Source: Coleofasciculus sp. FACHB-1120 | GTDB lineage: Bacteria > Cyanobacteriota > Cyanobacteriia > Cyanobacteriales > FACHB-T130 | Assembly (NCBI RefSeq): GCF_014698845.1 | Contig: NZ_JACJTV010000001.1 | Coordinates: forward strand, 248,001-312,000 | Length of the DNA: 64,000 nucleotides | Direction: 5' to 3' | Part shown: positions 1 through 64,000 of the stretch, one piece after another | Layout of the letters: each line of letters starts with the position of its first letter | Position numbering within the stretch: the stretch's first letter is position 1 | Position numbers and translations under genes: made by a program | The notes under the pieces: generated by a model | Databases searched by the model: none | Told to the model about the DNA's origin: nothing | The model's input: only the letters and a program-made list of their open reading frames with translations

Positions 1-712
1 ATTGCAGCATCTGGACTTCTGGTAGGATGACCAGACCCAGATCTCCCAGGAGTTGTTCCAAAATTTCCGGCAACGTCTTACCTGCCTGTAACAACGGTGT
101 AAATCCCGCCAGTGCTTCCATTCGAGATTCCAAAAGCTGCACGAGGCTCTCGTCGCTCGCCGCCTTGGGCAGGACTTGCACCAGCAACCCACCAGAAGCC
201 CGGACTGTACCCGCTTCTATGAATACACCCACTGCTAGCGCCGAGGGCGTTTGTTCGGAAGTCACCAGATAGTGGGCAATGTCATCCCCAATTTCACCAG
301 ACACCAGCTCAACGGTACTCGAATACGGGTAGCCGTATCCTACATCCCGCACAACATAGAGGTATCCCTCCCGACCGATTGCTCCCCCGACATCTAGTTT
401 TCCTTTAGCGTTTGGGGGCAGTTCCACGGTTGGGTTATCTACATACCCTCGCACGGTTCCATCCAATCCCGCGTCAACGAGAAGCCCGCCGAGTGGACCA
501 TTTCCCTTAATGCGAATGTTGACCCTTGAACCCTCTCGCTTCATGCTAGAGGCAAGTAATAGCCCAGAGGACAGGGTGCGTCCCAGTGCAGCGGTTGCTA
601 CGTATGAAAGGTTATGACGCTGTCTGGCTTCTTGTGCGAGGCGTGTGGTAATGACCCCAACAGCTCGAATTCCACCCTCTGCCGCCGTGGCACGGATTAA
701 CTGATCAGCCAT
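1..712 (-). CDS. hslO: Hsp33 redox-regulated chaperone, C-terminus cut by window edge
   Basis: The reading frame runs from an ATG at 712 to the first base without a stop. The start MADQLIRATAAEGGIRAVGV and the following segment with SYVATAALGRTLSSGLLLAS match the N-terminal domain of Hsp33, a cytosolic holdase activated by oxidation. About 237 residues are present. The frame ends at LLGDLGLVILPEVQMLQ, just before the expected zinc-binding redox switch (CxC and CxxC), so the switch lies outside the window. An AAGG Shine-Dalgarno sits about 8 bases before the ATG, and a TATAGT -10-like box lies at 738-743 on the minus strand. The family assignment is confident. What cannot be judged is whether the cysteines are intact. 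Confidence 0.9.
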   Translation of the reverse strand, partial: MADQLIRATAAEGGIRAVGVITTRLAQEARQRHNLSYVATAALGRTLSSGLLLASSMKREGSRVNIRIKGNGPLGGLLVDAGLDGTVRGYVDNPTVELPPNAKGKLDVGGAIGREGYLYVVRDVGYGYPYSSTVELVSGEIGDDIAHYLVTSEQTPSALAVGVFIEAGTVRASGGLLVQVLPKAASDESLVQLLESRMEALAGFTPLLQAGKTLPEILEQLLGDLGLVILPEVQMLQ

Positions 713-1160
713 GAAAAGACCTTACATTTCTTAACACACTATACTTTTATTGTAGGCATGGCAGTTGATGGTGAGGTAGCATCTGCGCTGCTAATTATTG
801 GAACCGTTAAAAGCAGCGAGTTCTTCAAACAAGAGTAAGAATCTGAATCTTCTATCAGGTGCAGTTCAATCAGACACAGATGGATAAACAGACTAAGAAT
901 CAGGATAGAAATCAAATCAGCATTTTCGATAATTCAAGAATTATATTTTAGGTTACTTTAGTTAATCAAAAAATCGATATTAAATTAAAATTACTCTTGT
1001 ATTTTTGATTAAAATATTAATTAGTTGATGCATTATAATTTTCATCTGCCAAGGTTATTTAGCCGCTATTTTGGAGAAAAACTATTACATTAGGGTGAGG
1101 AGCAGTAAATAGAAACCTCTGTACCAGTAACAACTAATAACCAAAAAATCACAACGGTTT
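713..1160. other. Intergenic stretch, AT-rich, no gene seen
   Basis: About 450 bases lie between hslO and the next plus-strand gene. No open frame with a plausible start is present. The part from 940 to 1035 is strongly AT-rich. It probably holds the divergent promoters, but no convincing -35/-10 pair could be fixed for the plus-strand gene. Confidence 0.5.
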
Positions 1161-1550
1161 ATGCTAGGAAACTTTCAACAAAGCCATCTCAGAATAGAAG
1201 TCAATTCCCCAGCCGCAGTCATCGGCGACAGTCTGCTTCGTCCCAGCCAGCTAAGCCAATGGCTGTGGCCCCAGCGCCTTTCCGCAGGGCTACCGGAACA
1301 ACTGTCTGAGGGGTTAACTTACACCAGTTGGGTGGGGCCAGTGGCGATACAACACCAAGTGGAAGTGGCTCAACCCCACTGTCTGCGCCTGCTCTTGAGC
1401 CAAGGAATTGACGGTTATCACGAGTGGTACTGGGGAGAACATTGGGTACAGTCACGTCTGGAAGGGGTATCTCTTCTGTCGCTGAGTTTGGGACAAACAC
1501 TCAGTTTGCTGCGCCTGCGAGAATTTCTGGCATCCCGATCTAAGGGCTGA
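1161..1550 (+). CDS. Hypothetical protein, 129 aa
   Basis: I do not recognise a firm family. The 129-residue product has no signal peptide and no membrane span. It is rich in Leu, Gln, Trp and Ser (for example QLSQWLWPQRL, DGYHEWYWGEHW). Alternating hydrophobic strands ending in a Leu-rich helix are loosely reminiscent of SRPBCC/START-like proteins, but no diagnostic motif supports that. The ribosome site before ATG 1161 is weak. The gene stands alone between hslO and a strong hairpin at 1718-1746. Overlapping minus-strand frames at 1219-1714 look like shadows. It is probably real because the aromatic-rich composition is protein-like. Confidence 0.55.
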   Translation: MLGNFQQSHLRIEVNSPAAVIGDSLLRPSQLSQWLWPQRLSAGLPEQLSEGLTYTSWVGPVAIQHQVEVAQPHCLRLLLSQGIDGYHEWYWGEHWVQSRLEGVSLLSLSLGQTLSLLRLREFLASRSKG

Positions 1551-1717
1551 GGGCGGAGAGGTGAGGGCTGAGTAGAAGAACAAATTCCATTGTTGAGAAT
1601 ACTGCGGCGCTTCAAGACTAACTTGAATACGAACTGAGCCAGAGAGGCAGAGAAAATAGATTCTTCTTTCCAGTCGCTTTTTGCAAATCCTTTTGTCTTC
1701 AGTCTGTGGAACAAAAG

Positions 1718-1746
1718 AAACCCGTTTTCTAGTAGAAAACGGGTTT
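1718..1746. terminator. Rho-independent terminator, bidirectional
   Basis: A 12-bp perfect inverted repeat (AAACCCGTTTTC / GAAAACGGGTTT) with a 5-base loop is followed by T residues on the plus strand and preceded by A residues. It lies between the convergent 1161-1550 gene and the DUF928 gene ending at 1801, so it can serve both. Confidence 0.85.
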
Positions 1747-1800
1747 TTATTCGGGGATAGACAATTTTAAATTTATGGCGAGTGACCTCGATTGACCTAG

Positions 1801-2667
1801 CTACTGTCTCACCAATCGTTGCTGTTCTCGCTCTTTCACCTCTGTCAGTCCAATTTGCTCTAAGAGCGATAGAAACTCCTGATGGATTACCCGATCCTTG
1901 GGGTACTTAGCCTGGGCGGCTAAAATTACGCCTAGAGTGTCATACCAGTATGCTGATCGCGCGTAGATTGATGCCTTGCGAATCTGCGATCGCGCAGCTG
2001 CCAGTTGTTTCTCTAGAGCTGGTGTTGCGGGTACGTGCTTAATCCAACCTTGAGCAATCTGATCTTCAGAAGGTCGATTCGGATTGCACTTCACAGTAAC
2101 TGTCCATTGATATTCTCTTCCTGGAACCAGTTCTGGCAAGTCTTTGGACATCTGGAGCTGATTAATCCCAGCCTGAGGTTTTTGAATTTTTTGCTCAATA
2201 ATTGGCTTAGATACTCCTGGATCAACCAGCGTAAAAACGATCGGTACCGATTGCGTGCCCGACAAGTACCAGTAAAAGACGGGACGACTTGATGCCGTCA
2301 ATCCGGTGTGAGTCGTAGGAGCCAGCAAAGTCACAGATATAGGCTGGGACTCAGAGCATTCTATTGGCGATTCATCAACGCCTCTAGTACCGCCTCTGGG
2401 AATAATCACATCAGCGGGTGGCTGATAACGAACTCGCGTTCCCGTTCCGATGGTGCCTCCGGGAACCCCCACATCACTCGGCTCGTAAGCAGAGCCTGTT
2501 GGCTTTTTCGGCACAACATCTGCGTAGGCGGTCGAGCTAAACTCTAAATCAATTGATAGGCGGCTCAATAGAGAATTGAGGGGAATTTGGATTAAACCGA
2601 GAAACTGGATCAAAATCACTGATACAGTGCCTGCCACCCTGGTGCCTAATTTACGGGAAACGGCCAT
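1801..2667 (-). CDS. DUF928 family protein
   Basis: The product is 288 aa. Residues about 8-30 form a hydrophobic N-terminal segment followed by a probable cleavage region near AYA, suggesting export or membrane anchoring. The central part (about 100-205) carries the DUF928 pattern: a LLAPTTHTGLTASSRPVFYWY block, a repeated beta-strand core, and the YQWTVTVKCNPNRPSED segment that holds one of the two conserved cysteines. The C-terminal 70 residues are helical. DUF928 proteins are largely cyanobacterial, of unknown function, and are often found near CHASE2 or kinase genes. Here the gene lies downstream of a kinase block on the same strand, 163 bp after the REC-PAS-GAF kinase. The family call is confident; no function is claimed. 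Confidence 0.85.
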   Translation of the reverse strand: MAVSRKLGTRVAGTVSVILIQFLGLIQIPLNSLLSRLSIDLEFSSTAYADVVPKKPTGSAYEPSDVGVPGGTIGTGTRVRYQPPADVIIPRGGTRGVDESPIECSESQPISVTLLAPTTHTGLTASSRPVFYWYLSGTQSVPIVFTLVDPGVSKPIIEQKIQKPQAGINQLQMSKDLPELVPGREYQWTVTVKCNPNRPSEDQIAQGWIKHVPATPALEKQLAAARSQIRKASIYARSAYWYDTLGVILAAQAKYPKDRVIHQEFLSLLEQIGLTEVKEREQQRLVRQ

Positions 2668-2830
2668 AAATCTACAAATGATGTAATGCCAATAAATATT
2701 TAGACGACCATTTGGCGATCGCAGTTTCCCGATCCCGGTACTGCATCCGGGTATTTGTTGTAATTTTTATTACTCTATCAAACAAAACTTGGTAAACTTC
2801 GGTCTGCCGTTCGCGCTCTTTGAGCATGAG

Positions 2831-5533
2831 CTAAATACTTACCCGGCGGGGAAATTCTACCTGGAAGGTAGATCCTTGACCTAAATGGCTTTCTACTGAG
2901 ATTTTTCCATGCATTAATTGCACTAATGAGTGAGTGATAGCAAGTCCCAAACCCGTCCCCGGATATCGTTTAGCGAGAGACTGATCGACTTGCCGAAATT
3001 CTTCAAAAATATGCTTTAAGTTTTCCTCAGCAATTCCAATTCCGGTATCTTGAACCGTAAGTAACACTTGATCTGGAGAAACTTCTTGCACCTTAATGTA
3101 CACGCTTCCGGTGTCGGTGAATTTAATCGCATTGGAGAGAAGATTCACCAAAATCTGCCGCATCCGGGCGCTATCGTTCAATATCTGAGGGTTTTGTAAG
3201 TTTGCCTCGACTTGCAGCTCCAAATGTTTTTCTGAAGCAAGCGATCGCAATTCTTCTGCGGTTGTTCTCACCAGCACTGGCAGATTAAATTCTTCCGGCT
3301 GGAGTTCCAATCTTCCAGCTTCAATTTTTGAGAGGTCAAGGATGTCATTAATCAGCGTTAGCAGGTGTTTCCCATTGCTGAGAATGCGATCCACCATATC
3401 CAATTGCTGGGGAGTGAGCTGATTTTGCCGTTGGCGCAACAGCAGTTGCGAAAAGCCGATCACGGCATTCATTGGCGTCCGCAGTTCGTGGGACATGGTA
3501 GCGAGAAACTGCGATTTCAACCGTGCTGCTTCCATCAATTGCAGATTCTGAAGTTGAATCTGCGTGGAAAGATTTTCGAGTTCCTTATTTTGCTGAGCCA
3601 GGATTTCGTTTTGTAAAGCTAAGCGTTCCTCTCGTTCTTCTAAAGCATTGATCAGACGCGCATTGTTAATTGCGATCGCGGCTTGTTCTCCCACCGCCGC
3701 CAGCAGATATCGATCTTCCTCGTCAAACGCATGAGAATTTTCCCAATTACCAATTGCCAGCACCCCCAACCGTCCCGCTTGCGCGGACTCAATCGCCACC
3801 ACATAAAGCGAAGCAGGCAACTCGGAGGGGTTTAAGGTGTCGGATGTCGAGTGGAGGAAAGCGGCTTCTTCCCCTTCGATGAGCTGGGAAATCCCGGTCA
3901 AAAATACCTGAGAAAGCAATCCTTCCCCCGAACTAAAACCATCTTCCAGCCGCAATTTTTCCGTACCGATTCCCGCCGTCACTGTCAAGACCAAGCGATT
4001 GCACTGGGGGTTTTGCAGCATGATAAAGCAAAACTGGGCACCCGCGATCGCATCGCAAACAGCTTGAACCATCACCCGTAACAAACCGGGTAAGTCACTC
4101 AGTCGCTGGTTTAGTAAATTCGTCAGCTGCTGGAGTGTCCGGAGTTGTTGCTGTTGTTCGCCCAGAATGATGATCGCCTTGCGTAAGTTCTCGGTCGCCG
4201 CTTGCGCCTCCCGGTATAATTTTCCATTTTCGACCGATAAGGCAGCGCGACGGGCAAGTTCCTCTGCCAGAGACAAGTCCATTGCATCGTAGCGGTGTTT
4301 CTCTTGAGTGGACACAAAGGAAATTGCCCCCAGCGTCCGTCCGCGCACTAACAAGGGCACCACCATGTAAGACTGAAAGCCTATCTCCCGAACTATTTGC
4401 AGATGTTCGGGGCTGCGGGTCGTAGCTACGAGCATTTCGTCGTTAACTTCATCGGCGAGTTTTGGTTTGCCCGTGCGTAATACAACGCTTGCGGGATGCT
4501 CTCCATCCGGATCGGGGGGAAACCGTTGCAGCATCTCCTGCACCAACTTCTGTTGAGTGGGGTTTCCATGCGCCGCCGCCAGCCGATGAATTGAGCCGTC
4601 TGCTCCCAGAATATCGACCAGGCATAAATCGGCTAAGTGAGGGACTGCCAGTTGAGCCAGATTTTCCAAGGTAGTTTTGTAATCAAGGGAAGCAGACAGG
4701 ACAGCACTCGCTTCTGCCAGGAATCGCTGGTTTTCTAATGCCCGCTTGCGCTCCGTAATGTCGCTAATAATTCCAGACATCCGGAAAGGCTTGCCGTTCC
4801 CATCTCGCTGGGCTTTGCCTCTGGCAATGCAGTAACGAAAATGCCCAGAAGCGTGCAACAGCTTAAATTCCACATTACATTCAACTTGATGCTCCAAGTG
4901 ATCGCGGACTGCCTGGACGATGCGGGATCGATCCTCTGGATGCAAAAGGTGACACAATGCCTGGTAATTCCCGACAAATTTTTCACGGGCTAAGCCGCTG
5001 ATTTCAAAACAGCGGTCATTCCAATAAACGGTGTTGGTGGTGATATCCCAGTCCCAAATCCCGTCATTCGATCCCTCTAGAACGAATCGATAGCGTTCTT
5101 CGCTTTCTTTGAGTAATTGGTTCGCCTCTGATGCCTGTCTTTCCGCTCGATAGACGCGAATCGCATTGTGAAGGCTGCGAGAAAGGCTTTCTGGAGAAAC
5201 TTTGCCTTTAGAAATATAGTCGGATGCTCCGGCTTTCATCAGTTCGACGGCAGTTTGCTCGTCTCCCTGACCCGTCAAGACGACCAAGGGGATTTTTAAA
5301 CCAGACGAGCGGATGTCCTGAACTAGGGAGAGTCCATCCCCGTCAGGCAGGCGATAGTCGAGGAAGACACAGTCAAAATGGTCGCTGTGTAAAGTAGCGA
5401 TCGCTCCTTGGCAGTCACTGGCTTCGACTAATTCCATTTGCACGCCAGCCGTTTTGAGCGACCGGCGAACCGCCATCCGGTCTACTTCATCATCATCGAC
5501 TACCAGTATTTTTAACTTTTCTTCCATAACCAT
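2831..5533 (-). CDS. REC-PAS-GAF-GAF histidine kinase
   Basis: This 900-aa cytoplasmic kinase has an N-terminal receiver (residues 7-125; phospho-acceptor Asp59 in FLDYRLPDGDG), a PAS/PAC domain (145-262), and two GAF domains (about 275-440 and 460-630). A coiled coil (635-670) leads to HisKA with SHELRTP (His682) and an HATPase with N, G1 (DTGIGI) and G2 (GTGLGL) boxes. Having the receiver at the N-terminus means it probably acts downstream of another kinase in a relay. Neither GAF shows the cysteine pattern of bilin-binding domains. It lies 128 bp downstream of the Rcp1-like regulator on the same strand and is probably co-transcribed with it. The start is ATG 5533; ATG 5527 is equally possible. 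Confidence 0.93.
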   Translation of the reverse strand: MVMEEKLKILVVDDDEVDRMAVRRSLKTAGVQMELVEASDCQGAIATLHSDHFDCVFLDYRLPDGDGLSLVQDIRSSGLKIPLVVLTGQGDEQTAVELMKAGASDYISKGKVSPESLSRSLHNAIRVYRAERQASEANQLLKESEERYRFVLEGSNDGIWDWDITTNTVYWNDRCFEISGLAREKFVGNYQALCHLLHPEDRSRIVQAVRDHLEHQVECNVEFKLLHASGHFRYCIARGKAQRDGNGKPFRMSGIISDITERKRALENQRFLAEASAVLSASLDYKTTLENLAQLAVPHLADLCLVDILGADGSIHRLAAAHGNPTQQKLVQEMLQRFPPDPDGEHPASVVLRTGKPKLADEVNDEMLVATTRSPEHLQIVREIGFQSYMVVPLLVRGRTLGAISFVSTQEKHRYDAMDLSLAEELARRAALSVENGKLYREAQAATENLRKAIIILGEQQQQLRTLQQLTNLLNQRLSDLPGLLRVMVQAVCDAIAGAQFCFIMLQNPQCNRLVLTVTAGIGTEKLRLEDGFSSGEGLLSQVFLTGISQLIEGEEAAFLHSTSDTLNPSELPASLYVVAIESAQAGRLGVLAIGNWENSHAFDEEDRYLLAAVGEQAAIAINNARLINALEEREERLALQNEILAQQNKELENLSTQIQLQNLQLMEAARLKSQFLATMSHELRTPMNAVIGFSQLLLRQRQNQLTPQQLDMVDRILSNGKHLLTLINDILDLSKIEAGRLELQPEEFNLPVLVRTTAEELRSLASEKHLELQVEANLQNPQILNDSARMRQILVNLLSNAIKFTDTGSVYIKVQEVSPDQVLLTVQDTGIGIAEENLKHIFEEFRQVDQSLAKRYPGTGLGLAITHSLVQLMHGKISVESHLGQGSTFQVEFPRRVSI

Positions 5534-5554
5534 TCAAGGACGGAATTCGTAAAA

Positions 5555-5625
5555 AGTTTTGAGTTTTAAATTTTGAGTTTTGAATTAAAGAATTCTCTTG
5601 TCACTCAAACCTCAACACTCAAAAT
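5555..5625. repeat. Heptanucleotide (gagtttt-type) repeat
   Basis: Degenerate tandem copies of gagtttt / gaatttt on the plus strand run into inverted aaaactc-like copies. The same heptad fills part of the tRNA-Leu intron (37185-37219) and the trpA-cheB gap (39159-39206). It lies between the Rcp1-like regulator and the following kinase gene. Confidence 0.6.
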
Positions 5626-5661
5626 TCATCCCTCTCACAACCCATTACCTATTCTCCAAAA

Positions 5662-6078
5662 TCAGGGCATCTCACTGAGCATCCAATATTGATTGAGTGT
5701 TGCCACTACCTCCACGAATTTCGCAAATGTTACGGGTTTGACAATATACCCCGCGACATTGAGATTGTAAGCTTCCACCTTGTCTTTGTCTTCATTGGAA
5801 GTCGTCAGTACAATCACTGGAATTGCTCTAAGTTCCGGGTCTGCCCGCAATTCCCGCAAAAATTCAATTCCACCCATTTTGGGCATATTCAAGTCGAGTA
5901 AGACCAGCCGACGCTCTCGCGGAACCTTGGTTGAATCGTCAGTCCCCCGCAACATTGCTAATGCTTCTAGACCATTATTCGCAACATAAAAAGGATTTTG
6001 AATATTATTTTTTTTAAATGCCCGTTTCACGGTCATTACATCAACTTCGTCGTCATCAACTAGCAAAAGGTTTGTCAT
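5662..6078 (-). CDS. Single-domain response regulator, Rcp1-like
   Basis: The 138-aa CheY-fold protein starts MTNLLLVDDDEVDVMTVKRA and has the acidic pair DDD, the phospho-acceptor Asp in LLDLNMPKMGG, a conserved Thr in VLTTSNEDKDK, and Lys in YIVKPVTFAKF. There is no output domain. This sub-type is the usual partner of cyanobacterial phytochrome-like kinases with the SHDLKAPLRAI phospho-acceptor motif, and two such kinases lie upstream on the same strand (6190-8745 and 9291-11477). The start was set at 6078, not 6090. GGGAGATAAG is a good ribosome site for the inner ATG, while the outer ATG overlaps that site. Confidence 0.92.
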   Translation of the reverse strand: MTNLLLVDDDEVDVMTVKRAFKKNNIQNPFYVANNGLEALAMLRGTDDSTKVPRERRLVLLDLNMPKMGGIEFLRELRADPELRAIPVIVLTTSNEDKDKVEAYNLNVAGYIVKPVTFAKFVEVVATLNQYWMLSEMP

Positions 6079-6189
6079 CTTATCTCCCATGATTAATAGA
6101 ATTTGGCATTCGCATTTTTAAATTCATTTTTTATCAATTATTTTATTTATTATAAATAGCCAGCTAAAAAGCTAATGATTACTGATTGG

Positions 6190-8745
6190 CTATTTCGGCC
6201 AGGTAAAGTAGAAAGTCGATCCTTGATTGAGTTGAGATTTTAGGTAAATGGTGCCTCCTTTGTTTTCGATAACTTTCTTAACAATGGCAAGTCCCACGCC
6301 AGTGTTCTCTACCTTATCTCGTGCCTCCAGAGTTTGAAACATAACAAAAATTTTTTCATGATATTGGGGATCGATTCCACACCCATCATCTGCCACGGCA
6401 AATTCATAGAATGCTTCTTTATCTTGGACTGATATAGTCGCGGTTCCATCTGACCGAGGGTGGTGTTTGAAGCAATTGCTGAGCAGATTCGCAAACACCT
6501 GTTCTAGGGACGAACGCTCGGTGAGGAAAGTAGGCATTCCGGGCTGGATGGTGATGGTGAAGGTAGGTGGAGGTGCAAGGGAGCTGATAACTTCTGCAAG
6601 TAAAGTGTCAACGTCCACCAGATCCACGACAGTTTTGATCCGTCCCACACGAGAATACTGCAAAAGACCGTTGATTAGAGCTTCCATCCGATGAACCCGC
6701 CCCCGCAGTAGATTCATATTCCGTTGGGTTTCCGGATTTAGCAAGTCGAGTAGGTCTTCTTCAATCCAAGTGGAGAGGTTCGAGATCGCTCTCAAGGGTG
6801 CTTTGAGGTCGTGGGAGACAATATAAGCGAAGTGGTCGAGTTCGGCGTTGCGTTTTTCTAAAGCGGCGTTGGTGTTGGTAAGGATGGTACTCAGACGGGC
6901 TAATTCCGCCGCGCGATCGCACAAAGCTTCTTCAGCGATTTTTCGCTCGGTAATATCAACACACGAGCCAATATAACCCGCAAAACTGCCATCTGCCAAA
7001 AATCGCGGCGTTCCCGTATCCAAAACCCAACGGTACTGACCATCTGCCCGCAACAAACGGTACTCCATTTGGAAATTTTTGTGAACCTGAAAAGCCGCCT
7101 GATAAGTATCCGAGCAGCGCTGTAAATCCTCTGGATGCACGCCTTGCGACCAACCTTGGTCTAGTTCCTCCTCCAAGGTACGTCCTCGGAAGGTCAGCCA
7201 ACGCTGATTGAAGAAATCACACTGCCCACCCGTACCTGCTACCCATAACAAGACGGGCGCAGTATCTGCCATCGTGCGGAAGCGTTCTTCGCTCTCCCGC
7301 AATGCCGCCTCTGTGCGCTGACGCTCTGCGAGTTCTTGTTGAAGCGTTTTAAACAAACCCGCGTTGTCAACGGCTAAAGCGGCGCGACGGGCAAGTTCAC
7401 AGGCAAAAGTAAGGTCAGCTTGACCGTAGTGACGACCCGACTCGGCTGAGGTAAAGGTAATTGCCCCCAAGGTGCGTCCGCGAGCTACCAGGGGCACCAC
7501 CATTGCCGATGTAAAGCCGATGTTCCTTAATATTTCCAGATGTTCGGCGTCACGAGCCACCTCGACCAGAAGGGAGTCGGGAACCTCCGCGTATAACTCC
7601 GCCTCACCCGTGCGTAAAACGTTAGGGAGACCATAAGGTGCATCGGGATCGGGCGGGTAGCGTTCCTGCAATTGGTAAGCCCAATCTACCTTCGAGGGGT
7701 CTTGATGGACAACCGCCAGTCGGCGAATTGTTTGATTTTCGTCCAGCATATCGATGGAACACCAGTCAGCCAGCTGGGGTACTGCTAGCTGAGCCAGGGT
7801 TTCCAAGGTAGTTTGATAGTCTAGGGAGCTAGTCAGGAGGGTCGTCGCTTCGCCCAAAAAGCGTTGTTGTTCATCAATTCGCTGGCGTAGCGTAGCGTGC
7901 CGCACGCTTTCACTAATGTCTGTACTCACCCCGATGATGCGTACCGCGTTGCCAGTTTCGTCACTCAAAACCTGCCCTTTTCCAGAGATCCAGTGGATGC
8001 TACTGTCAGACCAAACCACGCGGAATTCAAGCTCAAAGTCAGTCTTCTGTTCCACCGACTGAGCGATCGCCCTCGTTAAGGAATCCCGATCGTCTGGATG
8101 AACCAGTTCTACAAAGGCGGCAAAGGTACCGGCAAAAGTTTCTGGAACAAGACCGTGCATACGTTCCAGGGTATCTGACCACGTCATCTCGCCTGTGAGG
8201 ATATTCCAGTCCCAGATCCCCATCCTTCCTGCCTCCAGGGACAACCGCAGTCGTTCTTCGCTGGTACGCAGCGCCGCTTGCGTTTGCTGCCGACTGGGCA
8301 GTTCATCTGCCGACACCGTTGGAGTTGGCGGTAAGAAACTGCGAGCGCTGAGCATTTCCTTCCAAGCGCGATCGCGGCTTCTGTCTGGGGTACTTAGAGA
8401 CCTTTGGGGATTATTGCTGACAGCACTACCGAGCTGCATTTCCCAAACGGAATCGCTTAAGCTTCCAGCTTCTTGATACTTTTTTGCTTTGCCGAAAGCC
8501 CCTAAAACAGCGTTCCACAGACCCAGTTTTGTGCCCCCATACCAGCTGCCTACCAGGATGCCAGCAAAAAGTATTAGAAAAGGAGTCTCTTTCCCACCAG
8601 TTAGAATGTTTAGAATCAGTTGAATTAGCAGTGCGAGTGTCACCGCTAATAGAGCGATACCGTAACGCATTAGCTGGAAGCCTACCCCTGGCAAAAGTTT
8701 CATCCTTCTAAACACAAATTGCCATAAAACCACTTCCTCAAGCAT
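6190..8745 (-). CDS. Membrane-anchored PAS-GAF-PAS histidine kinase
   Basis: About 851 aa. Two or three hydrophobic segments lie near residues 28-48, 56-70 and 75-86, resembling a shortened DUF4118-like membrane region. They are followed by a PAS/PAC (about 160-280), a GAF (300-465), a second PAS (485-605), and HisKA with SHDLKAPLRAI (His near 646). The HATPase contains DDGCGI and GVGLAIV. The catalytic half closely matches the kinase at 9291-11477, suggesting duplication. At the PAS-GAF junction the DNA contains gcgtagcgtagcgtgccgc (about 7884-7903), a dispersed-repeat type found between cyanobacterial genes. It replaces the expected ERKxAE end of the PAC motif with ESVRHAT. The likely partner is the Rcp1-like regulator 111 bp downstream. 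The start is uncertain; TTG 8748 or ATG 8703 are alternatives. Confidence 0.9.
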   Translation of the reverse strand: MLEEVVLWQFVFRRMKLLPGVGFQLMRYGIALLAVTLALLIQLILNILTGGKETPFLILFAGILVGSWYGGTKLGLWNAVLGAFGKAKKYQEAGSLSDSVWEMQLGSAVSNNPQRSLSTPDRSRDRAWKEMLSARSFLPPTPTVSADELPSRQQTQAALRTSEERLRLSLEAGRMGIWDWNILTGEMTWSDTLERMHGLVPETFAGTFAAFVELVHPDDRDSLTRAIAQSVEQKTDFELEFRVVWSDSSIHWISGKGQVLSDETGNAVRIIGVSTDISESVRHATLRQRIDEQQRFLGEATTLLTSSLDYQTTLETLAQLAVPQLADWCSIDMLDENQTIRRLAVVHQDPSKVDWAYQLQERYPPDPDAPYGLPNVLRTGEAELYAEVPDSLLVEVARDAEHLEILRNIGFTSAMVVPLVARGRTLGAITFTSAESGRHYGQADLTFACELARRAALAVDNAGLFKTLQQELAERQRTEAALRESEERFRTMADTAPVLLWVAGTGGQCDFFNQRWLTFRGRTLEEELDQGWSQGVHPEDLQRCSDTYQAAFQVHKNFQMEYRLLRADGQYRWVLDTGTPRFLADGSFAGYIGSCVDITERKIAEEALCDRAAELARLSTILTNTNAALEKRNAELDHFAYIVSHDLKAPLRAISNLSTWIEEDLLDLLNPETQRNMNLLRGRVHRMEALINGLLQYSRVGRIKTVVDLVDVDTLLAEVISSLAPPPTFTITIQPGMPTFLTERSSLEQVFANLLSNCFKHHPRSDGTATISVQDKEAFYEFAVADDGCGIDPQYHEKIFVMFQTLEARDKVENTGVGLAIVKKVIENKGGTIYLKSQLNQGSTFYFTWPK

Positions 8746-9290
8746 CAACCACTAGGAAGGTGATCGAGGGTCGAGGGGTTTCGTCTGGGTTCACTAGGAT
8801 TTGCATCCAGTATTATAGAACTCGCTCCGGAAAGTCCGCGCAATTCAAGTGATGTTGCGATCGCAAAGCGCTGACTTATCTGTTCTCGCAAATTTTTCTG
8901 GAGTCGCTTTTTAATAGAATCAACCCTAGCGTAGCATCAGCCATAGGGACGATTAGAGAGATTCAGTATCGATAATTTGCACGGTTACTCCATCGAAATC
9001 TAGATTAAGAAATCCTTAATCGGAAATTTAATCTTAAAAAAAAGTTTAAGGCGTCACCCAAGTAAAAGAATAAGTTTTAGCACCAATCAGAAATTTAGAA
9101 CTGCCATTAGATGAGTATTAAAAGTTTTTGTATTGGTACTTTTGTATGCCTAAGCAAGGGTGGTTTTGTTGATCGCGGTTTTCTATTGAGTGCAATCAGA
9201 AACCTCACCCCCAGCCCTCGACCTTCACGGAGAGGGGAGAATTTAGAAGCGGTTTCAACCGCCGACTTAAGAATGGTGGAAGAGATGAGT
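8746..9290. other. Intergenic stretch between paralogous kinase genes
   Basis: About 545 bases with no gene. Positions 9201-9241 carry a piece of the common cyanobacterial palindromic family with cctcacccccagccctcg and an inverted gagaggggag end. The rest is AT-rich and probably includes the promoter of the downstream kinase. A small plus-strand frame at 9111-9308 crosses this repeat and is not credible. Confidence 0.5.
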
Positions 9291-11477
9291 CTAGGTACTC
9301 AGAACTGATTTAGCCCAGGTGAAGCGAAAGGTTGCTCCTTTCCCTAGCTGAGATTCTACCCAGATGCTTCCGCCTTGGGTTTCAACAATTTTTTTGACGA
9401 GGGTTAGACCGATGCCCGTGTTTTCGACGGTATCGCGGGCTTGTAAAGTCTCAAAGATAGCAAAAACCTTCTCGTGATATTCGGGAGCAATTCCCGGTCC
9501 ATTATCTGCTACGGCAAACTCATAGCAGTTGCCTTGGTCTTCAACAGATATCGTCACTTGTCCCTCGGCTTGGTGGTTGTGTTTAATCGCGTTGCTAATC
9601 AGATTGGCAAACACCTGTTGCAGGGGCAAGCGTTCGGTGCGGAGGGTCGGCATTCCAGGGTTTACGGCGATGGTAAAAGTTGGGGGCGGTGCGAGGGTGT
9701 CAATCACCTCTGCGAGTAGTTTTTCCACATCCACCGATTCCACAGACGCCTTGAGTCGTCCAACGCGAGAATATTGAAGGACGCCATTGATCAGCGCTTC
9801 CATGCGATGGACGCGCGATCGCATTAAATCCATATTGTGCCTAGTTTCTTCACTCAGTTGGTCGGAGATGTCTTCTTCAATCCAAGTGGAGAGATTGGCG
9901 ATCGCTCTCAGGGGTGCTTTGAGGTCGTGGGAGACAATATAGGCAAACTGATCGAGTTCTTGGTTGCGCTTCTCTAGGGCAACATTGGTTTGGGCAAGGA
10001 TAGCACTCAAGCGGGCTAATTCCCCCGCCCGCGATCGCAAATCTTCTTCTGCTTGTTTGCGTTCGGTGATGTCGCTGTTGATTTCCAGGGTTGCTAAAGG
10101 TTCACCCTCATCATCTGTCTGTAATGTCCATCGGCTAGAAACCCGAATCTGGGTACCATCGTGCTTGGTGTCGAGCAGTTCGCCTCTCCAGTACCCGTCG
10201 TGAAAAAACTTTTCATCGATTTCTTCAATATTTGGAGGAAATTCGGTTCTTAGGAGTTCGTGGGCGGTTTGACCGAGGGCTTCTTTCTTCGTCCAGCCAT
10301 ACAGCCGTTCTGCCCCCTGATTCCAATAAGTAATCCGATCGTCGCGATCGCGCACCAAAATCGCGTCATTTGCCAGATCCAGCAGTGTCGCTTGTTTTCG
10401 CAACATTTCCTCAGATTGCTTGCGCTCCGTAATGTCGCGCATAATCCCAATCAACAAGCGCTGATTGTAAGAGTACATTTCGCTAAACGCTAGCTCCATT
10501 GGGAACGTGGTGCCATTTTTGCGCCGTCCCACTGTTTCTTGTAATCGTCGCATTTTGACGGGGTTGTTGCCGCCGACAAAATAGTTGAGCGCCTGGATGC
10601 TATCACCGCTGAATGGGTACGCCACCAATAGTTTCAGGTTCTTGCCAATCGCTTCGGCGGGTTCATACCCAAACATCGAAGCAGCAGCTTGATTAAAAGA
10701 CTCAATATGACCCTGCTCGTTGATGGTGATAATCCCATCCACCACATTGTCTAAAATGGCGTGGATGCGAACGTTACTTTCGCGCAAACCCGTTTGTTGT
10801 GCTGTCAGTTCTCGGTCGAGCTGATCGAACAAATACACCGCTGCCAGCGATCCCAGAAGACCCAGTGTTGCGGTAGCGCTAAGTACGCCAATGGTAATTC
10901 GTTGCTGGTGCTTTAAGTCTCGGCTGCGCTGCTCAAGCAAACGAGCTTCCTCGGCGGAAAACCGGGTAATCTGCCGACGAATGGCATCCATCCTGGTTTT
11001 AGCTTGAGGCTCCCATTGGACAGCGCCAGCATTTGCCTGTTTGGCAGCTCTTATCCGAGCTACATTCTGGTTCATCATGCTGACTTTTTGATCTACCAGC
11101 TTTTGAATCTGCTGGATTCGTTGCAGTTGTTGCGGCTTATCTTTGACGGAATTATCCAGTTCTTGCAGAAATTTAGGAATGGTCGCGATCGCTTCGTTAT
11201 AAGGTTCTAGATATTCTGGACGGCTTGTTAAGGCATAACCCTGCACCCCTGTCTCGGCATCCACCAGCGCTGTGAGCAAGCGATTGGCTTTCAATAGCAC
11301 CTTCTGAGTTTTGTCAACATAATTTTGCGCCATTGCCGTACTGCGTTGCAGCCCAGCAAACACCACCACCGACGTTAAAAGACACATAATCGGGATGGCG
11401 ATGATCAGGGCACCCCGCCGACGCACGGGAAGATCGGACCAGAGAAGGTGTAGGTGGTGAGTTCCAGAAGGAGCCAT
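9291..11477 (-). CDS. CHASE3-PAS-PAS histidine kinase
   Basis: The 728-aa membrane sensor kinase has TM1 at about residues 22-44, an extracytoplasmic CHASE3-type helical domain (45-190, with DAETGVQGYALTSRPEYL), and TM2 at about 194-216. Two PAS domains follow (235-352 and 362-472, each ending DITERKQxEE), then HisKA with VSHDLKAPLRAIANL (His517) and an HATPase (DNGPGI, GIGLTLV). CHASE3 sensors respond to unidentified extracellular or periplasmic cues. From about residue 487 onward it is a near-duplicate of the downstream kinase, including the motif RVHRMEALINGxLQYSRVGR. Both may feed the single Rcp1-like regulator at 5662-6078. It is the first gene of the minus-strand signalling block. Confidence 0.92.
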   Translation of the reverse strand: MAPSGTHHLHLLWSDLPVRRRGALIIAIPIMCLLTSVVVFAGLQRSTAMAQNYVDKTQKVLLKANRLLTALVDAETGVQGYALTSRPEYLEPYNEAIATIPKFLQELDNSVKDKPQQLQRIQQIQKLVDQKVSMMNQNVARIRAAKQANAGAVQWEPQAKTRMDAIRRQITRFSAEEARLLEQRSRDLKHQQRITIGVLSATATLGLLGSLAAVYLFDQLDRELTAQQTGLRESNVRIHAILDNVVDGIITINEQGHIESFNQAAASMFGYEPAEAIGKNLKLLVAYPFSGDSIQALNYFVGGNNPVKMRRLQETVGRRKNGTTFPMELAFSEMYSYNQRLLIGIMRDITERKQSEEMLRKQATLLDLANDAILVRDRDDRITYWNQGAERLYGWTKKEALGQTAHELLRTEFPPNIEEIDEKFFHDGYWRGELLDTKHDGTQIRVSSRWTLQTDDEGEPLATLEINSDITERKQAEEDLRSRAGELARLSAILAQTNVALEKRNQELDQFAYIVSHDLKAPLRAIANLSTWIEEDISDQLSEETRHNMDLMRSRVHRMEALINGVLQYSRVGRLKASVESVDVEKLLAEVIDTLAPPPTFTIAVNPGMPTLRTERLPLQQVFANLISNAIKHNHQAEGQVTISVEDQGNCYEFAVADNGPGIAPEYHEKVFAIFETLQARDTVENTGIGLTLVKKIVETQGGSIWVESQLGKGATFRFTWAKSVLST

Positions 11478-12232
11478 TGCGAGCTTTGACTTTTAGCTTT
11501 TAGGTTAACTAACTTGGTCTTTATCCTAGTGAAAGTGTAGATTTTGGCTGATAACGAGTTAATCTCTTGTGTTGGGGTAGCGATATCGGGACGTTTTACC
11601 AAGTCCCAAGATAACGCAATCCGCTTCAGGGACAAGTACAGCCCTTCCGATAGAGGTGCAACTTAACGAGCTGGCTAGCCTCTGCTTCGGCTCTAGACCA
11701 TTTACCGGAAAGATTCCTTTAAGAAATCCTCAGCCCGGATGATTCTCAGGCAGCCAACCCGGTATACTCATACCAGCGGTAGTTGAACTCTGTGCTGCTC
11801 TTGCTGCCATTGGGGCAATTCAAAAATCTGAAGTTCGACTTCCTACCACGTCTGGTGATTTCGAGCAAGGCATTTCCCCAGCTCAAGAGTCAACTAGCTC
11901 AACGACAGAAACCGCATTGAGCGATCCGGCACAAAGGTAAAATCCAGATGGTTAGTAGTTTATTGCAGTTATCGATCGTACACTCGTACTAAAATTGACC
12001 AATTGCCCAACTATCCCTGAAACAACTGCCTCGCTCAAACTTTAGTTTATGGTTAAGTTCCCCACGTACCAGCTAGTAAAAATATCGTCTCAAAGAGATC
12101 GGGAGGGTATAAATTACTAATACTAGAACACTCAAAGGATGGCAGTAGTATCGACAGGATCGACAACTGCAAAATCTTTAGGAAATCTTTATTTTTAGAA
12201 AGTTCATAGAATTGCAAAGTGTGGAAGAGAAG
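11478..12232. other. Long intergenic region, no supported gene
   Basis: About 755 bases separate the divergent CHASE3 kinase and NarL regulator. A stretch around 11740-11940 on the plus strand is open for about 65 codons without any start codon and reads with protein-like composition before a TAA. It could be a decayed fragment, but nothing recognisable is encoded. The remaining sequence is AT-rich and should hold both promoters. Confidence 0.4.
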
Positions 12233-12955
12233 ATGAGTCAAATTCGCGTCGCTTTAATTGAAGACCACGACCTGACTAGGGTCGGCATCCGGACAGCGCT
12301 GCAACAGCGCGGAGAAATTGAATTTGTTGGCGAAGCCGCCAATGCCACTGAAGGTCTGAAATTACTGGAAACGGCCAAGCCAGATGTGGCGATTGTCGAT
12401 ATTGGGCTGCCCGATATGGACGGAATTGAATTGACAAGGACGTTTAGGGAATGGCAGGCGGCTTCGGAGGATGGGGGTCACACTAAGATATTGGTGTTGA
12501 CTTTACAGGATGACGAAGAAGCCGTACTGGCGGCATTTGCAGCGGGTGCAGATTCCTACTGCATGAAAAACATTAGTTTTGATAAGTTGCTTGAAGCGTT
12601 GCAAGTGACGCACGAAGGCAACGGTTGGATCGATCCAGCGATCGCCCGAGTTGTTTTGCAGCAGACGAGAGCGAGTCAGAGCGGGTTAGATCAAGCCGCC
12701 ATATCCAAAACGGTGATTATCAATGCCACCGAACCAGAATACAGCCAGCTAATTGAAGCTTATCCACTGACGGAACGGGAATTAGAAGTTTTGCAACTGA
12801 TTGTCGAAGGGTGCAGCAATGCAGCGATCGCTGAAAAGCTTTACATCACTGTCGGAACGGTCAAAACCCACGTCCGGAATATTTTGAATAAGCTATGTGC
12901 TGATGACCGCACCCAAGCAGCGGTGCGTGCCCTACGCTCTGGCTTAGTGGGATAA
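12233..12955 (+). CDS. NarL/FixJ-family response regulator
   Basis: The 240-aa transcription factor has a receiver (residues 5-125; Asp in VDIGLPDMDG, Lys in SYCMKNISFDK) joined by a linker to a LuxR-type helix-turn-helix. The C-terminal part YPLTERELEVLQLIVEGCSN, then AAIAEKLYITVGTVKTHV, is the complete HTH signature. The track start at 12212 is a TTG. ATG 12233 is preferred because GGAAGAGA lies correctly ahead of it. It is divergent from the CHASE3 kinase and upstream of the PP2C module, but no kinase is directly paired with it. It would bind DNA as a dimer when phosphorylated. No target sites were identified. Confidence 0.92.
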   Translation: MSQIRVALIEDHDLTRVGIRTALQQRGEIEFVGEAANATEGLKLLETAKPDVAIVDIGLPDMDGIELTRTFREWQAASEDGGHTKILVLTLQDDEEAVLAAFAAGADSYCMKNISFDKLLEALQVTHEGNGWIDPAIARVVLQQTRASQSGLDQAAISKTVIINATEPEYSQLIEAYPLTERELEVLQLIVEGCSNAAIAEKLYITVGTVKTHVRNILNKLCADDRTQAAVRALRSGLVG

Positions 12956-13052
12956 ACACCTTTGGCTGTGGAGGAGCGGGCGTTTGGTATGAGTTGACTT
13001 CTGCTTGGCTTAACATCGGTGAACCCTTGGCATCTGCCACGACCGGGCAGCT

Positions 13053-13097
13053 ATCCTGGTAGCCTCTAATCCTGGCAGCCTCTATCCTGGCAGTTGG
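13053..13097. repeat. Short tandem repeat, about 15 bp x 3
   Basis: Three consecutive copies of atcctggYagcctct (the third diverging after atcctggcag) lie between the NarL regulator and the PP2C gene. There is no coding potential; function unknown. Confidence 0.6.
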
Positions 13098-13304
13098 CCT
13101 GAGTAACAAACCTTATTCAAGGGGCGTCTCACCATGCCCTCAAAGCTGTTATTCTATCGAATCATCAATCAGCAGCATCACAAAAAATAGAAGCGAGAAC
13201 CGGACTTGGTTCTGGGAATGCAAGATGAAGGCAAGGGATGAGCGGTGAAAATCCCCTCAAGCTGTCGATGAATGATCTAATTAAGCGGGAAGCGGAGTGT
13301 GCCG

Positions 13305-15059
13305 ATGAGTCAGGCAGAAGGGAGCAAACTCAAACTGATGGTGGTTGATGACGAGCATGACAACCTAGATTTACTCTATCGGACATTTCGACGAGAATTT
13401 CGCGTCTTCAAAGCTGACAGTGCCTTCAGCGCCATCCAAGTTTTGGACACGGAAGGGGAAATGGCTGTGATTATTTCCGACCAGCGCATGCCCCAAATGA
13501 ATGGAACCGAATTTTTAAGTAAAACAGTTGAACGCTTTCCCGATACCATTCGGATTCTCCTAACCGGCTACACCGATGTCGAAGATTTGGTGGATGCGAT
13601 TAACTCCGGTCAGGTGTTCAAGTACATCACCAAACCCTGGAACCCGGAGAACCTGAAAGCAGTGGTTCAACAAGCCTCGGAAACGTACCGAGTGCTAAAG
13701 CAAAGAACCAACGAACTGCGCCGCGCTTTGCGTCGAGAAGAACTCTTGAATGCGGTGACAACGGCAATTCGGGAGTCGCTGGATTACCAGAGTATGCTGC
13801 AAACCGTTGCCAATACCATTGGAAAAGCTTTTGAGGCGAGCTATTGCGTTTTGCGACCCGTAGAGAGCGATCGCTTAACAAGCGAAGTTTTTTTCTACCC
13901 CACTCCAGATGAGCCGAGCGAGAATCCGGAACCCCTAGTACCCAAATACGACTCAGACTCCTTACTGCAAGCAGCCTTGGAAAGCCGCAAGATCCAACTT
14001 GCCCAAGGCGAACAAGGGGGAACGAGCTACACTCAGTTGGGGGTGCCGTTGATCTTTCAGCAGCAGGTTCTATCAGTTCTCTGCCTCTATCAAGAAAATA
14101 GCGATCGCCTCTGGGCACCCGAAGAAATTCAGCTGATAGAAGGCGTCGCCGAACAAGCCGCTTTGGCGCTTTCTCAGGCGAAACTCTACCAGCGCACGCA
14201 ACAGCAGGCTCAGCAAATGCGTGCCGAACTAGAAGTCGCTCGTCAAATTCAAAATAACCTCCTCCGCCAAAGCTGGCCGGAAGTAGAAGGGATGCAGGTG
14301 CAAGCCTGCTGCGTCGCCGCCAGAGAAGTGGGGGGTGATTTTTTTGAAGTCTATATCCATCCCCAAGGCGATGTTTGGCTGGCAGTCGGAGATGTCTCTG
14401 GGAAAGGCGTCCCAGCCGCTCTATTTATGGCAAGTGCAATTTCTATTCTGCGTCGGGAACTGGCTCAGGAAATTTCTCCGGAGCCGGATGTCGTCATGCG
14501 GAATCTTAACAGCATTATGTCTAACGATCTCGTCAGTACCAACTGCTTTATCACAATGGTACTGGCTCGTTATACCCCAGCCACTCAAGAGCTGGTGTAT
14601 GCCAACGCCGGTCACATCTATCCCTTAGTCTGGTCTAATCAGGAAGTCGTACAACAAAGAACAGCACCGAATTCAGACTCGGCATCGGCACTGGAACCAA
14701 ATTTTCTCAAGACTCGCGGCATCCCTTTGGGAATTTTACCCATCTGGAAAGCCAAGCAGGGGCAATTGACCTTAAAATCAGGTGAAATTCTGCTACTGAC
14801 GAGTGACGGGATTACCGAGGCGACTGTCAATCAAGAAAGTAGCCTTCTGCATACTGCTTCCGAGATCGCGCCGACGACAGAAGGGACTACTGGCAGCTTT
14901 GAAGGTACGAGTAGTATGCTGACACAAGATGGACTTTGGAAACTCGTATGTCTTGAGCCAGTGCCTTTCGATTTGAATAACTTACTAGCGCGGATTCGGG
15001 AACACACCAATAACGTTCAGGAAGACGACCAAACCATACTCTCTCTGGAGGTTCTTTAA
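13305..15059 (+). CDS. REC-GAF-PP2C (SpoIIE-type) phosphatase
   Basis: The 584-aa protein has a receiver (residues 8-125; Asp in ISDQRMPQMNG, Lys in YITKPWNPEN), a linker coiled coil, a GAF domain (about 150-295), then a PPM/SpoIIE phosphatase domain (about 330-584). Metal-binding aspartates are visible in VGGDFFEV, VGDVSGKGVPAALFM and LLTSDGITEA. It should dephosphorylate a serine-phosphorylated anti-sigma antagonist (STAS) when its receiver is phosphorylated. ATG 13305 is chosen over GTG 13299 because GGAG lies 7 bases before it. The next gene, an RsbW-like kinase, begins 4 bp after the stop, so the two are translationally linked. The opposing activities point to a partner-switching circuit. 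Confidence 0.93.
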   Translation: MSQAEGSKLKLMVVDDEHDNLDLLYRTFRREFRVFKADSAFSAIQVLDTEGEMAVIISDQRMPQMNGTEFLSKTVERFPDTIRILLTGYTDVEDLVDAINSGQVFKYITKPWNPENLKAVVQQASETYRVLKQRTNELRRALRREELLNAVTTAIRESLDYQSMLQTVANTIGKAFEASYCVLRPVESDRLTSEVFFYPTPDEPSENPEPLVPKYDSDSLLQAALESRKIQLAQGEQGGTSYTQLGVPLIFQQQVLSVLCLYQENSDRLWAPEEIQLIEGVAEQAALALSQAKLYQRTQQQAQQMRAELEVARQIQNNLLRQSWPEVEGMQVQACCVAAREVGGDFFEVYIHPQGDVWLAVGDVSGKGVPAALFMASAISILRRELAQEISPEPDVVMRNLNSIMSNDLVSTNCFITMVLARYTPATQELVYANAGHIYPLVWSNQEVVQQRTAPNSDSASALEPNFLKTRGIPLGILPIWKAKQGQLTLKSGEILLLTSDGITEATVNQESSLLHTASEIAPTTEGTTGSFEGTSSMLTQDGLWKLVCLEPVPFDLNNLLARIREHTNNVQEDDQTILSLEVL

Positions 15060-15063
15060 GTAC

Positions 15064-15492
15064 ATGAAAACGGAGCTGCACGTACCAAGTGATTTGAAGT
15101 TTTTAACAATTGTTGAAAGCTGGCTACTGGGATGTTTGGAAGTCGAACTGACCGACTCGGTGGATTGGCCTCGTCAATCGAATCGCTTGCGATTGGCTTT
15201 AGTGGAAGCATACTCAAACGTGGTGCGTCATGCTCATAAGGAGCAACCAAATCTGCCTGTGTTAATTCGCCTAGAGCTGAAAAATCGGGATATTGCTCTC
15301 GAAATTTGGGATCATGGTCAGGGATTTGACTTATCAACTTATCTGCCGCCCACCCCGAATGATAAACAGGAAAGCGGTTATGGGTGGCTGATTATGAATC
15401 GGTTGATGGATCGGGTAGAGTATCGCTTACAAGTAAACGGTCGTAACTGTTTAAAGTTAGAAGCGAGTTTACCAGAAGTGACAAAAGCATAG
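15064..15492 (+). CDS. RsbW-like anti-sigma serine kinase / HATPase
   Basis: The 142-aa stand-alone GHKL ATPase has an N-box in LALVEAYSNVVRHAH, a G1 box DHGQGFD, and a glycine-rich lid ending ESGYGWLIMNRLMD. These are the marks of RsbW/SpoIIAB-type anti-sigma kinases rather than of histidine kinases; there is no HisKA domain. It phosphorylates a STAS antagonist or sequesters a target, and is opposed by the PP2C phosphatase 4 bp upstream. No STAS protein or sigma factor is encoded nearby, so the partner is elsewhere in the genome. A hairpin-T terminator follows at 15584-15615. Confidence 0.9.
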   Translation: MKTELHVPSDLKFLTIVESWLLGCLEVELTDSVDWPRQSNRLRLALVEAYSNVVRHAHKEQPNLPVLIRLELKNRDIALEIWDHGQGFDLSTYLPPTPNDKQESGYGWLIMNRLMDRVEYRLQVNGRNCLKLEASLPEVTKA

Positions 15493-15583
15493 CATAGTGG
15501 GATTGATACTTTTTCATCCCATCAGGGGGTCCAAAAGATAGAAACTGTGGAACCAAAGAGAGTTTTTAGCCAGGTATTTGCTG

Positions 15584-15615
15584 ACCTCACGAGCTGGATA
15601 GCCTGAGGTTTTTTT
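15584..15615 (+). terminator. Probable Rho-independent terminator
   Basis: The pair ACCTCA / TGAGGT (15584-15589 with 15604-15609) closes a 14-base loop and runs into seven T residues. It lies 91 bases after the RsbW-like gene and plausibly ends the phosphatase-kinase operon. The rest of 15493-15843 shows no gene. Confidence 0.6.
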
Positions 15616-15843
15616 AATCGCAACCGGCAAATTGATCTAGGCTAGCCGGGTCAATGATGTGGCATTACTTCTTTTTGTTAACACTCTTTTTGTTAAAAGA
15701 AGTTAAGTGAATCTCTATAAGTTTATCGGAAAGTCATAAGTTTTACAAAGGAAAGTTGACTTAATTATGATAAATCGATTCCAAGCTAAACCTGGAATCG
15801 AGGTGATAAATCCTAATCTGACGGCACAATTTAGCGGTGTAAT

Positions 15844-16278
15844 CTAACGGCGCAAATTTAGTAGCTCTTGGGGAGATGCTAATAGTTTGATGCGGGTAAA
15901 AATAATTTGGCGCTGTGGATTGAGGATAAATATCCAGGAGACATTGACGCCAAAAACGGGAGTCTGTACCTTACCGCTAACCTGAATCTGCGTGTTGCCG
16001 TCTTCTAGCGCTTCGGCAATTCCTTCACGGGGAGAGAGGGTCATCCCTTTGGCTTCTGCTTGCAGATAGGATGCGATCGCATCAGGTCCCACCATCGGTG
16101 ACTCAAATGGGGGATTCATTTCCCCATCCTCTGCAAACAAAGCAGCAGTTGCCTCAAAATCGCCTGCATTCATCGTTTCAAAATAGCGCAGGATGACAGG
16201 CTCTGTCATTCCGGCAATATTGAGTTCAGTGGTGGATTCAGATTCGGAATTTAAAAGTAAGTCATCAGCGAGTGTCAT
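15844..16278 (-). CDS. OCP C-terminal domain homologue (CTDH), NTF2-like carotenoid protein
   Basis: The 144-aa protein is an NTF2-like fold matching the C-terminal domain of the orange carotenoid protein throughout: EPVILRYFETMNAGDF, FAEDGEMNPPFESPMVG, QIQVSGKVQTPVFGVNV and LLASPQELLNLRR. The residues equivalent to the carotenoid-contacting Tyr201 and Trp288 of OCP are present (LRYFE and VSWIF). CTDHs bind a ketocarotenoid as dimers, deliver it to helical carotenoid proteins and quench singlet oxygen. No cysteine is present, unlike the clade defined by a disulfide-forming Cys, so it more likely belongs to the Cys-lacking clade (inference). ATG 16278 has AGGA about 7 bases before it and is favoured over 16299. 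No helical carotenoid protein or recovery-protein gene is adjacent. Confidence 0.88.
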   Translation of the reverse strand: MTLADDLLLNSESESTTELNIAGMTEPVILRYFETMNAGDFEATAALFAEDGEMNPPFESPMVGPDAIASYLQAEAKGMTLSPREGIAEALEDGNTQIQVSGKVQTPVFGVNVSWIFILNPQRQIIFTRIKLLASPQELLNLRR

Positions 16279-16466
16279 GGTATTTCCTGCAAACCACACC
16301 GATTAGTATTAAACAAAAAAGCCGGTTCGCACCTGCGCTTCTGGAGGGATTCTTCAGAAATTTCCCGATTTTGTATCTCGTGTAACTGGGGTTTCAACCG
16401 CTTGGAGCAAGATATGAGTATGCTTTCCCAAACCGAAATTCGAGAAACTATAATAATTCGAGTCAG

Positions 16467-17480
16467 ATGCGATCGCCATCGTTGCCTGTGAAAGTACCCG
16501 TCAGTAGTCGCGAAGTGAAGCAGAAAGCCTTGGAGTTGGGATTCCACAAGGCGGGAATCGCGGCTGTAAATGGGGCAGATGCGGAAGTACAGCGGTTACA
16601 GGCGTGGCTGGCACAAGGCTATCAGGCGGATATGGAATGGATGGCGAATCCGAAGCGGCAAGATATCCATCTAGTCATGCCAGAAGTGCGATCGCTGATT
16701 TGTGTTGCCCTTAACTACTACACGCCTCACCAGCGTCCCGAAGGTCAGGAATACGCCAAAATCTCTCGCTATGGCTGGGGACGCGATTATCACAAGATCC
16801 TGCATAAAAAGCTGAAAGCCCTCACCGCTTGGCTACAAGAGCAGGGAGAAGGTATTTCGGCGCGTTCCTATGCGGATACTGGCCCGGTGCAAGATAAAGT
16901 TTGGGCACAGAAAGCTGGAATTGGCTGGATTGCCAAGAATGGAAACGTAATCACGCGCGAGTATGGTTCTTGGGTATTTTTAGGGGAAGTATTGACCAAC
17001 CTCGACTTAACACCTGACTTGCCCCATACTGAACACTGTGGCACTTGCACTCGTTGTCTCGATGCTTGTCCCACGGGTGCAATTACTCAGCCCTTTGTTG
17101 TAGACGCCAATCGGTGCATCGCCTACCACACAATTGAGAATCGAGCTGAAAAGTTACCGGATGTGCTAAGCGAAGCGATGCCATTCGCGAAGCAGGACGA
17201 AGTGCCAGCGATCGCATCTCGTCTGCAAGGCTGGGTTGCTGGTTGCGATATCTGCCAAGATGTTTGCCCTTGGAATCAGCGGTTTGCTCAGCCTACGGAT
17301 GTTGCCGAGTTTCAGCCGTATTCTGGAAATGTAGCTCCGCTTCTAACCGAGTTAGCGGAAATTTCCGATGAAGAGTGGGATCGTCGGTTTCCCGCCTCAG
17401 CGCTGCGGCGGATAAAACCGGAGATGTTGCGGCGCAATGCTAGAGCAAATTTGGAAGCCAAAGCATCACTCGACACCTAA
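16467..17480 (+). CDS. queG: Epoxyqueuosine reductase QueG
   Basis: This 337-aa cytosolic cobalamin- and iron-sulfur-dependent enzyme makes queuosine from epoxyqueuosine at the tRNA wobble position. Visible are the catalytic Asp region [16 protein letters not shown], and two [4Fe-4S] clusters spread over [29 protein letters not shown] and [11 protein letters not shown]. An unusual stretch of roughly 15-18 residues (near [18 protein letters not shown]) sits between NRAE and LQGWVAGCD, where other QueG proteins are shorter. Its DNA is a dispersed-repeat type (17164-17207). The gene is divergent from the CTDH, with about 190 bp between their starts. The family call is certain. Activity of this extended form is inferred from the intact cluster ligands. 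Confidence 0.95.
17164..17207. repeat. Dispersed repeat inside queG
   Basis: The sequence gctaagcgaagcgatgccat followed by tcgcgaagcagg resembles the gcgaagcgatgcc family seen between cyanobacterial genes. It is in frame and coincides with the extra residues of QueG. Confidence 0.5.
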
Positions 17481-17546
17481 AATAGGACGAGCAAATAGGC
17501 ACTACACTAGACAAAATTCATCCCAAGTTGAGATACACCCAAAACA

Positions 17547-18197
17547 ATGACCGCAAAAGTCATAATTTTTGATTTTGATGGCACAATTGCTGATAGCCTC
17601 GATGCCGTCGTAAATATTACTAATCGTTTAGCTGTGGAATTCGGATATCAGCCAGCGAATCTAGAAGATATTGAAAAAATTAAAAGCTTAAGTTCTAGGG
17701 AAATTATCCAGTTCTCTGGCGTTTCCATCTTTAAATTACCATTTCTACTTAGGAAAGTTAGAGTAAGATTAAACAATCAGATTCGAGATTTAAAACCTTT
17801 TCCAGGGATTAAAGAAACTTTTACGGAGCTTAAATCTCAAGGAAATCAACTAGGAATCATAACGTCTAATTCTAAAGAAAACGTCACAATTTTTTTAAAG
17901 GAGAATGATTTTATAGGATTGTTTGATTTTATTTATTCAGCCCCAACAATTTTCGGGAAACACAAAGTAATTAATAGTTTTTCTAAAAAACAAAATATTC
18001 AAGCGAGTGAGATGGTTTATGTGGGAGATGAAACAAGAGATATCGAAGCGGCAAGAAAAAGCCGGATAAAAGTAATTTCAGTTAGTTGGGGTTTTAATTC
18101 AAAAGAAGTTTTAGCCAAACATCAACCAGATTTTTTGGTTAACAAACCTAGCGAACTGCTAAAAGTAATAAAAAGCTTACAAGAGCAGGTATTGTAA
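17547..18197 (+). CDS. HAD-superfamily hydrolase, phosphoglycolate-phosphatase-like
   Basis: The 216-aa protein has all HAD motifs: nucleophile and general acid in IFDFDGTIADS, Ser/Thr in GIITSNSKEN, Lys in FGKHKVI and the acidic pair in VYVGDETRDIEAA. The helical cap near residues 18-85 places it in subclass I with Gph/YrfG-like phosphatases. The substrate cannot be told. Base use is clearly more AT-rich than its neighbours (many AAA, ATT, TTT codons), and no HIP1 site is present, hinting at horizontal acquisition. It starts 66 bp after queG on the same strand, with its own short leader. Confidence 0.88.
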   Translation: MTAKVIIFDFDGTIADSLDAVVNITNRLAVEFGYQPANLEDIEKIKSLSSREIIQFSGVSIFKLPFLLRKVRVRLNNQIRDLKPFPGIKETFTELKSQGNQLGIITSNSKENVTIFLKENDFIGLFDFIYSAPTIFGKHKVINSFSKKQNIQASEMVYVGDETRDIEAARKSRIKVISVSWGFNSKEVLAKHQPDFLVNKPSELLKVIKSLQEQVL

Positions 18198-18283
18198 AGC
18201 GGAACGTGTTTTTCTAAAAAAGTGTCAAATAATAGCTAGAATAAAACGCGATCGCTCTACTGTCCTAGCCATATAACTGCTAA

Positions 18284-18937
18284 CTAGCCTATTACTTTAT
18301 AGATAGCTTTGAGAACTTGTAGTAATTGGATTAGACGCTCAGAATCAACCAAGTTCAACTCTGGCATTAGCAGATAAGTCGAAGGATTTCCTCGCTGAAT
18401 ATGCACTAATTGATATCGCAGTCCGTTGGTCGTGAGTCCCCAAACAGATTTTTGATGTTCTAAGCTTTTATAGGCATAGGTAAGTAGTTGAGGAAGACCC
18501 GTGAAAGCTTCAACCTGGCTGTTTTTTGCTTCAATCACCAAAACCCAAAAAGATACGTTAGCGCTTGTCTGTTGAGTTTTATTAACTGCTAAAATATCAA
18601 ACCGTCTTGTAATGATGGTGTCTTCATCGGTGATATTGATATCTGCAATATTTTATTCTAAGGTAATTTGGATAGGGTAGCGATAGAAGCCAGCCAACCG
18701 CAGTAATGGAGCAACGGTAAGAAGTTTCACCTGTCCTTCTGAAACTTTTCCTGCTCTTAAATAGTGGTAAAAGTCATCTTGGATTTGGAATAGTTCTTGC
18801 TGCTCAAATTCTGTTAGTGGTTCTAGGGATAAAAATGGTGTGAAAGAACCGTTGTAGTGTTCCTGGAAGTTTAAAAGACGATGAATATCATCTAGAGACA
18901 AATTCAGAAACAAATTGCGGGCGTTGAGAGTCGTCAT
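18284..18937 (-). pseudogene. Restriction-endonuclease-like protein, interrupted by an in-frame TAA
   Basis: Two adjacent minus-strand frames, 18653-18937 and the part ending at 18284, are in the same frame and joined only by a TAA at 18653-18655. Before it the protein reads MTTLNARNLFLNLSLDDIHR to YRYPIQITLE. After it the same frame continues NIADINITDEDTIITRRFDI, then WVLVIEAKNSQVEAFTGLPQ and LLTYAYKSLEHQKSVWGLTT. This matches, in my memory, the roughly 215-aa cyanobacterial family annotated as restriction endonuclease subunit R-like, with a PD-(D/E)xK-like VIEAKN core. A single G-to-T change (GAA to TAA) would explain the break. Without readthrough neither half is a complete domain. Confidence 0.78.
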
Positions 18938-19100
18938 GGGTGAATTTTGGATTGAATGAGTTCGGTTGTTGAGGGCGAGAATTCCTTTCTATATTTATGG
19001 CTATGTCGGGGGAAGATGCGCTTTTTGCAAGGGATAGATGAGCGAATAGTACCCAATCGTTGATTGCAAAAGAAAATATTGCTAAATCGCAAGAATCCAA

Positions 19101-20432
19101 CTAACGAGAGGGAATGGCAATGCCAGTCTGGGGATCGAAGAAATGGATTTTATCTGGGATTAACGATAACCACAAGCGATCGCCAATCCGCACCACTTTG
19201 TCTGGGGGAATGCGTACCTGTAAGGAATAGGCGATCGCTGACTCTAGGAGAGTGGCAGATAAATAAGTTTCATTACCTAGGGCTTCCACCAAATCTACTC
19301 GCACCTGGAGATTTTTGGGGGCGGGAACGCCAATGATTAAGTGTTCGGGACGGATGCCTAACGTGAGGGATTGCCCATCGTATTTTTGCAGTGCTGACGC
19401 CCAAACATCGGGAAGGGTGAGCCGAAATTGAGCATGGGTAATCAGGAGAGGTGCTTTCATTTGCACCGGCAAAAAATTCATCGGTGGCGAACCAATGAAT
19501 TCAGCGACAAAACGGTTGGCTGGGTGGTTGTAAAGTTCCAACGGTGCGGCGATTTGCTGGATTTTCCCGTGATTCATTACCGCAATGCGATCGCCCATTG
19601 TCATCGCTTCCGTTTGGTCGTGGGTGACGTAAATGGTTGTTGTGCCAAGCTGTCGCTGCAACTTAACAATTTGGGCGCGAGTTTCTGCCCGAAGTTTGGC
19701 ATCTAAGTTTGAGAGAGGTTCATCCATCAAAAATACTTGAGGATTGCGAGCGATCGCTCGTCCTAATGCGACTCGCTGCTTTTGACCTCCCGATAGTTGT
19801 TTTGGCAACCTGTTTAAGAGCGGCTCAATTTGCAACAATTGAGCCACTGTCCGCACCTGCTCATTAATCCCTTTCTCGCGTTCGGGTATGTAGCGAAGAT
19901 GCTTGGGAAGCGATCGCGTCATTTCCACCAATAGATTTTCCGCCCAGATAGGCATCTTAGAAGTAGGGGCGGGGTCTCCCTGCCCGTCCTGAGGACTCTC
20001 TCCCGCGCCTCTGCGCCCTGTGCGCCGTAGCCCAAAGGCAATATTGTCATACACCGTCATGTGGGGATAGAGGGCGTAGTTTTGAAACACCATTGCGATG
20101 TCTCGTTCCTTTGGCGGCAAATCGTTTACGAGAGTGTCTCCCACTCGGATATTGCCCCCCGTTAATTCTTCCAGTCCCGCAATCAGCCGCAACAGCGTAC
20201 TTTTGCCACAGCCAGAAGGGCCTACCAACACCATAAACTCGCCATCTTGCACGGTCAGATTAATCCGTCGCAAGACGTTTGTAGCTCCAGACGGAGACGA
20301 AGGTTTATCATCTACGACCAGCGATCCGTCATCCACTGGCGTCAGTAGAGGTTCTGGCGCGATCGCTGCAACGACTTCCCCTGGACGACCGGAAAAGCTT
20401 TTGTAAACGTTTTCTATAACAACTTGTGCCAC
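19101..20432 (-). CDS. MalK/UgpC-type ABC transporter ATPase
   Basis: The 443-aa ATPase has Walker A GPSGCGKST, Q-loop VFQNYALYPHMTV, signature LSGGQKQRVALGRA, Walker B VFLMDEPLSNLD and switch His in YVTHDQTEAMT. A C-terminal TOBE region (about residues 315-430) marks the carbohydrate-uptake CUT1 family. No permease or binding-protein gene is adjacent, so it may serve several importers, as shared MalK-type ATPases do. Residues about 132-155 (GRRGAGESPQDGQGDPAPTS) form an extra segment between Q-loop and signature. Its DNA (about 19972-20016) is a palindromic dispersed repeat also found inside cheA (see findings). Upstream is a 35-bp tandem repeat. The ATPase call is certain, the substrate inferred only to class. 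Confidence 0.92.
   Translation of the reverse strand: MAQVVIENVYKSFSGRPGEVVAAIAPEPLLTPVDDGSLVVDDKPSSPSGATNVLRRINLTVQDGEFMVLVGPSGCGKSTLLRLIAGLEELTGGNIRVGDTLVNDLPPKERDIAMVFQNYALYPHMTVYDNIAFGLRRTGRRGAGESPQDGQGDPAPTSKMPIWAENLLVEMTRSLPKHLRYIPEREKGINEQVRTVAQLLQIEPLLNRLPKQLSGGQKQRVALGRAIARNPQVFLMDEPLSNLDAKLRAETRAQIVKLQRQLGTTTIYVTHDQTEAMTMGDRIAVMNHGKIQQIAAPLELYNHPANRFVAEFIGSPPMNFLPVQMKAPLLITHAQFRLTLPDVWASALQKYDGQSLTLGIRPEHLIIGVPAPKNLQVRVDLVEALGNETYLSATLLESAIAYSLQVRIPPDKVVRIGDRLWLSLIPDKIHFFDPQTGIAIPSR
19972..20016. repeat. Palindromic gtagggg-type repeat inside the ABC ATPase gene
   Basis: The plus-strand sequence gtaggggcggggtctccctg continuing cccgtcctgagg has complementary GGGCGGGG and CCCTGCCC arms. 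It aligns with the cheA segment near 41931-41960. It is in frame within the gene. Confidence 0.55.
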
Positions 20433-20485
20433 GGCTATTAATACCCACTACTGAATCTATTTTCAATCACTTACTCGCAGCACAG

Positions 20486-20560
20486 AACTCTCAGGAGCCT
20501 CTGAGAACCAAAGCAGTAGGGACTCTCAGGAGCCTCTGAGAACCAAAGCAGTAGGGACTC
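20486..20560. repeat. 35-bp tandem direct repeat, two copies plus 5 bp
   Basis: Two exact 35-base copies (20486-20520 and 20521-20555) begin actctcaggagcctctgaga and end with aaagcagtaggg. A third copy starts (actct) and stops. Each contains a TCTCAG/CTGAGA inverted repeat. It lies 54 bp upstream of the ABC ATPase start codon, so it may affect its transcription. Confidence 0.85.
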
Positions 20561-20589
20561 TTGTGGTGGAAAAGAATTAATTGCTGCAA

Positions 20590-20626
20590 GTTCGGGGTTC
20601 ATCATCCTTCCCGATAAACCCCGAAC
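20590..20626. repeat. Inverted repeat just after the topoisomerase gene
   Basis: The 10-bp perfect arms GTTCGGGGTT (20590-20599) and AACCCCGAAC (20617-20626) flank a 17-base loop immediately 3' of the GyrA/ParC-type gene. No T-run follows on the minus strand, so it is a stabilising or weak termination hairpin at best. Confidence 0.6.
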
Positions 20627-20632
20627 CCCCAA

Positions 20633-23167
20633 CTACGAACAAACGACCGTAACAATTTTTTCGTCCGGGTTGAGTTCGAGCAAGCGATCGCCCGTCCCAT
20701 CTTTACCGCGCAACTGCACTGAACTTACTGGCATTCGCACGACTCGCTGGGCGTTGGTCAGAAGGACGATCTGAGACTTTGCTGGAGCCGCGACCATCGC
20801 TGCTAAAGCATCTGTTTTGCTTGTAAAATGCAGTGCCTGGGTGCCAAGGTCGCCGAGATTTGCCAGTCGGATTGTACTCATCGGCAGGCGTTTGGCATAC
20901 CCTAACTGGGAAACGATTAAAATGTTCTCGTCATCCCGCAGCGTTAAGGCTCCTACCAGTTGCTCGGAACGCCGCAGCCGCATCGCCTGCACTCCCATCG
21001 TGGTGCGTCCCGTCGAGGGTAGATGGTCATCGTTGACTTGAAGCCGCAGCAAACGCCCACCCCCAGTTGCCAAGACAAGCTGGACGCCGGTTTTAGCCAG
21101 ATTGACATACTTTAACCGATCGTCTTCTTTCAGCTTCATGAGCGTGATGCCGCGACTGGTGAGGTTAGCCAGTTCTACCAGGGGTAGGCGCTTGATTCTC
21201 CCCTGTTCGCTGAGCAAAATTAAATCGGCACTTTGGGGATCTTCAGGCAGGAAAAAGTTGGAAACAATCGTTTCTGCTGCTACTTGTGCTGAGTTGGATA
21301 GCAAGCCGATCAGCGGCGTTCCCCGCGATTGCTTCCCGGTGGGAGGAATCTCTCCCACCTTAACAGGGTAAGCTTTGCCGCCGCTGCTGAGTACGACTAA
21401 CTCGGCTTGGGTGCTAGTCAGGTGAGTTTTGACGACAAAATCATCCGGGCGATTGCCGCCATCACCTTTCCCAGTGGATTTATTCCCATTTTTAGGGAAG
21501 CGCCGGACATATCCGCGCTGGGTAAACTCCAGAAGAGCCTCTTCTTCTAAGTGTTCAGGAGTCAGGAGTGCGGGCTGAGTAGAGTTTTTGGCTTCTGACT
21601 TTCGACTTTTGTCTTTTTCTTTTGAGTTAGGTTTTTTCTCTAGTGGCTGAGTCTTTAATTCTTTCGCCCCAGTCAGGATCTTGCTGCGACGCGAATCGGT
21701 GAATTTGCGTTTGAGCGATCGCAAATCTTTTTTCAAAGCTTTCAGGAGTTCGCGGCGATCGCTTAGCAGGAGTTGCAACAGATGAATTCTCTCTGACAAC
21801 TCCTTAAACTCACCTTGTAAATTTTGCCGTTCTAACCCAGTGAGACGTCGTAAGGGCATTGACAAAATAGCATCCGCCTGAACCTCACTAATATTCAAGC
21901 GTTCTTGCAGATTTAACTTGGCGGTGCTGCCATCGGGAGCATTCCGGAGAATTTCAATCACCGCATCTAACTCCCTTAAAGACGCCAGCAATCCTTCGAC
22001 AATGTGAAGGCGTCTTTCTGCCTCACCCAATTCGTAGGTATACTGCCGAGTCAGCGTCTGTTCTCGGAACTTGAGAAATTCCTCCAACAGCTGGCGCAAT
22101 GTGAGCTGACGCGGTTGCCCATCTACCAACGCCAACAGGATCGCGCCAAAATTGGTACACAGTGCTGTTTGTCTATAAAGTTGATCGAGGACATGGTGAG
22201 GATTGGTGTCTCTTTTTAATTCCACCACCACCCGCATTCCTTCGCGATCGCTTTCATCCCGCAGATCCGCAATGCCTTCGATTTTTGTCTGATTGACCAG
22301 TTCCGCTACCTTCTCAATCCAACCCGCCTTATTCACCTGGAAAGGCAATTCCGTCACCACAATTGCCGTCCGCTTGTGCCGTCCCCGACTTGCCGCGATT
22401 TCCTCAATCTGGGCGACTCCCCGCACCGTGATACTACCGCGACCCGTGCTGTAAGCTTCCCGAATTCCCTCTGTTCCGACAATTTCGCCCCCCGTGGGGA
22501 AATCTGGCCCCGGAACTAGCTCCCATAGCTTCCCGTCGGGGAGATCGGGTCGATCGATTAGGGCAATTAAACCATCGACGATCTCACCCAAGTTGTGCGG
22601 CGGCACATTCGTTGCCATGCCGACGGCGATTCCAGCACACCCGTTGAGTAACAACACCGGCAGCTGAGCGGGCAGTACAGTTGGTTCCTGTTGGGAATTG
22701 TCAAAGTTGCCGATGAAGTCAACTGTGGCTTCGCCAATTTCACTCAGAAGCGCTTCATGACTAATTGCAGCCAGTCGCGTTTCCGTGTAACGCATCGCCG
22801 CTGGTGGGTCATTATCCACTGAGCCAAAGTTACCATGACCGCCGAGGAGGGGATAGCGGCTGGAAAATTCTTGCACCAGACGCACTAAGGCGTCATAAAC
22901 CGCCTGATCGCCATGTGGGTGATATTTGCCCAAAACATCCCCAACCACCCTGGCGCACTTACGATAAGGGCGGTCTGGCGTCAGTCCGAGTTCGTGCATC
23001 GCATACAAGATGCGCCGATGCACCGGCTTTAAACCGTCGCGGACATCGGGTAATGCACGCCCGACGATCACACTCATGGCATATTCAAGATAAGACCGTT
23101 GCATCTCCGCGTGTAAAGGCGTGGGGATGATCTGTCCGGTTGCCAAAAGGTTCAGTTGTTTCGCCAT
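20633..23167 (-). CDS. Type II topoisomerase subunit A (GyrA/ParC family)
   Basis: The 844-aa breakage-reunion subunit has [40 protein letters not shown] and the active-site Tyr127 in [13 protein letters not shown], plus a C-terminal beta-pinwheel (about residues 560-844). Cyanobacteria usually carry two GyrA-like proteins. The [19 protein letters not shown] start and the lack of a clear GyrA box (QRRGGKG; only [10 protein letters not shown] here) suggest the topoisomerase IV-like copy, though that is inference. A low-complexity Lys/Ser linker (about 490-540, with [13 protein letters not shown]) separates the domains and its DNA resembles intergenic heptad repeats. A dead copy of the 5' end lies at 23981-24153. 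Two response-regulator genes follow divergently. Confidence 0.93.
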
Positions 23168-23333
23168 GAGTTTTATTCCCTAATTTCCTGAAAACGTAAA
23201 ATCTTTTTGCATCTTGAGGTTGATGACCGATCGCGGCACAAATGGCAACGTGACAAAGAACCTTTCACAGTAGTATGGAACCGCAGCTATGACCACGACT
23301 CTTCCAAAGATCGCCATTGAAAGGAAAAACTCG

Positions 23334-23729
23334 ATGAAAACCGTTTTGATTGTAGAAGACGATCCGATTAATGCTCGGGTTTTTTCTAAGATTCTGAGCA
23401 AGCGGGGCGGTTTGGCAGTTAAGCATACCGAAAACGTGGAAGAGGTGATGCAAATTGCCCAATCCGGTGAGGCTGACATTATTTTGATGGATGTTTCCCT
23501 GGCCCATAGTGTTTACCAGGGTAAGTCGGTTGACGGCATAAAAATCACGCAGATGTTGAAGGCTGACCCGCAAACTGCTAGTTTGCCTATTATCCTGGTT
23601 ACGGCTCATGCGATGGAGGGCGATCGCGAAAATTTCCTGAAACAGAGTGGTGCCGATGGCTATATTTCTAAACCAGTTGTCGATCATCAACTGTTTGTGG
23701 ATCAAATCAAGGCATTGTTGCCACAATAA
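23334..23729 (+). CDS. Single-domain response regulator, DivK-like, copy 1
   Basis: The 131-aa receiver begins MKTVLIVEDDPINARVFSKI and has phospho-Asp in IILMDVSLA, Thr in ILVTAHAMEG and Lys in YISKPVVDHQLF. An extended loop after the phospho-Asp (HSVYQGKSVDGI) is longer than in CheY. The start at 23334 is set by AAGGA eight bases upstream; the longer frame from 23289 would enter untranslated leader. It is divergent from the topoisomerase gene with 166 bp between starts. Copy 2 lies 997 bp downstream with leader and 3' flank also duplicated. No output domain, so it acts through protein contact or as a phosphate carrier. Confidence 0.92.
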   Translation: MKTVLIVEDDPINARVFSKILSKRGGLAVKHTENVEEVMQIAQSGEADIILMDVSLAHSVYQGKSVDGIKITQMLKADPQTASLPIILVTAHAMEGDRENFLKQSGADGYISKPVVDHQLFVDQIKALLPQ

Positions 23730-23749
23730 TACTTTTATGTTCCAGGGGT

Positions 23750-23770
23750 AGGGCGGGCGTTGACCGCCCT
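23750..23770. repeat. Small palindromic repeat after regulator copy 1
   Basis: AGGGCGG / CCGCCCT arms with a 7-base loop belong to the gtaggg/cgcccc repeat type found elsewhere in the window. It is missing at the matching place after copy 2, so it probably entered after the duplication. Confidence 0.55.
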
Positions 23771-23980
23771 GAGTTGTAAAACGCAATTTCTTCCATTTAA
23801 AGCGTGAAGGCTCTCTAGTGGCTGCTTGCCTTTCGACTTCTGCTCTCTTCTGTTGCCACCAGTTTAGTACATTTGTATTGTTTAAGGAATCCTGGTGAGT
23901 GGTTTCTTTACCTGGCGTGACTCGCATCCCCCGACAACCCTGGCAAGCTTACCTCAAGAGCGCTCTGGCGTTAATCCCAC

Positions 23981-24153
23981 GAACTGGCATTTAAACTGTC
24001 CCGGACGTTGAATAAAGCACGTCCAGCGATCGCGCTCATGGCATATTCAAGGTCTTATTCAAGGCCATATTCAAAATCTGACGGTTGCATCTTTGCGTGT
24101 AATCCTGTACTGAAAAAATGTCTAGGCGAAATTCGGTTCAGTTGTTTTGCTAT
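23981..24153 (-). pseudogene. Remnant of the 5' end of the topoisomerase A gene
   Basis: The plus-strand sequence from about 23981 (aactggcatttaaactgtcc) through cgctcatggcatattcaagg and cggttgcatctttgcgtgta to cggttcagttgttttgctat aligns with 23021-23167, the first about 50 codons of the intact gene. It shows substitutions, a duplicated tattcaagg segment and a small deletion. The start codon is changed (ATG to ATA, 24151-24153). It continues into leader sequence homologous to that of regulator copy 1. A 16-bp tandem repeat (tataagttctattac at 24151 and 24167) follows. It cannot make protein. Confidence 0.85.
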
Positions 24154-24330
24154 AAGTTCTATTACCTATAAGTTCTATTACATTTATTGACAACAGAAAA
24201 ATTGCTTATTGCGATTGATGACAAATTAGGCGATAAATGCCAACGTAAGAAAGAACTTTTCATAATAGGCTTGAACCAAAAAGCCACGACCACGACTCTG
24301 CAAAACAACGCGATTGAAGGGAAAAACTCG

Positions 24331-24729
24331 ATGAAAACTGTTTTGATTGTAGAAGACGATCCGATTAATGTTCGGGTTTTTTCTAAAATCCTGACAAAGC
24401 GAGCCGGTTTGCAAGTCAAACATACTGAAAATGTAGAAGAAGTAATCCAAATTGCCCAATCTAAGGAGGCTGACATTATTTTGATGGATGTTTCCTTAAC
24501 AAACAGTTTTTACCAGGGTAAATCAGTGGATGGCATAAAAATCACCCAAATATTAAAAGCTGACCCCCAAACTGCCAATCTACCGATTATTCTGGTGACA
24601 GCTAATGCGATGGAAGGCGATCGCGAAAATTTCCTCCAGCAAAGTGGTGCCGATGAATACATTTCTAAACCAGTTGTCGATCATCAACTGTTTGTGGATA
24701 AAATTCTGGCACTGATACAACAAAATTAG
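24331..24729 (+). CDS. Single-domain response regulator, DivK-like, copy 2
   Basis: The 132-aa paralogue of the 23334-23729 regulator reads MKTVLIVEDDPINVRVFSKI, with phospho-Asp in IILMDVSLTN, Thr in ILVTANAMEG and Lys in YISKPVVDHQLF. Substitutions between copies cluster outside the active site, so both remain likely functional. The start 24331 follows the shared gggaaaaactcg leader; the longer frame from 24187 runs through duplicated leader DNA. Surface changes (for example RGGLAV to RAGLQV, SGEA to SKEA) might alter partner choice, which is inference. The 3' flank (agtttagtacacttgtatta near 24853) also matches copy 1. Confidence 0.92.
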   Translation: MKTVLIVEDDPINVRVFSKILTKRAGLQVKHTENVEEVIQIAQSKEADIILMDVSLTNSFYQGKSVDGIKITQILKADPQTANLPIILVTANAMEGDRENFLQQSGADEYISKPVVDHQLFVDKILALIQQN

Positions 24730-25089
24730 TTTTGATGTTAATGGTGCAGTGCAAACTTCATGCAAGTGAGTTGCAAAGCTCTTGCTTCAAAACCTTTTGT
24801 AACAGATTGCCCCCAGACTTAAAGATTTCAGGTCTTGTATTGGGTTCGGTAAAACCTAGTTTAGTACACTTGTATTATTTCCGGAATAGTAGACGGGTGG
24901 CAATTTTTTCGACGATCCAATCGTGCCCCCTGTTAGAGTGCGATTGGAGTGCGATCGCGTAACGTCTGGGCTTTCTTCGCTGTTTCCCCTGAATGCCTCA
25001 ATGATGCGACCTTTATTGGCGCTGCCGCCAGTAGTTAGCGCGAGTAATCCTGACTCGCGCCTCTGTCTAGCTGCGATGATACTGATAAA
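24730..25089. other. Intergenic stretch after regulator copy 2
   Basis: No gene. The part to about 24890 is the 3' arm of the tandem duplication, matching roughly 23730-23900. The rest contains one HIP1-like site and no clear terminator. Confidence 0.5.
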
Positions 25090-25437
25090 TTAAAAATTTT
25101 GACCCAATAAGGAGTCAAACTCAGCCCGTAATGCCTTCAGATCGGCAACTCTTGCGACTAACAAATTCTCTTTGCCAGCATCCTTAAGGCGCTTGTTCCA
25201 ATATTGGATATTGTCAGAATTGTTCAGCCAAAAGTCTACCATCGTATCTAGAATCTCTTCTAAATTCCAGCCTCGCTTGGGGGGAACCATTTCTACTGAT
25301 TCCAGAAAAGCATCTAGCGTGCATTTAGGGCTTCCTAAGTATTCTGCTCTCTGGGGAGCTGTTTGAATAATTTCCTGTTGATGGTTGAAGAAATAAAGAA
25401 TGGGAGATACCCCTAAAATTTCAAAGGTATAGTTCAT
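25090..25437 (-). CDS. Conserved hypothetical protein, 115 aa
   Basis: I do not recognise a named family. The protein is soluble and mostly helical, beginning MNYTFEILGVSPILYFFNHQ, with a central PPKRGWNLEEILDTMVDFWL and an acidic/basic helical C-terminus. No metal or nucleotide motif is visible. ATG 25437 is chosen because GAGGAG sits 7 bases upstream; the longer frame from 25479 lacks such a site and runs through it. The gene is isolated between the regulator pair and a divergent exporter gene. Confidence 0.75.
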   Translation of the reverse strand: MNYTFEILGVSPILYFFNHQQEIIQTAPQRAEYLGSPKCTLDAFLESVEMVPPKRGWNLEEILDTMVDFWLNNSDNIQYWNKRLKDAGKENLLVARVADLKALRAEFDSLLGQNF

Positions 25438-25651
25438 CGCCGTCTCCTCAAAATTTTCTTTCTTTCGGAATCCTACCAATTGTTAAAGAATAGTATGGTC
25501 ACATTGCTAACATCTTTTGCATCCCACTCAAGTAAATTTATATAATGTTTGATAAACGAGAAATATCTGCCTAAAGAAATGTGCAGGCTCAACTGAGAGG
25601 TATACCCTTCGGTAAAATTTACATCAGGATGACTGATTTAAAAAATTAGGG

Positions 25652-26581
25652 ATGCTATTTTTAACAAATTTTCTTAATTGGATTACAAATTTTAAAGGAG
25701 AAGTGGCGGCGCTGAGTGCCGCCTTTTTATGGGCGATCGCTTCGGTGGTTTACAGCCGCTTGGGACGGCAAATCCCACCCCTAGAACTGAACTTGTTCAA
25801 AGGGATAATCGCGATCGCGTTCCTTGTCCTCACCCTACTTTTGCAAGGACAGCTGCTACCTGAAATCAACCCGACTGCACTGACACTATTGCTACTAAGT
25901 GGCGTCCTTGGCATTGGATTGGGAGATACGGCTTATTTTGCAGCGATCAACTGCCTGGGTGCAAGGCGTACCTTGATATTAGAAACCCTAGCACCCCCCT
26001 TAACAGCCGTGTTAGCGCTAGTCTTTTTACAAGAACAACTGACGGCTGCTGCTTGGTGCGGAATTTTATTAACCATTCTGGGCGTCGTCTGGGTGGTGAC
26101 GGAACGGGTGCCTAATTCCACCGCTGAAAGCAAGCATCTGACGATGCGGGGAATTAGTTGGGGTTTACTGGCAGCAGTAGCACAGGCAACAGGTGCCGTC
26201 CTCTCGCGGACAGCCCTCATCCAATCGAGTATCAGCCCCTTGTGGAGTACCTTGGTGCGCTTGGGGGCGGGGGTACTGGTGCTACTGCTGTGGAAGTTGC
26301 TGGGGCGGCGTCAAGCCAATGACTGGCTTAAACCGTTGCAGTCTTGGCGCATTGTGGGAGTCATTGCCATAACCGCTTTTTTCAGCACCTATCTCGGCAT
26401 CTGGCTGCAACAAATTTCTCTGAAATTCGCCCCCGCAGGAATTGCCCAAACGCTGAGTTCTACTAGCCCTTTGTTTGTCTTGCCTCTAGCGATTTGGATG
26501 GGTGATATTGTCAGTTTTCGAGCTATTTTAGGCGTTTTAGTCGCCTTGGGCGGAGTGGCGGTGCTGTTTAGCCTCCGGTAG
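25652..26581 (+). CDS. EamA/DMT-family transporter
   Basis: The 309-aa integral membrane protein has about ten hydrophobic helices arranged as two EamA repeats (residues about 15-148 and 165-308). The first has FLWAIASVVYSRLGRQIPPL and ALLFLQEQL-like ends (LVFLQEQLTAAAW); the second has VAQATGAVLSRTALIQ and ends FRAILGVLVALGGVAVLF. Proteins of this family export amino acids, metabolites or drugs; the substrate cannot be told here. The ribosome site ahead of ATG 25652 is weak. It is monocistronic, with about 210 bp before the next gene. Confidence 0.9.
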   Translation: MLFLTNFLNWITNFKGEVAALSAAFLWAIASVVYSRLGRQIPPLELNLFKGIIAIAFLVLTLLLQGQLLPEINPTALTLLLLSGVLGIGLGDTAYFAAINCLGARRTLILETLAPPLTAVLALVFLQEQLTAAAWCGILLTILGVVWVVTERVPNSTAESKHLTMRGISWGLLAAVAQATGAVLSRTALIQSSISPLWSTLVRLGAGVLVLLLWKLLGRRQANDWLKPLQSWRIVGVIAITAFFSTYLGIWLQQISLKFAPAGIAQTLSSTSPLFVLPLAIWMGDIVSFRAILGVLVALGGVAVLFSLR

Positions 26582-26789
26582 GGATTTGGTGGGGAAGCGA
26601 TCACGGCTTTCTTAAAAAAGAAGTTAATAAGCCATCGCCAAGTGAAGCCACAAATTATCTTATAACCATATTGATACAAAACAAGCCAGCTATAATGTAG
26701 CTAACTAAGTAGCTCAAATATCTTCATTTACATCCATCTAGACTTGGCTGCTTATTCTTAACATTATTGAAATTTTTCTCTAATATAGT

Positions 26790-27683
26790 ATGGAATCGTT
26801 TTCTCAAAGACAAGGTATTAAGCCAGTTATAAATATACTTCAAAGTGATGGCATGGATGAGCCTCTCCGAAATGGGTTATGGAGTAATTTATGTATTTAT
26901 TATTGGGATAGCCTTAAGGGAATAAAGACTATAGATTTCATATCTTTTAAAAAACATCCATATGGGATTATTCCTCTTGACCATATGATTTATTTTCTTC
27001 ATCAAGTATGGCTGCATTATTTTAAGCTACCAATTGATGATTTGCCAGAATATTGGCCTAGTGTTTACACAATACTTAGAAATCATTTTTTTAATTGCAA
27101 ATGGAATGAAGTATATGACTTTATAGAATTTGTTGTTCGTGTATATCCTGATAATAAAAAATCTGAAATATTTACAGAGCGTTGCAATTATATTTTGCAG
27201 CGCGAATTATCTGCCTACCGTTTTGTTAACTATCGAATTGCACGGATAACTTCGGAAATAGAAATTAATGAGATAGAAGAATCTTTAAAAATCGTAGAGA
27301 AATTCAAGCCTGTATCGGAACATTTAGAAAGAGCATTAAGCTTACTTTCAGATAAAGAAAACCCAGACTATAGAAATTCTATAAAAGAATCAATAAGTGC
27401 TGTTGAATCTATTTGTATATTTATAGCTGGTAGAGAAAGAGCGTCCAGTTTAGGAAAAGCTATTCAATATATAGAAAAGAAAAGTATTGTAGAAATTAAT
27501 CCTAGATTAAAAGACGCTCTGGAAAAAATGTACGCTTATACAAACGATGCGGGTGGAATACGTCACGCTTTGTTGGAAGAATCTAGTTTAGATTTTGAAG
27601 ATGCTAAGTTTATGTTAGTATCTTGTTCAGCTTTTATTAATTCTCTTAAAGTAAAATTATCAAAGGTAAAAGCCGATTCTTGA
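26790..27683 (+). CDS. AbiJ-like protein (AbiJ-NTD4/HEPN-like)
   Basis: The 297-aa protein starts MESFSQRQGIKPVINILQSD followed by GMDEPLRNGLWSNLCIYYWD, the pattern of the AbiJ N-terminal domain type 4 found in abortive-infection and other defence proteins. The C-terminal half (about 165-290) is helical and includes SIKESISAVESIC and DAGGIRHALLEES, typical of the HEPN-like abortive-infection C-terminal domain. RNase activity is not shown by these motifs. The gene is strikingly AT-rich compared with its neighbours and lacks HIP1 sites, as expected for a recent arrival. It stands alone with no toxin-antitoxin partner or other defence gene adjacent. Family moderately sure, function inferred. Confidence 0.75.
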   Translation: MESFSQRQGIKPVINILQSDGMDEPLRNGLWSNLCIYYWDSLKGIKTIDFISFKKHPYGIIPLDHMIYFLHQVWLHYFKLPIDDLPEYWPSVYTILRNHFFNCKWNEVYDFIEFVVRVYPDNKKSEIFTERCNYILQRELSAYRFVNYRIARITSEIEINEIEESLKIVEKFKPVSEHLERALSLLSDKENPDYRNSIKESISAVESICIFIAGRERASSLGKAIQYIEKKSIVEINPRLKDALEKMYAYTNDAGGIRHALLEESSLDFEDAKFMLVSCSAFINSLKVKLSKVKADS

Positions 27684-27763
27684 AGTTCCCACCACGATCA
27701 GATGCGTTATGAGTATTGTAAATCCACTTAACTTTCGCTAAAGCGCTCTCCCCTTAACTTAAA

Positions 27764-28678
27764 TCAAACCGCTGCTTTAACAGCAAAGCGTCCTGTATTC
27801 CGGATAGCATCTAGAAATGCATAGACGGCTGGAGTATGAAGGGCATTTGCGAGAACCGCTACTCCAATTACTCGCTCTAGAGGCGCTGGCAAGCTACACA
27901 CGCGCACCCCAGCGGGTACAGGTTCGGCAGCAAGGCGAGGCAGAATTGCCGCCCCTAATCCTTGCGAAACCATACTGACGATAGTTGAATCTTCTTTGAT
28001 TTCATAAGCAATGTTGAGCGGGTATTCTGCGATTACCAAGTATTTGCGAATCCATTCATTGCAGGGAATGCCGGAACTAATAATCAAAGGATAAGTGGCT
28101 AACTGCTTCCAGGTAACTTTGGCACTACTTAAATTAGTAGTAGGCGGGAGTAGGAGAACGTAATCATCCCGCAAGATTTCCCAAGTTTCAAATTCATTAC
28201 CAGCGGGTAAATAGATAAAGCCAATATCGGCATAACCTGCACGTAAAGCATCTCCCACGCGCGAGTAGTCATCACCATCAACGATGCTTACAGTGATATT
28301 GGGGAAGCAACTGCGAAATCGAGCGATCACTGTCGGGAGAATATGAGTCGCCACACTCCGAAAACAGGCAACCCGCACGTTTCCACCCTGTAAGCCTTTT
28401 TCTAAATTGGCTTCCTTCTCCATTGCTTCCAAAAGCTGTAGCAATTTACGAGCATGAGCCGTAATGCGCTCTCCGACTGGGGTAAGACGCGCTCCATAAC
28501 GACCGCGAGCTAGTAATACGACTCCCAATTCTTCTTCAAAACTTGCGATCGCATGACTGATTGCTGACTGCGATACCTCCAACTGCAAGGCGGCTTCGCT
28601 GAAGTTGCCGTAGTCTGCCACTGCGACTAAAGCACGAATCTGGGAAAGCTTCATCCGGCTTTTATTGATTTCATTCAT
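27764..28678 (-). CDS. LysR-family transcriptional regulator
   Basis: The 304-aa protein has an N-terminal winged helix (residues 9-68: KLSQIRALVAVADYGNFSEA, then ALQLEVSQSAISHAIASFEE) and a C-terminal periplasmic-binding-like effector domain (95-295). It binds DNA as a tetramer; the inducer cannot be predicted. Upstream, a perfect TGAAT-ttt-ATTCA dyad fitting the LysR T-N11-A rule lies 62 bp before the start (28740-28752) and may serve autoregulation and the divergent gene at 29075. The start is ATG 28678; ATG 28654, which begins MKLSQIR, is an equally plausible shorter start. Confidence 0.93.
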   Translation of the reverse strand: MNEINKSRMKLSQIRALVAVADYGNFSEAALQLEVSQSAISHAIASFEEELGVVLLARGRYGARLTPVGERITAHARKLLQLLEAMEKEANLEKGLQGGNVRVACFRSVATHILPTVIARFRSCFPNITVSIVDGDDYSRVGDALRAGYADIGFIYLPAGNEFETWEILRDDYVLLLPPTTNLSSAKVTWKQLATYPLIISSGIPCNEWIRKYLVIAEYPLNIAYEIKEDSTIVSMVSQGLGAAILPRLAAEPVPAGVRVCSLPAPLERVIGVAVLANALHTPAVYAFLDAIRNTGRFAVKAAV

Positions 28679-28737
28679 GGCGGTTATGCAAGCGGTGTAT
28701 GCATTGTCGCAAACGCAGTCAAATCATTTCTTCTATA

Positions 28738-28754
28738 TATGAATTTTATTCATA
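28738..28754. promoter_or_regulatory. Candidate LysR-type operator (T-N11-A dyad)
   Basis: TATGAATTTTATTCATA is a 7-bp perfect inverted repeat around TTT. Inside it, TGAATTTTATTCA matches the T-N11-A consensus of LysR regulators. It lies 60 bp upstream of the lysR start, the usual distance, in the 396-bp gap shared with a divergent gene. Confidence 0.5.
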
Positions 28755-29074
28755 GTAGCTATATAAATATTGCTTTGTCTATCAAATAACCAAAAGTTAC
28801 ATTTAATTTGTCAGCAAATTTAGGTTGTGCAATCTAGATTTTTTGGTTGAATTAGTCGAGATTTTACAAGCTCATCTCTAGTTCCACATCACCCATTCAG
28901 GTGATTCTACTGGAGGAAGTAAGCTTCTAATCTTCAACTTTACTCTGTAATTAAACTTCATCAGTTGCGGCGGAATCCATATTGAGAACTGCTGCAAGCA
29001 AATAAGTTTGTCTATCCTACTTTTTTTGCAGCACAATCCGAAATTTATTCTATCTTAAAGCGGAGAAATTTACT

Positions 29075-29377
29075 ATGGAGACGTCTGAAAACTGTTTTGA
29101 CAGGAAAAGGCTAGAAACTCTGTATACTCACAAGGAGCAGAAGCCTGTTCAGGAGACCAAAGTATTTTCTATACTGAATAGTGTTTGGCAGCATTTAGTT
29201 ACATTCTTCACTCAAGAGCCAGAGGTAAAAGTTTGGAAGAAGTCCGACCGCTTTGGAAATATCTGGTGGGAAGCTTACGATCCTTTCAGCGGCAGCTCTG
29301 CAATCTTTGGCTGTGAAGTTGATATGCTGCAATGGGTTGAAACAAGATACCACGGGAACAATAATTCAATGTTTTGA
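29075..29377 (+). CDS. Conserved small cyanobacterial protein, 100 aa
   Basis: No function is known. The C-terminal half carries VWKKSDRFGNIWWEAYDPFS, then GSSAIFGCEVDMLQWVETRY, a pattern I recall from small hypothetical proteins in cyanobacteria. The N-terminal half is variable and charged. GGAG nine bases ahead of ATG 29075 gives good start support. The gene is divergent from the LysR gene across a region with a candidate LysR operator, so LysR control is plausible. A terminator follows at 29493-29518. Confidence 0.72.
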   Translation: METSENCFDRKRLETLYTHKEQKPVQETKVFSILNSVWQHLVTFFTQEPEVKVWKKSDRFGNIWWEAYDPFSGSSAIFGCEVDMLQWVETRYHGNNNSMF

Positions 29378-29492
29378 AATAAGACAAAACATTAGAATCC
29401 GGGGACTTTTATCTTCTAGCTAGATTTTCTGGGTAAGCTCTTTTAAAGCGAAACAAAAAAAGTAACACGCTATCTTCTCGACGTATTGCACA

Positions 29493-29518
29493 ACCCCCAG
29501 CTAATGCTAGGGGTTTTT
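29493..29518 (+). terminator. Rho-independent terminator
   Basis: ACCCCCAGC / GCTAGGGGT pair with one mismatch around a TAAT loop, followed by a short T-run. It ends the 29075-29377 transcript. Confidence 0.75.
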
Positions 29519-29567
29519 GGTGGAAGCGATCGCTCCCTCTCACTCCAACTGAATTTATTTCTGGCAA

Positions 29568-29774
29568 TTACGAATCGTCTTCAATTCCCATCGTCAAATC
29601 TAGCGTCGCACGGGCAACAGCGGCGTGTTCTGCGGCAATATCTGGAGGAGGAGAGGTAATATTTTCGTTTTGACCTTCGACTAGCAACCTTGGTTTGTCG
29701 TCCTCTTCCGGTTTCAGAGTTGAGTTATCTAGATTAGCTTGCTCATTTTGGGTAGTCAGTTTCTCATCTGTCAT
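29568..29774 (-). CDS. Small acidic hypothetical protein, 68 aa
   Basis: The product MTDEKLTTQNEQANLDNSTL to LTMGIEDDS is strongly acidic and probably disordered, with no recognisable motif. It lies 33 bp after the O-methyltransferase on the same strand, consistent with an operon partner. The ribosome site is weak (AAAAAGAACGC). Codon use resembles real cyanobacterial genes, but evidence is limited. Confidence 0.45.
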   Translation of the reverse strand: MTDEKLTTQNEQANLDNSTLKPEEDDKPRLLVEGQNENITSPPPDIAAEHAAVARATLDLTMGIEDDS

Positions 29775-29807
29775 AAGCGTTCTTTTTGCGAAGTATCTTC
29801 GATCTCG

Positions 29808-30467
29808 TTATCGCTTAACCGCTAAGGTCAATCCATCTGCTATTGGAACGAGACTGATAGAAACCCGTTCATCGTGATGTAATTTTTGATTAAAAGCTCG
29901 AATCGCCTGAGTGCTGTTATCCCGATCTTGAGGATCCGCAACTCGTCCGCTCCACAGGACATTATCGATGGCAATTAAACCACCGGGACGCACCAGCTGG
30001 AGCGATCGCTCATAATACCCGTCATAATTACTCTTATCGGCATCGATGAAGGCAAAATCAAACGTCTGTGCCTGTTCTACCAACAGCCGATCCAGCGTTT
30101 CCAGCGCCGGTGCGATTCGCAGATCGATCTTGTCTGCCACCCCAGCTTCCTGCCAATAGCGCCGCGCTACCGAGGTGAATTCTTCACTGACATCACAAGC
30201 AATAATCTTCCCGTCTGGGGGAAGTGCCAAAGCCACGCACAAAGAACTGTAGCCAGTAAACACGCCCACTTCCAGCGTTTTCTTTGCCCCCATTAGCTGA
30301 ACCAACAGCGCCATAAATTGCCCTTGTTCTGGGGAAATCTGCATCCTGGCATAGGGATGATTAGCCGTTTCTTCCCGCAGACGGCGAAGAATCTCTGGTT
30401 CTCGCAAGGATGAAGAAAGCAGGTAATCGTAAAGCTGGTCATCTAACCCTAGGGCTTTTTTTGACAT
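29808..30467 (-). CDS. Class I SAM-dependent O-methyltransferase
   Basis: The roughly 219-aa protein belongs to the caffeoyl-CoA-type, cation-dependent O-methyltransferases. SAM motif [19 protein letters not shown], metal-binding region [16 protein letters not shown] and [11 protein letters not shown] are all visible. The closest characterised relative I know is the Synechocystis enzyme that methylates hydroxycinnamates and catechols; the natural substrate is unknown. ATG 30467 ([17 protein letters not shown]) is preferred over GTG 30494, which would overlap the divergent lipoprotein leader. A short acidic protein gene follows. Confidence 0.9.
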
Positions 30468-30539
30468 GATGGATTTAGAACTCGAAGAATGCACACAGCC
30501 TATCCTATCGTTCCGGCTGTGATACGTAGGAAATGGAGG

Positions 30540-30962
30540 ATGAAGTTAAACGCCATGCTGCGAATTATTTTGACAGTGATTTTGCTAGGGCTGCTGACAG
30601 CTTGCGGCATTGGTGTACCGGCACCCGGAGGTCAACTGGTACAGAAAGCGATCGCGCTTCAAGTCAGCCAAACCCAAAAGCAGCTGAGTCAGCAGTTATT
30701 CCAGCAACCCGCCAGCTTTGAAATCGCTCAAATACGAGTTACCCACGAGGAACCTTTGTTGATTCAAAAGTTACCCGCCTACCACATCCAAGGCACTTAC
30801 AACTTTACCCTGCAACGACCCAGCCATCAGGTAACTCAACAACAAAACCACTTTGATATCTACTTGCAACGCCAAATCGAAGGAAAAACTTGGCGTCTGG
30901 CAATTCCTCAATCTATTAACACAAACACTGAACCGACTTGGCGCACTTGGTTGATTCAATAA
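30540..30962 (+). CDS. Putative lipoprotein
   Basis: The 140-aa protein starts [20 protein letters not shown] and reaches a lipobox ending LLTAC-G, so it should be lipidated on the Cys at residue 22 and exported. The rest is Gln-rich with beta-strand character ([20 protein letters not shown]). No enzymatic motif is seen. ATG 30540 follows GGAGG closely and TAGGAAATGG further upstream; a longer frame from 30489 would place charged residues before the signal peptide. It is divergent from the O-methyltransferase, the two starts being about 70 bp apart. Confidence 0.75.
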
Positions 30963-30984
30963 ATCAAATTTGAACCATCAATAT

Positions 30985-31458
30985 TTAATAAATTTCTATC
31001 CATCCTGCCTCATCGTTTTCTGCAATAACAAAAAAACCAAATGCTTCAATTAATGCTTCCATACAGCCTGTACCGCCATAGGGATAGGCGTAAGAGTAAA
31101 ATTCAAGCCTAGCTTTATCCGCAGAAATCATCCGACAGGCAGTTAGTTGGTACTCACCATCTTTGAAGGCATAAATCATAGACTCAAAATCCCACGGGGT
31201 TTCTAGGCTAGGGTCAGTCCACCTCTGTTCTACAGGAGTGGCAAACCAGCGACGGTAATGTTCAGCCCGTTCTTCTTCAGTAGGCCACCAAAAATGGGAT
31301 AACGCTTCATCATCAAAAAAGGTCAGCCAATCTTTGTCATCGCGCCATAAATTCGCATCTTTGTCTTTCTTAATCTCATAAAAAACTCGACAGAGGGCAT
31401 CGAATCGGTTCCGCTTGTTTACTTGAAACTCCACAAATTCACCAATCTCTTCCTCCAT
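30985..31458 (-). CDS. Conserved hypothetical protein, 157 aa
   Basis: I do not recognise the family. The soluble, acidic and aromatic-rich protein (MEEEIGEFVEFQVNKRNRFD; LSHFWWPTEEERAEHYRRW; SYAYPYGGTGCMEALIEAFG) looks globular. ATG 31458 is chosen because GAAGGAAAG precedes it. The longer frame from 31533 begins in a dispersed repeat (31478-31520) and would add a spurious basic peptide. It is convergent with the lipoprotein gene, 22 bp away. Confidence 0.7.
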   Translation of the reverse strand: MEEEIGEFVEFQVNKRNRFDALCRVFYEIKKDKDANLWRDDKDWLTFFDDEALSHFWWPTEEERAEHYRRWFATPVEQRWTDPSLETPWDFESMIYAFKDGEYQLTACRMISADKARLEFYSYAYPYGGTGCMEALIEAFGFFVIAENDEAGWIEIY

Positions 31459-31477
31459 GTTCTTTCCTTCGCGTTCT

Positions 31478-31520
31478 TTGCGTCTAAGCGCTTCGCGCAG
31501 GCTTCGCCAACGCGGTTTAA
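31478..31520. repeat. Dispersed repeat, aaccgcgttggcg type
   Basis: The minus-strand sequence aaccgcgttggcgaagcctg continuing cgcgaagcgcttagacgcaaag matches 43023-43075 with few changes. It sits in the upstream region of the 31458 gene. Confidence 0.75.
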
Positions 31521-31615
31521 AAATCCAACTCATGTGAAAGTTGCCAAACTATCACAACCCAATCTATCGTCACCGTTATCCCCAGCCACGATTGAGGCAA
31601 TTCCCTCAGGCAGAG

Positions 31616-32395
31616 ATGACACAGATGTATTTCAACTTTATTGGTTTCAGCGTGGGTCTGGTAGTTTTGATGCTGGTAGCTTTTGGCGTAGTCCAAGGGT
31701 TAAATGTGCCAGCGGGTAACTTTATCGATTGGGTAATTGGCGCGGCAAGTTTTTGGTGGCTGCTGGTGATTGTGACAGTTCCGTGGAATATCCACTTTGA
31801 TGCTAAAGAAGTCATAGCAGAAGCAGCACTGTCAACAGAAAAGGGAATTGCGATTGATGAGAAGCAAGTTAAGTATGCAAAAGTTATTGCAAATCGGTCA
31901 TTTTGGGTAGCGATCGCGCTTCATTTTCTCTCTGCTGGCGGTCTTTATACTCTCGCCGTAACGGGTATCAGTGCGGTTGGATATGTCAGTTCCGGTGCGG
32001 CTTTGCTATTAACAGCTTTGCGTCCCGCCGTGCGAACCTACGAATATTTAGCCACCCGGTTGTTGATGATTCGCCAAGAATTTCAGTATCCTCGCCAAGA
32101 TATTTGGGAACTGCGTAGCCGCTTTGATAATTTAGAGTATGCCCTCAAGCAATTAGAAGCGCAAATGAATCCTGAAGATCCATATTCTTTTGTCGCCACT
32201 CAACAGCGCTCAGGCGATGAAACTCGCAAAGAATTAGCCCGCGTGAATGCCACAATCGAAGAACTGCGAGCCACAAACCAAGCCGATCACGAGCGCTTAT
32301 CCAGAGAAGCGAAAAATGCGATCGCTCAACTCAGCGCCGATGGGCAATTTCTCGATCACGTCCGTGAAATTATCCGCTTTTTCAAAACCGCCTAA
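31616..32395 (+). CDS. Membrane protein with C-terminal coiled coil
   Basis: About 259 aa. Hydrophobic spans lie near the N-terminus (FNFIGFSVGLVVLMLVAFGV), then FWWLLVIVTV, FWVAIALHFLSAGGLYTLAV and SSGAALLLTALRP: roughly four membrane helices. A helical, charged C-terminal part (about 160-259) of coiled-coil character with heptad-like Leu/Ile spacing follows. No known domain recognised; a structural or membrane-organising role is only a guess. The start at ATG 31616 (MTQMYFNF) is preferred over 31541, whose upstream residues are Tyr/Arg/Pro-rich and unlikely. Confidence 0.7.
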   Translation: MTQMYFNFIGFSVGLVVLMLVAFGVVQGLNVPAGNFIDWVIGAASFWWLLVIVTVPWNIHFDAKEVIAEAALSTEKGIAIDEKQVKYAKVIANRSFWVAIALHFLSAGGLYTLAVTGISAVGYVSSGAALLLTALRPAVRTYEYLATRLLMIRQEFQYPRQDIWELRSRFDNLEYALKQLEAQMNPEDPYSFVATQQRSGDETRKELARVNATIEELRATNQADHERLSREAKNAIAQLSADGQFLDHVREIIRFFKTA

Positions 32396-32599
32396 TCAGG
32401 GGTGAGGACTGAGGGTTCAGGATTGGGGAGGGCAGAGGGTTGAGGGCTGAGTAGAAGCACGCGACACATAAAACAGTAAGAGAGTTGAAGTTAACTTAAT
32501 GCGCCCAAGGCGGAAGTGTTGAGTCTGGAGTTCTGTTGCCTCTCCCTTGTTAATACCTCAGTCCTCACCCCTCAGCCCTTACTTTTCAGTCCTTACTCC
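32396..32599. repeat. Heptanucleotide repeats in a convergent gap
   Basis: Tandem degenerate gaggact / gagggct heptads (32396-32450) and the inverted cagtcct / cagccct forms (32560-32599) flank a unique middle. The inverted arms could pair between the convergent genes and act as a weak bidirectional terminator. Confidence 0.6.
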
Positions 32600-33937
32600 T
32601 TACAATAGTGCCGCTGACTCATACAACCTTCTGAGAGTTGCCTCAATCTTGGTGCCGTACTGTGGATCTGCCGCCCACCGTCCACTCAACTGAGAAATCA
32701 GCGGCGCGACGCCCCGCGTCACAAAGCGAAAGCGCGGATCGACCAGTTCCTGCACCAAAGGCTCTAAACTCGCGTAAGCTTTCAAGTGTTGGATATGGGC
32801 GCGGACGCCAATTCTGGCGCTGGGGAAGGTCGCGCTCTCAGAAGCACCGCCAATCGATCCTAAAGCGGCAAAATTATTTTGGCTGGGCTTAATGTCGCCC
32901 CCAAAGCGCAAAAAGCCGGTTTCGACACACATTTGACAGAAGGCAATGTCATAGTTGACGCCCTCGATTGTGGCTTCTTCCCGGTAAAGTTTGGGTAAGT
33001 CGGGAAACTGGACAAGGGCGTTCTCGTTATTGGCTTTGAGGAACATAATCATCTGTACCTCGGAGGTATTGCCATATCCCATAATCCGGTCTAGTTGACC
33101 GGGACAGATGGGTAAAATAGAGCGCAAAGACAGGGTGCGGGTGGCGCTATCCCAACCAACCGAGATATTAAAAGGCCGAAGTTCAATGGCTTTGACATAG
33201 ACGACACCTCGGTAGGACACGCGGCGGACTGAGGTGTTATTTGTCAAGTCAATTGCGAGCCTGTCCACTAGGTCAATAGGGATGTAGGCGTTGCTATTGA
33301 TAAGAACGCCCTTCTCCCCATAGACCTGGTTATTAATATTGATATTGATGGAAGGATAGGTGGGGGAAGTGCCAGGATTGGGGCTAGGAGTACCGCCTCG
33401 GCTCCAAGATGCCAATCCGTCTGCAATTCCTAGCGCGATGTCGCGGCGGCGATTCTGAATTAAGAATCGGTCATCCGGGTTGGTGAGATAGCCAACTTCC
33501 ATTAGCAGGGAGGGAATAAAAGTGTCGCGGCAGAAGCTCAAACGTCCGACGCCGGTGGCGGTATCTGGCTTGACTCCCCGGCTGGGCAGCTGGGGAACGC
33601 GGCGCAAAAGCGCCAAAAGTAGCAGTTCGGCATTCTGCTTGCGTTCCTCGTTGTTGGAAATGTAGAAGACTGTAGCGCCACGAGTCGCTGGGTTAGAATA
33701 GGCATCGGCATGGATTTCTAGCGCCACGTCACCGCTACGAGAGCGGGCGTTGATCCAGGAAATCGACTGCGTTGAAGTCTGGTCGTCTGGGACAGAAAGA
33801 ACTTCAAAACCCCGCGATCGCAGTTCAGGTACAATCTGGTCGCGCAGCAGAATCATCTCTTGAGCCTCTGTGGTGCCACCTGCTTGTCCTCCTGGCTCTC
33901 CAGCACCATGACCGGCTGAAATAAAAATTCGTCCCAT
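32600..33937 (-). CDS. tftA: N-acetylmuramoyl-L-alanine amidase with glucosaminidase-like domain, TftA-like
   Basis: The 445-aa protein has an Amidase_3 domain (residues 1-185) whose zinc/catalytic residues lie in ISAGHGAGEPGG, EIHADAYSN and LLMEVGYLTNPDD. A Pro/Ser/Asn linker follows, then a copper-amine-oxidase-like beta module (about 205-285) and a C-terminal lysozyme-like/glucosaminidase-type domain (about 290-440, FCQMCVETGFLRFGGDIKPS). This matches, as I recall it, the filamentous-cyanobacterial amidase named for tapered hormogonium termini, but paralogue confusion is possible. No signal peptide is visible, so export may be non-classical. It cleaves peptide from septal or lateral peptidoglycan. 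The gene is convergent with the coiled-coil membrane protein gene. Confidence 0.78.
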   Translation of the reverse strand: MGRIFISAGHGAGEPGGQAGGTTEAQEMILLRDQIVPELRSRGFEVLSVPDDQTSTQSISWINARSRSGDVALEIHADAYSNPATRGATVFYISNNEERKQNAELLLLALLRRVPQLPSRGVKPDTATGVGRLSFCRDTFIPSLLMEVGYLTNPDDRFLIQNRRRDIALGIADGLASWSRGGTPSPNPGTSPTYPSINININNQVYGEKGVLINSNAYIPIDLVDRLAIDLTNNTSVRRVSYRGVVYVKAIELRPFNISVGWDSATRTLSLRSILPICPGQLDRIMGYGNTSEVQMIMFLKANNENALVQFPDLPKLYREEATIEGVNYDIAFCQMCVETGFLRFGGDIKPSQNNFAALGSIGGASESATFPSARIGVRAHIQHLKAYASLEPLVQELVDPRFRFVTRGVAPLISQLSGRWAADPQYGTKIEATLRRLYESAALL

Positions 33938-34145
33938 TTTGAAAGATTCTCCCAGCGCTAAAAGTAATCTATATTAATCAACCACGATAAGGACTTCCGG
34001 GTGCTACGGCTAGTCCAACCTGACGCTTCCTCTTTGAGAACAGCGAATAAATTGTTCCAGACACATATATTAATGGGTACTAAGAAGAAGAAACTGTAAG
34101 ATTTTCGGTATGGTAGAGCTGGAAATCATCAATTCATCCCCATAG

Positions 34146-34871
34146 ATGAACAAAATCGTTGAAGTCTTACCAGATAAAACGGCGCTGATTGAGCGATCGC
34201 TCCAAGTGTGCGTCGAGCAAATTCACGCCGCAATCGAACAGCGATCGAGCTGTACTATCGCCTTGTCCGGTGGCAGCACCCCTAAGCCGCTGTATGAAGC
34301 GATCGCGACCCAAAATCTGCCTTGGGATAAAATTCACATTTTTTGGGGCGACGAACGCTACGTGCTGCCAGACCATCCCGATAGTAACCAAGGGATGGCG
34401 CGGAGTGCATGGCTGGATAAAGTAAATATCCCAGCCGCTAACATCCACCCCATGCCCACCGAGGAAGCCGATCCATCTGTCGCAGCGGATCAGCACGAAC
34501 AACACATCAGGGAGTTTTTTCAAGTTCAACCCGGTGAATTTCCAGCGTTCGATCTCATTTTGTTAGGGATTGGAGACGACGGACATACAGCTTCTCTGTT
34601 TCCCCACACAGAAGCCTTGAATGTACGCGATCGCCTGATTACCGTCGGCAACAAAGACGGGCAACCCCGGATCACCTTCACGGCACCTCTGATTAATCAT
34701 GCTCGGTGTGTCATATTTGTGGTTGCCGGTGCGAGTAAACGACCTGCCCTCGCTCAGGTTTTTGCCCCTACCGCTGACGACCAAACCTATCCCAGTCGGT
34801 TAATCCAGCCCCAAGGAGAACTTTGGTGGCTTTTTGATGAGGCTGCTGGTCTTGAATTAAGCCGGTCTTGA
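34146..34871 (+). CDS. pgl: 6-phosphogluconolactonase
   Basis: The 241-aa cytosolic enzyme hydrolyses 6-phosphogluconolactone in the oxidative pentose phosphate pathway, the main dark NADPH route in cyanobacteria. Family motifs include IALSGGSTPKPLYEA, IFWGDERYVLPDHPDSNQGM, LILLGIGDDGHTASLFP and VVAGASKRPAL. Length matches the family. The last codons and stop lie in a 15-bp tandem repeat (34845-34905), so the C-terminal AGLELSRS is repeat-encoded. It is probably monocistronic. Confidence 0.95.
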   Translation: MNKIVEVLPDKTALIERSLQVCVEQIHAAIEQRSSCTIALSGGSTPKPLYEAIATQNLPWDKIHIFWGDERYVLPDHPDSNQGMARSAWLDKVNIPAANIHPMPTEEADPSVAADQHEQHIREFFQVQPGEFPAFDLILLGIGDDGHTASLFPHTEALNVRDRLITVGNKDGQPRITFTAPLINHARCVIFVVAGASKRPALAQVFAPTADDQTYPSRLIQPQGELWWLFDEAAGLELSRS

Positions 34872-34905
34872 ACTAGCCAGTCTTAAACTAGCCAGTCTTA
34901 AACTA
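34845..34905. repeat. 15/16-bp tandem repeat spanning the pgl stop codon
   Basis: Four units read gctggtcttgaattaa, gccggtcttgaacta, gccagtcttaaacta, gccagtcttaaacta. The pgl stop TGA (34869-34871) falls in unit 2. Confidence 0.8.
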
Positions 34906-34996
34906 AAAAGTTAAGACGCCTCGCCATTCAGACTATATTTGAATTTCCACCTTCCACTCCCATCTCTAGGAGGGATACAGCCTGCAAGGAGGTTTT

Positions 34997-35809
34997 ATGA
35001 TTGTCTGCCCGAATTGCAATCACCAAAATCCTGATGGAGCAGCCCAGTGTGAGGCTTGCTACACCCCCTTACCCGCCACCACCGCCTGTCCCAACTGTGG
35101 CGCACCCGTCCAAACCGACGCCACCTTCTGCGGTCAGTGTGGTTCTAACCTGCGACCGAGCAGTTCAGGCGAGATAGGCTCATCGACCGGATTAGACCCG
35201 TTCCCCAGCGTCCCGGACTTAATGGCACCTGAGCCGCTGGTGGCACCCGATCCTTTAGTGGCTAGCCCTCAACCCTCGATGCCCAGTTCTAACCCGGATG
35301 TCCCCGCTCCGGTGCCACCCGTTCCAGCTACAGTGGTGAGTCAGCCACCTGCACAGGAGGAAGCAGCCGAGGAACGAGCAAGCGTCAGTCCACCCCCAGC
35401 GGCGGCTTCTAGCAGCACTCCACCCGCGCCCGCAGCGCCCGCAGCAAGTGCCTCTGGTAGCTCAAAAACGCAGCTACAGCAGCAAAATGCCCGTCTCTTG
35501 CACATCCAAACGGATACGATGATTGAATTGCCAGCACAACTGTCGGTAATTCACATTGGCAAACCGAATGACCAGATTCCGCCTGATATCGATGTTTCAG
35601 GATTCCCCAATTCCGAGATTGTTTCTCGGATTCATGCGGATGTTCGCGTGGAGGGAGACGCCTTCTACATAGAAGACGTTGGGAGTGCGAATGGCACCTA
35701 CATTAACCATAACCCCCTGCCTAGCGGCAATCGGCACCGTTTAAGAACAGGCGATCGCATTGGCTTAGGTAAAGGCGACAAGATGACATTCTTGTTCCAA
35801 CTCTCTTAA
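34997..35809 (+). CDS. Double zinc-ribbon FHA-domain protein (FraH-like)
   Basis: The 270-aa protein has two N-terminal zinc ribbons (CPNCNHQNPDGAAQCEACY and CPNCGAPV...FCGQCG), a Pro/Ala/Ser-rich linker (about 60-150) and a C-terminal FHA phosphothreonine-binding domain (about 165-268, with SRIHADV and GSANGTYINHN). This architecture is that of FraH, needed for filament integrity and heterocyst membrane organisation in Anabaena, but similar proteins occur in non-heterocystous species, so no symbol is given. The AAGGAGG site before ATG 34997 is nearly perfect. It may act with the FHA gene 469 bp downstream. Confidence 0.88.
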   Translation: MIVCPNCNHQNPDGAAQCEACYTPLPATTACPNCGAPVQTDATFCGQCGSNLRPSSSGEIGSSTGLDPFPSVPDLMAPEPLVAPDPLVASPQPSMPSSNPDVPAPVPPVPATVVSQPPAQEEAAEERASVSPPPAAASSSTPPAPAAPAASASGSSKTQLQQQNARLLHIQTDTMIELPAQLSVIHIGKPNDQIPPDIDVSGFPNSEIVSRIHADVRVEGDAFYIEDVGSANGTYINHNPLPSGNRHRLRTGDRIGLGKGDKMTFLFQLS

Positions 35810-36278
35810 TCCCAGAGACTGTTCGATGCGATCGCAAAGCCTGAAAATCATGCTGTGTCGCCTCTTGGGGTGAGGGGTTATGGCAATTGCAGACTGTTTT
35901 TTTAAGTGATAGGCTTGAGGGAAACAATTTGGCATCGGACTCAGGTTTATGGAAATTCCCACCGTTTAATAAACCTGGAAGTGAGAGAAATTGGTAATCC
36001 CATCGAATCAATTCGGGGGATGCACCGACTTGACGCCCTCATGATACGATTGCCATTGGTAACACCCGTGGGTGCCTTGGAACTAAAAACGCGAAACCAG
36101 GTGGAACGAGGTCAAAAGGGTTTAGAATTCCATCTGCCCACGTTCTACCCAAAGTTCGCGGTCTAACTCCAGTCATGGGGGATTTCTCTCAATTCCTTGA
36201 ATCGAGGAAGTCACTTCGGTTGACAGTGTTACGAGTCCCAAGCCTAGAGGCGGAAATCTTTAGAAGTATGTAACATCG
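35810..36278. other. Intergenic stretch between two FHA genes
   Basis: About 469 bases. A plus-strand frame at 35906-36166 lacks any recognisable motif or ribosome site. No terminator is clear. I see nothing to call. Confidence 0.45.
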
Positions 36279-36770
36279 GTGATTACCCTGACCCTGCTGC
36301 ATCCTATCCAATCTATACCAGTTCAGAATTGGACTTTTGAACCCGAATCAGTAGTAATTCGGATTGGACGGTCAACCGAGAATGATGTCATTCTTTATAG
36401 TGCGGTTGTTTCTCGCCACCACGTCGAGATCCGGCGCAATGGTTCCGATTGGGAAGTTGTTAGTTTAGGTGCAAATGGCACCTATCTCGATGGAAAACGC
36501 ATCGCCCAAGTGCCGGTGGTTGATGGGATGATTATTCGGCTTGCCAGCTCCGGTCCCCAAATTCAAATTCGGATTGGCTCGACCGAAACGAAGGTAAGGC
36601 AAAATGCGGCTGCGGGCAAACAATCGGTTGCTCGAAAGTCAGAAGAGAAATCTAGAGATAGAGAGACTTTCATCGATGCTCGTTTGCTGGAAGCAGATGA
36701 AAAGAATCAACCCAACGTGAAGCTGGTAACTGCTGCGGAAAATCTTGGTAAATCTAATCAATTACCCTAG
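36279..36770 (+). CDS. FHA-domain protein
   Basis: The 163-aa protein has an N-terminal FHA domain (residues about 5-105: RIGRSTENDV, VVSRHHVEIRR, SLGANGTYLDGKRIA), which reads phosphothreonine on partner proteins. The C-terminal 60 residues are charged and low in complexity. The start is GTG 36279; the ATG at 36268 is out of frame and immediately followed by TAA. Neighbouring zinc-ribbon FHA suggests a shared Ser/Thr-kinase pathway, though no such kinase is encoded nearby. Confidence 0.88.
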   Translation: MITLTLLHPIQSIPVQNWTFEPESVVIRIGRSTENDVILYSAVVSRHHVEIRRNGSDWEVVSLGANGTYLDGKRIAQVPVVDGMIIRLASSGPQIQIRIGSTETKVRQNAAAGKQSVARKSEEKSRDRETFIDARLLEADEKNQPNVKLVTAAENLGKSNQLP

Positions 36771-36941
36771 GTTTCCCTACCATCCTCATTCTCGATTATC
36801 TCGATTATGTGTAATAAATCTGGAGGGGCATGGCAATCAAAACGCCCTTACCCAGCGGCTGTGGTCAAAACGTTGGAGCCGCGACATATTTCACCCAATT
36901 TAGAAACGCGATAAACGGTATTAAGCTAGCAGAAACCGAAA

Positions 36942-37013
36942 AAGCCAGAATCCAGGTTTATCTCTTAGGCAGCAACGGATTGCCGCGCTGGAGATGATCC
37001 TGGATTCTGGCTT
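36942..37013. repeat. Large inverted repeat next to tRNA-Leu
   Basis: A 15-bp perfect pair, AAGCCAGAATCCAGG (36942-36956) with CCTGGATTCTGGCTT (36999-37013), surrounds inner stems ATCTC/GAGAT and GGCA/TGCC. It begins 10 bases after the 3' end of the tRNA on the minus strand. It could be a tRNA terminator, a small structured RNA or a mobile palindrome. Confidence 0.7.
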
Positions 37014-37022
37014 AAATTGAGA

Positions 37023-37395
37023 TGGGGGCAGAGGGACTTGAACCCTCACGACCTTTTACGGTCAACGGATTTTCATTCTCTCGCAGCTTTCGCTGCTGCC
37101 TTTTAAGACTTTGAGAATTGGACTCTCCCTTTACCCTCGGCTTGACGTTAGGGTAGCTCCCGTCGAGTCTCTGCACCTTCCGAAGAGTTTTGAGTTTTGA
37201 ATTTTGAGTTTTGAGTTTTAAATTCACTCAGTCCTCCGTCCTCAGTCCTCAATCACTAACTTTGGCTTGGCTCAGGATTGCCATGTCTGTTGCCAGATTT
37301 AGGTTTCCCTGAATTTGAGAGCCGTCACTTGACAGATTTCTCCATCAAGGCCCAGTTTTCTAAGTCCGTAGCGTCTGCCATTCCGCCATGCCCCC
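37023..37395 (-). tRNA. trnL-UAA: tRNA-Leu(UAA) interrupted by a group I intron
   Basis: On the minus strand the 5' exon starts GGGGGCATGGCGGAATGGCA and reaches the anticodon arm ACGGACTT at 37362. The 3' exon resumes AAAATCCGT at 37073 and ends TGCCCCCA at 37023. Acceptor arms GGGGGCA/TGCCCCC pair fully. The anticodon stem ACGGA/TCCGT encloses CUUAAAA (UAA). A class II variable arm (GACC/GGTC) and T arm GAGGG-TTCAAGT-CCCTC follow. CCA is not encoded. The intron splits the anticodon after U34, the site used by the cyanobacterial and plastid trnL intron. Apparent ORFs over this region are artefacts. Confidence 0.96.
37074..37361 (-). ncRNA. Group I self-splicing intron of tRNA-Leu(UAA)
   Basis: The 288-nt intron ends with the terminal G (37074). 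It has conserved core segments GGCAATCCTGAGCCAAGCC and GGTGCAGAGACTCGACGGGA, the known P/Q/R/S-type regions of the trnL intron. Between them, at the position of the variable P6b arm, are two heptad arrays (plus strand: five gagtttt/gaatttt at 37185-37219 and about four cagtcct-type at 37229-37256). No homing endonuclease is encoded. Confidence 0.92.
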
Positions 37396-37648
37396 CTGAT
37401 GGGGAGAAGTATCGTTCCGTATCTTCTACAAAACTAACTTCATTGTCTATTGCACCATTAAATGGGGACTTTGTGCAACTATTCCTTTAGTAGTCTCACC
37501 AATTAAGCGGCTGATTCCAGCAAACGGTAAAATATGGACAGTTCGTCGGGTGTCTAAACGGATAGTTCTCTTTTGGGAGACTTTTTGTGTTGATGTTCGC
37601 GCCGGGACGCCGGTACTCGTCCTCGTTCTTCTACCGCCAGAAAAAATT

Positions 37649-37861
37649 ATGATGGTTGCGATATTGTATCTAGTTTTGAGTGGAGCCTACCTGGTAGTGA
37701 TTCCCTTCGCCCTGTATGCCTACCTGCAACAGCGTTGGTATGTTGCTAGCTCCTTTGAACGGAGTTTCATGTATTTCCTGGTTTTCTTTTTCTTCCCAGG
37801 TTTGTTGCTCCTCAGCCCATTTTTGAATTTTCGACCCAAGCGGCGGCAAGTTCAGAGTTAA
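37649..37861 (+). CDS. ndhL: NAD(P)H dehydrogenase-1 subunit L
   Basis: The 70-aa membrane subunit of the cyanobacterial NDH-1 complex reads [20 protein letters not shown], then [19 protein letters not shown] and [17 protein letters not shown], matching NdhL over its full length with two membrane spans. The longer frame from GTG 37550 adds residues that no NdhL has, so ATG 37649 (or 37652) is the start. NDH-1 works in respiration and cyclic electron flow in thylakoids. The ndhL-DUF3007-trpA order is conserved among cyanobacteria. DUF3007 begins 25 bp after. Confidence 0.93.
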
Positions 37862-37885
37862 GGTTTGTCGTTGGATAAGCGCTAA

Positions 37886-38197
37886 ATGCGACGAATTGAC
37901 ATCATTGGAATTGGCATCGGCGTCTTTGCCGCCGGTGGAATTGCGTATTTTCTGTTGCTGGTGGCTGGGCTAGATAGCTTGGAAGCGGGGATTTGGAGTC
38001 AAGTTTTCCTGGTGGGCGGGTTGGTTGGCTGGCTGCTGACTTACTTGTTCCGAGTGGGAACGAAACGGATGACCTATAACCAGCAGCTAAAAGACTATGA
38101 AGAAGCCGTTTTGCAAAAGCGACTGGAAGAATTGACGCCAGAAGAACTGGCTCAGATGCAAGCTGAAATCGAACGGGAAAACAAATTAAAAAAATAG
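37886..38197 (+). CDS. DUF3007 family membrane protein
   Basis: The 103-aa protein has two hydrophobic helices (IIGIGIGVFAAGGIAYFLLL and VFLVGGLVGWLLTYLF) and a charged helical tail with LEELTPEELAQMQAEIE. This fits the DUF3007 family of thylakoid-lineage organisms, which is encoded beside ndhL. Function unknown; association with the thylakoid membrane or NDH-1 is inference from the neighbourhood. Confidence 0.88.
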   Translation: MRRIDIIGIGIGVFAAGGIAYFLLLVAGLDSLEAGIWSQVFLVGGLVGWLLTYLFRVGTKRMTYNQQLKDYEEAVLQKRLEELTPEELAQMQAEIERENKLKK

Positions 38198-38224
38198 CAG
38201 ATAGCCGTCAGCGGTCAGGTGTCT

Positions 38225-38277
38225 AGGGGCACGCAATGCTGTGCCCAAAAAAGGAGCGTAGTTCCTTTTTGGCCCCT
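38225..38277. repeat. Palindromic repeat before trpA
   Basis: Outer arms AGGGGC (38225-38230) and GCCCCT (38272-38277) enclose two hairpins: GGGCAC/GTGCCC and AAAAAGGA/TCCTTTTT. The three-armed layout and ggggcac motif are typical dispersed cyanobacterial palindromes. It may attenuate readthrough from ndhL-DUF3007 into trpA. Confidence 0.65.
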
Positions 38278-38343
38278 GACCGCTCACCCTTGAATTGCTA
38301 AAGCTCGAAGTGCCACTGACCACTGACCACTGATTTTTGACAA

Positions 38344-39141
38344 ATGACTTCAATTTCCGAGTGCTTTGAGTCTCTCGCGCGTCGCTCTGAATGTGCCTTA
38401 ATTCCCTTTATCACAGCGGGAGATCCGGATCTGGAGACTACGGCTAAGGCGTTAAAAGTCCTTGATGCCGCCGGTGCTGACATGATTGAGCTGGGCGTTC
38501 CCTATTCAGATCCGTTGGCAGATGGACCCACGATTCAAGCGGCTGCGACTCGCGCCTTGCAACGGGGAACCCGTTTGGAACAGGTACTAGAGATGGTCTC
38601 CGGCGTTAGCAAAGAGGTGCGATCGCCTATCATTTTATTTACCTACTACAACCCGATTCTAAACCGGGGCATTGAACCGTTCTTCAAGCAGATTGCGAAT
38701 GCTGGGGTGCGGGGATTGGTCGTGCCAGATTTGCCATTGGAGGAGTCTTCCAACCTGCTGCAAACTGCTGCCAGTATGGGAATTGATGTAATTTTATTGG
38801 TCGCGCCTACCAGTTCCCCAGAGCGAATAGAAGCGATCGCGCGTCAGTCTCAGGGATTCATTTACTTGGTGAGTGTCACTGGTGTAACGGGAATACGATC
38901 TGGACTGGACTCGCGGGTGCAAGATATCCTCAAGCAGATACGAAGCGTTACGGATAAGCCCATCGGCATTGGGTTTGGCATCTCTGAGCCAGAACACGCC
39001 CGTCAGGTGAAAGACTGGGGAGCAGATGCTGCAATCGTCGGGAGTGCCTTGGTGAAACGTTTGGCAGAAGGAACACCCGAACAGGGACTCGATGCGATCG
39101 CTGAGTTTTGCCGGAGTTTGAAAACGGCGATTACGACCTAA
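38344..39141 (+). CDS. trpA: Tryptophan synthase alpha subunit
   Basis: The 265-aa TIM barrel cleaves indole-3-glycerol phosphate to indole and passes it to TrpB. Catalytic Glu and Asp lie in [19 protein letters not shown]; phosphate-binding and loop segments include [22 protein letters not shown] and [11 protein letters not shown]. Length is standard. No trpB is adjacent, as is usual in cyanobacteria with dispersed trp genes. It is convergent with cheB across a heptad-repeat hairpin. Confidence 0.97.
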
Positions 39142-39158
39142 CCCCGTTTGTAAAGTGG

Positions 39159-39206
39159 TGAGTTTTGAGTTTTGGGTTATCAGAGAGTTTTTTAATTCAA
39201 AACTCA
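39159..39206. terminator. Heptad-repeat hairpin between trpA and cheB
   Basis: TGAGTTTTGA (39159-39168) and TCAAAACTCA (39197-39206) form a 10-bp pair, with T-runs on both sides. It probably acts as a bidirectional terminator for the convergent genes. Confidence 0.55.
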
Positions 39207-39249
39207 TCACTTAAAACTTTTGTCTCATTTCCAATGAGCGATTAAATCA

Positions 39250-40311
39250 TTAATCGCTACCCATAATTCTGGCAAGTAACATAGGCGCGATCTCAGTGAT
39301 GGGCAAAACATACTGCGCTGCACCAAGAGCGATCGCTTCTTTTGGCATTCCAAACACCACACAGCTTTTCTCATCTTGGGCAATGGTAACGCCACCCGCA
39401 CGAGCGATCGCTTCCATTCCTTCCGCACCGTCTCTACCCATTCCAGTCAACAATATCCCCACCGTTCCTTGACCGTAGAAACTCGTCACCGACTTAAAAG
39501 TGACTGTGACAGAGGGGCGATGTCCCCCCATCGGCGGGGCGGCAGAATGACAAAATCTGCCTTGAGTATCCAATTCTAAATGCAGCCGTTCCGGTGGAAA
39601 ATAAATCGTTCCCGCTTTTGGTATTTCCCCAGCACGGGCAATTTTGACTGGCAAACGACATTCTGTCCCTAGCCAATCCACCATTCCCTGTAAAAACCCT
39701 TCGCTGATGTGCTGAATACAAATCACCGGCAGGGAAAAATTCACGGGCAGATGGATAAGAATGTTGTAGAGAGCTTGCGGACCTCCAGTAGACGCGCCAA
39801 TCACCACGATTTTGGATTTCTGATGGGGGATTTTAGCTTGGGGATTTATCGTTGAAAATTTAAAATCTAAAACTGCCTTCTTCCGATACTGGGTAAAGAC
39901 ACTCACACCAGAGAGGATTTTAATCTTGCCAATTAACTCCTGTTTTACCAACTCATAATCCGATCCTGCGCCACCACGAGGCTTGGGAAAAATATCCACT
40001 GCCCCCGCCTCTAAAAGCCGGAAAACATTTTGCCTATCTTCTTCCTGTACTGAAGTGCTAATCACCAGAATCGGGCGCGGATAAGTTGCCATAACCTCAG
40101 AGATAAATTCCAGACCATCCATCTGTGGCATATATAGGTCTGTGCAAATCACCTGGGGCGCACAAGAGGGAATCAGTGCCAATGCTTCTCGACCCGTTCG
40201 CGCCATCCCCACCACTTCAATTTCCGGTGAGGACGACAGAATCCGTTTCAGCACTGTCATCGCGATCGCAGAATCGTCTACTAATAAAACTCGAATTGGC
40301 ATTTTGTTCAT
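39250..40311 (-). CDS. cheB: CheB protein-glutamate methylesterase
   Basis: The 353-aa protein has a receiver (residues 5-125; Asp in ICTDLYMPQMDG, Lys in DIFPKPRGG) and a methylesterase domain (about 165-350) with the Ser-His-Asp triad in GASTGGPQAL, CIQHISEGF and LLTGMGRDGAEGM. It removes methyl groups from chemoreceptor glutamates (or deamidates glutamines) when phosphorylated by CheA. It is the last gene of the minus-strand che set and starts 45 bp after cheA ends. Most well-known cyanobacterial taxis clusters lack CheB, so its presence is informative. Confidence 0.95.
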   Translation of the reverse strand: MNKMPIRVLLVDDSAIAMTVLKRILSSSPEIEVVGMARTGREALALIPSCAPQVICTDLYMPQMDGLEFISEVMATYPRPILVISTSVQEEDRQNVFRLLEAGAVDIFPKPRGGAGSDYELVKQELIGKIKILSGVSVFTQYRKKAVLDFKFSTINPQAKIPHQKSKIVVIGASTGGPQALYNILIHLPVNFSLPVICIQHISEGFLQGMVDWLGTECRLPVKIARAGEIPKAGTIYFPPERLHLELDTQGRFCHSAAPPMGGHRPSVTVTFKSVTSFYGQGTVGILLTGMGRDGAEGMEAIARAGGVTIAQDEKSCVVFGMPKEAIALGAAQYVLPITEIAPMLLARIMGSD

Positions 40312-40356
40312 TGCTAATTGCTAATTATTCAAAAGCGATTAGCGATTAGCGATTCA

Positions 40357-42897
40357 CTACACAAGTCTTCTTAATGTTTCTAATAATATTTCTTGGTTGA
40401 AAGTGCCTTTGGTAATGTAAGCATTCGCACCGGCTTCTGCACCTCTGCGTTTATCTTCATCTGAAGCCAGGGATGTCACCAGAATGATTGGAATTTCATT
40501 ATATTCCTTATTTTGGCGAATCCTCGCGGCAAAACCCAGACCATCCAAATTCGGCATTTGCACGTCGGAAACCACCGCATCAAAAGAACGAGTTTTGAGT
40601 TTGTTGAAACCGTCCAACCCGTCCACTGCTGTCACTACTTCATAACCAGCACCCTCCAGAATGCGTTTTTCCTGAGTGCGAATGGCAATAGAATCTTCTG
40701 TCAACAAGATTACGGGTTTTCTGACTTCGTCTGTAATTGGTTTGAACGATTTTACTTGTGGAGTTCGTTTTCGCACAGATTTAATTAAATCTGAAGGATT
40801 TAAAATCATGCAAACTTCCCCGGTACCGAGGATAGTTGCGCCAACTACATTACGAACTCGTTTGAGCAATTTACTTTGAGATTTGAGTACCACATCCTGT
40901 TGATCTACCCAACCATCAACGAATATCCCCAGTTGCTCTTCTCCCACTTTCAAAATAATGCAGGGCAGTTGTTCTTTGTCAGCAGTTCTTTGTCCGTTAC
41001 TACTGACGACTGGTAATTCCAGCAAATCTGCTAGTCGCGCGACGGAAACCGGGTGCCCATTCAAAACAATGGTCTCTCTGCCTTCGATCGTAAAAATCTG
41101 CTCCAGGGAAATCAACCGCGTTGTTTGCACAAACTCCACTGGTAGGGCATAAGCTTTTCCGCTCACTTCTACAATCAGTACCGGCGCGGTTGCCAGGGTT
41201 GTGCCCAGACAAAGCCGCAGCGTGCAGCCCTTTCCGGGTGTTGATTCAACCTCAATGCTGCCTTTGAGGCGTTCTACATTGGTGCGAACCACGTCTAACC
41301 CTACGCCTCTGCCTGAAACTTCGGTCACAAAAGTCCGCGTTGAGAAACCGGAAGCAAAAATCAACGAGTGAATTTGAGCCGGTGTCATGGCGGCGAGTTC
41401 TTCTTCCCGGCAGAGTCCGCGCTTGAGAGCTGTCTGCTTAATTTTTTCGATGTCTAATCCTCGCCCATCGTCCTTGATCGCGATCGCAATATTTGTGGCA
41501 GTTTGGTAGCTTTTGATCTCAATGGTGGCGGTACGCGGCTTTCCCTGTGCTTCTCGCTCGGCTGGGGTCTCAATGCCATGATCGACGCAGTTGCGAAGGA
41601 TATGCATCAAGGGATCTTTCATTTCTTCCAGGATGCGCTTGTCCGCTTTAGTTTCGCCGCCTTCAATGATCAGATTGACTTCTTTATTTTGCTGTCTGGC
41701 TAAATCCCTTACCATCCGGGGAAATAACTGAAAGATGGTGGATAGGGGCAACAGGCGTAGGGTGCGAATGCCTTCTTCCAAATCACCGGCAATTGTGTCT
41801 AGTCTGGCAGTATCTTCATAGATGGCATCTCTTAACTGGTTGATCAGAACTCCCAAGCGCTCGTCGAAGTGCTGTAGGGGTTGGCTCCCCCCGTTTAGGC
41901 TGTAGGGCTGTCCCCCCATCGGTGCTGTAGGGATGCGGTCTCCCCGCCCGTTCTGAGGGGAAGCGATGAAACTTACCGCTTGCCGCCCACCTGTTATCTT
42001 TTCTCTGTGTAGGCTCAGCGCTGAAGTTTTCTGCACGCTTAGACGGCTCGACTCCTCCCACAGCGCCACAATTTCCTCAATTTCAGCTAAGCGATGGGCA
42101 ATGCGGATTTTGGTAACGGTGAGTTCGCCTGCTTGGGTCAGTAACGCATCAAGATTGCGGGTTTCGACGCGAATCGTTTCGATGCGGTAGGGTTCACCGA
42201 GTGCAATGGGTGGCGAGGGAGGGGATTGAGAGCCATTGCTCGAAAAGTTGGGTAGACCGCCCCTACTGTCGAGAGCATTAGGGGCAGGTTTCAAACCCAC
42301 CTCCTTCAACCCCACCTCCATTGGTATCAGAGCTGCGGGGGTTTGTCGAAACGTTGTCTGTAATGTTTCTATGTCGGCGGCTGTTTCGGGCAGTTCGGAA
42401 GTTATATCCGGGGAAAGGGTTTCTTTCTCAATTGCTTCCTCATCTTCTGGCTGAACTACTTCCTGAACGCCTTCCTGGTCTAAAAAATTCTGATGATTTT
42501 GATTGGCTGGAGTTGTAAATTCAGCTCCCATCATTTGGGCGAGGACGAGAAAGGTGTTGATGCCTGCTGGTTCCCCGGTGACGGCTTCGCAGACCAGTTT
42601 GCGAATGGCATCCAAACCTTGATAGAGGCGATCGCATATTGTAGATACCAGTTGTGTCTCGCCACGTTTGACGCCTTCCAAAATATGTTCCAGTTGATGG
42701 GTGAGAGTTTCTACATCACGCACGCCCAGCATTCGAGCATCGCCTTTGAGGCTGTGGGTTTCTCGCAATAATTCTTCTAATCGAACTTCGTCGTCAGGGT
42801 ACTTTTCTAAATGCAGCAACCCGTCATCCAGTTTTTGCAAATGTTCTTCGCTGGCAATTTTGAATAAATCTCGGAGTTCGTCGTCTTCTATAATCAT
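40357..42897 (-). CDS. cheA: CheA-type hybrid kinase with C-terminal receiver
   Basis: About 846 aa. Hpt domain (residues 3-108) with HSLKGDARMLG carrying the phospho-His; linker; dimerisation and ATPase region with NCVDHGIE, DDGRGLD and GRGVGLDVVRTNVERL; CheW-like domain (about 550-690); C-terminal receiver (about 722-846; Asp in AVVSDVQMPNLDG, Lys in AYITKGTF). CheA-REC hybrids are typical of Wsp/Frz-type alternative chemosensory systems. The ATG at 42897 is preferred over TTG 42906. The dimerisation region (about 245-375) holds extra low-complexity residues encoded by palindromic repeats (41870-41975); a second repeat lies in the linker (about 42238-42295). Confidence 0.94.
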   Translation of the reverse strand: MIIEDDELRDLFKIASEEHLQKLDDGLLHLEKYPDDEVRLEELLRETHSLKGDARMLGVRDVETLTHQLEHILEGVKRGETQLVSTICDRLYQGLDAIRKLVCEAVTGEPAGINTFLVLAQMMGAEFTTPANQNHQNFLDQEGVQEVVQPEDEEAIEKETLSPDITSELPETAADIETLQTTFRQTPAALIPMEVGLKEVGLKPAPNALDSRGGLPNFSSNGSQSPPSPPIALGEPYRIETIRVETRNLDALLTQAGELTVTKIRIAHRLAEIEEIVALWEESSRLSVQKTSALSLHREKITGGRQAVSFIASPQNGRGDRIPTAPMGGQPYSLNGGSQPLQHFDERLGVLINQLRDAIYEDTARLDTIAGDLEEGIRTLRLLPLSTIFQLFPRMVRDLARQQNKEVNLIIEGGETKADKRILEEMKDPLMHILRNCVDHGIETPAEREAQGKPRTATIEIKSYQTATNIAIAIKDDGRGLDIEKIKQTALKRGLCREEELAAMTPAQIHSLIFASGFSTRTFVTEVSGRGVGLDVVRTNVERLKGSIEVESTPGKGCTLRLCLGTTLATAPVLIVEVSGKAYALPVEFVQTTRLISLEQIFTIEGRETIVLNGHPVSVARLADLLELPVVSSNGQRTADKEQLPCIILKVGEEQLGIFVDGWVDQQDVVLKSQSKLLKRVRNVVGATILGTGEVCMILNPSDLIKSVRKRTPQVKSFKPITDEVRKPVILLTEDSIAIRTQEKRILEGAGYEVVTAVDGLDGFNKLKTRSFDAVVSDVQMPNLDGLGFAARIRQNKEYNEIPIILVTSLASDEDKRRGAEAGANAYITKGTFNQEILLETLRRLV
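41870..41975. repeat. gctgtaggg repeats inside cheA
   Basis: Three imperfect units beginning gctgtagggg, gctgtagggc and gctgtaggga, each followed by a C-rich complementary arm (ctccccccg, gtccccccatcg, tctccccgcccgttctgagg). The last aligns with 19976-20007 in the ABC ATPase gene. The unit set is translated as ASPQNGRGDRIPTAPMGGQP. Confidence 0.6.
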
Positions 42898-43022
42898 GGT
42901 TAACAAAGAAGCTTTTAGCTTTTGGTTGTTAGTTTTAGAGATAATTAGCCGTGATTTTTGAGGATATTTTTAAGCGGATCTAGCAATCTTGGTTGACTGG
43001 TGAATTTTCTTTGGTTAACGAA

Positions 43023-43094
43023 CCGCGTTGGCGGAGCCTGCACGTTAGCGCTTAGACGCTCTAGCAAAGCGGTGCGAAGCCTAGGACGCCAAGT
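43023..43094. repeat. Dispersed repeat, aaccgcgttggcg type, second copy
   Basis: The plus-strand sequence aaccgcgttggcggagcctg continuing cacgttagcgcttagacgc repeats 31478-31520 in opposite orientation, followed by gcaaagcggtgcgaagccta. It lies between the mcp end and the cheA start and is non-coding. Confidence 0.75.
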
Positions 43095-43154
43095 AAGAGA
43101 GGAAAAGGAGCAGATAATTTTACAACTCCTGAATGGATTGCTATTTGGGATTCT

Positions 43155-44735
43155 CTACACCACTGACTTGAGGTTGAGAGCCGCTTCATTCAATCTTTGG
43201 ATGCCGATTTTAGTTTGAGTAATGCCACTGGCATTTTCTTTCGCTGCGACATTGAGGCTGCTCATTGCATCAACGACTTGTTGAATCGCGATCGCTTGTT
43301 GTTTGGCGGAAAGCGAAATTTGTTGACTGTTTATAGCGATATTTTCGATAGCATCAGCCACGCCGGTGAATGCTTGTGCTGTGCCCTGAGCGGTTTTCAC
43401 CCCGGCTTCCACCGTTTTCGTCCCTTCATCCGTCACCATCACCGTGACATTGATCGCGTTTTGAATATCGCCAACTAGGACGTTAATTTTCCCGGCGGAT
43501 TTCTTACTTTGTTCTGCCAGTTTGCGAATTTCTGCCGCCACCACCGCAAAGCCTTTGCCATGTTCGCCAGCTCGAACGGCTTCAACGGCTGCATTCAGTG
43601 CCAGCATATTCGTCTGGTTGGCTAAGTCACTCACCAAGCCAGAGATATTGCCAATTTGATTCGTTTGCTCGGATAGAAGGAGAATTTGAGAAGCGATCGC
43701 TCCCACTCTATCTTTGAGCAGCGCCATTTCCTCCAAAGTTCGCCCGACGGCTTGGCTTCCACCCTCCGTCAGCGACAGCACCTGCCGCGAGCCGGTTGCT
43801 GCTGCTTCGGCTTGCTCTGCTGATTGCTGGGACGAAGCACCCAACTCATCCATCGTGATCGTGGTTTGATTCACAGACGCTGCTTGTTGAGCTGCCGTGC
43901 GTTCTTGTTGCTCTACCGTGGCAGCGATTTCTGATGAAGAAGTGACAATCGTGTTGACGATGCCAGATATTTTGGCACCCAGCGGCTTAGCAATCGTGAT
44001 GCTGAAGAAAATGCCAAAGATAATCGCAGTAACGGGACCAAGAATTACACCCAGAACCAGCCAAAATGTTGTTTGAGTCACATCTTTTTCTGCTGCCCTC
44101 TGGGCTGCTTCCCCAATGTTGTGGCTGTATTGCAAAACTTCTAGAACCGATTCTGTGGATGTGTTAAAGGAGTTTAGTTCTTCGTTTGCTGCCAGTTCGC
44201 TGAGTTGATCCAGCAGGGAATCTGCTGCTTTTGCAGCTGCAAATTCCGGTGAAGTCTGCCTCTGCTGACTGACAAGCTCAGCCAGACGGGTTGGGGGATC
44301 TAAGATGCCTAGCTTGACAAATTGTTGATAAATATTCAGAAAACTTTCATGGTCTCGTTGCCACTTTTTCCAGTCTAGAAGAAATTTTTGATAGAGCTTT
44401 TTTTCGTCCTCGGTCTGTGGAGCTGACTCATATTGTTTAAACCCTTCGTCAATCTGCTCTTTAGCATTTTTCATTCGGTCTAATTCAATTTGCCGATTTT
44501 CTTGGCTCAAGAGTGTATTAAGTAGCGCTCGCTCCGCTGACTGGATTTGGGTCTGCCCTTCATTGATTTTCCACAATCCAGTTATGCTGGGCAAAGTATT
44601 ATTCCCCAGTGTATTGATATGACCGCTCAGCCGAGAAGCTCCGTTCCAGCCTACTAGGGCAACCACTAATACAATTAGACCCATTAATAAAAATGAGCCG
44701 ATTAATCGGGATTGTAAAGACAAATTCTTAAACAT
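43155..44735 (-). CDS. Methyl-accepting chemotaxis protein
   Basis: The 526-aa receptor has TM1 (about 11-33), a periplasmic four-helix-bundle ligand domain (35-215), TM2 (about 222-247) and a cytoplasmic signalling hairpin (about 270-520) with the tip motif [33 protein letters not shown] read across residues 385-417. I see no complete HAMP domain after TM2; [15 protein letters not shown] joins almost directly to the helical bundle. Glu/Gln-rich helices flanking the tip offer methylation sites for CheR/CheB. Ligand unknown. It is encoded between cheW and cheA, so it is the array's own receptor. Confidence 0.94.
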
Positions 44736-45566
44736 CAGACTTATCCTGCATTGTCAAATTACACGATTGGTTGAAGATTAAAGGCGACTTTGTTCAGATT
44801 CTGGTGCCAAGTATTAGTTTGAGTAAGGCAAGGAGTTTCTTTGCTTCCCCAATCAATCCACTATGACTGGCTGGATAGCGATCGCTCATTTCATAGCCCT
44901 CAGCAAGAGAAAGTCAGTAACCCAAAATACTCTAGCTAGTTCCCCCTGGCTCTGATTTTCCATTTTTGAATTAAATACATCCTCACAGGATTAGCAGAAA
45001 TACTGTTGACAAATTCTTCTTGTGGCAAGTTTTTCTGAAAAATTGAATTGCTAAACAGAGGATTGTTTAGCAAATGTAAAATTTCTTAGTCAAGCTTGCC
45101 CCTAAAATCTCCAGAATCCACCAGAGAAATACTCCTGGGAATTTTTTAAAGGATTTATTCATACTCAGTTTGGCTTAGAACGACTTTTATTATTAATCCC
45201 TCTTTTGCCCTAGGAGTGTTAAGAGTTTAAAAAACTTAAAATATAGAGATGATATTTATTTACGTTACCAACCAGTCGTGTGCATATTCACTAAACGACT
45301 GCCTGAAATCTTAAGGAAGTGTTACTGAGGTTTTGAGTGCAGATTTTCGGTGGAGTGATGCTGGTAGCAGTTTCTTTAGCTTGCTGATTAAAAGCACCAT
45401 ATAGAGCGTTCATCGCGCCCACAGACGTGAAAGAAAGCGATCGCGCTTCCGCTTTTCTGTTCAGCATCACCAACTCTATAAGGAGTGCAATACCGCCTGG
45501 TTTGCTTTTTCAGCAAGCAGTAGAGCCTTTTTGGCAATTTTTTTGGCAATAGAATTTAATAACTAA
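44736..45566. other. Long gap between cheW and mcp
   Basis: About 830 bases. A minus-strand frame at 45291-45473 (60 codons) has no strong ribosome site and no recognisable family; I leave it uncalled. The gap makes a separate promoter for mcp-cheA-cheB likely, although none was fixed. Confidence 0.45.
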
Positions 45567-46625
45567 TCACACTTCTTCATCAACCATTAATTCTGTTTGC
45601 GTCAAGAGCTTCGGTAAATCTAAAATAGCCATCATTTTTTCGCCGTAAGCAACCGTCCCCCGGAGGTATTCATTATTACCAGAACGCGCTGCGGCAGGCA
45701 CTGGCATCATCTCCGACAGGTGCAAATACATCACATCCAATACCTGATCAACTATCACGCCAGCAACCAGATCGTCGATGCAAGCAATCATCGCTTTTGA
45801 TGTATTCTCTAGATTACCCAATGGTAAATTTAATACTCCACGAATATCGATTAATGTCAAAATCTCACCCCGCAAATTCATATTGCCGACAATATAAGCT
45901 GGGCAACAAGGAATTGGAGTAACTTTGCGAATATCAGTAAATTCGCGCACGTTTCCTAAATCTACACCAAAATATTCACCATTTAAATTAATCACTGCCA
46001 TCGGGCGACTCCCAGAAAAATCTTGGCTCTCTGCTTGCCGCATTAAACTGTCTGCCCGTTCCCGAAAAATCGCTTTTTCTTCAGATGTTGTATTGGAGGA
46101 AAATAAACGGTTTTTCTTAGAAAAACTAAGGGAAGTATCAGCTTCCCCTTCTAGATTGAACGGTTTTTTTTCTGTAATTAATGCTTCAATTTGCTCTGAG
46201 GATTGGAGAAGCTTTTCCGGGTTCAGCAACATCACGATATCTGCCTCTACCTTGGCAACACCCCTAACCAAATGGGGTTGATTCGTGACTTCTCGTTTAT
46301 AGGAGAAATCTGTTGCGATCGCATTCGCGGAGATTTTCTGCACGTCGTGAACTTCATTGACAACAATGCCAAATCTCAATCCCTGAGATATCAGAACAAT
46401 GACACTATCCGTGAGGCGGTATTCAGGGAATCCGTACCCAAGGCGAAAATGGAGATCCATAACTGGCAAAATTTCACCCCGGAGATTAAGCACTCCTACC
46501 ATTTCCGGCGGTGCTTCTACGATTGGGGTTAACTCCGGGAGAAAGAAAATCTCCTGTACTGAAAATGCTTCTATTCCATAAAGTGAAGCATTCAAGCTGA
46601 AAACAATATAGTGTTTAGATTCCAT
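45567..46625 (-). CDS. cheW: CheW-like coupling protein with two CheW domains
   Basis: The 352-aa protein has two CheW folds in tandem (residues about 5-150 and 205-345), each with the glycine/strand pattern (VGVLNLRGEILPVMDLHFRL; VGNMNLRGEILTLIDIRGVL). A charged linker (about 155-200, QIEALITEKKPFNLEGEAD) joins them. CheW bridges receptors and CheA. A double CheW is unusual compared with the about 160-aa single form and may replace the two separate CheWs of Wsp systems. It starts 5 bp after the cheR stop, so the genes are co-transcribed. Confidence 0.93.
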   Translation of the reverse strand: MESKHYIVFSLNASLYGIEAFSVQEIFFLPELTPIVEAPPEMVGVLNLRGEILPVMDLHFRLGYGFPEYRLTDSVIVLISQGLRFGIVVNEVHDVQKISANAIATDFSYKREVTNQPHLVRGVAKVEADIVMLLNPEKLLQSSEQIEALITEKKPFNLEGEADTSLSFSKKNRLFSSNTTSEEKAIFRERADSLMRQAESQDFSGSRPMAVINLNGEYFGVDLGNVREFTDIRKVTPIPCCPAYIVGNMNLRGEILTLIDIRGVLNLPLGNLENTSKAMIACIDDLVAGVIVDQVLDVMYLHLSEMMPVPAAARSGNNEYLRGTVAYGEKMMAILDLPKLLTQTELMVDEEV

Positions 46626-46630
46626 AGAGT

Positions 46631-48211
46631 TTATAGCTGAGGCTGTAACATTTTTTGGAGGTGTACGATCAATTCTCTAGCCGTCATTTTTTCTTGCGAC
46701 TCAATTGTCGTTTCTTGGGGTAATTTTTTTAAAATTTCTAAAGCGGCTGTTCGCATTTTTAAAGTTCTCAAGAGATTACCTTCACTCTCATAAAGGCTAC
46801 TGAGTTCTAGATACGCCGAGATAGAAGAAGGCACTAAATAAATGATTTTTCTCAATAAATTTTTAGCTTCTTCAACATCCCCTTTTTCTTCAGCAATATG
46901 GGCGAGTAAATATAAGGGCTTTTCCGAAAGAGAATCGATTTTCAGTGCTAGTTGGCAGTAGTGAACTGCCTTATCATACTCACCTAAATTGGCATATATT
47001 AGAGCCATCAAATAGTAGGAGCCAAAGTTTTTGGGTGCCAGAGCGATCGCTTGTTCTGTTTTTTGAATCGCCGAAGCATAATATTTCTGTTTAAAAAGGG
47101 TTTCTGCTTCACAGAGAAGTGTCTGAAAAGTGGAAATGTCCGCCGGTATCTTGCTAAGCTCTAAATTAGATAAGTATCCAGATTCATTGACTTTTGGATT
47201 AATTTTATCTCCAATTTGTACCGGGAGATAATTTTTAGGGATTAATTGTACAAATTCTCTTTCCTGTTGATTTGGCGTCGAAGAGGATGGGCAGCTTATT
47301 GGTTCTTCAGTATTAGAATAAACTTTTACTGTTTTCTTAGAAAGCTTTGCCCCAATCTTTTCTTCGGGGCGCTGATAGATCGTAGATTCGGGAAACGACT
47401 CAGTGTGAAACAAGCTTAGATCCAGCCCTTGAAGTTCAGCATGAGCCGTCAAAAGATATCCTCCTGGTTGTAGAGTATTGTAAAATTTGTTGACAACAAG
47501 GGAAATAGCCGGTCTGTCAAAATAAACAAAAACATTCCGGCAAAGAATCAAATCAATATTTTGAATATCTAACAATAGATTAGGGAAGGGTGTTTTAATT
47601 AAATTGACGATTTTGAAATTAACCATATTTTGAATATCTGCGTTAATTTTCCATTCCGTCCGATGTTGCTCAAAGTAACAATTTTGTAATTGCAGGTCTA
47701 ACAATCGAAATGACCAAGAGCTATAAATTCCTTGTCTTGCTTTATTAATGGACTCTTGATTAATATCTGTTCCTAAAATATAGAGATTCCAGTTTTCCCA
47801 GTCTGGGATGAGTTGGGTGAGAAGAATCGCCAGGGAATAAGGTTCTTCACCAGTTGAACATCCCGCGCTCCAAATTCGCAGAGTTTTTGTTTGCCTTTTA
47901 GCAGCGATTAAGCGCGGTAAAATTTGATGTTTTAATAAAGAGAATTGACCTTTGTCTCGAAAAAAATAACTTTCGCCAATTGTCAACAAAATCGCGAGTT
48001 CTTGCCATTCACACTGACTTTGATAACTATCAGTTTCTAATAATTGATAATAGACTTCAGGAAGATAGATAGAAACGGCATTCATCCGCCAGCAAATTTT
48101 CTCACATAAAGCTTCTCGATCTTGCGGGCGAATCTGTAAGCCTGTATGAGTCCCGATGAGTTGTAAAAAACGCTGTACGAGAGCCTCATTAAATTGTCTT
48201 TGAAATGACAC
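46631..48211 (-). CDS. cheR: CheR methyltransferase with C-terminal TPRs
   Basis: The 526-aa protein has a CheR N-terminal helical domain, then a SAM-dependent catalytic domain (about 60-275) with WSAGCSTGEEPYSLAILL and ILGTDINQESINKARQGIYS, then DLILCRNVFVYFD. A linker and three or more tetratricopeptide repeats follow (about 370-510; NFGSYYLMALIYANLGEYDK, KPLYLLAHIAEEKGDVEEAK). CheR methylates receptor glutamates. The TPR form is like WspC/FrzF and typical of alternative-function arrays. It is downstream of the LOV kinase by 140 bp and overlaps nothing. Confidence 0.94.
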   Translation of the reverse strand: MSFQRQFNEALVQRFLQLIGTHTGLQIRPQDREALCEKICWRMNAVSIYLPEVYYQLLETDSYQSQCEWQELAILLTIGESYFFRDKGQFSLLKHQILPRLIAAKRQTKTLRIWSAGCSTGEEPYSLAILLTQLIPDWENWNLYILGTDINQESINKARQGIYSSWSFRLLDLQLQNCYFEQHRTEWKINADIQNMVNFKIVNLIKTPFPNLLLDIQNIDLILCRNVFVYFDRPAISLVVNKFYNTLQPGGYLLTAHAELQGLDLSLFHTESFPESTIYQRPEEKIGAKLSKKTVKVYSNTEEPISCPSSSTPNQQEREFVQLIPKNYLPVQIGDKINPKVNESGYLSNLELSKIPADISTFQTLLCEAETLFKQKYYASAIQKTEQAIALAPKNFGSYYLMALIYANLGEYDKAVHYCQLALKIDSLSEKPLYLLAHIAEEKGDVEEAKNLLRKIIYLVPSSISAYLELSSLYESEGNLLRTLKMRTAALEILKKLPQETTIESQEKMTARELIVHLQKMLQPQL

Positions 48212-48350
48212 AGAATCTCCTTCTGATTAAAATTGCCCGGTAGGGCGAAAAAATCGCTTTACGGGCATACTCTACAGGCATCCAGGGAGGGAAGCAACGA
48301 TGCGGCATCGGCATTCATCGGGAAGGGCAACGCTTTGCCGGGTTGAATTG

Positions 48351-51300
48351 TTAAAGGGAGGGAATCCAGGGAATTTCAATCGAAAACTCTGCCCCCTGAC
48401 CTGGTTCTGACAGGCACTTGAGCATCCCGCCATGTTTCTCTACCACAATTTGGTAGCTAATAGATAGCCCCAAACCAGTTCCCTTGCCGACTGGCTTGGT
48501 GGTGAAGAAGGGGTCAAACAAACGCTTGATCACGTCCTCTGACATTCCTGGGCCATTGTCTCGAATCCGAATCACAACGATTTGGTTCTGAGTCATGGGG
48601 GGTCGGTCATTGGTGATTGGCGTTAGCGGCGTGTTAGGGCTTCGAGTCTCTTCCCCATTACCTGTTACCTGTTGACGATTTCGGATTTCGGTAGAAATGG
48701 TAATTTTCTTTGGTTCTGGTTGGCTGTCGAGGGCATCAATGGCATTACTGAGAATGTTCATGAACACTTGATTCAGCTGACCGGCGTAGCAATCGACTAA
48801 GGGAAGATCGCCGTACTCCTTCAAGACTTGAATCCCGCCGTAAGCGCCATTAGGTTTCAAACGGCTATGGAGAATGAGCAAACTATTGTCGATTCCCTCA
48901 TGGATATCCACCGGCTTCATTTCAGCTTCATCCAGGCGAGAGAAGTTTCGCAGTGACAAGACAATCTGACGGATGCGGTCAGCGCCCATTTGCATGGACG
49001 ATAGCATTTTGGGCAAGTCATCGATGATGAAGTCTAAATCAATCTCTTCCTCCTGGGTTTGAATTGCGGAAACAGGATTGGTGTAGTGCTGTTGATAGAG
49101 GTGTACGAGATCGAGTAGGTCTTGGATGTAGTCGCTGGTGTGGCTGAGGTTGCCGGTGATGAAATTGACTGGGTTGTTGATTTCGTGGGCGATACCGGCG
49201 ACCATTTGACCCAAGCTGGACATTTTTTCGGTCTGAATCAGCTGAGATTGGGCTTGTTTGAGATTGTGCAATGCTTGCTCTAGTTGTTGGGTCTGGGTTT
49301 GAGCAGCACGGGCGGCGGCACGACTTTGGGCGTAGAGTTCGGCTTGGTCAATGGCGATCGCTAGCTGATCCACGACGCCTTGCAGTAGCTCGATTTCGCT
49401 GTCAAGCCAAGGACGAGATCCACTGCTATGACTACAGACAATCGCGCCTAGATGACCGGCGTGGGTTTTCAAAGGTAGCAGCAGCACCGAACGAACACCC
49501 AAATTGCTCAGTAGAGGCACGAGACTTTGCATTCCATCCTCGGCACTGAGGCGGCGATCGCTTGTCAGATCGTCAACCCGCAAAGTCTGAAGTTGGCGGA
49601 TTTTCTCGCTGAGGGGATCGAGTTCTTCTGGGGGACACTCGGAGAGCAAACTGGGTCTACTGGCGTCTGTTGTCGCTTCGTGAGTGACGGTCAGACTCGC
49701 CTGATTGGACTGCGCCCAGCACCACAAATACTGGCATCGGTCAACTTGCAACAAACAGCGAATCTCATTCACAGCGGTTCCCAGGATGGTATCCAGGTCG
49801 AGGGAATCGCGAATCTGGCTTGCCAAGCGGAACAGCAAGGCTTCTCGACGTGCCGAGAGGGCTTCTTTCGCCCAAGACCGATCGATGGCGATCGCGATCG
49901 CGTTGACGACCCACCCCAACGCTTGATGAACAGCTTCGCTAAAGCGTTGGCTGTTGCATATAGCCATGACGCCCACCAGTCGGTCTTCGACAATCAGGGG
50001 ATAGGTTGCCAAATAGCTTTCGGGGATTCGCAAACAGCTTTCAGCGACAAAATCATTGTACAGACGGGCTTCCAATCCGCCCCCAGACCGATAATTACTA
50101 TCCTGAGTCAGATAGGGTTGACGAGTTTGAGCGACGAAGCCGATTAGGGAACCGTCGAGAACCTGGTGACGCTGAGCCAACAAATCTTCCCAATAGAATT
50201 CGCGCTGAGAATCAACCCTTGTGGTTGCTTGCAATTCCAAGCGGTTAAGTTTTTGATTAAATGTCCAGATACACGCAAAAGTTGCATCGAGATGCTCCAC
50301 CATTGCTTCCGTACAGCGATTGAGGCTTTCCGATAAAGAGCCAGCCGCGCCCAAGGCAGTACCGACTTCTGCTTCCAGGGTGGAGAGGCGCGATCGCTCC
50401 ATCAGCGCTGCCTCTGACTGTTTACGACCTGTAACATCCCGGAAATAAACCGATAGACCATCTTGATAAGGATAGCCTCGCACTTCAAACCAGCTCTCTA
50501 GAGGCTCATAAAACACCTCAAAGTGAACGGTTACTTGATTGGCAACTGCCCGGTGATACTCATGATAAAAATTAGAACTGGCTGTTTCTGGAAACTCATC
50601 CCAAATACACCGATCAATTAACTCATCTTTGCTTCTAAACAAAAGCTGCTCTGCCCGTGAGTTCAGATAAGTAAATCGCCATTCCGTATCTAAAGTAAAG
50701 AAAGCATCGGTAATACTTTCCAAAATGTTCCGAGTGCGGTTCTCGCTGTTGACAGCTGCCTCCCGCGCCGCCTGTTCTCGCGCCAAAAGTTGAATGCGCT
50801 CCTCCTCCTGCCGCTTGTGATCGTCGATATCCGTGTTCGTCCCAAACCAACTAACGATCTTGCCTTCGTTATCATGCACGGGAACCGCCCGCCCCAGGTG
50901 CCAGCGATAGCTTCCCTCAGTTACATTCAACAGGCGAAATTCAACTTCGTAAGGCTCTCCCGTAGAGAGAGAATGGCTCCATCGGGCGATACAATCTGGC
51001 ACATCCTCCGGATGCAGCACATCTTGCCATCCCCAGCCCACCATTTCCTCAAACGTGCGTCTGAAATATTCCAGAACGCGCTGGTTCACATAATCGAGTG
51101 CCCCATCTGGCTGTGCCGTCCATACCTGCTGCGGAATCACTTCAGCTAAGGCGCGAAAGCGCTGTTGGCTTTGTCTTTGTAATTCTTCTGCCCATTTTCG
51201 CTCAGTGATATCTTGACGGATGGCGACATATTCAACAGGTTGTTGGTCGGAATTTAAGACGGGCACAATTGTCGTATCCACCCAGTAACAAGTTCCGTCT

Positions 51301-53486
51301 TTGGCTCGATTTCTGATTTCGCCATGCCAGACGCTGCCACTGCTGATGGTTGCCCACATCTGCTGAAAAAATTCCTTGGGGTGATGTCCAGAATTAATGA
51401 TGCGGTGATTTTGTCCGAGCAGTTCCTCTCTGGAATATTGAGAAATTTCGCAGAATTTATCGTTTACATAATTAATCTTTCCGGTGCGGTCTGTAACTAC
51501 CACAATCGAAGATTGATCGAGGGCAAACTTAATGTCTGCCACTTCTTTGAGGGACTCAGAGAGTGCCGACTCGGCTCGCAGGCGCTGTTGTTGGGTATGA
51601 GCATCTTTGATGGTAATCGTCAGATATCCAGCCATATCAACCAAAGTGGCGATCTCGTGTTCGTTCCATTTATATGGTTGCGGCGAGTCAAAGCACAGCA
51701 AGCCGATTAACTGGTCGGAATGCTGCAAGGGGATGTCCAGCATAGACTGAGTTTGGCCTGTCAGCAAGGCATCCGCTAAAGGTGTTAGCCTGAAGTCTTG
51801 GGTAACATCGTTACAGATGAAGGATTCGCCCATCTGCAAGGCATTAAGATATTCCGATGCAACCGTCAGATCGATGGCTAATCCTGAGAGTTTCGGCATT
51901 CCCGGCGGTTCGATGGAGGAAATCACCATCAAGATGCCTTGGGGATTAATCGTTGAATAAGCTACTCGCAGATGAGGAAAATATTCGCTAATTTGTTTGA
52001 GCGTGCGTTCAATTATTTGCTCTATTGACAAACCCGATCGGGTTTTAGTCGAGATGCTATTGAGCAATTGGAGACGAGTTTTGCTGTTCAGGAGTGCTGT
52101 CTCGGCTCGTTTAGCGAGCGTGATGTCTGTCTGAATGCCAACTAAGTAAAGTAAATCGCCCTTGTCTGAGAACACGGGCGAAATTTTTAATTGGTTCCAA
52201 AAAGGTTGACCATCTTTGCGATAGTTTAGCAGCGTGACTTTAACTTCTTTCGCTTGAGCGATCGCATTCCGAATTTTTGCGATCGCTTCTGGATCGGTAT
52301 CAGCACCTTGCAAAAACCGGCAGTTGTGACCAATCACTTCATCTGGTTGATACCCAGTGATTCGGGTGAAAGCTGGGTTTGCGTAGACAATTGGGCAATC
52401 TGGTTGGTGGGGATCGACGATGACAACGCCATCTGAAACTGTTTTCACAGCTTGTGCCAGTTTCAGATTTTCTGCTGCGACTCGATGCAAGGCGTCTTTC
52501 GGTTGCTGACGTTTGGTGATATCCATTACTGTGCCAATCGTGCGAACCGCTGTTGCCGTTTCGCTGTAAAGAACTTTGCCTTTTCCCGCTATCCAGCGGA
52601 CGCCGCCATCAGGGCAGACAATGCGGAATTCAATCTCGTGGTCTGTTTTATTCTCAATAGAGGCAGCGATCGCTCCAGCGACAAGTTCCCGATCTTCAGG
52701 ATGAACGCAATTCAGGAATGCTTCCTGAGTTCCATCAAAGGTGCCTGGAACTAGACCCAATAGTCTCTCTAAATTATCAGAGCCTGTCGTATCAATGACT
52801 TGACCTGTTACCAGATTAAAGTCCACAAGGCTCGTATAAGAAGCTGCTAGCCCTAACTGAAATCGGGCTTCTTTCTCGCAAAGCGCTGCTTCAGTTTGCT
52901 GTTGATTGATAATAATTTGTTCAAGATTAGTTAAATTTTTTCGCAGTTGTAGTTGAGCGATCGCTTGCCTTCCTAATGTCGCCAGCGCTTCCTGCTGTTC
53001 CCGACTTAAATCTTGCGGCACATCATCAAGCGCAGATAGCACGCCTACCATTACGCCCTCAGGCGTGATTAAGGGCACACCCGCATAAAATCGGATTTTT
53101 GGGTCGGATTTCACTAAGGTATGGCTAGCAAACCTTTTATCAGACAGCGTATCTCGAACGAGCATCAACTCGCATTCGCAGATTTCTGGTTGCAGGATTG
53201 CATAAGTGCAGAAAGCAACATAGGCGTCAGTGTCTGGCGTGGAAATGCCCAATTTTGACTGGAGCCAATGTTGTTTGCCATCCATGAAGCTGAGCAGCGC
53301 CATCTTCGTCTGGCAAATATAGGCTGCCAAACGTGTCAGTTCGTCAAACGCAGCGACAGCTCTTTGAAGATACGCTAGCTCCGGAGGAGCCGCAACGCTG
53401 ATGCAATTGGGAATAGAGTCTAGTAGGGGACACCATCGCAGAGTATCGAGCGGGATAGCTCCGTTTCCAGGTATTTGTGCGTTCAT
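48351..53486 (-). CDS. Giant LOV/PAS/GAF sensor histidine kinase
   Basis: About 1711 aa (numbering below counts from GTG 53516). Order: GAF (about 45-195), PAS (215-340), LOV-type PAS (355-468) with the flavin-binding GHNCRFLQG (photoactive Cys399; codon 52320-52322), GAF (480-640), PAS (655-775), PAS (785-905), PAS (930-1035), GAF (1045-1215), GAF (1225-1395). A coiled coil leads to HisKA with [14 protein letters not shown] (His1444) and an HATPase ([16 protein letters not shown]). In the ATPase, residues about 1614-1645 ([18 protein letters not shown]) are an extra low-complexity insert. The start is ATG 53486; GTG 53516 is less likely. It heads the che gene set. The LOV domain suggests blue-light sensing, and neither terminal GAF has a bilin-cysteine pattern. 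Confidence 0.93.
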
Positions 53487-54340
53487 TTTAAGCGCCCTTT
53501 TCTGCGAATGCTGCACTTTTTTAAGCTAGCTGTATAAATGTTTACTCTTATTAAAACCGGATGATGAAGACACTCTTTGAGACTTACCTCTTCTTTGCCT
53601 CTATGAGAGGATTTTGTGAAGGCTATATGATGTAAATTTTCCCTTACTTAGTTACTGAACTTAATCTTTTATACTGCATCGCTCAAGTTAGGTTGGTTGA
53701 TGCAAGTCACAAACTAAAAGAAACAACAGAGCGAAGCCCCCAGACGTCTTTAGGGAAGGAGAGCTTTTTAGGATCTGCAAGCAGAAGTGCGATCGCACTT
53801 CTGCTTGCAGTCTGCTAAGTTGCCGTTTTAGCGCAACTTGGCAGAACCTGCTGTATTTAGGATTCCCGTTAAGGAGATATTTCTATCACATACTGATTAT
53901 TTTTTGATTGAACAAACACCCCACCTGCTTCTTCCAGATAATTTTATATTCAGAAAACAGATGTAACTTCAGTTCTGTGTTTTGTTACAATTATTTAACT
54001 GGATTCCCGTAGTTCTTCTATTTACTGAGTAATAATTATCAAGCTATAGTGCGTATAGTAGACGCTTCATTTTAATAAAATTCAATTTTTGTGAAGTGTT
54101 TTGGTATAGAAAAATATTAAACAAACATTTATGAATAACTAGCGTTGAAACACTCAACATAAAGTAGAAAAGCTTTAAATTAAAAATAGCTAGGCGGGAT
54201 AGATGTATCCTACAAAGGAAAGCGATGCTCTCTTACCTACTGGGGCTGACGTTAAAATAATTTGGATTCGGCATTTTAATAGCCTTTGAACCAAATTCAA
54301 CGATTGTAGATTTTCGTAGACTAAAAATTGGGTAAAGAAG
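53487..54340. other. Regulatory intergenic region of the che locus
   Basis: About 850 bases separate the divergent LOV kinase and CheY-like genes. It holds the 36-bp palindrome (53775-53810), a second AAGTTGC/GCAACTT hairpin (53817-53839) and long AT-rich tracts from 53870 to 54190. No supported gene is present. Confidence 0.5.
53775..53810. repeat. 36-bp perfect palindrome centred on HIP1
   Basis: CTGCAAGCAGAAGTGCGA joined to its exact reverse complement TCGCACTTCTGCTTGCAG, with the centre forming GCGATCGC. There is no loop, so it is a dyad of 18 bp per arm. Confidence 0.9.
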
Positions 54341-54742
54341 ATGTCTTCAACTTTGAGTGATATACCGACCATCCTAGCGGTGGATGATAGTAGCGTTATG
54401 CAGACGCTGATCAAACGTGCCCTAGAGAGAGACTACAGAGTTTTGGTGGTAGATAATGCAGTAGATGCTTTATCGGTGATTTACCACCAACCGATTTCAA
54501 TTTTATTACTGGATGTCTCCATGCCAGGAGTGGATGGCTTAGAACTCTGCCGCACGGTTCGGAGTTTGCCGCAATTTCGAGATTTACCCATCATCATGCT
54601 GACAGCGCGAGACGGAGTTTTTGATAAAGTACAAGGGCGACTGGCAGGTGCAACTGAATATTTGACAAAACCCTTTGAGGCTGAGCAACTACGCCAGATT
54701 GTTGGCAATTTTATTACTTCAAATTGTTCAACTGAAATTTAA
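54341..54742 (+). CDS. CheY-like response regulator
   Basis: The 133-aa receiver (AVDDSSVMQTLIKRALERDY; Asp in ILLLDVSMPGVDG; Thr in IIMLTARDGVFDK; Lys in EYLTKPFEAEQL) ends 12 residues after the fold, with no output domain. The GRLAGATEYLTKPF signature resembles the PilH/TaxP-type regulators that pair with CheA kinases controlling pili or motility. It is divergent from the LOV kinase at the end of the che locus and is the best candidate for the diffusible output of CheA there. AAAGAAG precedes ATG 54341. Confidence 0.92.
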   Translation: MSSTLSDIPTILAVDDSSVMQTLIKRALERDYRVLVVDNAVDALSVIYHQPISILLLDVSMPGVDGLELCRTVRSLPQFRDLPIIMLTARDGVFDKVQGRLAGATEYLTKPFEAEQLRQIVGNFITSNCSTEI

Positions 54743-54824
54743 TTTCCACTCCCTCAAACTAGAACTGTTAGCGTAGCGAATACTTGTTGGTTAAAATCAG
54801 TTGCCAACAGGATGCCATTGGTTC

Positions 54825-54858
54825 AAATCCCCGACATCTCTCTCGAAGTCGGGGATTT
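54825..54858. repeat. Inverted repeat, possible bidirectional terminator
   Basis: AAATCCCCGAC (54825-54835) pairs with GTCGGGGATTT (54848-54858) over 11 bp around a 12-base loop. It lies between the convergent cheY-like and cyclase genes. Confidence 0.65.
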
Positions 54859-54963
54859 CGCCTTCACGAATCATTTAAGACTGGTACAGTTATCCTATTT
54901 CTGGGTTATTTTGCTGATAGCTAATCGCCAAAATAGAGGTTTGCAATTAACCATTAGCCATTC

Positions 54964-57582
54964 CTACTTTTCCGTCAGCGTAAAAACGCCATCCCAGTTA
55001 TCAGGAGGTGGTTCTTGGAGAAACAACTGACAGCGTTTCAGGTGCAAAGCAGCCGCTTTGTCGTTTTTATCAATTTCTTCCAGAATGGTGCCAAACTCAC
55101 CCATCGCGCGAGTAAACTTACGATTTAAGTAATAGTCACGTCCCTTATGGTAAAGATCGATTACCGCTCTCTTTTCATCGGAAATTTTCTCTTCCCGCAG
55201 CCCCACCAGTTCATAGATATTAACCGGCGTATTCTTACCTTTGACTCGAATACAGTCAAGCTCTCTTGTCCAAATTAAATCTTTGCAAGGCTGATAAGTG
55301 CTTTCGCTAATCACAATATCGCAACCATATTGCTTGCTAGCACCTTCTAAGCGAGATCCCAAATTCACTTCGTCGCCAATTGCGGTGAACTCCATGCGCT
55401 TACTGGAGCCAATGTTACCGCTAATTACCGTACCGGAATTAATCCCAATCCCAATCTTAAACGTTGGGAATCCTATGTTTTGGCGACAGGCATTAAATTC
55501 TGTCAAACGATGCCGCATTTCGACGGCTGTTTGTACCGACATCCAGGCATGATCCTGCAAGGGTAAGGGAGAACCAAAGACTGCCATAATGGCATCGCCA
55601 ATATATTTATCGAGGGTGCCTTTGTGTCTAAAAACAGCATCTACCATCGACTCAAAATATTCATTGAGCATCTGCACCACATCTTCTGCATTCATGCTTT
55701 CGGTTAAGGTGGTGTAACTGCGAATATCTGAGAACAAGATGGAAACTTCTTTTTTATCGCCCCCTAGTTTGGCGTCACCGCTATTGATTAACTGTTCTGC
55801 CAATTCTTGAGTCATGTAGCGGTACATCGTACTCTTGAGGCGCTTCTCTTGAGAGATGTCATCCATCACTACCAGGGCACCGTAGACGTTGTTATTGTCG
55901 CTGGCATCCGCAATGGAGTTAATTGACAGGTGAATGCTATGTTGTTGTTCTTCTGTCGAGAGCAAAGTTTGATCGGGGTAGTATTGTTGGCGGCTTTTTT
56001 CTTCAGCGGCGTCTATCGCAGCTTTAAACCATTTAGAAAAGTCACCTTCTTTGATGCGGATCAGATCGGCAATTTTTCTACCTTCTATTTGATCTTCATT
56101 TTTAAATCCTAAGAGTCGCTTGGCGCTTTCATTCGCTGCAATAATCTGACCGGATTTATCAGTCGAGAGAACTCCATTAGAAAGGCTGCGGAGAATATCA
56201 CGCTGCATTTGTTCTTGCTGTTTGACCGTCGCAAACAATTTGGCATTTTGCAGCGCTACACCGGCTTGAATATTAAATGCTTCCATGAAAGCTTCATCGC
56301 TTTGATTAAAGCTTGCCTTCCAGCATTCAGGGGGTTCGGGCCAAGTTTCCGGATTATAAGAGGGGAATTCTCCCTGCTTTTTCTTATTTACAAGTTGGGT
56401 GACACCAATCAACGCTTTATCGGCGTTAAAGATTGGCATACATAATAAGCTACAAGTGCGATAGCCATTTGCCTGATCGACTTGTTTAGACACTTCAGAA
56501 TCTGGATCGGCATAGAGATCAAAGGAGATATTCAGGGGTTTGCCAGATTCAGCAACTTTACCGACATAACCTTTTCCAACTGGCACTCGCAGTTCTCGCA
56601 TGGAACCGTCGGAAAGAGGGATTCGTGTCCATAAGTCATGGCGATCGCTATCTAACAGCCACAGAGTGCTACGATCTGCATTCATCAGCTCCTGGGCTTC
56701 ATGCATGACCCGTTTCAGGGTATCTTCTAAGTCGAGATTGCTCTGGCTTAAGGATCGAGTCGCCTTCATCAAGGCATCAGAAGCCCGCTGTCTCTGCGTT
56801 GCCATGTAAAAAGAGCGGGAACTTTCCAGAATCAGGCGAATGGAAGGAGCAAATTCGGCAAATATTATTTCATCTTTTGAAGTAAAGCCATTGAGATCGA
56901 TTCTTTCCGCTAACGGCTTTCCTGGCTGATTAGGTAAATTTAATTTATTAATTAATTGAACGACTGCAACTAAATTTTCCTCTTCGTTTACCAGAGGTAA
57001 AGTCAACATTGTATAGGTGCGATAGCCATTTTCCTGGTCTTTCTTCTTGGCGAACGCAGAGCGGGGATCTTCGTAAAAATCAAAAGGAATATTAATACTT
57101 TTCTTATGGGTTGCAACCTCACCTGCAATCCCTTTATCGGCAGGAATCCGCAACTCTAAAGGTCGCCCCTCTGCACCTTCGGCAAGAATTGACCAGAGTT
57201 GGTTCTTTTCTTCATCCAGTAAATAGATTGTTGTGCGATCTGCACCAAGTAATTCTCCGGTTTTCAAGGTAATGGCATTCAACATTTCTTGAAGAATGGC
57301 ATCAAAACCCTGACTATCAGTCAACATTGACAGGGTTTGATTGACTACCTGGAGCTTTTCTTCGACACCTGTGACAACTTCTTTGAAAGTTTCCTTATTC
57401 AGTGGGGCAAGAAGTGCCGTAAAACTTCCTTCTTTTGTGGCTAATGCACCACCCGTACCTGTAGGAATACTTGTAGAGGTTTGGGGAATTTGATTCCCCA
57501 TTTGATTTTCATCGTGAGGAACAACATCAATCACCCTGTCTGTATCGTTCCAAGCATGCTTTTTGGTAGATGAAGGTGTCAT
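54964..57582 (-). CDS. cyaB: GAF-GAF-PAS class III adenylate cyclase (CyaB type)
   Basis: The 872-aa protein matches Anabaena CyaB1/CyaB2 architecture. GAF-A (about 95-255) and GAF-B (285-445) each contain the cyclic-nucleotide NKFDE motif: NK212-213 with F233/D237/E238, and NK399-400 with F425/D429/E430. Then come PAS (460-580), the cyclase domain (605-790) and a helical TPR-like tail. Cyclase residues visible: metal-binding Asp in FSDIRSYTTL (619) and GDAIMAVFG (663), adenine-selecting Lys728, Asp737, transition-state Asn740 and Arg744. cAMP binding to a GAF is known to activate such enzymes (positive feedback). All catalytic residues are intact, so activity is expected. Confidence 0.94.
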   Translation of the reverse strand: MTPSSTKKHAWNDTDRVIDVVPHDENQMGNQIPQTSTSIPTGTGGALATKEGSFTALLAPLNKETFKEVVTGVEEKLQVVNQTLSMLTDSQGFDAILQEMLNAITLKTGELLGADRTTIYLLDEEKNQLWSILAEGAEGRPLELRIPADKGIAGEVATHKKSINIPFDFYEDPRSAFAKKKDQENGYRTYTMLTLPLVNEEENLVAVVQLINKLNLPNQPGKPLAERIDLNGFTSKDEIIFAEFAPSIRLILESSRSFYMATQRQRASDALMKATRSLSQSNLDLEDTLKRVMHEAQELMNADRSTLWLLDSDRHDLWTRIPLSDGSMRELRVPVGKGYVGKVAESGKPLNISFDLYADPDSEVSKQVDQANGYRTCSLLCMPIFNADKALIGVTQLVNKKKQGEFPSYNPETWPEPPECWKASFNQSDEAFMEAFNIQAGVALQNAKLFATVKQQEQMQRDILRSLSNGVLSTDKSGQIIAANESAKRLLGFKNEDQIEGRKIADLIRIKEGDFSKWFKAAIDAAEEKSRQQYYPDQTLLSTEEQQHSIHLSINSIADASDNNNVYGALVVMDDISQEKRLKSTMYRYMTQELAEQLINSGDAKLGGDKKEVSILFSDIRSYTTLTESMNAEDVVQMLNEYFESMVDAVFRHKGTLDKYIGDAIMAVFGSPLPLQDHAWMSVQTAVEMRHRLTEFNACRQNIGFPTFKIGIGINSGTVISGNIGSSKRMEFTAIGDEVNLGSRLEGASKQYGCDIVISESTYQPCKDLIWTRELDCIRVKGKNTPVNIYELVGLREEKISDEKRAVIDLYHKGRDYYLNRKFTRAMGEFGTILEEIDKNDKAAALHLKRCQLFLQEPPPDNWDGVFTLTEK

Positions 57583-57737
57583 AGATTTTTTCAGATGCCT
57601 GAAGTTGAGCGAGGTACGAGGCGGTGGAATTATCCTACAAATTTAACAGCCAAACTTTTTGTGCCTGATGAGCAAATGCCATACTACTTACTCAACAGTT
57701 TACTCTTTGTTTTGGAGTTGGAGAGAGGGCAGGTTAT

Positions 57738-59612
57738 TTATTTGTTGTCATTGGTCTTGCGTCCATTATGTTTGACTGCGGCTTGAGCTAGCAAGGACTC
57801 TGCAAAAGCGATCGCATCTTTAGCAGAGTGTCCCCCGGCTAGCGTTGCTAATTCTTGGCGACGAGTCTGGTGATTGTCAAGCACGCTGACTCGAACCACT
57901 GTGCGTTCGGAAGCCTGAAGGATGTAAGATGTCGGATCTTCTTCCCGGAGTCCTTGAATTGCTCTCTCTAAGGGGAGGGTTGGATGAATTGCTTCGGCGT
58001 CGGTTGTTGAAACTTCGCCCTTTTTCCCCGCCTTCCGGGCAGAATCTGGCTTTTGGCTTCCTTCAACGACGTGTTTATCGACGCGGAAATGGCGGTCAGC
58101 CATTGCGGCGACGAGGGGTTGGTGAGTAACGCAAAGAACTTGGTGTCCCTGAGAAAGTTGGTGGAGTTTCTCTGCGATCGCTTGGGCAACCCGTCCAGAC
58201 ACCCCGACATCAATTTCGTCAAAAATTAGGGTTCCGGCGGCTTCCAGTTGCGAGAAACAAGCTTTCAGCGCCAGCAGAAAGCGGCTCATTTCTCCCCCAG
58301 AAGCAGTGGCAGATAGCGGTTGCAGGGGTTCGCCTGGATTGGGACTAAAATAAAAGGCGATCGCGTCGGCACCTGTTGCGGTTGGGGGACAAGGGGTAAT
58401 TTTGACTTGAAACTGCACCTTTTCCATCGCTAGAGGCTTAAGTTCCTCCACGAGTCTGTTTTCTAGTTCGTTAGCAGCAACGCGGCGCAAAGCTGTCAAC
58501 TGGTCAGCTTGAGATGTCAAGGTTTCATGACATTGGAAATAGATTTTTTCCAGTTCTTCGAGGGAGTGACCGCTATCGGTGAGGAGAGCAAGTTCCGCTT
58601 GGATGCTCTGACTGTAAGCGATCGCTTCCTCTAACGTTGGACCATACTTGCGGCAAATCTGCTTCAGGGTGCGGATGCGCTCTTCCACTTCCCCCAGTCG
58701 CTGGGGATCGGCCTCTAAAGAAGCACCGTAAGCATTAATTTGCTGTCCGGCTTCCACCACTTGCGCCAGAGCCGTACTCACCATATCCAGAACGGGTTGC
58801 AGCGTGGCATCATACGTCACCATATCAGTCAACGTGGCTTCGGCTTGACCCAATAAGTCTGCACCCGCTGACTCCCCGGCATCATTTTGATAAAGAGCTT
58901 GATAAACCTGATAACTCAGCTGTTGTAACTCCACCACATGACTTAAGCGCTGGCGTTCTTGTTCGAGCTGTTCTGGTTCATCCGGTTCGCTCAAATTAGC
59001 AGCAGTCAATTCTTGGGCTTGATACTGTAGCAAGTCGAGCCGTTGCAAGCGTTGCTGCTCAGACTGACGGCGTTTGTCTAGGCGATCTCGTGCCTGTTGA
59101 CACTCAAGATTGGCAGCTTGAACGACTGAGCGTTGCTGTAGCACCGGATCGCCACCATAGACATCCAGCAACTCTCTCTGAAGCGCGGGTGCCACGAGTT
59201 GCACGGTTTGACCTTGGGCAGTAATTTCTACTAAGCGATCGCGCAGGCGATCCATCAATTGCCGGTTGACAAGAACGCCATTCACGCGAGAGCGGCTGCG
59301 GAGGCTTCCTTGCAGACAGGCAATCTCCCGACAACAAACTACGGCTGTATCATCCAGCAGCTCGATCTCTTGTTCGGAGAGCCACTCGGTCACAACTCGG
59401 TCAACCTTGAAGGTGGCTTCCACCAAAGCGCGATCGCTACCTGTGCGAATCGACCATTTGCTGACTTTCCCGCCTAAGGCGGCGTCAATCGCATCCAGGA
59501 TAATCGACTTTCCCGCGCCGGTTTCGCCGGTCAGAACATTCAACCCAGAGCCAAATTCAAGCTCCAGATGGTCAATCAAGGCAAAGTTTTCAATCCGTAG
59601 GGACAGGAGCAT
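57738..59612 (-). CDS. recN: DNA repair protein RecN
   Basis: About 624 aa. The SMC-like ATPase of double-strand-break repair has Walker A LTGETGAGKSI, long central coiled coils (about 170-380), signature SGGEMSRFLLALK and Walker B LIFDEIDVGVSGR. The start ATG 59612 (MLLSLRIENFALIDHLELEF) matches the family; the 59672 frame adds a non-conserved hydrophobic prefix. A C-terminal extra segment (about 520-570, HVVEGSQKPDSARKAGKKGE) is longer than usual and basic. It is divergent from the ABC1 kinase gene. Confidence 0.95.
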   Translation of the reverse strand: MLLSLRIENFALIDHLELEFGSGLNVLTGETGAGKSIILDAIDAALGGKVSKWSIRTGSDRALVEATFKVDRVVTEWLSEQEIELLDDTAVVCCREIACLQGSLRSRSRVNGVLVNRQLMDRLRDRLVEITAQGQTVQLVAPALQRELLDVYGGDPVLQQRSVVQAANLECQQARDRLDKRRQSEQQRLQRLDLLQYQAQELTAANLSEPDEPEQLEQERQRLSHVVELQQLSYQVYQALYQNDAGESAGADLLGQAEATLTDMVTYDATLQPVLDMVSTALAQVVEAGQQINAYGASLEADPQRLGEVEERIRTLKQICRKYGPTLEEAIAYSQSIQAELALLTDSGHSLEELEKIYFQCHETLTSQADQLTALRRVAANELENRLVEELKPLAMEKVQFQVKITPCPPTATGADAIAFYFSPNPGEPLQPLSATASGGEMSRFLLALKACFSQLEAAGTLIFDEIDVGVSGRVAQAIAEKLHQLSQGHQVLCVTHQPLVAAMADRHFRVDKHVVEGSQKPDSARKAGKKGEVSTTDAEAIHPTLPLERAIQGLREEDPTSYILQASERTVVRVSVLDNHQTRRQELATLAGGHSAKDAIAFAESLLAQAAVKHNGRKTNDNK

Positions 59613-59891
59613 GGAGCAAAATTCACCTTGAGGGAAGAGGGCAGGCAGTAGCAACCCAGTGAACAATGGCAAGTGCGAAGCATTTGATGCTGTGCGAGTT
59701 ATTTAAAACAGGTACTGGGCTACCAAACTTAGTTTAGTGTTTAGTTTTAAGTCCCGAAGCTTTTTCAGGGTAGCGGGAAATTGACCGAACTGGCATTGTG
59801 CCCAGCCAGAGCCGGCGTACCTTGTCCTGGCGCTTCCCTCACTTATTGTTACAATACTTAACAGAGTTGCTCTGAGTCGGTTCCCAAGCTT

Positions 59892-62003
59892 ATGAATGTA
59901 AAAAGAGTCTCCCCTATGTCACATCGGACAGACGCAAGCGATCGCATTCCGACACCTACAATAGATGCGATGAACAAGGCTGCCCAGATAGCATCCGCCG
60001 CGCCAGGAGAGCCGGTGATGGTGGAGTATGAGCTGACGCCGACAGCAGAGCAATATCCAGCAGTCGTGGCTGCCAAAACCGCCTATATCCAAGCAGAAGA
60101 ACTGCGCTACAACCCCGCCGCCATTACCGAGTACTACCGGAGACATCCATTCCAAGTTTGGGGGCGATTGTTCAACATTCTGGCACCGCTACTCCGCTTT
60201 GGTTTGGGTTTGTGGTGGGACAAGCAAACAGGTCGAGTTCCCAAAAACGAGCGAAAACGGGCAATTCAACTGCGAAAAATCATTACTAGACTGGGACCTG
60301 CTTATATTAAGGTCGGACAAGCGCTTTCAACCCGACCGGACTTAGTTCCGACGACTTATTTAGACGAACTGAGCCACCTGCAAGACCAGCTGCCACCTTT
60401 TCCCAATGAATTAGCTTATCGGTTTATTGAGGAAGAATTAGGCGATCGCCCCGAACAAATTTACGCCGAACTCTCCCCCACCCCCGTAGCCGCTGCCTCC
60501 TTGGGACAAGTCTACAAAGGCAAACTCAAGACTGGCGAAACCGTTGCTGTGAAGGTGCAGCGTCCGGGCTTAAGAGAAAACATTGCCCTAGATATCTACA
60601 TCCTGCGTACCCTTGCTGGATGGGCGCAGAGAAATCTCAAGCAGGTGCGGAGCGACCTCGTCTCCATCATGGATGAATTTGGCACCCGCATCTATGAAGA
60701 GATGGACTATACCCAAGAGGGTCACAACGCCGAGCGCTTTGCCTCTCTATACGGTCACTTACCAGATATTTATATCCCCAAGATTTACTGGCAATACACC
60801 CAGCGTCGCGTCCTGACAATGGAGTGGATTAATGGGACAAAATTGACCCAGCCAGAGGCACTCCGCGCTCAGGGAATTGATGCCGTTCATTTAATCGAGG
60901 TAGGCGTTCAGTGTTCGCTGCGGCAATTGCTAGAACATGGCTTTTTCCACGCTGACCCCCATCCAGGTAACTTGTTAGCGACAACTGACGGTCAACTCGC
61001 TTATCTAGACTTCGGCATGATGAGCGATGTAAAGCCTTATCAGCGGTATGGCTTAATTGAAGCCGTGGTTCACATGGTCAACCGGGACTTTGAAGGCTTA
61101 GCCCGCGACTACGTGAATCTAGAGTTTTTAACCCCAGACACTGACCTAACCCCGATCATCCCAGCTCTTTCCAAGGTTTTCAGCAACGCGCTGGGAGCCA
61201 GTGTCGCGGAGATGAACTTTAAGAGCATCACCGATGATATGTCGGCGTTGATGTATGAGTATCCCTTCCGCGTTCCAGCCTACTACGCGCTGATTATCCG
61301 CTCTCTAGTGACGTTAGAGGGGATTGCGATTAATGTCGATCCCAATTTTAAAGTTCTCAGTAAGGCGTATCCCTACGTTGCCAAGCGGCTCTTAACCGAC
61401 CCTTCGCCGGAATTGCGGGCATCCCTGCGCGACCTCCTGTTTAAAGACGGCAGCTTCCGCTGGAATCGTCTGGAAAACCTGTTAAAAAATGCCCGTTTTA
61501 GTGACGATTATGACCTGACCCAGGTGCTGAACCAAACCCTAGACTTTCTGTTCTCAGAGCGAGGGGCATTCATCCGGGAACACCTAACGGATGAAATTGT
61601 TAAGGGTATTGATACGCTGGGACGCCGCACCTTCCAAAATGTCACGTATTCGCTGCGGGAACGGGTGGGGATGACAGTAAATGAGGCACCGCCGTCGGTA
61701 GAAACGTCCGCCAGTCTGGATCATATTAAGCGGATTTGGGATATTCTCCAAGAAACGAACGGCTTTGACCCGATGCAACTACTGCCTGTGATTCCGCAAT
61801 TTCTGATGAAGCCAGAAACTCAGCGCATGGGTCAAAAAATTGCCGGTGGTTTGGTGCAGCGAGTGGCGGCGCGGTTGATTCGGGACGTTTTACTTCAGGA
61901 TGCGCCCCCAAAAGCCTCCCAGAACGGTCACAAACCACGCACTTATCCCCCAACATCCCCAACATCCCCACGCTTAGCGTTGCCGCCTGCTGCCGTGAGA
62001 TAG
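59892..62003 (+). CDS. ABC1/AarF/UbiB-family atypical kinase
   Basis: The 703-aa protein has an ABC1K core (about residues 110-400). The KxGQ helix is in GPAYIKVGQALSTRPDLVP, an Ala-rich nucleotide loop in PVAAASLGQVYKG, Lys in VAVKVQRPG, the catalytic His/Asp in HGFFHADPHPGNLL and metal-binding Asp in LAYLDFGMM. A long helical C-terminus follows. Relatives regulate plastoquinone, tocopherol and other prenylquinone metabolism in thylakoids and plastoglobule-like bodies; which quinone is unknown. The N-terminal about 45 residues are poorly conserved, so an internal start is possible. A hairpin terminator follows (62100-62131). Confidence 0.93.
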   Translation: MNVKRVSPMSHRTDASDRIPTPTIDAMNKAAQIASAAPGEPVMVEYELTPTAEQYPAVVAAKTAYIQAEELRYNPAAITEYYRRHPFQVWGRLFNILAPLLRFGLGLWWDKQTGRVPKNERKRAIQLRKIITRLGPAYIKVGQALSTRPDLVPTTYLDELSHLQDQLPPFPNELAYRFIEEELGDRPEQIYAELSPTPVAAASLGQVYKGKLKTGETVAVKVQRPGLRENIALDIYILRTLAGWAQRNLKQVRSDLVSIMDEFGTRIYEEMDYTQEGHNAERFASLYGHLPDIYIPKIYWQYTQRRVLTMEWINGTKLTQPEALRAQGIDAVHLIEVGVQCSLRQLLEHGFFHADPHPGNLLATTDGQLAYLDFGMMSDVKPYQRYGLIEAVVHMVNRDFEGLARDYVNLEFLTPDTDLTPIIPALSKVFSNALGASVAEMNFKSITDDMSALMYEYPFRVPAYYALIIRSLVTLEGIAINVDPNFKVLSKAYPYVAKRLLTDPSPELRASLRDLLFKDGSFRWNRLENLLKNARFSDDYDLTQVLNQTLDFLFSERGAFIREHLTDEIVKGIDTLGRRTFQNVTYSLRERVGMTVNEAPPSVETSASLDHIKRIWDILQETNGFDPMQLLPVIPQFLMKPETQRMGQKIAGGLVQRVAARLIRDVLLQDAPPKASQNGHKPRTYPPTSPTSPRLALPPAAVR

Positions 62004-62099
62004 GGCTGTAGAGACCATCGGGGCACGGGTCATTGAAGAGCGATCGCTCTGCTGACAATTTTGGTAAGAATAATATCGTTCAATTGAACGCGATCTTAG

Positions 62100-62131
62100 G
62101 TTGGGTGAAGCATTAGCGACACCCAACTTTT
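62100..62131 (+). terminator. Probable terminator after the ABC1 kinase gene
   Basis: GTTGGGTG (62100-62107) pairs with CACCCAAC (62120-62127) around a 12-base loop and runs into TTTTGCTTTATT. The arms also resemble a dispersed cyanobacterial repeat. Confidence 0.6.
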
Positions 62132-62302
62132 GCTTTATTCGGTTGGGTTTCTTGGCTCAACCTCGACTTCTACGGGGAGAGGAGCTTGAAGTTTGATGGG
62201 GAACATTGCAAGAAAGCTAAGTTTGGGGCGATCGCTTCCCGACTCTTGCTAACCTAAAGCAGCATAGGTTGCCAACTAGATAAATCTCTAAGGATTTTGC
62301 TT

Positions 62303-63082
62303 ATGAACGCACAACCACAGATTATTAGACAAAGTGAGTTACTCAATCGGCTGGTGCTAGATCGCAGTACAGCAGAAGAAGTTGGTCGGGTAGATCAATT
62401 GTGGTTAAATCCTCAATCGCACCAAGTTATAGGTTTTACCTGCAAGTCAGGATTTTTGGGTAGCCTGAAACAGGTGTTTAGGTGGGAGCAAATTACTACG
62501 ATTGGCTCCGATAGTCTTATCGTCAACAATACTCCAGAAGTTATTGAACCCGAAACGCCAATTCAGAAAATTTCTTTAATTGGACATGAGGTGTGGACTG
62601 ACGCTGGCAACAAAGCGGGCAAAATTGTAGACTATCTCTTCAATTTTAAAACCGGCGCTGTCATTAATTATTTATTTGTTTCTAGTGGTTGGCGCGGCGT
62701 TTTAAATGGTGTTTATTTGCTCCCGGTAGAAGCGATTTCTAGTACGGGTAGTAAACGAGCGCTGGTCACGGATGCCATTGTCCAAACTCCTCAACAGTAC
62801 GCCGAGGGACTCAATCAAAAAATGAGTCAAGCGGCAGAGTTACTCAGAGAAGACTATAAGAAAACTCAGGATGATTTAGAAGCGCTAAAGCGCAGCGCTC
62901 AAAATATTGCTGAACAAGTCAAAGATACGACTGAAACAATGACTAGCATAGCTAAAGAAAAACTTTCTGAGGCGAAGCAGCAACAAGACGCGTCTCAACC
63001 AAATGAGACGATAAAAACGATTGATACGACGGCTCAGCCTTTACCGAGTGAGCCTCCAGAGCTACCTGGAAACACTAATTAA
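62303..63082 (+). CDS. PRC-barrel domain protein
   Basis: The 259-aa protein has two PRC-barrel-like halves: residues about 8-75 (IRQSELLNRLVLDRSTAEEV, QLWLNPQSHQVIGFTCK) and 90-165 (GHEVWTDAGNKAGKIVDYLF), then a helical, charged C-terminal tail (about 170-259). PRC-barrel proteins in this group of organisms are thought to help organise photosynthetic or RNA-related complexes, but none is specifically implied. ATG 62303 is chosen because AAGGA sits nine bases ahead; the track start at 62297 is TTG. It is followed closely by a convergent histidine kinase gene. Confidence 0.88.
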   Translation: MNAQPQIIRQSELLNRLVLDRSTAEEVGRVDQLWLNPQSHQVIGFTCKSGFLGSLKQVFRWEQITTIGSDSLIVNNTPEVIEPETPIQKISLIGHEVWTDAGNKAGKIVDYLFNFKTGAVINYLFVSSGWRGVLNGVYLLPVEAISSTGSKRALVTDAIVQTPQQYAEGLNQKMSQAAELLREDYKKTQDDLEALKRSAQNIAEQVKDTTETMTSIAKEKLSEAKQQQDASQPNETIKTIDTTAQPLPSEPPELPGNTN

Positions 63083-63133
63083 GCGAATGGGAGAAGAAAT
63101 TGATGATGAAGCGCATCAAATAATCTTTACTTA

Positions 63134-64000
63134 TCATTTTTGATTCAGTTGATTGAGCGGCAACTTAACGGTAAAAGTCGTGCCACTGCCAACTTCACTT
63201 TTGATAGCGATCGCTCCATCGTGTAAATCCACACACTCTTTAACGATTGTTAATCCCAACCCTGTACCAGAGATTGTACCAACATTCCTTCCTCGATGGA
63301 ATCGCTCAAACAAGCGTAGTTGGTCTTCTTTGGGGATTCCGATTCCCTCGTCCTGAATTTGGAAGATTGCCTGACGATCTTGACAGATCAGTTCAAAATG
63401 AACTTTGCCACCTCTGGGAGAATATTTAATTGCATTTGAAAGCAAATGATCAATAATTTGTCGCAGCAGCTTTTTATCCAGGTAGGCGTTACTACACTGG
63501 CCTTGATGAATAAAAGTAATCGCGTGTTGTGAGCCAATGCTAACTTGCAATTCTTCCACCAACTCGCGGCTAAATTCTACTAAATCCAGCGGTATGGGAT
63601 TAATCTCTAACTTGCCAGCCTCTGTTTTATCAAGAAGGAGGATGTCGTTTAACAACCGAGCCATTTGTTTGCTAGCGATTCTTATTTTCTGGAAATGCGA
63701 GTCCTTTTGCACGTCAGACAACTTGTGTTTGTAGCGTTCCAGTAATTCAGCAGACATGGAGATAATTGTCAGCGGCGTGCGGAATTCGTGAGATGCAGCC
63801 CTGATGAAGCGAGATTTGAGATTGCTGAGTTCTTTTTCTTGTTCCAGTGCTTTGCGGGTTTGTTCCGCCTGCTGGTGGCGTTCGGTGATGTCACGCAATA
63901 GCCAGCGCAAACCGATTAAGTTGCTGGAGCGATCGCGTATAGCCGCCACGTTCAGTGCAGCTGGGAACGGCGGCTGACCTTTTGAGGGTTGTAAGCGCAC
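63134..64000 (-). CDS. PAS-histidine kinase, N-terminus cut by window edge
   Basis: The frame is open through base 64000, so the N-terminus is missing. About 288 residues are present: the end of a PAS/PAC domain (GLRWLLRDITERHQQAEQT), HisKA with AASHEFRTPLTIISMSAELL and an HATPase (DEGIGI, GTGLGLTIV). It resembles orthodox membrane-or-soluble PAS kinases rather than the DLKAPLRAI type. No regulator is visible within the window. It is convergent with the PRC-barrel gene, 51 bp away. Confidence 0.9.
   Translation of the reverse strand: MRLQPSKGQPPFPAALNVAAIRDRSSNLIGLRWLLRDITERHQQAEQTRKALEQEKELSNLKSRFIRAASHEFRTPLTIISMSAELLERYKHKLSDVQKDSHFQKIRIASKQMARLLNDILLLDKTEAGKLEINPIPLDLVEFSRELVEELQVSIGSQHAITFIHQGQCSNAYLDKKLLRQIIDHLLSNAIKYSPRGGKVHFELICQDRQAIFQIQDEGIGIPKEDQLRLFERFHRGRNVGTISGTGLGLTIVKECVDLHDGAIAIKSEVGSGTTFTVKLPLNQLNQK

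Follow-up and report, generated by a model that had tools for sequence, protein, structure and literature searches.

Histidine kinases such as Brucella LOV-HK and the YtvA-FixL chimera YF1 carry a LOV domain, with its full set of residues, upstream of the HisKA and HATPase domains. Chemosensory clusters of the CheR-TPR or alternative-cellular-function (ACF) type, represented by Wsp, combine a CheR with TPRs, a CheA with a C-terminal receiver, CheB, a methyl-accepting chemoreceptor (MCP) and two CheW domains; the Wsp system adds a REC-GGDEF response regulator. Cyanobacterial Tax/Pix/Hmp systems have MCP, CheW and CheA, accompanied in the Tax/Hmp type by PatA-like and CheY-like regulators, without CheR and CheB. 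In Myxococcus, the response regulator CrdA is the common target of the histidine kinase CrdS and the Che3 chemosensory system. In Synechocystis, PATAN regulators bind the pilus motor (PMC12288463), and the UirS-LsiR system, in which a PATAN response regulator acts downstream of a photoreceptor, alters the direction of motility (PMC7690835). The upstream sensing of light direction is called enigmatic in a recent review (PMC12288463), and how cyanobacteria merge light, redox and chemical cues into one motility or surface decision is an open question.

We analysed a 64,000-nucleotide stretch of the Coleofasciculus sp. FACHB-1120 genome (the window), in which a sensor kinase lies next to a chemosensory gene set. 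Like the LOV histidine kinases above, this kinase has a full-residue LOV domain upstream of its catalytic domains, but it is much larger, multi-sensor, and linked to che genes and a divergent receiver. The cluster shares its CheR-TPR, CheA with C-terminal receiver, CheB, MCP and two CheW domains with the Wsp type and differs from it in having no GGDEF response regulator and in a stand-alone receiver that adjoins the sensor kinase. Compared with Tax/Pix/Hmp systems, it additionally includes CheR and CheB, and the place of their PatA-like regulator is taken by a single receiver akin to one PatA-like lineage. CrdS-CrdA/Che3 resembles the scheme proposed below in that a kinase and a chemosensory system converge on one regulator, and differs in that this regulator is an NtrC-type transcription factor and in having no light sensor. 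UirS-LsiR is based on a cyanobacteriochrome, not LOV, and no che genes are mentioned with it in the portion of that report considered here (PMC7690835).

A multi-sensor kinase with a LOV domain

The kinase gene (48351–53516, minus strand) is an open reading frame whose Pfam domains follow the order GAF-PAS-LOV-GAF-PAS(FAD-like)-PAS-PAS-GAF-GAF-HisKA-HATPase; the same type of kinase adjoins cheR-TPR in other genomes. Read from a GTG codon it encodes 1,721 aa, in keeping with the original prediction of a kinase of about 1.7 kaa with LOV as its second PAS domain. An in-frame ATG further downstream, at residue 11, is the likelier start, because the aligned G335, G297 and G054 kinases begin there. 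The catalytic core (48369–49214, minus strand; Pfam) comprises HATPase_c and a HisKA domain with H1444, which at 26.8 bits scores slightly under the Pfam cut-off of 26.9. Domains of the CheW, MCP, HAMP and Hpt types are missing from the Pfam annotation of the kinase, as is a receiver of its own. At 215.6 bits against a cut-off of 450, the protein falls outside the NCBIfam equivalog for blue-light-activated histidine kinases (NF052306), and it also scores under the cut-off of the NCBIfam YtvA model (226.1 against 250 bits).

The LOV domain covers residues 350–475 (52092–52469, minus strand), as located by Pfam (PAS_9, best stretch residues 362–466), PDB profile matches and alignment, and can be aligned over its full length with solved LOV domains, including 4gcz, 8a3u, 1n9l and 2v0u. 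It contains the GxNCRFLQ motif with the adduct-forming cysteine, C399, as well as N431, N441 and Q462, the two asparagines and the last-strand glutamine that we take to contact the flavin. The predicted LOV signature with its cysteine therefore stands, and since no FMN-contacting Asn or Gln is missing, the feared loss of these residues on alignment does not count against it. As a degenerate DNA pattern, the motif has seven matches genome-wide and its reversed control none; it is therefore no chance string, yet not rare in this genome. The domain is predicted to bind flavin and to be photochemically active. Some related kinases hold LOV variants (Q to L in G291; NCRCLQ in G302 and G324), as might be expected if the window LOV, too, had lost its photochemistry and worked as a structural or redox PAS domain, but the retention of the cysteine, both asparagines and the glutamine in the window and in G315 makes this very unlikely.

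A second flavin-type PAS domain (residues 655–780; 51177–51554, minus strand) has MmoS PAS-A (3ewk) as its top PDB match. By residue count on the 3ewk alignment, T675, H704, N736 and R767 match the four residues described as forming the FAD pocket in MmoS and Aer, and the domain is a putative FAD binder.

Distribution of LOV among related kinases

Related kinases were divided, after the tree had been viewed, into 59 core and 10 distant ones. LOV is present in 7 of the 59 core kinases, and in the family mates G335 and G297 the kinase at this gene position has no LOV. In the alignment with the G335 kinase, a segment of ~424 residues that holds LOV (PAS-LOV-GAF, residues 213–636; 51609–52880, minus strand) is absent and 14 residues stand in its place. 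The sequences suggest that LOV is a modular, exchangeable input of this kinase; as a conserved element of the linkage to che genes it was rejected on these same counts. That the LOV domains of these kinases form a single clade is not established (six held together, p 0.086). Two LOV domains from elsewhere in the genome (L003 and L108) share their half of the tree with those of the kinase group, in which the G331 LOV is the only one clearly of the other subtype. With two LOV subtypes in the group, LOV would therefore have been placed more than once, or placed once and then replaced. The natural kinases with LOV (G315) and without it (G335), at the same gene position, offer a ready comparison for the addition of a light module to an existing pathway.

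The chemosensory gene set

Downstream of the kinase, and likewise on the minus strand, Pfam identifies cheR with C-terminal TPRs (46631–48211; 526 aa), a single gene with two CheW domains (45567–46625; 352 aa), a four-helix-bundle methyl-accepting chemoreceptor gene, mcp (43155–44735; 526 aa), cheA with a C-terminal receiver (40357–42906; 849 aa) and cheB (39250–40311; 353 aa), whose product also exceeds two NCBIfam CheB cut-offs. The predicted content and order hold for cheR-TPR, mcp, cheA-REC and cheB, whereas the predicted tandem cheW is one two-domain gene. With CheR-TPR, CheA-REC, CheB, CheW and MCP encoded together, the cluster belongs to the CheR-TPR (ACF) type. Assignment to Wsp was rejected, as no REC-GGDEF response regulator is encoded from cheB to adenylate cyclase, and the presence of CheR and CheB, with no PatA-like gene in the cluster, sets it apart from the Tax/Hmp type. 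The gene past cheB on its other side encodes a tryptophan synthase alpha chain.

The 831-bp gap between cheW and mcp contains a terminator-like hairpin (45073–45048), which makes a single transcript for the whole set of genes doubtful. A consensus scan found no terminator-like site in the 139-bp gap between kinase and cheR, and Rfam returned 0 known RNA elements at gathering scores for positions 39000–55200. CheA and CheB of the window each carry a receiver of their own, a point against the shared receiver proposed below.

Recurrence of the kinase beside cheR

Among the 74 genomes of the order with listed positions for both CheR-TPR and a kinase match, the best match to the C-terminal 672 residues of the kinase shares the strand of cheR-TPR and lies less than 2 kb upstream of it in 24 (8 families), is within 20 kb in 6 more, and is apart in 44; by our own arithmetic, chance would place the two within 20 kb in ~0.5 genomes. 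Proximity to cheR is a recurrent property of the kinase and not of LOV, and the synteny proposed as a check is borne out for the former and fails for the latter. Blue light acting through the LOV kinase directly on CheA or the chemoreceptor would suit a kinase that immediately adjoins cheR; we give this reading hardly any credence, given that the kinase lacks CheW, MCP, HAMP and Hpt domains in Pfam and that LOV is not conserved along with the linkage.

In the tree, the core kinases do not form a single clade: nine distant rows lie among them, beside the kinases of families f7 and f11 (support 91), and orthology of the kinase across all families is therefore not established. A search for related loci yielded seven named loci, six of which (Laspinema, Oscillatoria and Phormidium) have a PatA-like regulator, and no kinase, upstream of cheR. 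Counted per family, the kinase is in the cluster in 13 of 34 and a PatA-like regulator in 13 of 34; both occur in one family (f35), in different genomes.

A divergent receiver akin to PatA-like regulators

The predicted divergent cheY-like gene is present as a single-domain receiver of 133 aa (54341–54742, plus strand; Pfam, trees and identity comparison), the proposed shared output of kinase and CheA. The region between it and the kinase is 824 bp long (53517–54340) and measures hundreds of base pairs in many relatives, too. A divergent single receiver was found among the two upstream open reading frames for 40 of the 59 core kinases (14 families) and for none of the 10 distant ones.

The window receiver is 69–70% identical to the receivers of PatA-like regulators that G424 and G412 encode in kinase-less cheR-TPR clusters. 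Its identity to 31 sampled receivers (9 CheA, 8 CheB and 14 other own-genome receivers) does not exceed 38%. It consists of a receiver only, lacks the PATAN-type N-terminal part and is thus not itself PatA-like; by sequence it is kin of one PatA-like lineage. The single receivers and 11 PatA-like receivers group together (quick tree, 60-row set, 97; careful tree, 88/70). The careful tree left out 31 of the 121 quick-tree rows, namely CheB receivers, most other own-genome receivers, 11 near-copies, two short rows and one 346-aa row. A clade of single receivers has a support of 99 in the quick tree and is absent from the careful tree, yet not rejected (p 0.376). The quick tree favoured an origin of the receiver by loss of a PatA-like N-terminal part; the careful tree did not settle it.

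It had been suggested that light either feeds the che pathway or shares an output with it. The common output is better supported, because outside its own group the receiver is closest to the output-regulator receivers of other cheR-TPR clusters, whereas nothing was found for LOV acting on CheA or MCP.

Kinase-receiver pairs and PatA-like regulators

A PatA-like regulator occurs in the examined cheR locus of none of the 38 genomes with the kinase-receiver pair, versus 32 of 70 others. The label, which is partly our assumption, is based on profile matches over the full length to a group of regulators, two of them from other che clusters of this genome; at the cut-offs used, no PATAN model in Pfam or NCBIfam matched these regulators. 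Eleven of the 32, from four families, are of a related type, 40–70% identical to the window receiver, and the remainder are 29–42% identical to it. Since only these 11 are of the related type, the exclusion leans partly on a more distant PatA-like lineage; restricted to the related type, the counts are 0 of 38 versus 11 of 70 (Fisher 0.0075, uncorrected for kinship). A further 19 genomes have a core kinase without a divergent receiver; in the 12 of these with an examined cheR locus, a PatA-like regulator is present in three and absent from nine.

These counts bear on whether the kinase uses the receiver alone, as an independent two-component system whose adjacency to che genes reflects co-regulation or co-inheritance with no common output. 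Such independence would account for the receiver-kinase pairs apart from che genes in loci of f61, f4, f2, f11 and f1 (11 quick-tree rows carry this label, one of which, G429, lies within ~5 kb of them) and for the 44 genomes in which no single contig carries CheR-TPR and the kinase match within 20 kb of each other. The affinity of the receiver for che-cluster PatA-like receivers, together with the lack of PatA-like regulators in the examined cheR loci of the 38 genomes with the pair, argues against it, and we consider it unlikely.

In a survey of cheR-TPR clusters, ~40% of response regulators were receivers fused to a histidine-kinase module (PMC3447774), and the neighbouring receiver and kinase could be a split form of such regulators. 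CheA would then phosphorylate the receiver, which would dock on the kinase and alter its activity, so that the kinase would be the che output and LOV would gate it; a kinase without its own receiver fits this arrangement. We regard such a reversed flow as rather improbable, as the pair is also found away from che genes, where a plain kinase-to-receiver pair is simpler, and only one of 69 annotated kinases (G180, a distant one) has a fused receiver.

A shared receiver as the proposed output

The reading that we favour, tentatively, is that the kinase and CheA may act on one shared receiver. It appears the most likely of those considered because the receiver, a separate protein here, is related to the output receiver that forms part of a PatA-like regulator in some other cheR-TPR clusters. 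Our confidence is tempered by two findings: no more than 11 of the 32 PatA-like cases belong to the related type, and the core kinases fail to form a single clade. Together, kinase and divergent receiver would make up a two-component pair attached to a chemosensory system of the CheR-TPR type, with the PAS-LOV-GAF module gained, or kept, by the kinase in this genus. Blue light would generate an FMN-cysteinyl adduct at C399, and the resulting change would reach the kinase core by way of the linkers and set phosphorylation of the receiver, with the MmoS/Aer FAD-type PAS domain probably contributing redox or oxygen input. In parallel, the chemoreceptor would drive CheA, CheR and CheB would tune it, and CheA would set the same receiver. 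Phosphotransfer from either kinase is predicted, as is the final target.

If this is correct, one receiver sums an adapted chemosensory input, through CheA, and a non-adapting blue-light and redox input, through the kinase, and provides a concrete, testable node: one small protein, two kinases, one deletion. It is conceivable, and we put this forward with greater reserve, that many cyanobacteria encode the output receiver of a chemosensory system with methylation-based adaptation on its own, apart from a PatA-like partner domain, and pair it with a sensor kinase in which the inputs (LOV, FAD-type PAS, GAF and PAS) are swapped among lineages.

Type IV pilus activity, or some other surface behaviour, is the probable final target. 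In this genome the type_IV_pilB model has a single match, nearly full-length, whose 541 bits fall short of the cut-off of 675.65, which none of 14 control genomes passed either; type IV pili are likely to be present in this genome.

Organization of the kinase–che locus

The 1,721-aa multi-sensor histidine kinase (48351–53516, minus strand) has the domain order GAF, PAS, LOV, GAF, PAS, PAS, PAS, GAF, GAF, HisKA and HATPase_c, as read from family matches and best stretches together with the script annotation. It is followed on the same strand by CheR-TPR, a double-CheW protein, a four-helix-bundle chemoreceptor, CheA with a C-terminal receiver, and CheB; the gene order of the original prediction (cheR-TPR, cheW, mcp, cheA-REC, cheB) thus holds, while its 'tandem cheW' is a single protein with two CheW domains. 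The cheW–mcp gap (44736–45566) spans 831 bp (790 bp in G315 and 155 bp in G335, two genomes of the same family) and contains a terminator-like hairpin (45073–45048).

Divergent from the kinase lies a receiver of 133 aa (54341–54742, plus strand). The intervening region holds a perfect 36-nt palindrome (53775–53810, centre GCGATCGC), which is imperfect in G315. Beyond the receiver, on the strand of the kinase, is a GAF-GAF-PAS adenylate cyclase (54964–57582), which we take to be of the CyaB type; its two paired GAF domains match 1ykd, a solved GAF structure from an adenylate cyclase (E 1.8e-186). Because the cyclase keeps its place beside the receiver in G315, G335 and G297 (all of the same family), cAMP may belong to the same circuit.

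Kinase relatives and their linkage to cheR

At class level, 75 of the 291 genomes searched for CheR-TPR had a match at E up to 1e-30; at order level, 105 of 195 did so at E up to 1e-60. The C-terminal 672 residues of the kinase matched in 115 of 195 similarly drawn order genomes (E up to 1e-90); usable kinase rows were the best rows of 84 genomes among the matches listed (down to about 1e-151). The 74 genomes with listed rows in both searches divide into 24, spanning 8 families, whose best kinase match lies upstream of cheR-TPR by less than 2 kb and on the same strand, 6 in which it is otherwise within 20 kb, 9 that have both on one contig but far apart, and 35 that have them on different contigs. 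In a further case, G331, the best match sits beside another cheA–cheB pair. The class search also returned three f36 genomes with the same gene order, where the 1,602-aa kinase lacks the LOV motif, and two genomes (G224 and G145) in which the kinase is shorter and a receiver separates it from cheR. In other cyanobacteria, some cheR clusters (L077, L080, L159 and others) encode CheA proteins that have multiple Hpt-like matches, as many as seven at locus L159.

In a quick tree of 69 kinase C-termini, the window kinase groups with those of G315, G335 and G297 (97), joined more loosely by G367, G291, G307, G302 and G324 (83). Nine distant rows, comprising own-genome and other paralogues and one cheR-adjacent G331 kinase, form one set (100) that falls among the remaining kinases, next to those of families f7 and f11 (91); a 58-row set (99) leaves out the f36, G224, G408 and G051 types, which branch outside it. 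The 59 core kinases were picked from the 69 after the tree, by setting aside these nine rows and a tenth, very divergent one, and thus serve as a working set and not as a clade; strict orthology is likely in the nearer families only.

A proposed shared receiver lineage

A divergent single receiver occurs among the two ORFs upstream of 40 of the 59 core kinases, in 14 families, and of none of the 10 others; it accompanies the kinase in loci without che genes too. The window receiver shares 65–95% identity with 28 receivers whose kinases are che-linked and 64–77% with 11 whose kinases are unlinked. Its closest relatives outside this group (69–70%) are the receiver domains of 385–386-aa regulators in the cheR-TPR clusters of G412 and G424. 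These belong to PatA-like regulators, response regulators found in some other cheR-TPR clusters, which match full-length a profile containing two regulators from other che clusters of this genome (hhalign probability 100); those two are presumably of the PatA/HmpA type, judging by gene order. Identity is 40–70% to eleven PatA-like receivers of the G412/G424 type and 29–42% to 28 others, compared with 32–38% to nine CheA receivers, 32–38% to eight CheB receivers, and 26–36% to 14 own-genome rows, a sample of the genome's receivers in which one row is a second copy of the window CheB receiver. In a quick tree of 121 rows, 49 single receivers group together (99) within a 60-row set that adds 11 PatA-like receivers (97). 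A more careful tree of 90 of these rows keeps the 60 together (88/70); the 49 do not group there, although their grouping is not rejected (p 0.376).

The two arrangements exclude each other in the che loci examined (at most 20 kb, some ending at a contig edge). Across 108 genomes, 34 had the kinase in the cluster, 32 a PatA-like regulator, none both and 42 neither, a PatA-like regulator being called at 340–470 aa and no more than 1.5 kb from a che gene, with the size window set after the loci had been seen. Such a regulator occurred in 0/38 genomes with a receiver–kinase pair anywhere versus 32/70 others (Fisher 3.5e-8, overstated since related genomes are counted separately); for the related PatA-like type alone the counts were 0/38 versus 11/70, from 4 families (Fisher 0.0075, likewise overstated through kinship). 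The 51 loci in which cheA, cheB and cheR are all present divide into 12 with the kinase, 21 with a PatA-like regulator and 18 with neither. By family, kinase and PatA-like regulator each occur in 13 of 34, with f35 in both.

If one receiver lineage serves che clusters either within a PatA-like regulator or alone beside the kinase, two kinases acting on a single output node would be the simplest account. One regulator under joint kinase and che control is already known, as are LOV kinases and CheR-TPR clusters; joining these in one arrangement gives a new variant. No description of the gene arrangement was found in the portions of open-licence literature available, which is weak evidence of novelty. 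A serious rival runs in reverse, from CheA through the receiver to the kinase, because the regulators surveyed in cheR-TPR clusters, mostly multidomain and including 20 single receivers, carry a kinase module in about 40% of cases (PMC3447774). In Synechocystis, PATAN regulators target the type IV pilus motor (PMC12288463 and PMC7690835), an action that does not have to extend to a receiver lacking the PATAN part.

Sensory inputs of the kinase

The window LOV domain aligns with solved bacterial, algal and plant LOV domains and retains the Cys that would form the adduct, the two Asn and the Gln, with none of the residue loss named at the outset as evidence against it. A LOV domain alone would not be remarkable, since PAS_9 matches number at least 150 in this genome (253 candidates, of which 150 were scored) and the exact LOV motif occurs seven times (reversed control, 0). 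No che genes are annotated around the other six motifs in the 12–20 kb loci read. Own-genome variants at loci L003 and L007 read GRNCRFLK, in a GAF-LOV-PAS kinase, and GRDCCFLQ.

Within the kinase group, LOV is modular. The motif NCR(F/C/L)L(Q/K) is present in seven of the 69 kinases, all core (window, G315, G291, G302, G324, G352 and G331), and requires 4 changes on the kinase tree; five of the seven are directly upstream of cheR-TPR, that of G331 is beside another cheA–cheB and that of G352 is unlinked. The G335 kinase aligns at window residues 11–212 and 637 to the end, with 14 residues in place of the PAS-LOV-GAF segment (213–636), and the G297 kinase has the same length and match pattern; the kinase of G367, also in this family, fills that position with PAS domains that lack the LOV motif. 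The G331 LOV is of a different subtype from the other six (split 100/98, 15 rows).

MmoS PAS-A (3ewk) ranks first among the PDB matches, over window kinase residues 672–778 (129.7 bits for that stretch). The FAD-pocket residues of MmoS are T103, H132, N164 and R195, as given in an Aer paper (PMC9668731); by residue count on the 3ewk alignment, T675, H704, N736 and R767 occupy these places, consistently for all four, which points to a second PAS of the flavin type as a putative FAD binder. A search of the 69 kinases for the string HR..NS found this PAS type in the window, G315, G335, G297, G367 and one distant G180 kinase; the string is absent from the LOV-bearing kinases of G291, G302, G324, G352 and G331. 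A review (PMC6798134) describes an engineered kinase that sums signals from a LOV and a heme-PAS domain, so it is feasible for a single kinase to take two inputs. Natural LOV variants occur in the che-linked kinases of G291 (L116, 8017–12054), where the last-strand Gln is Leu, and of G302 (L132, 5618–9229) and G324 (L135, 10297–13233), where the motif reads NCRCLQ.
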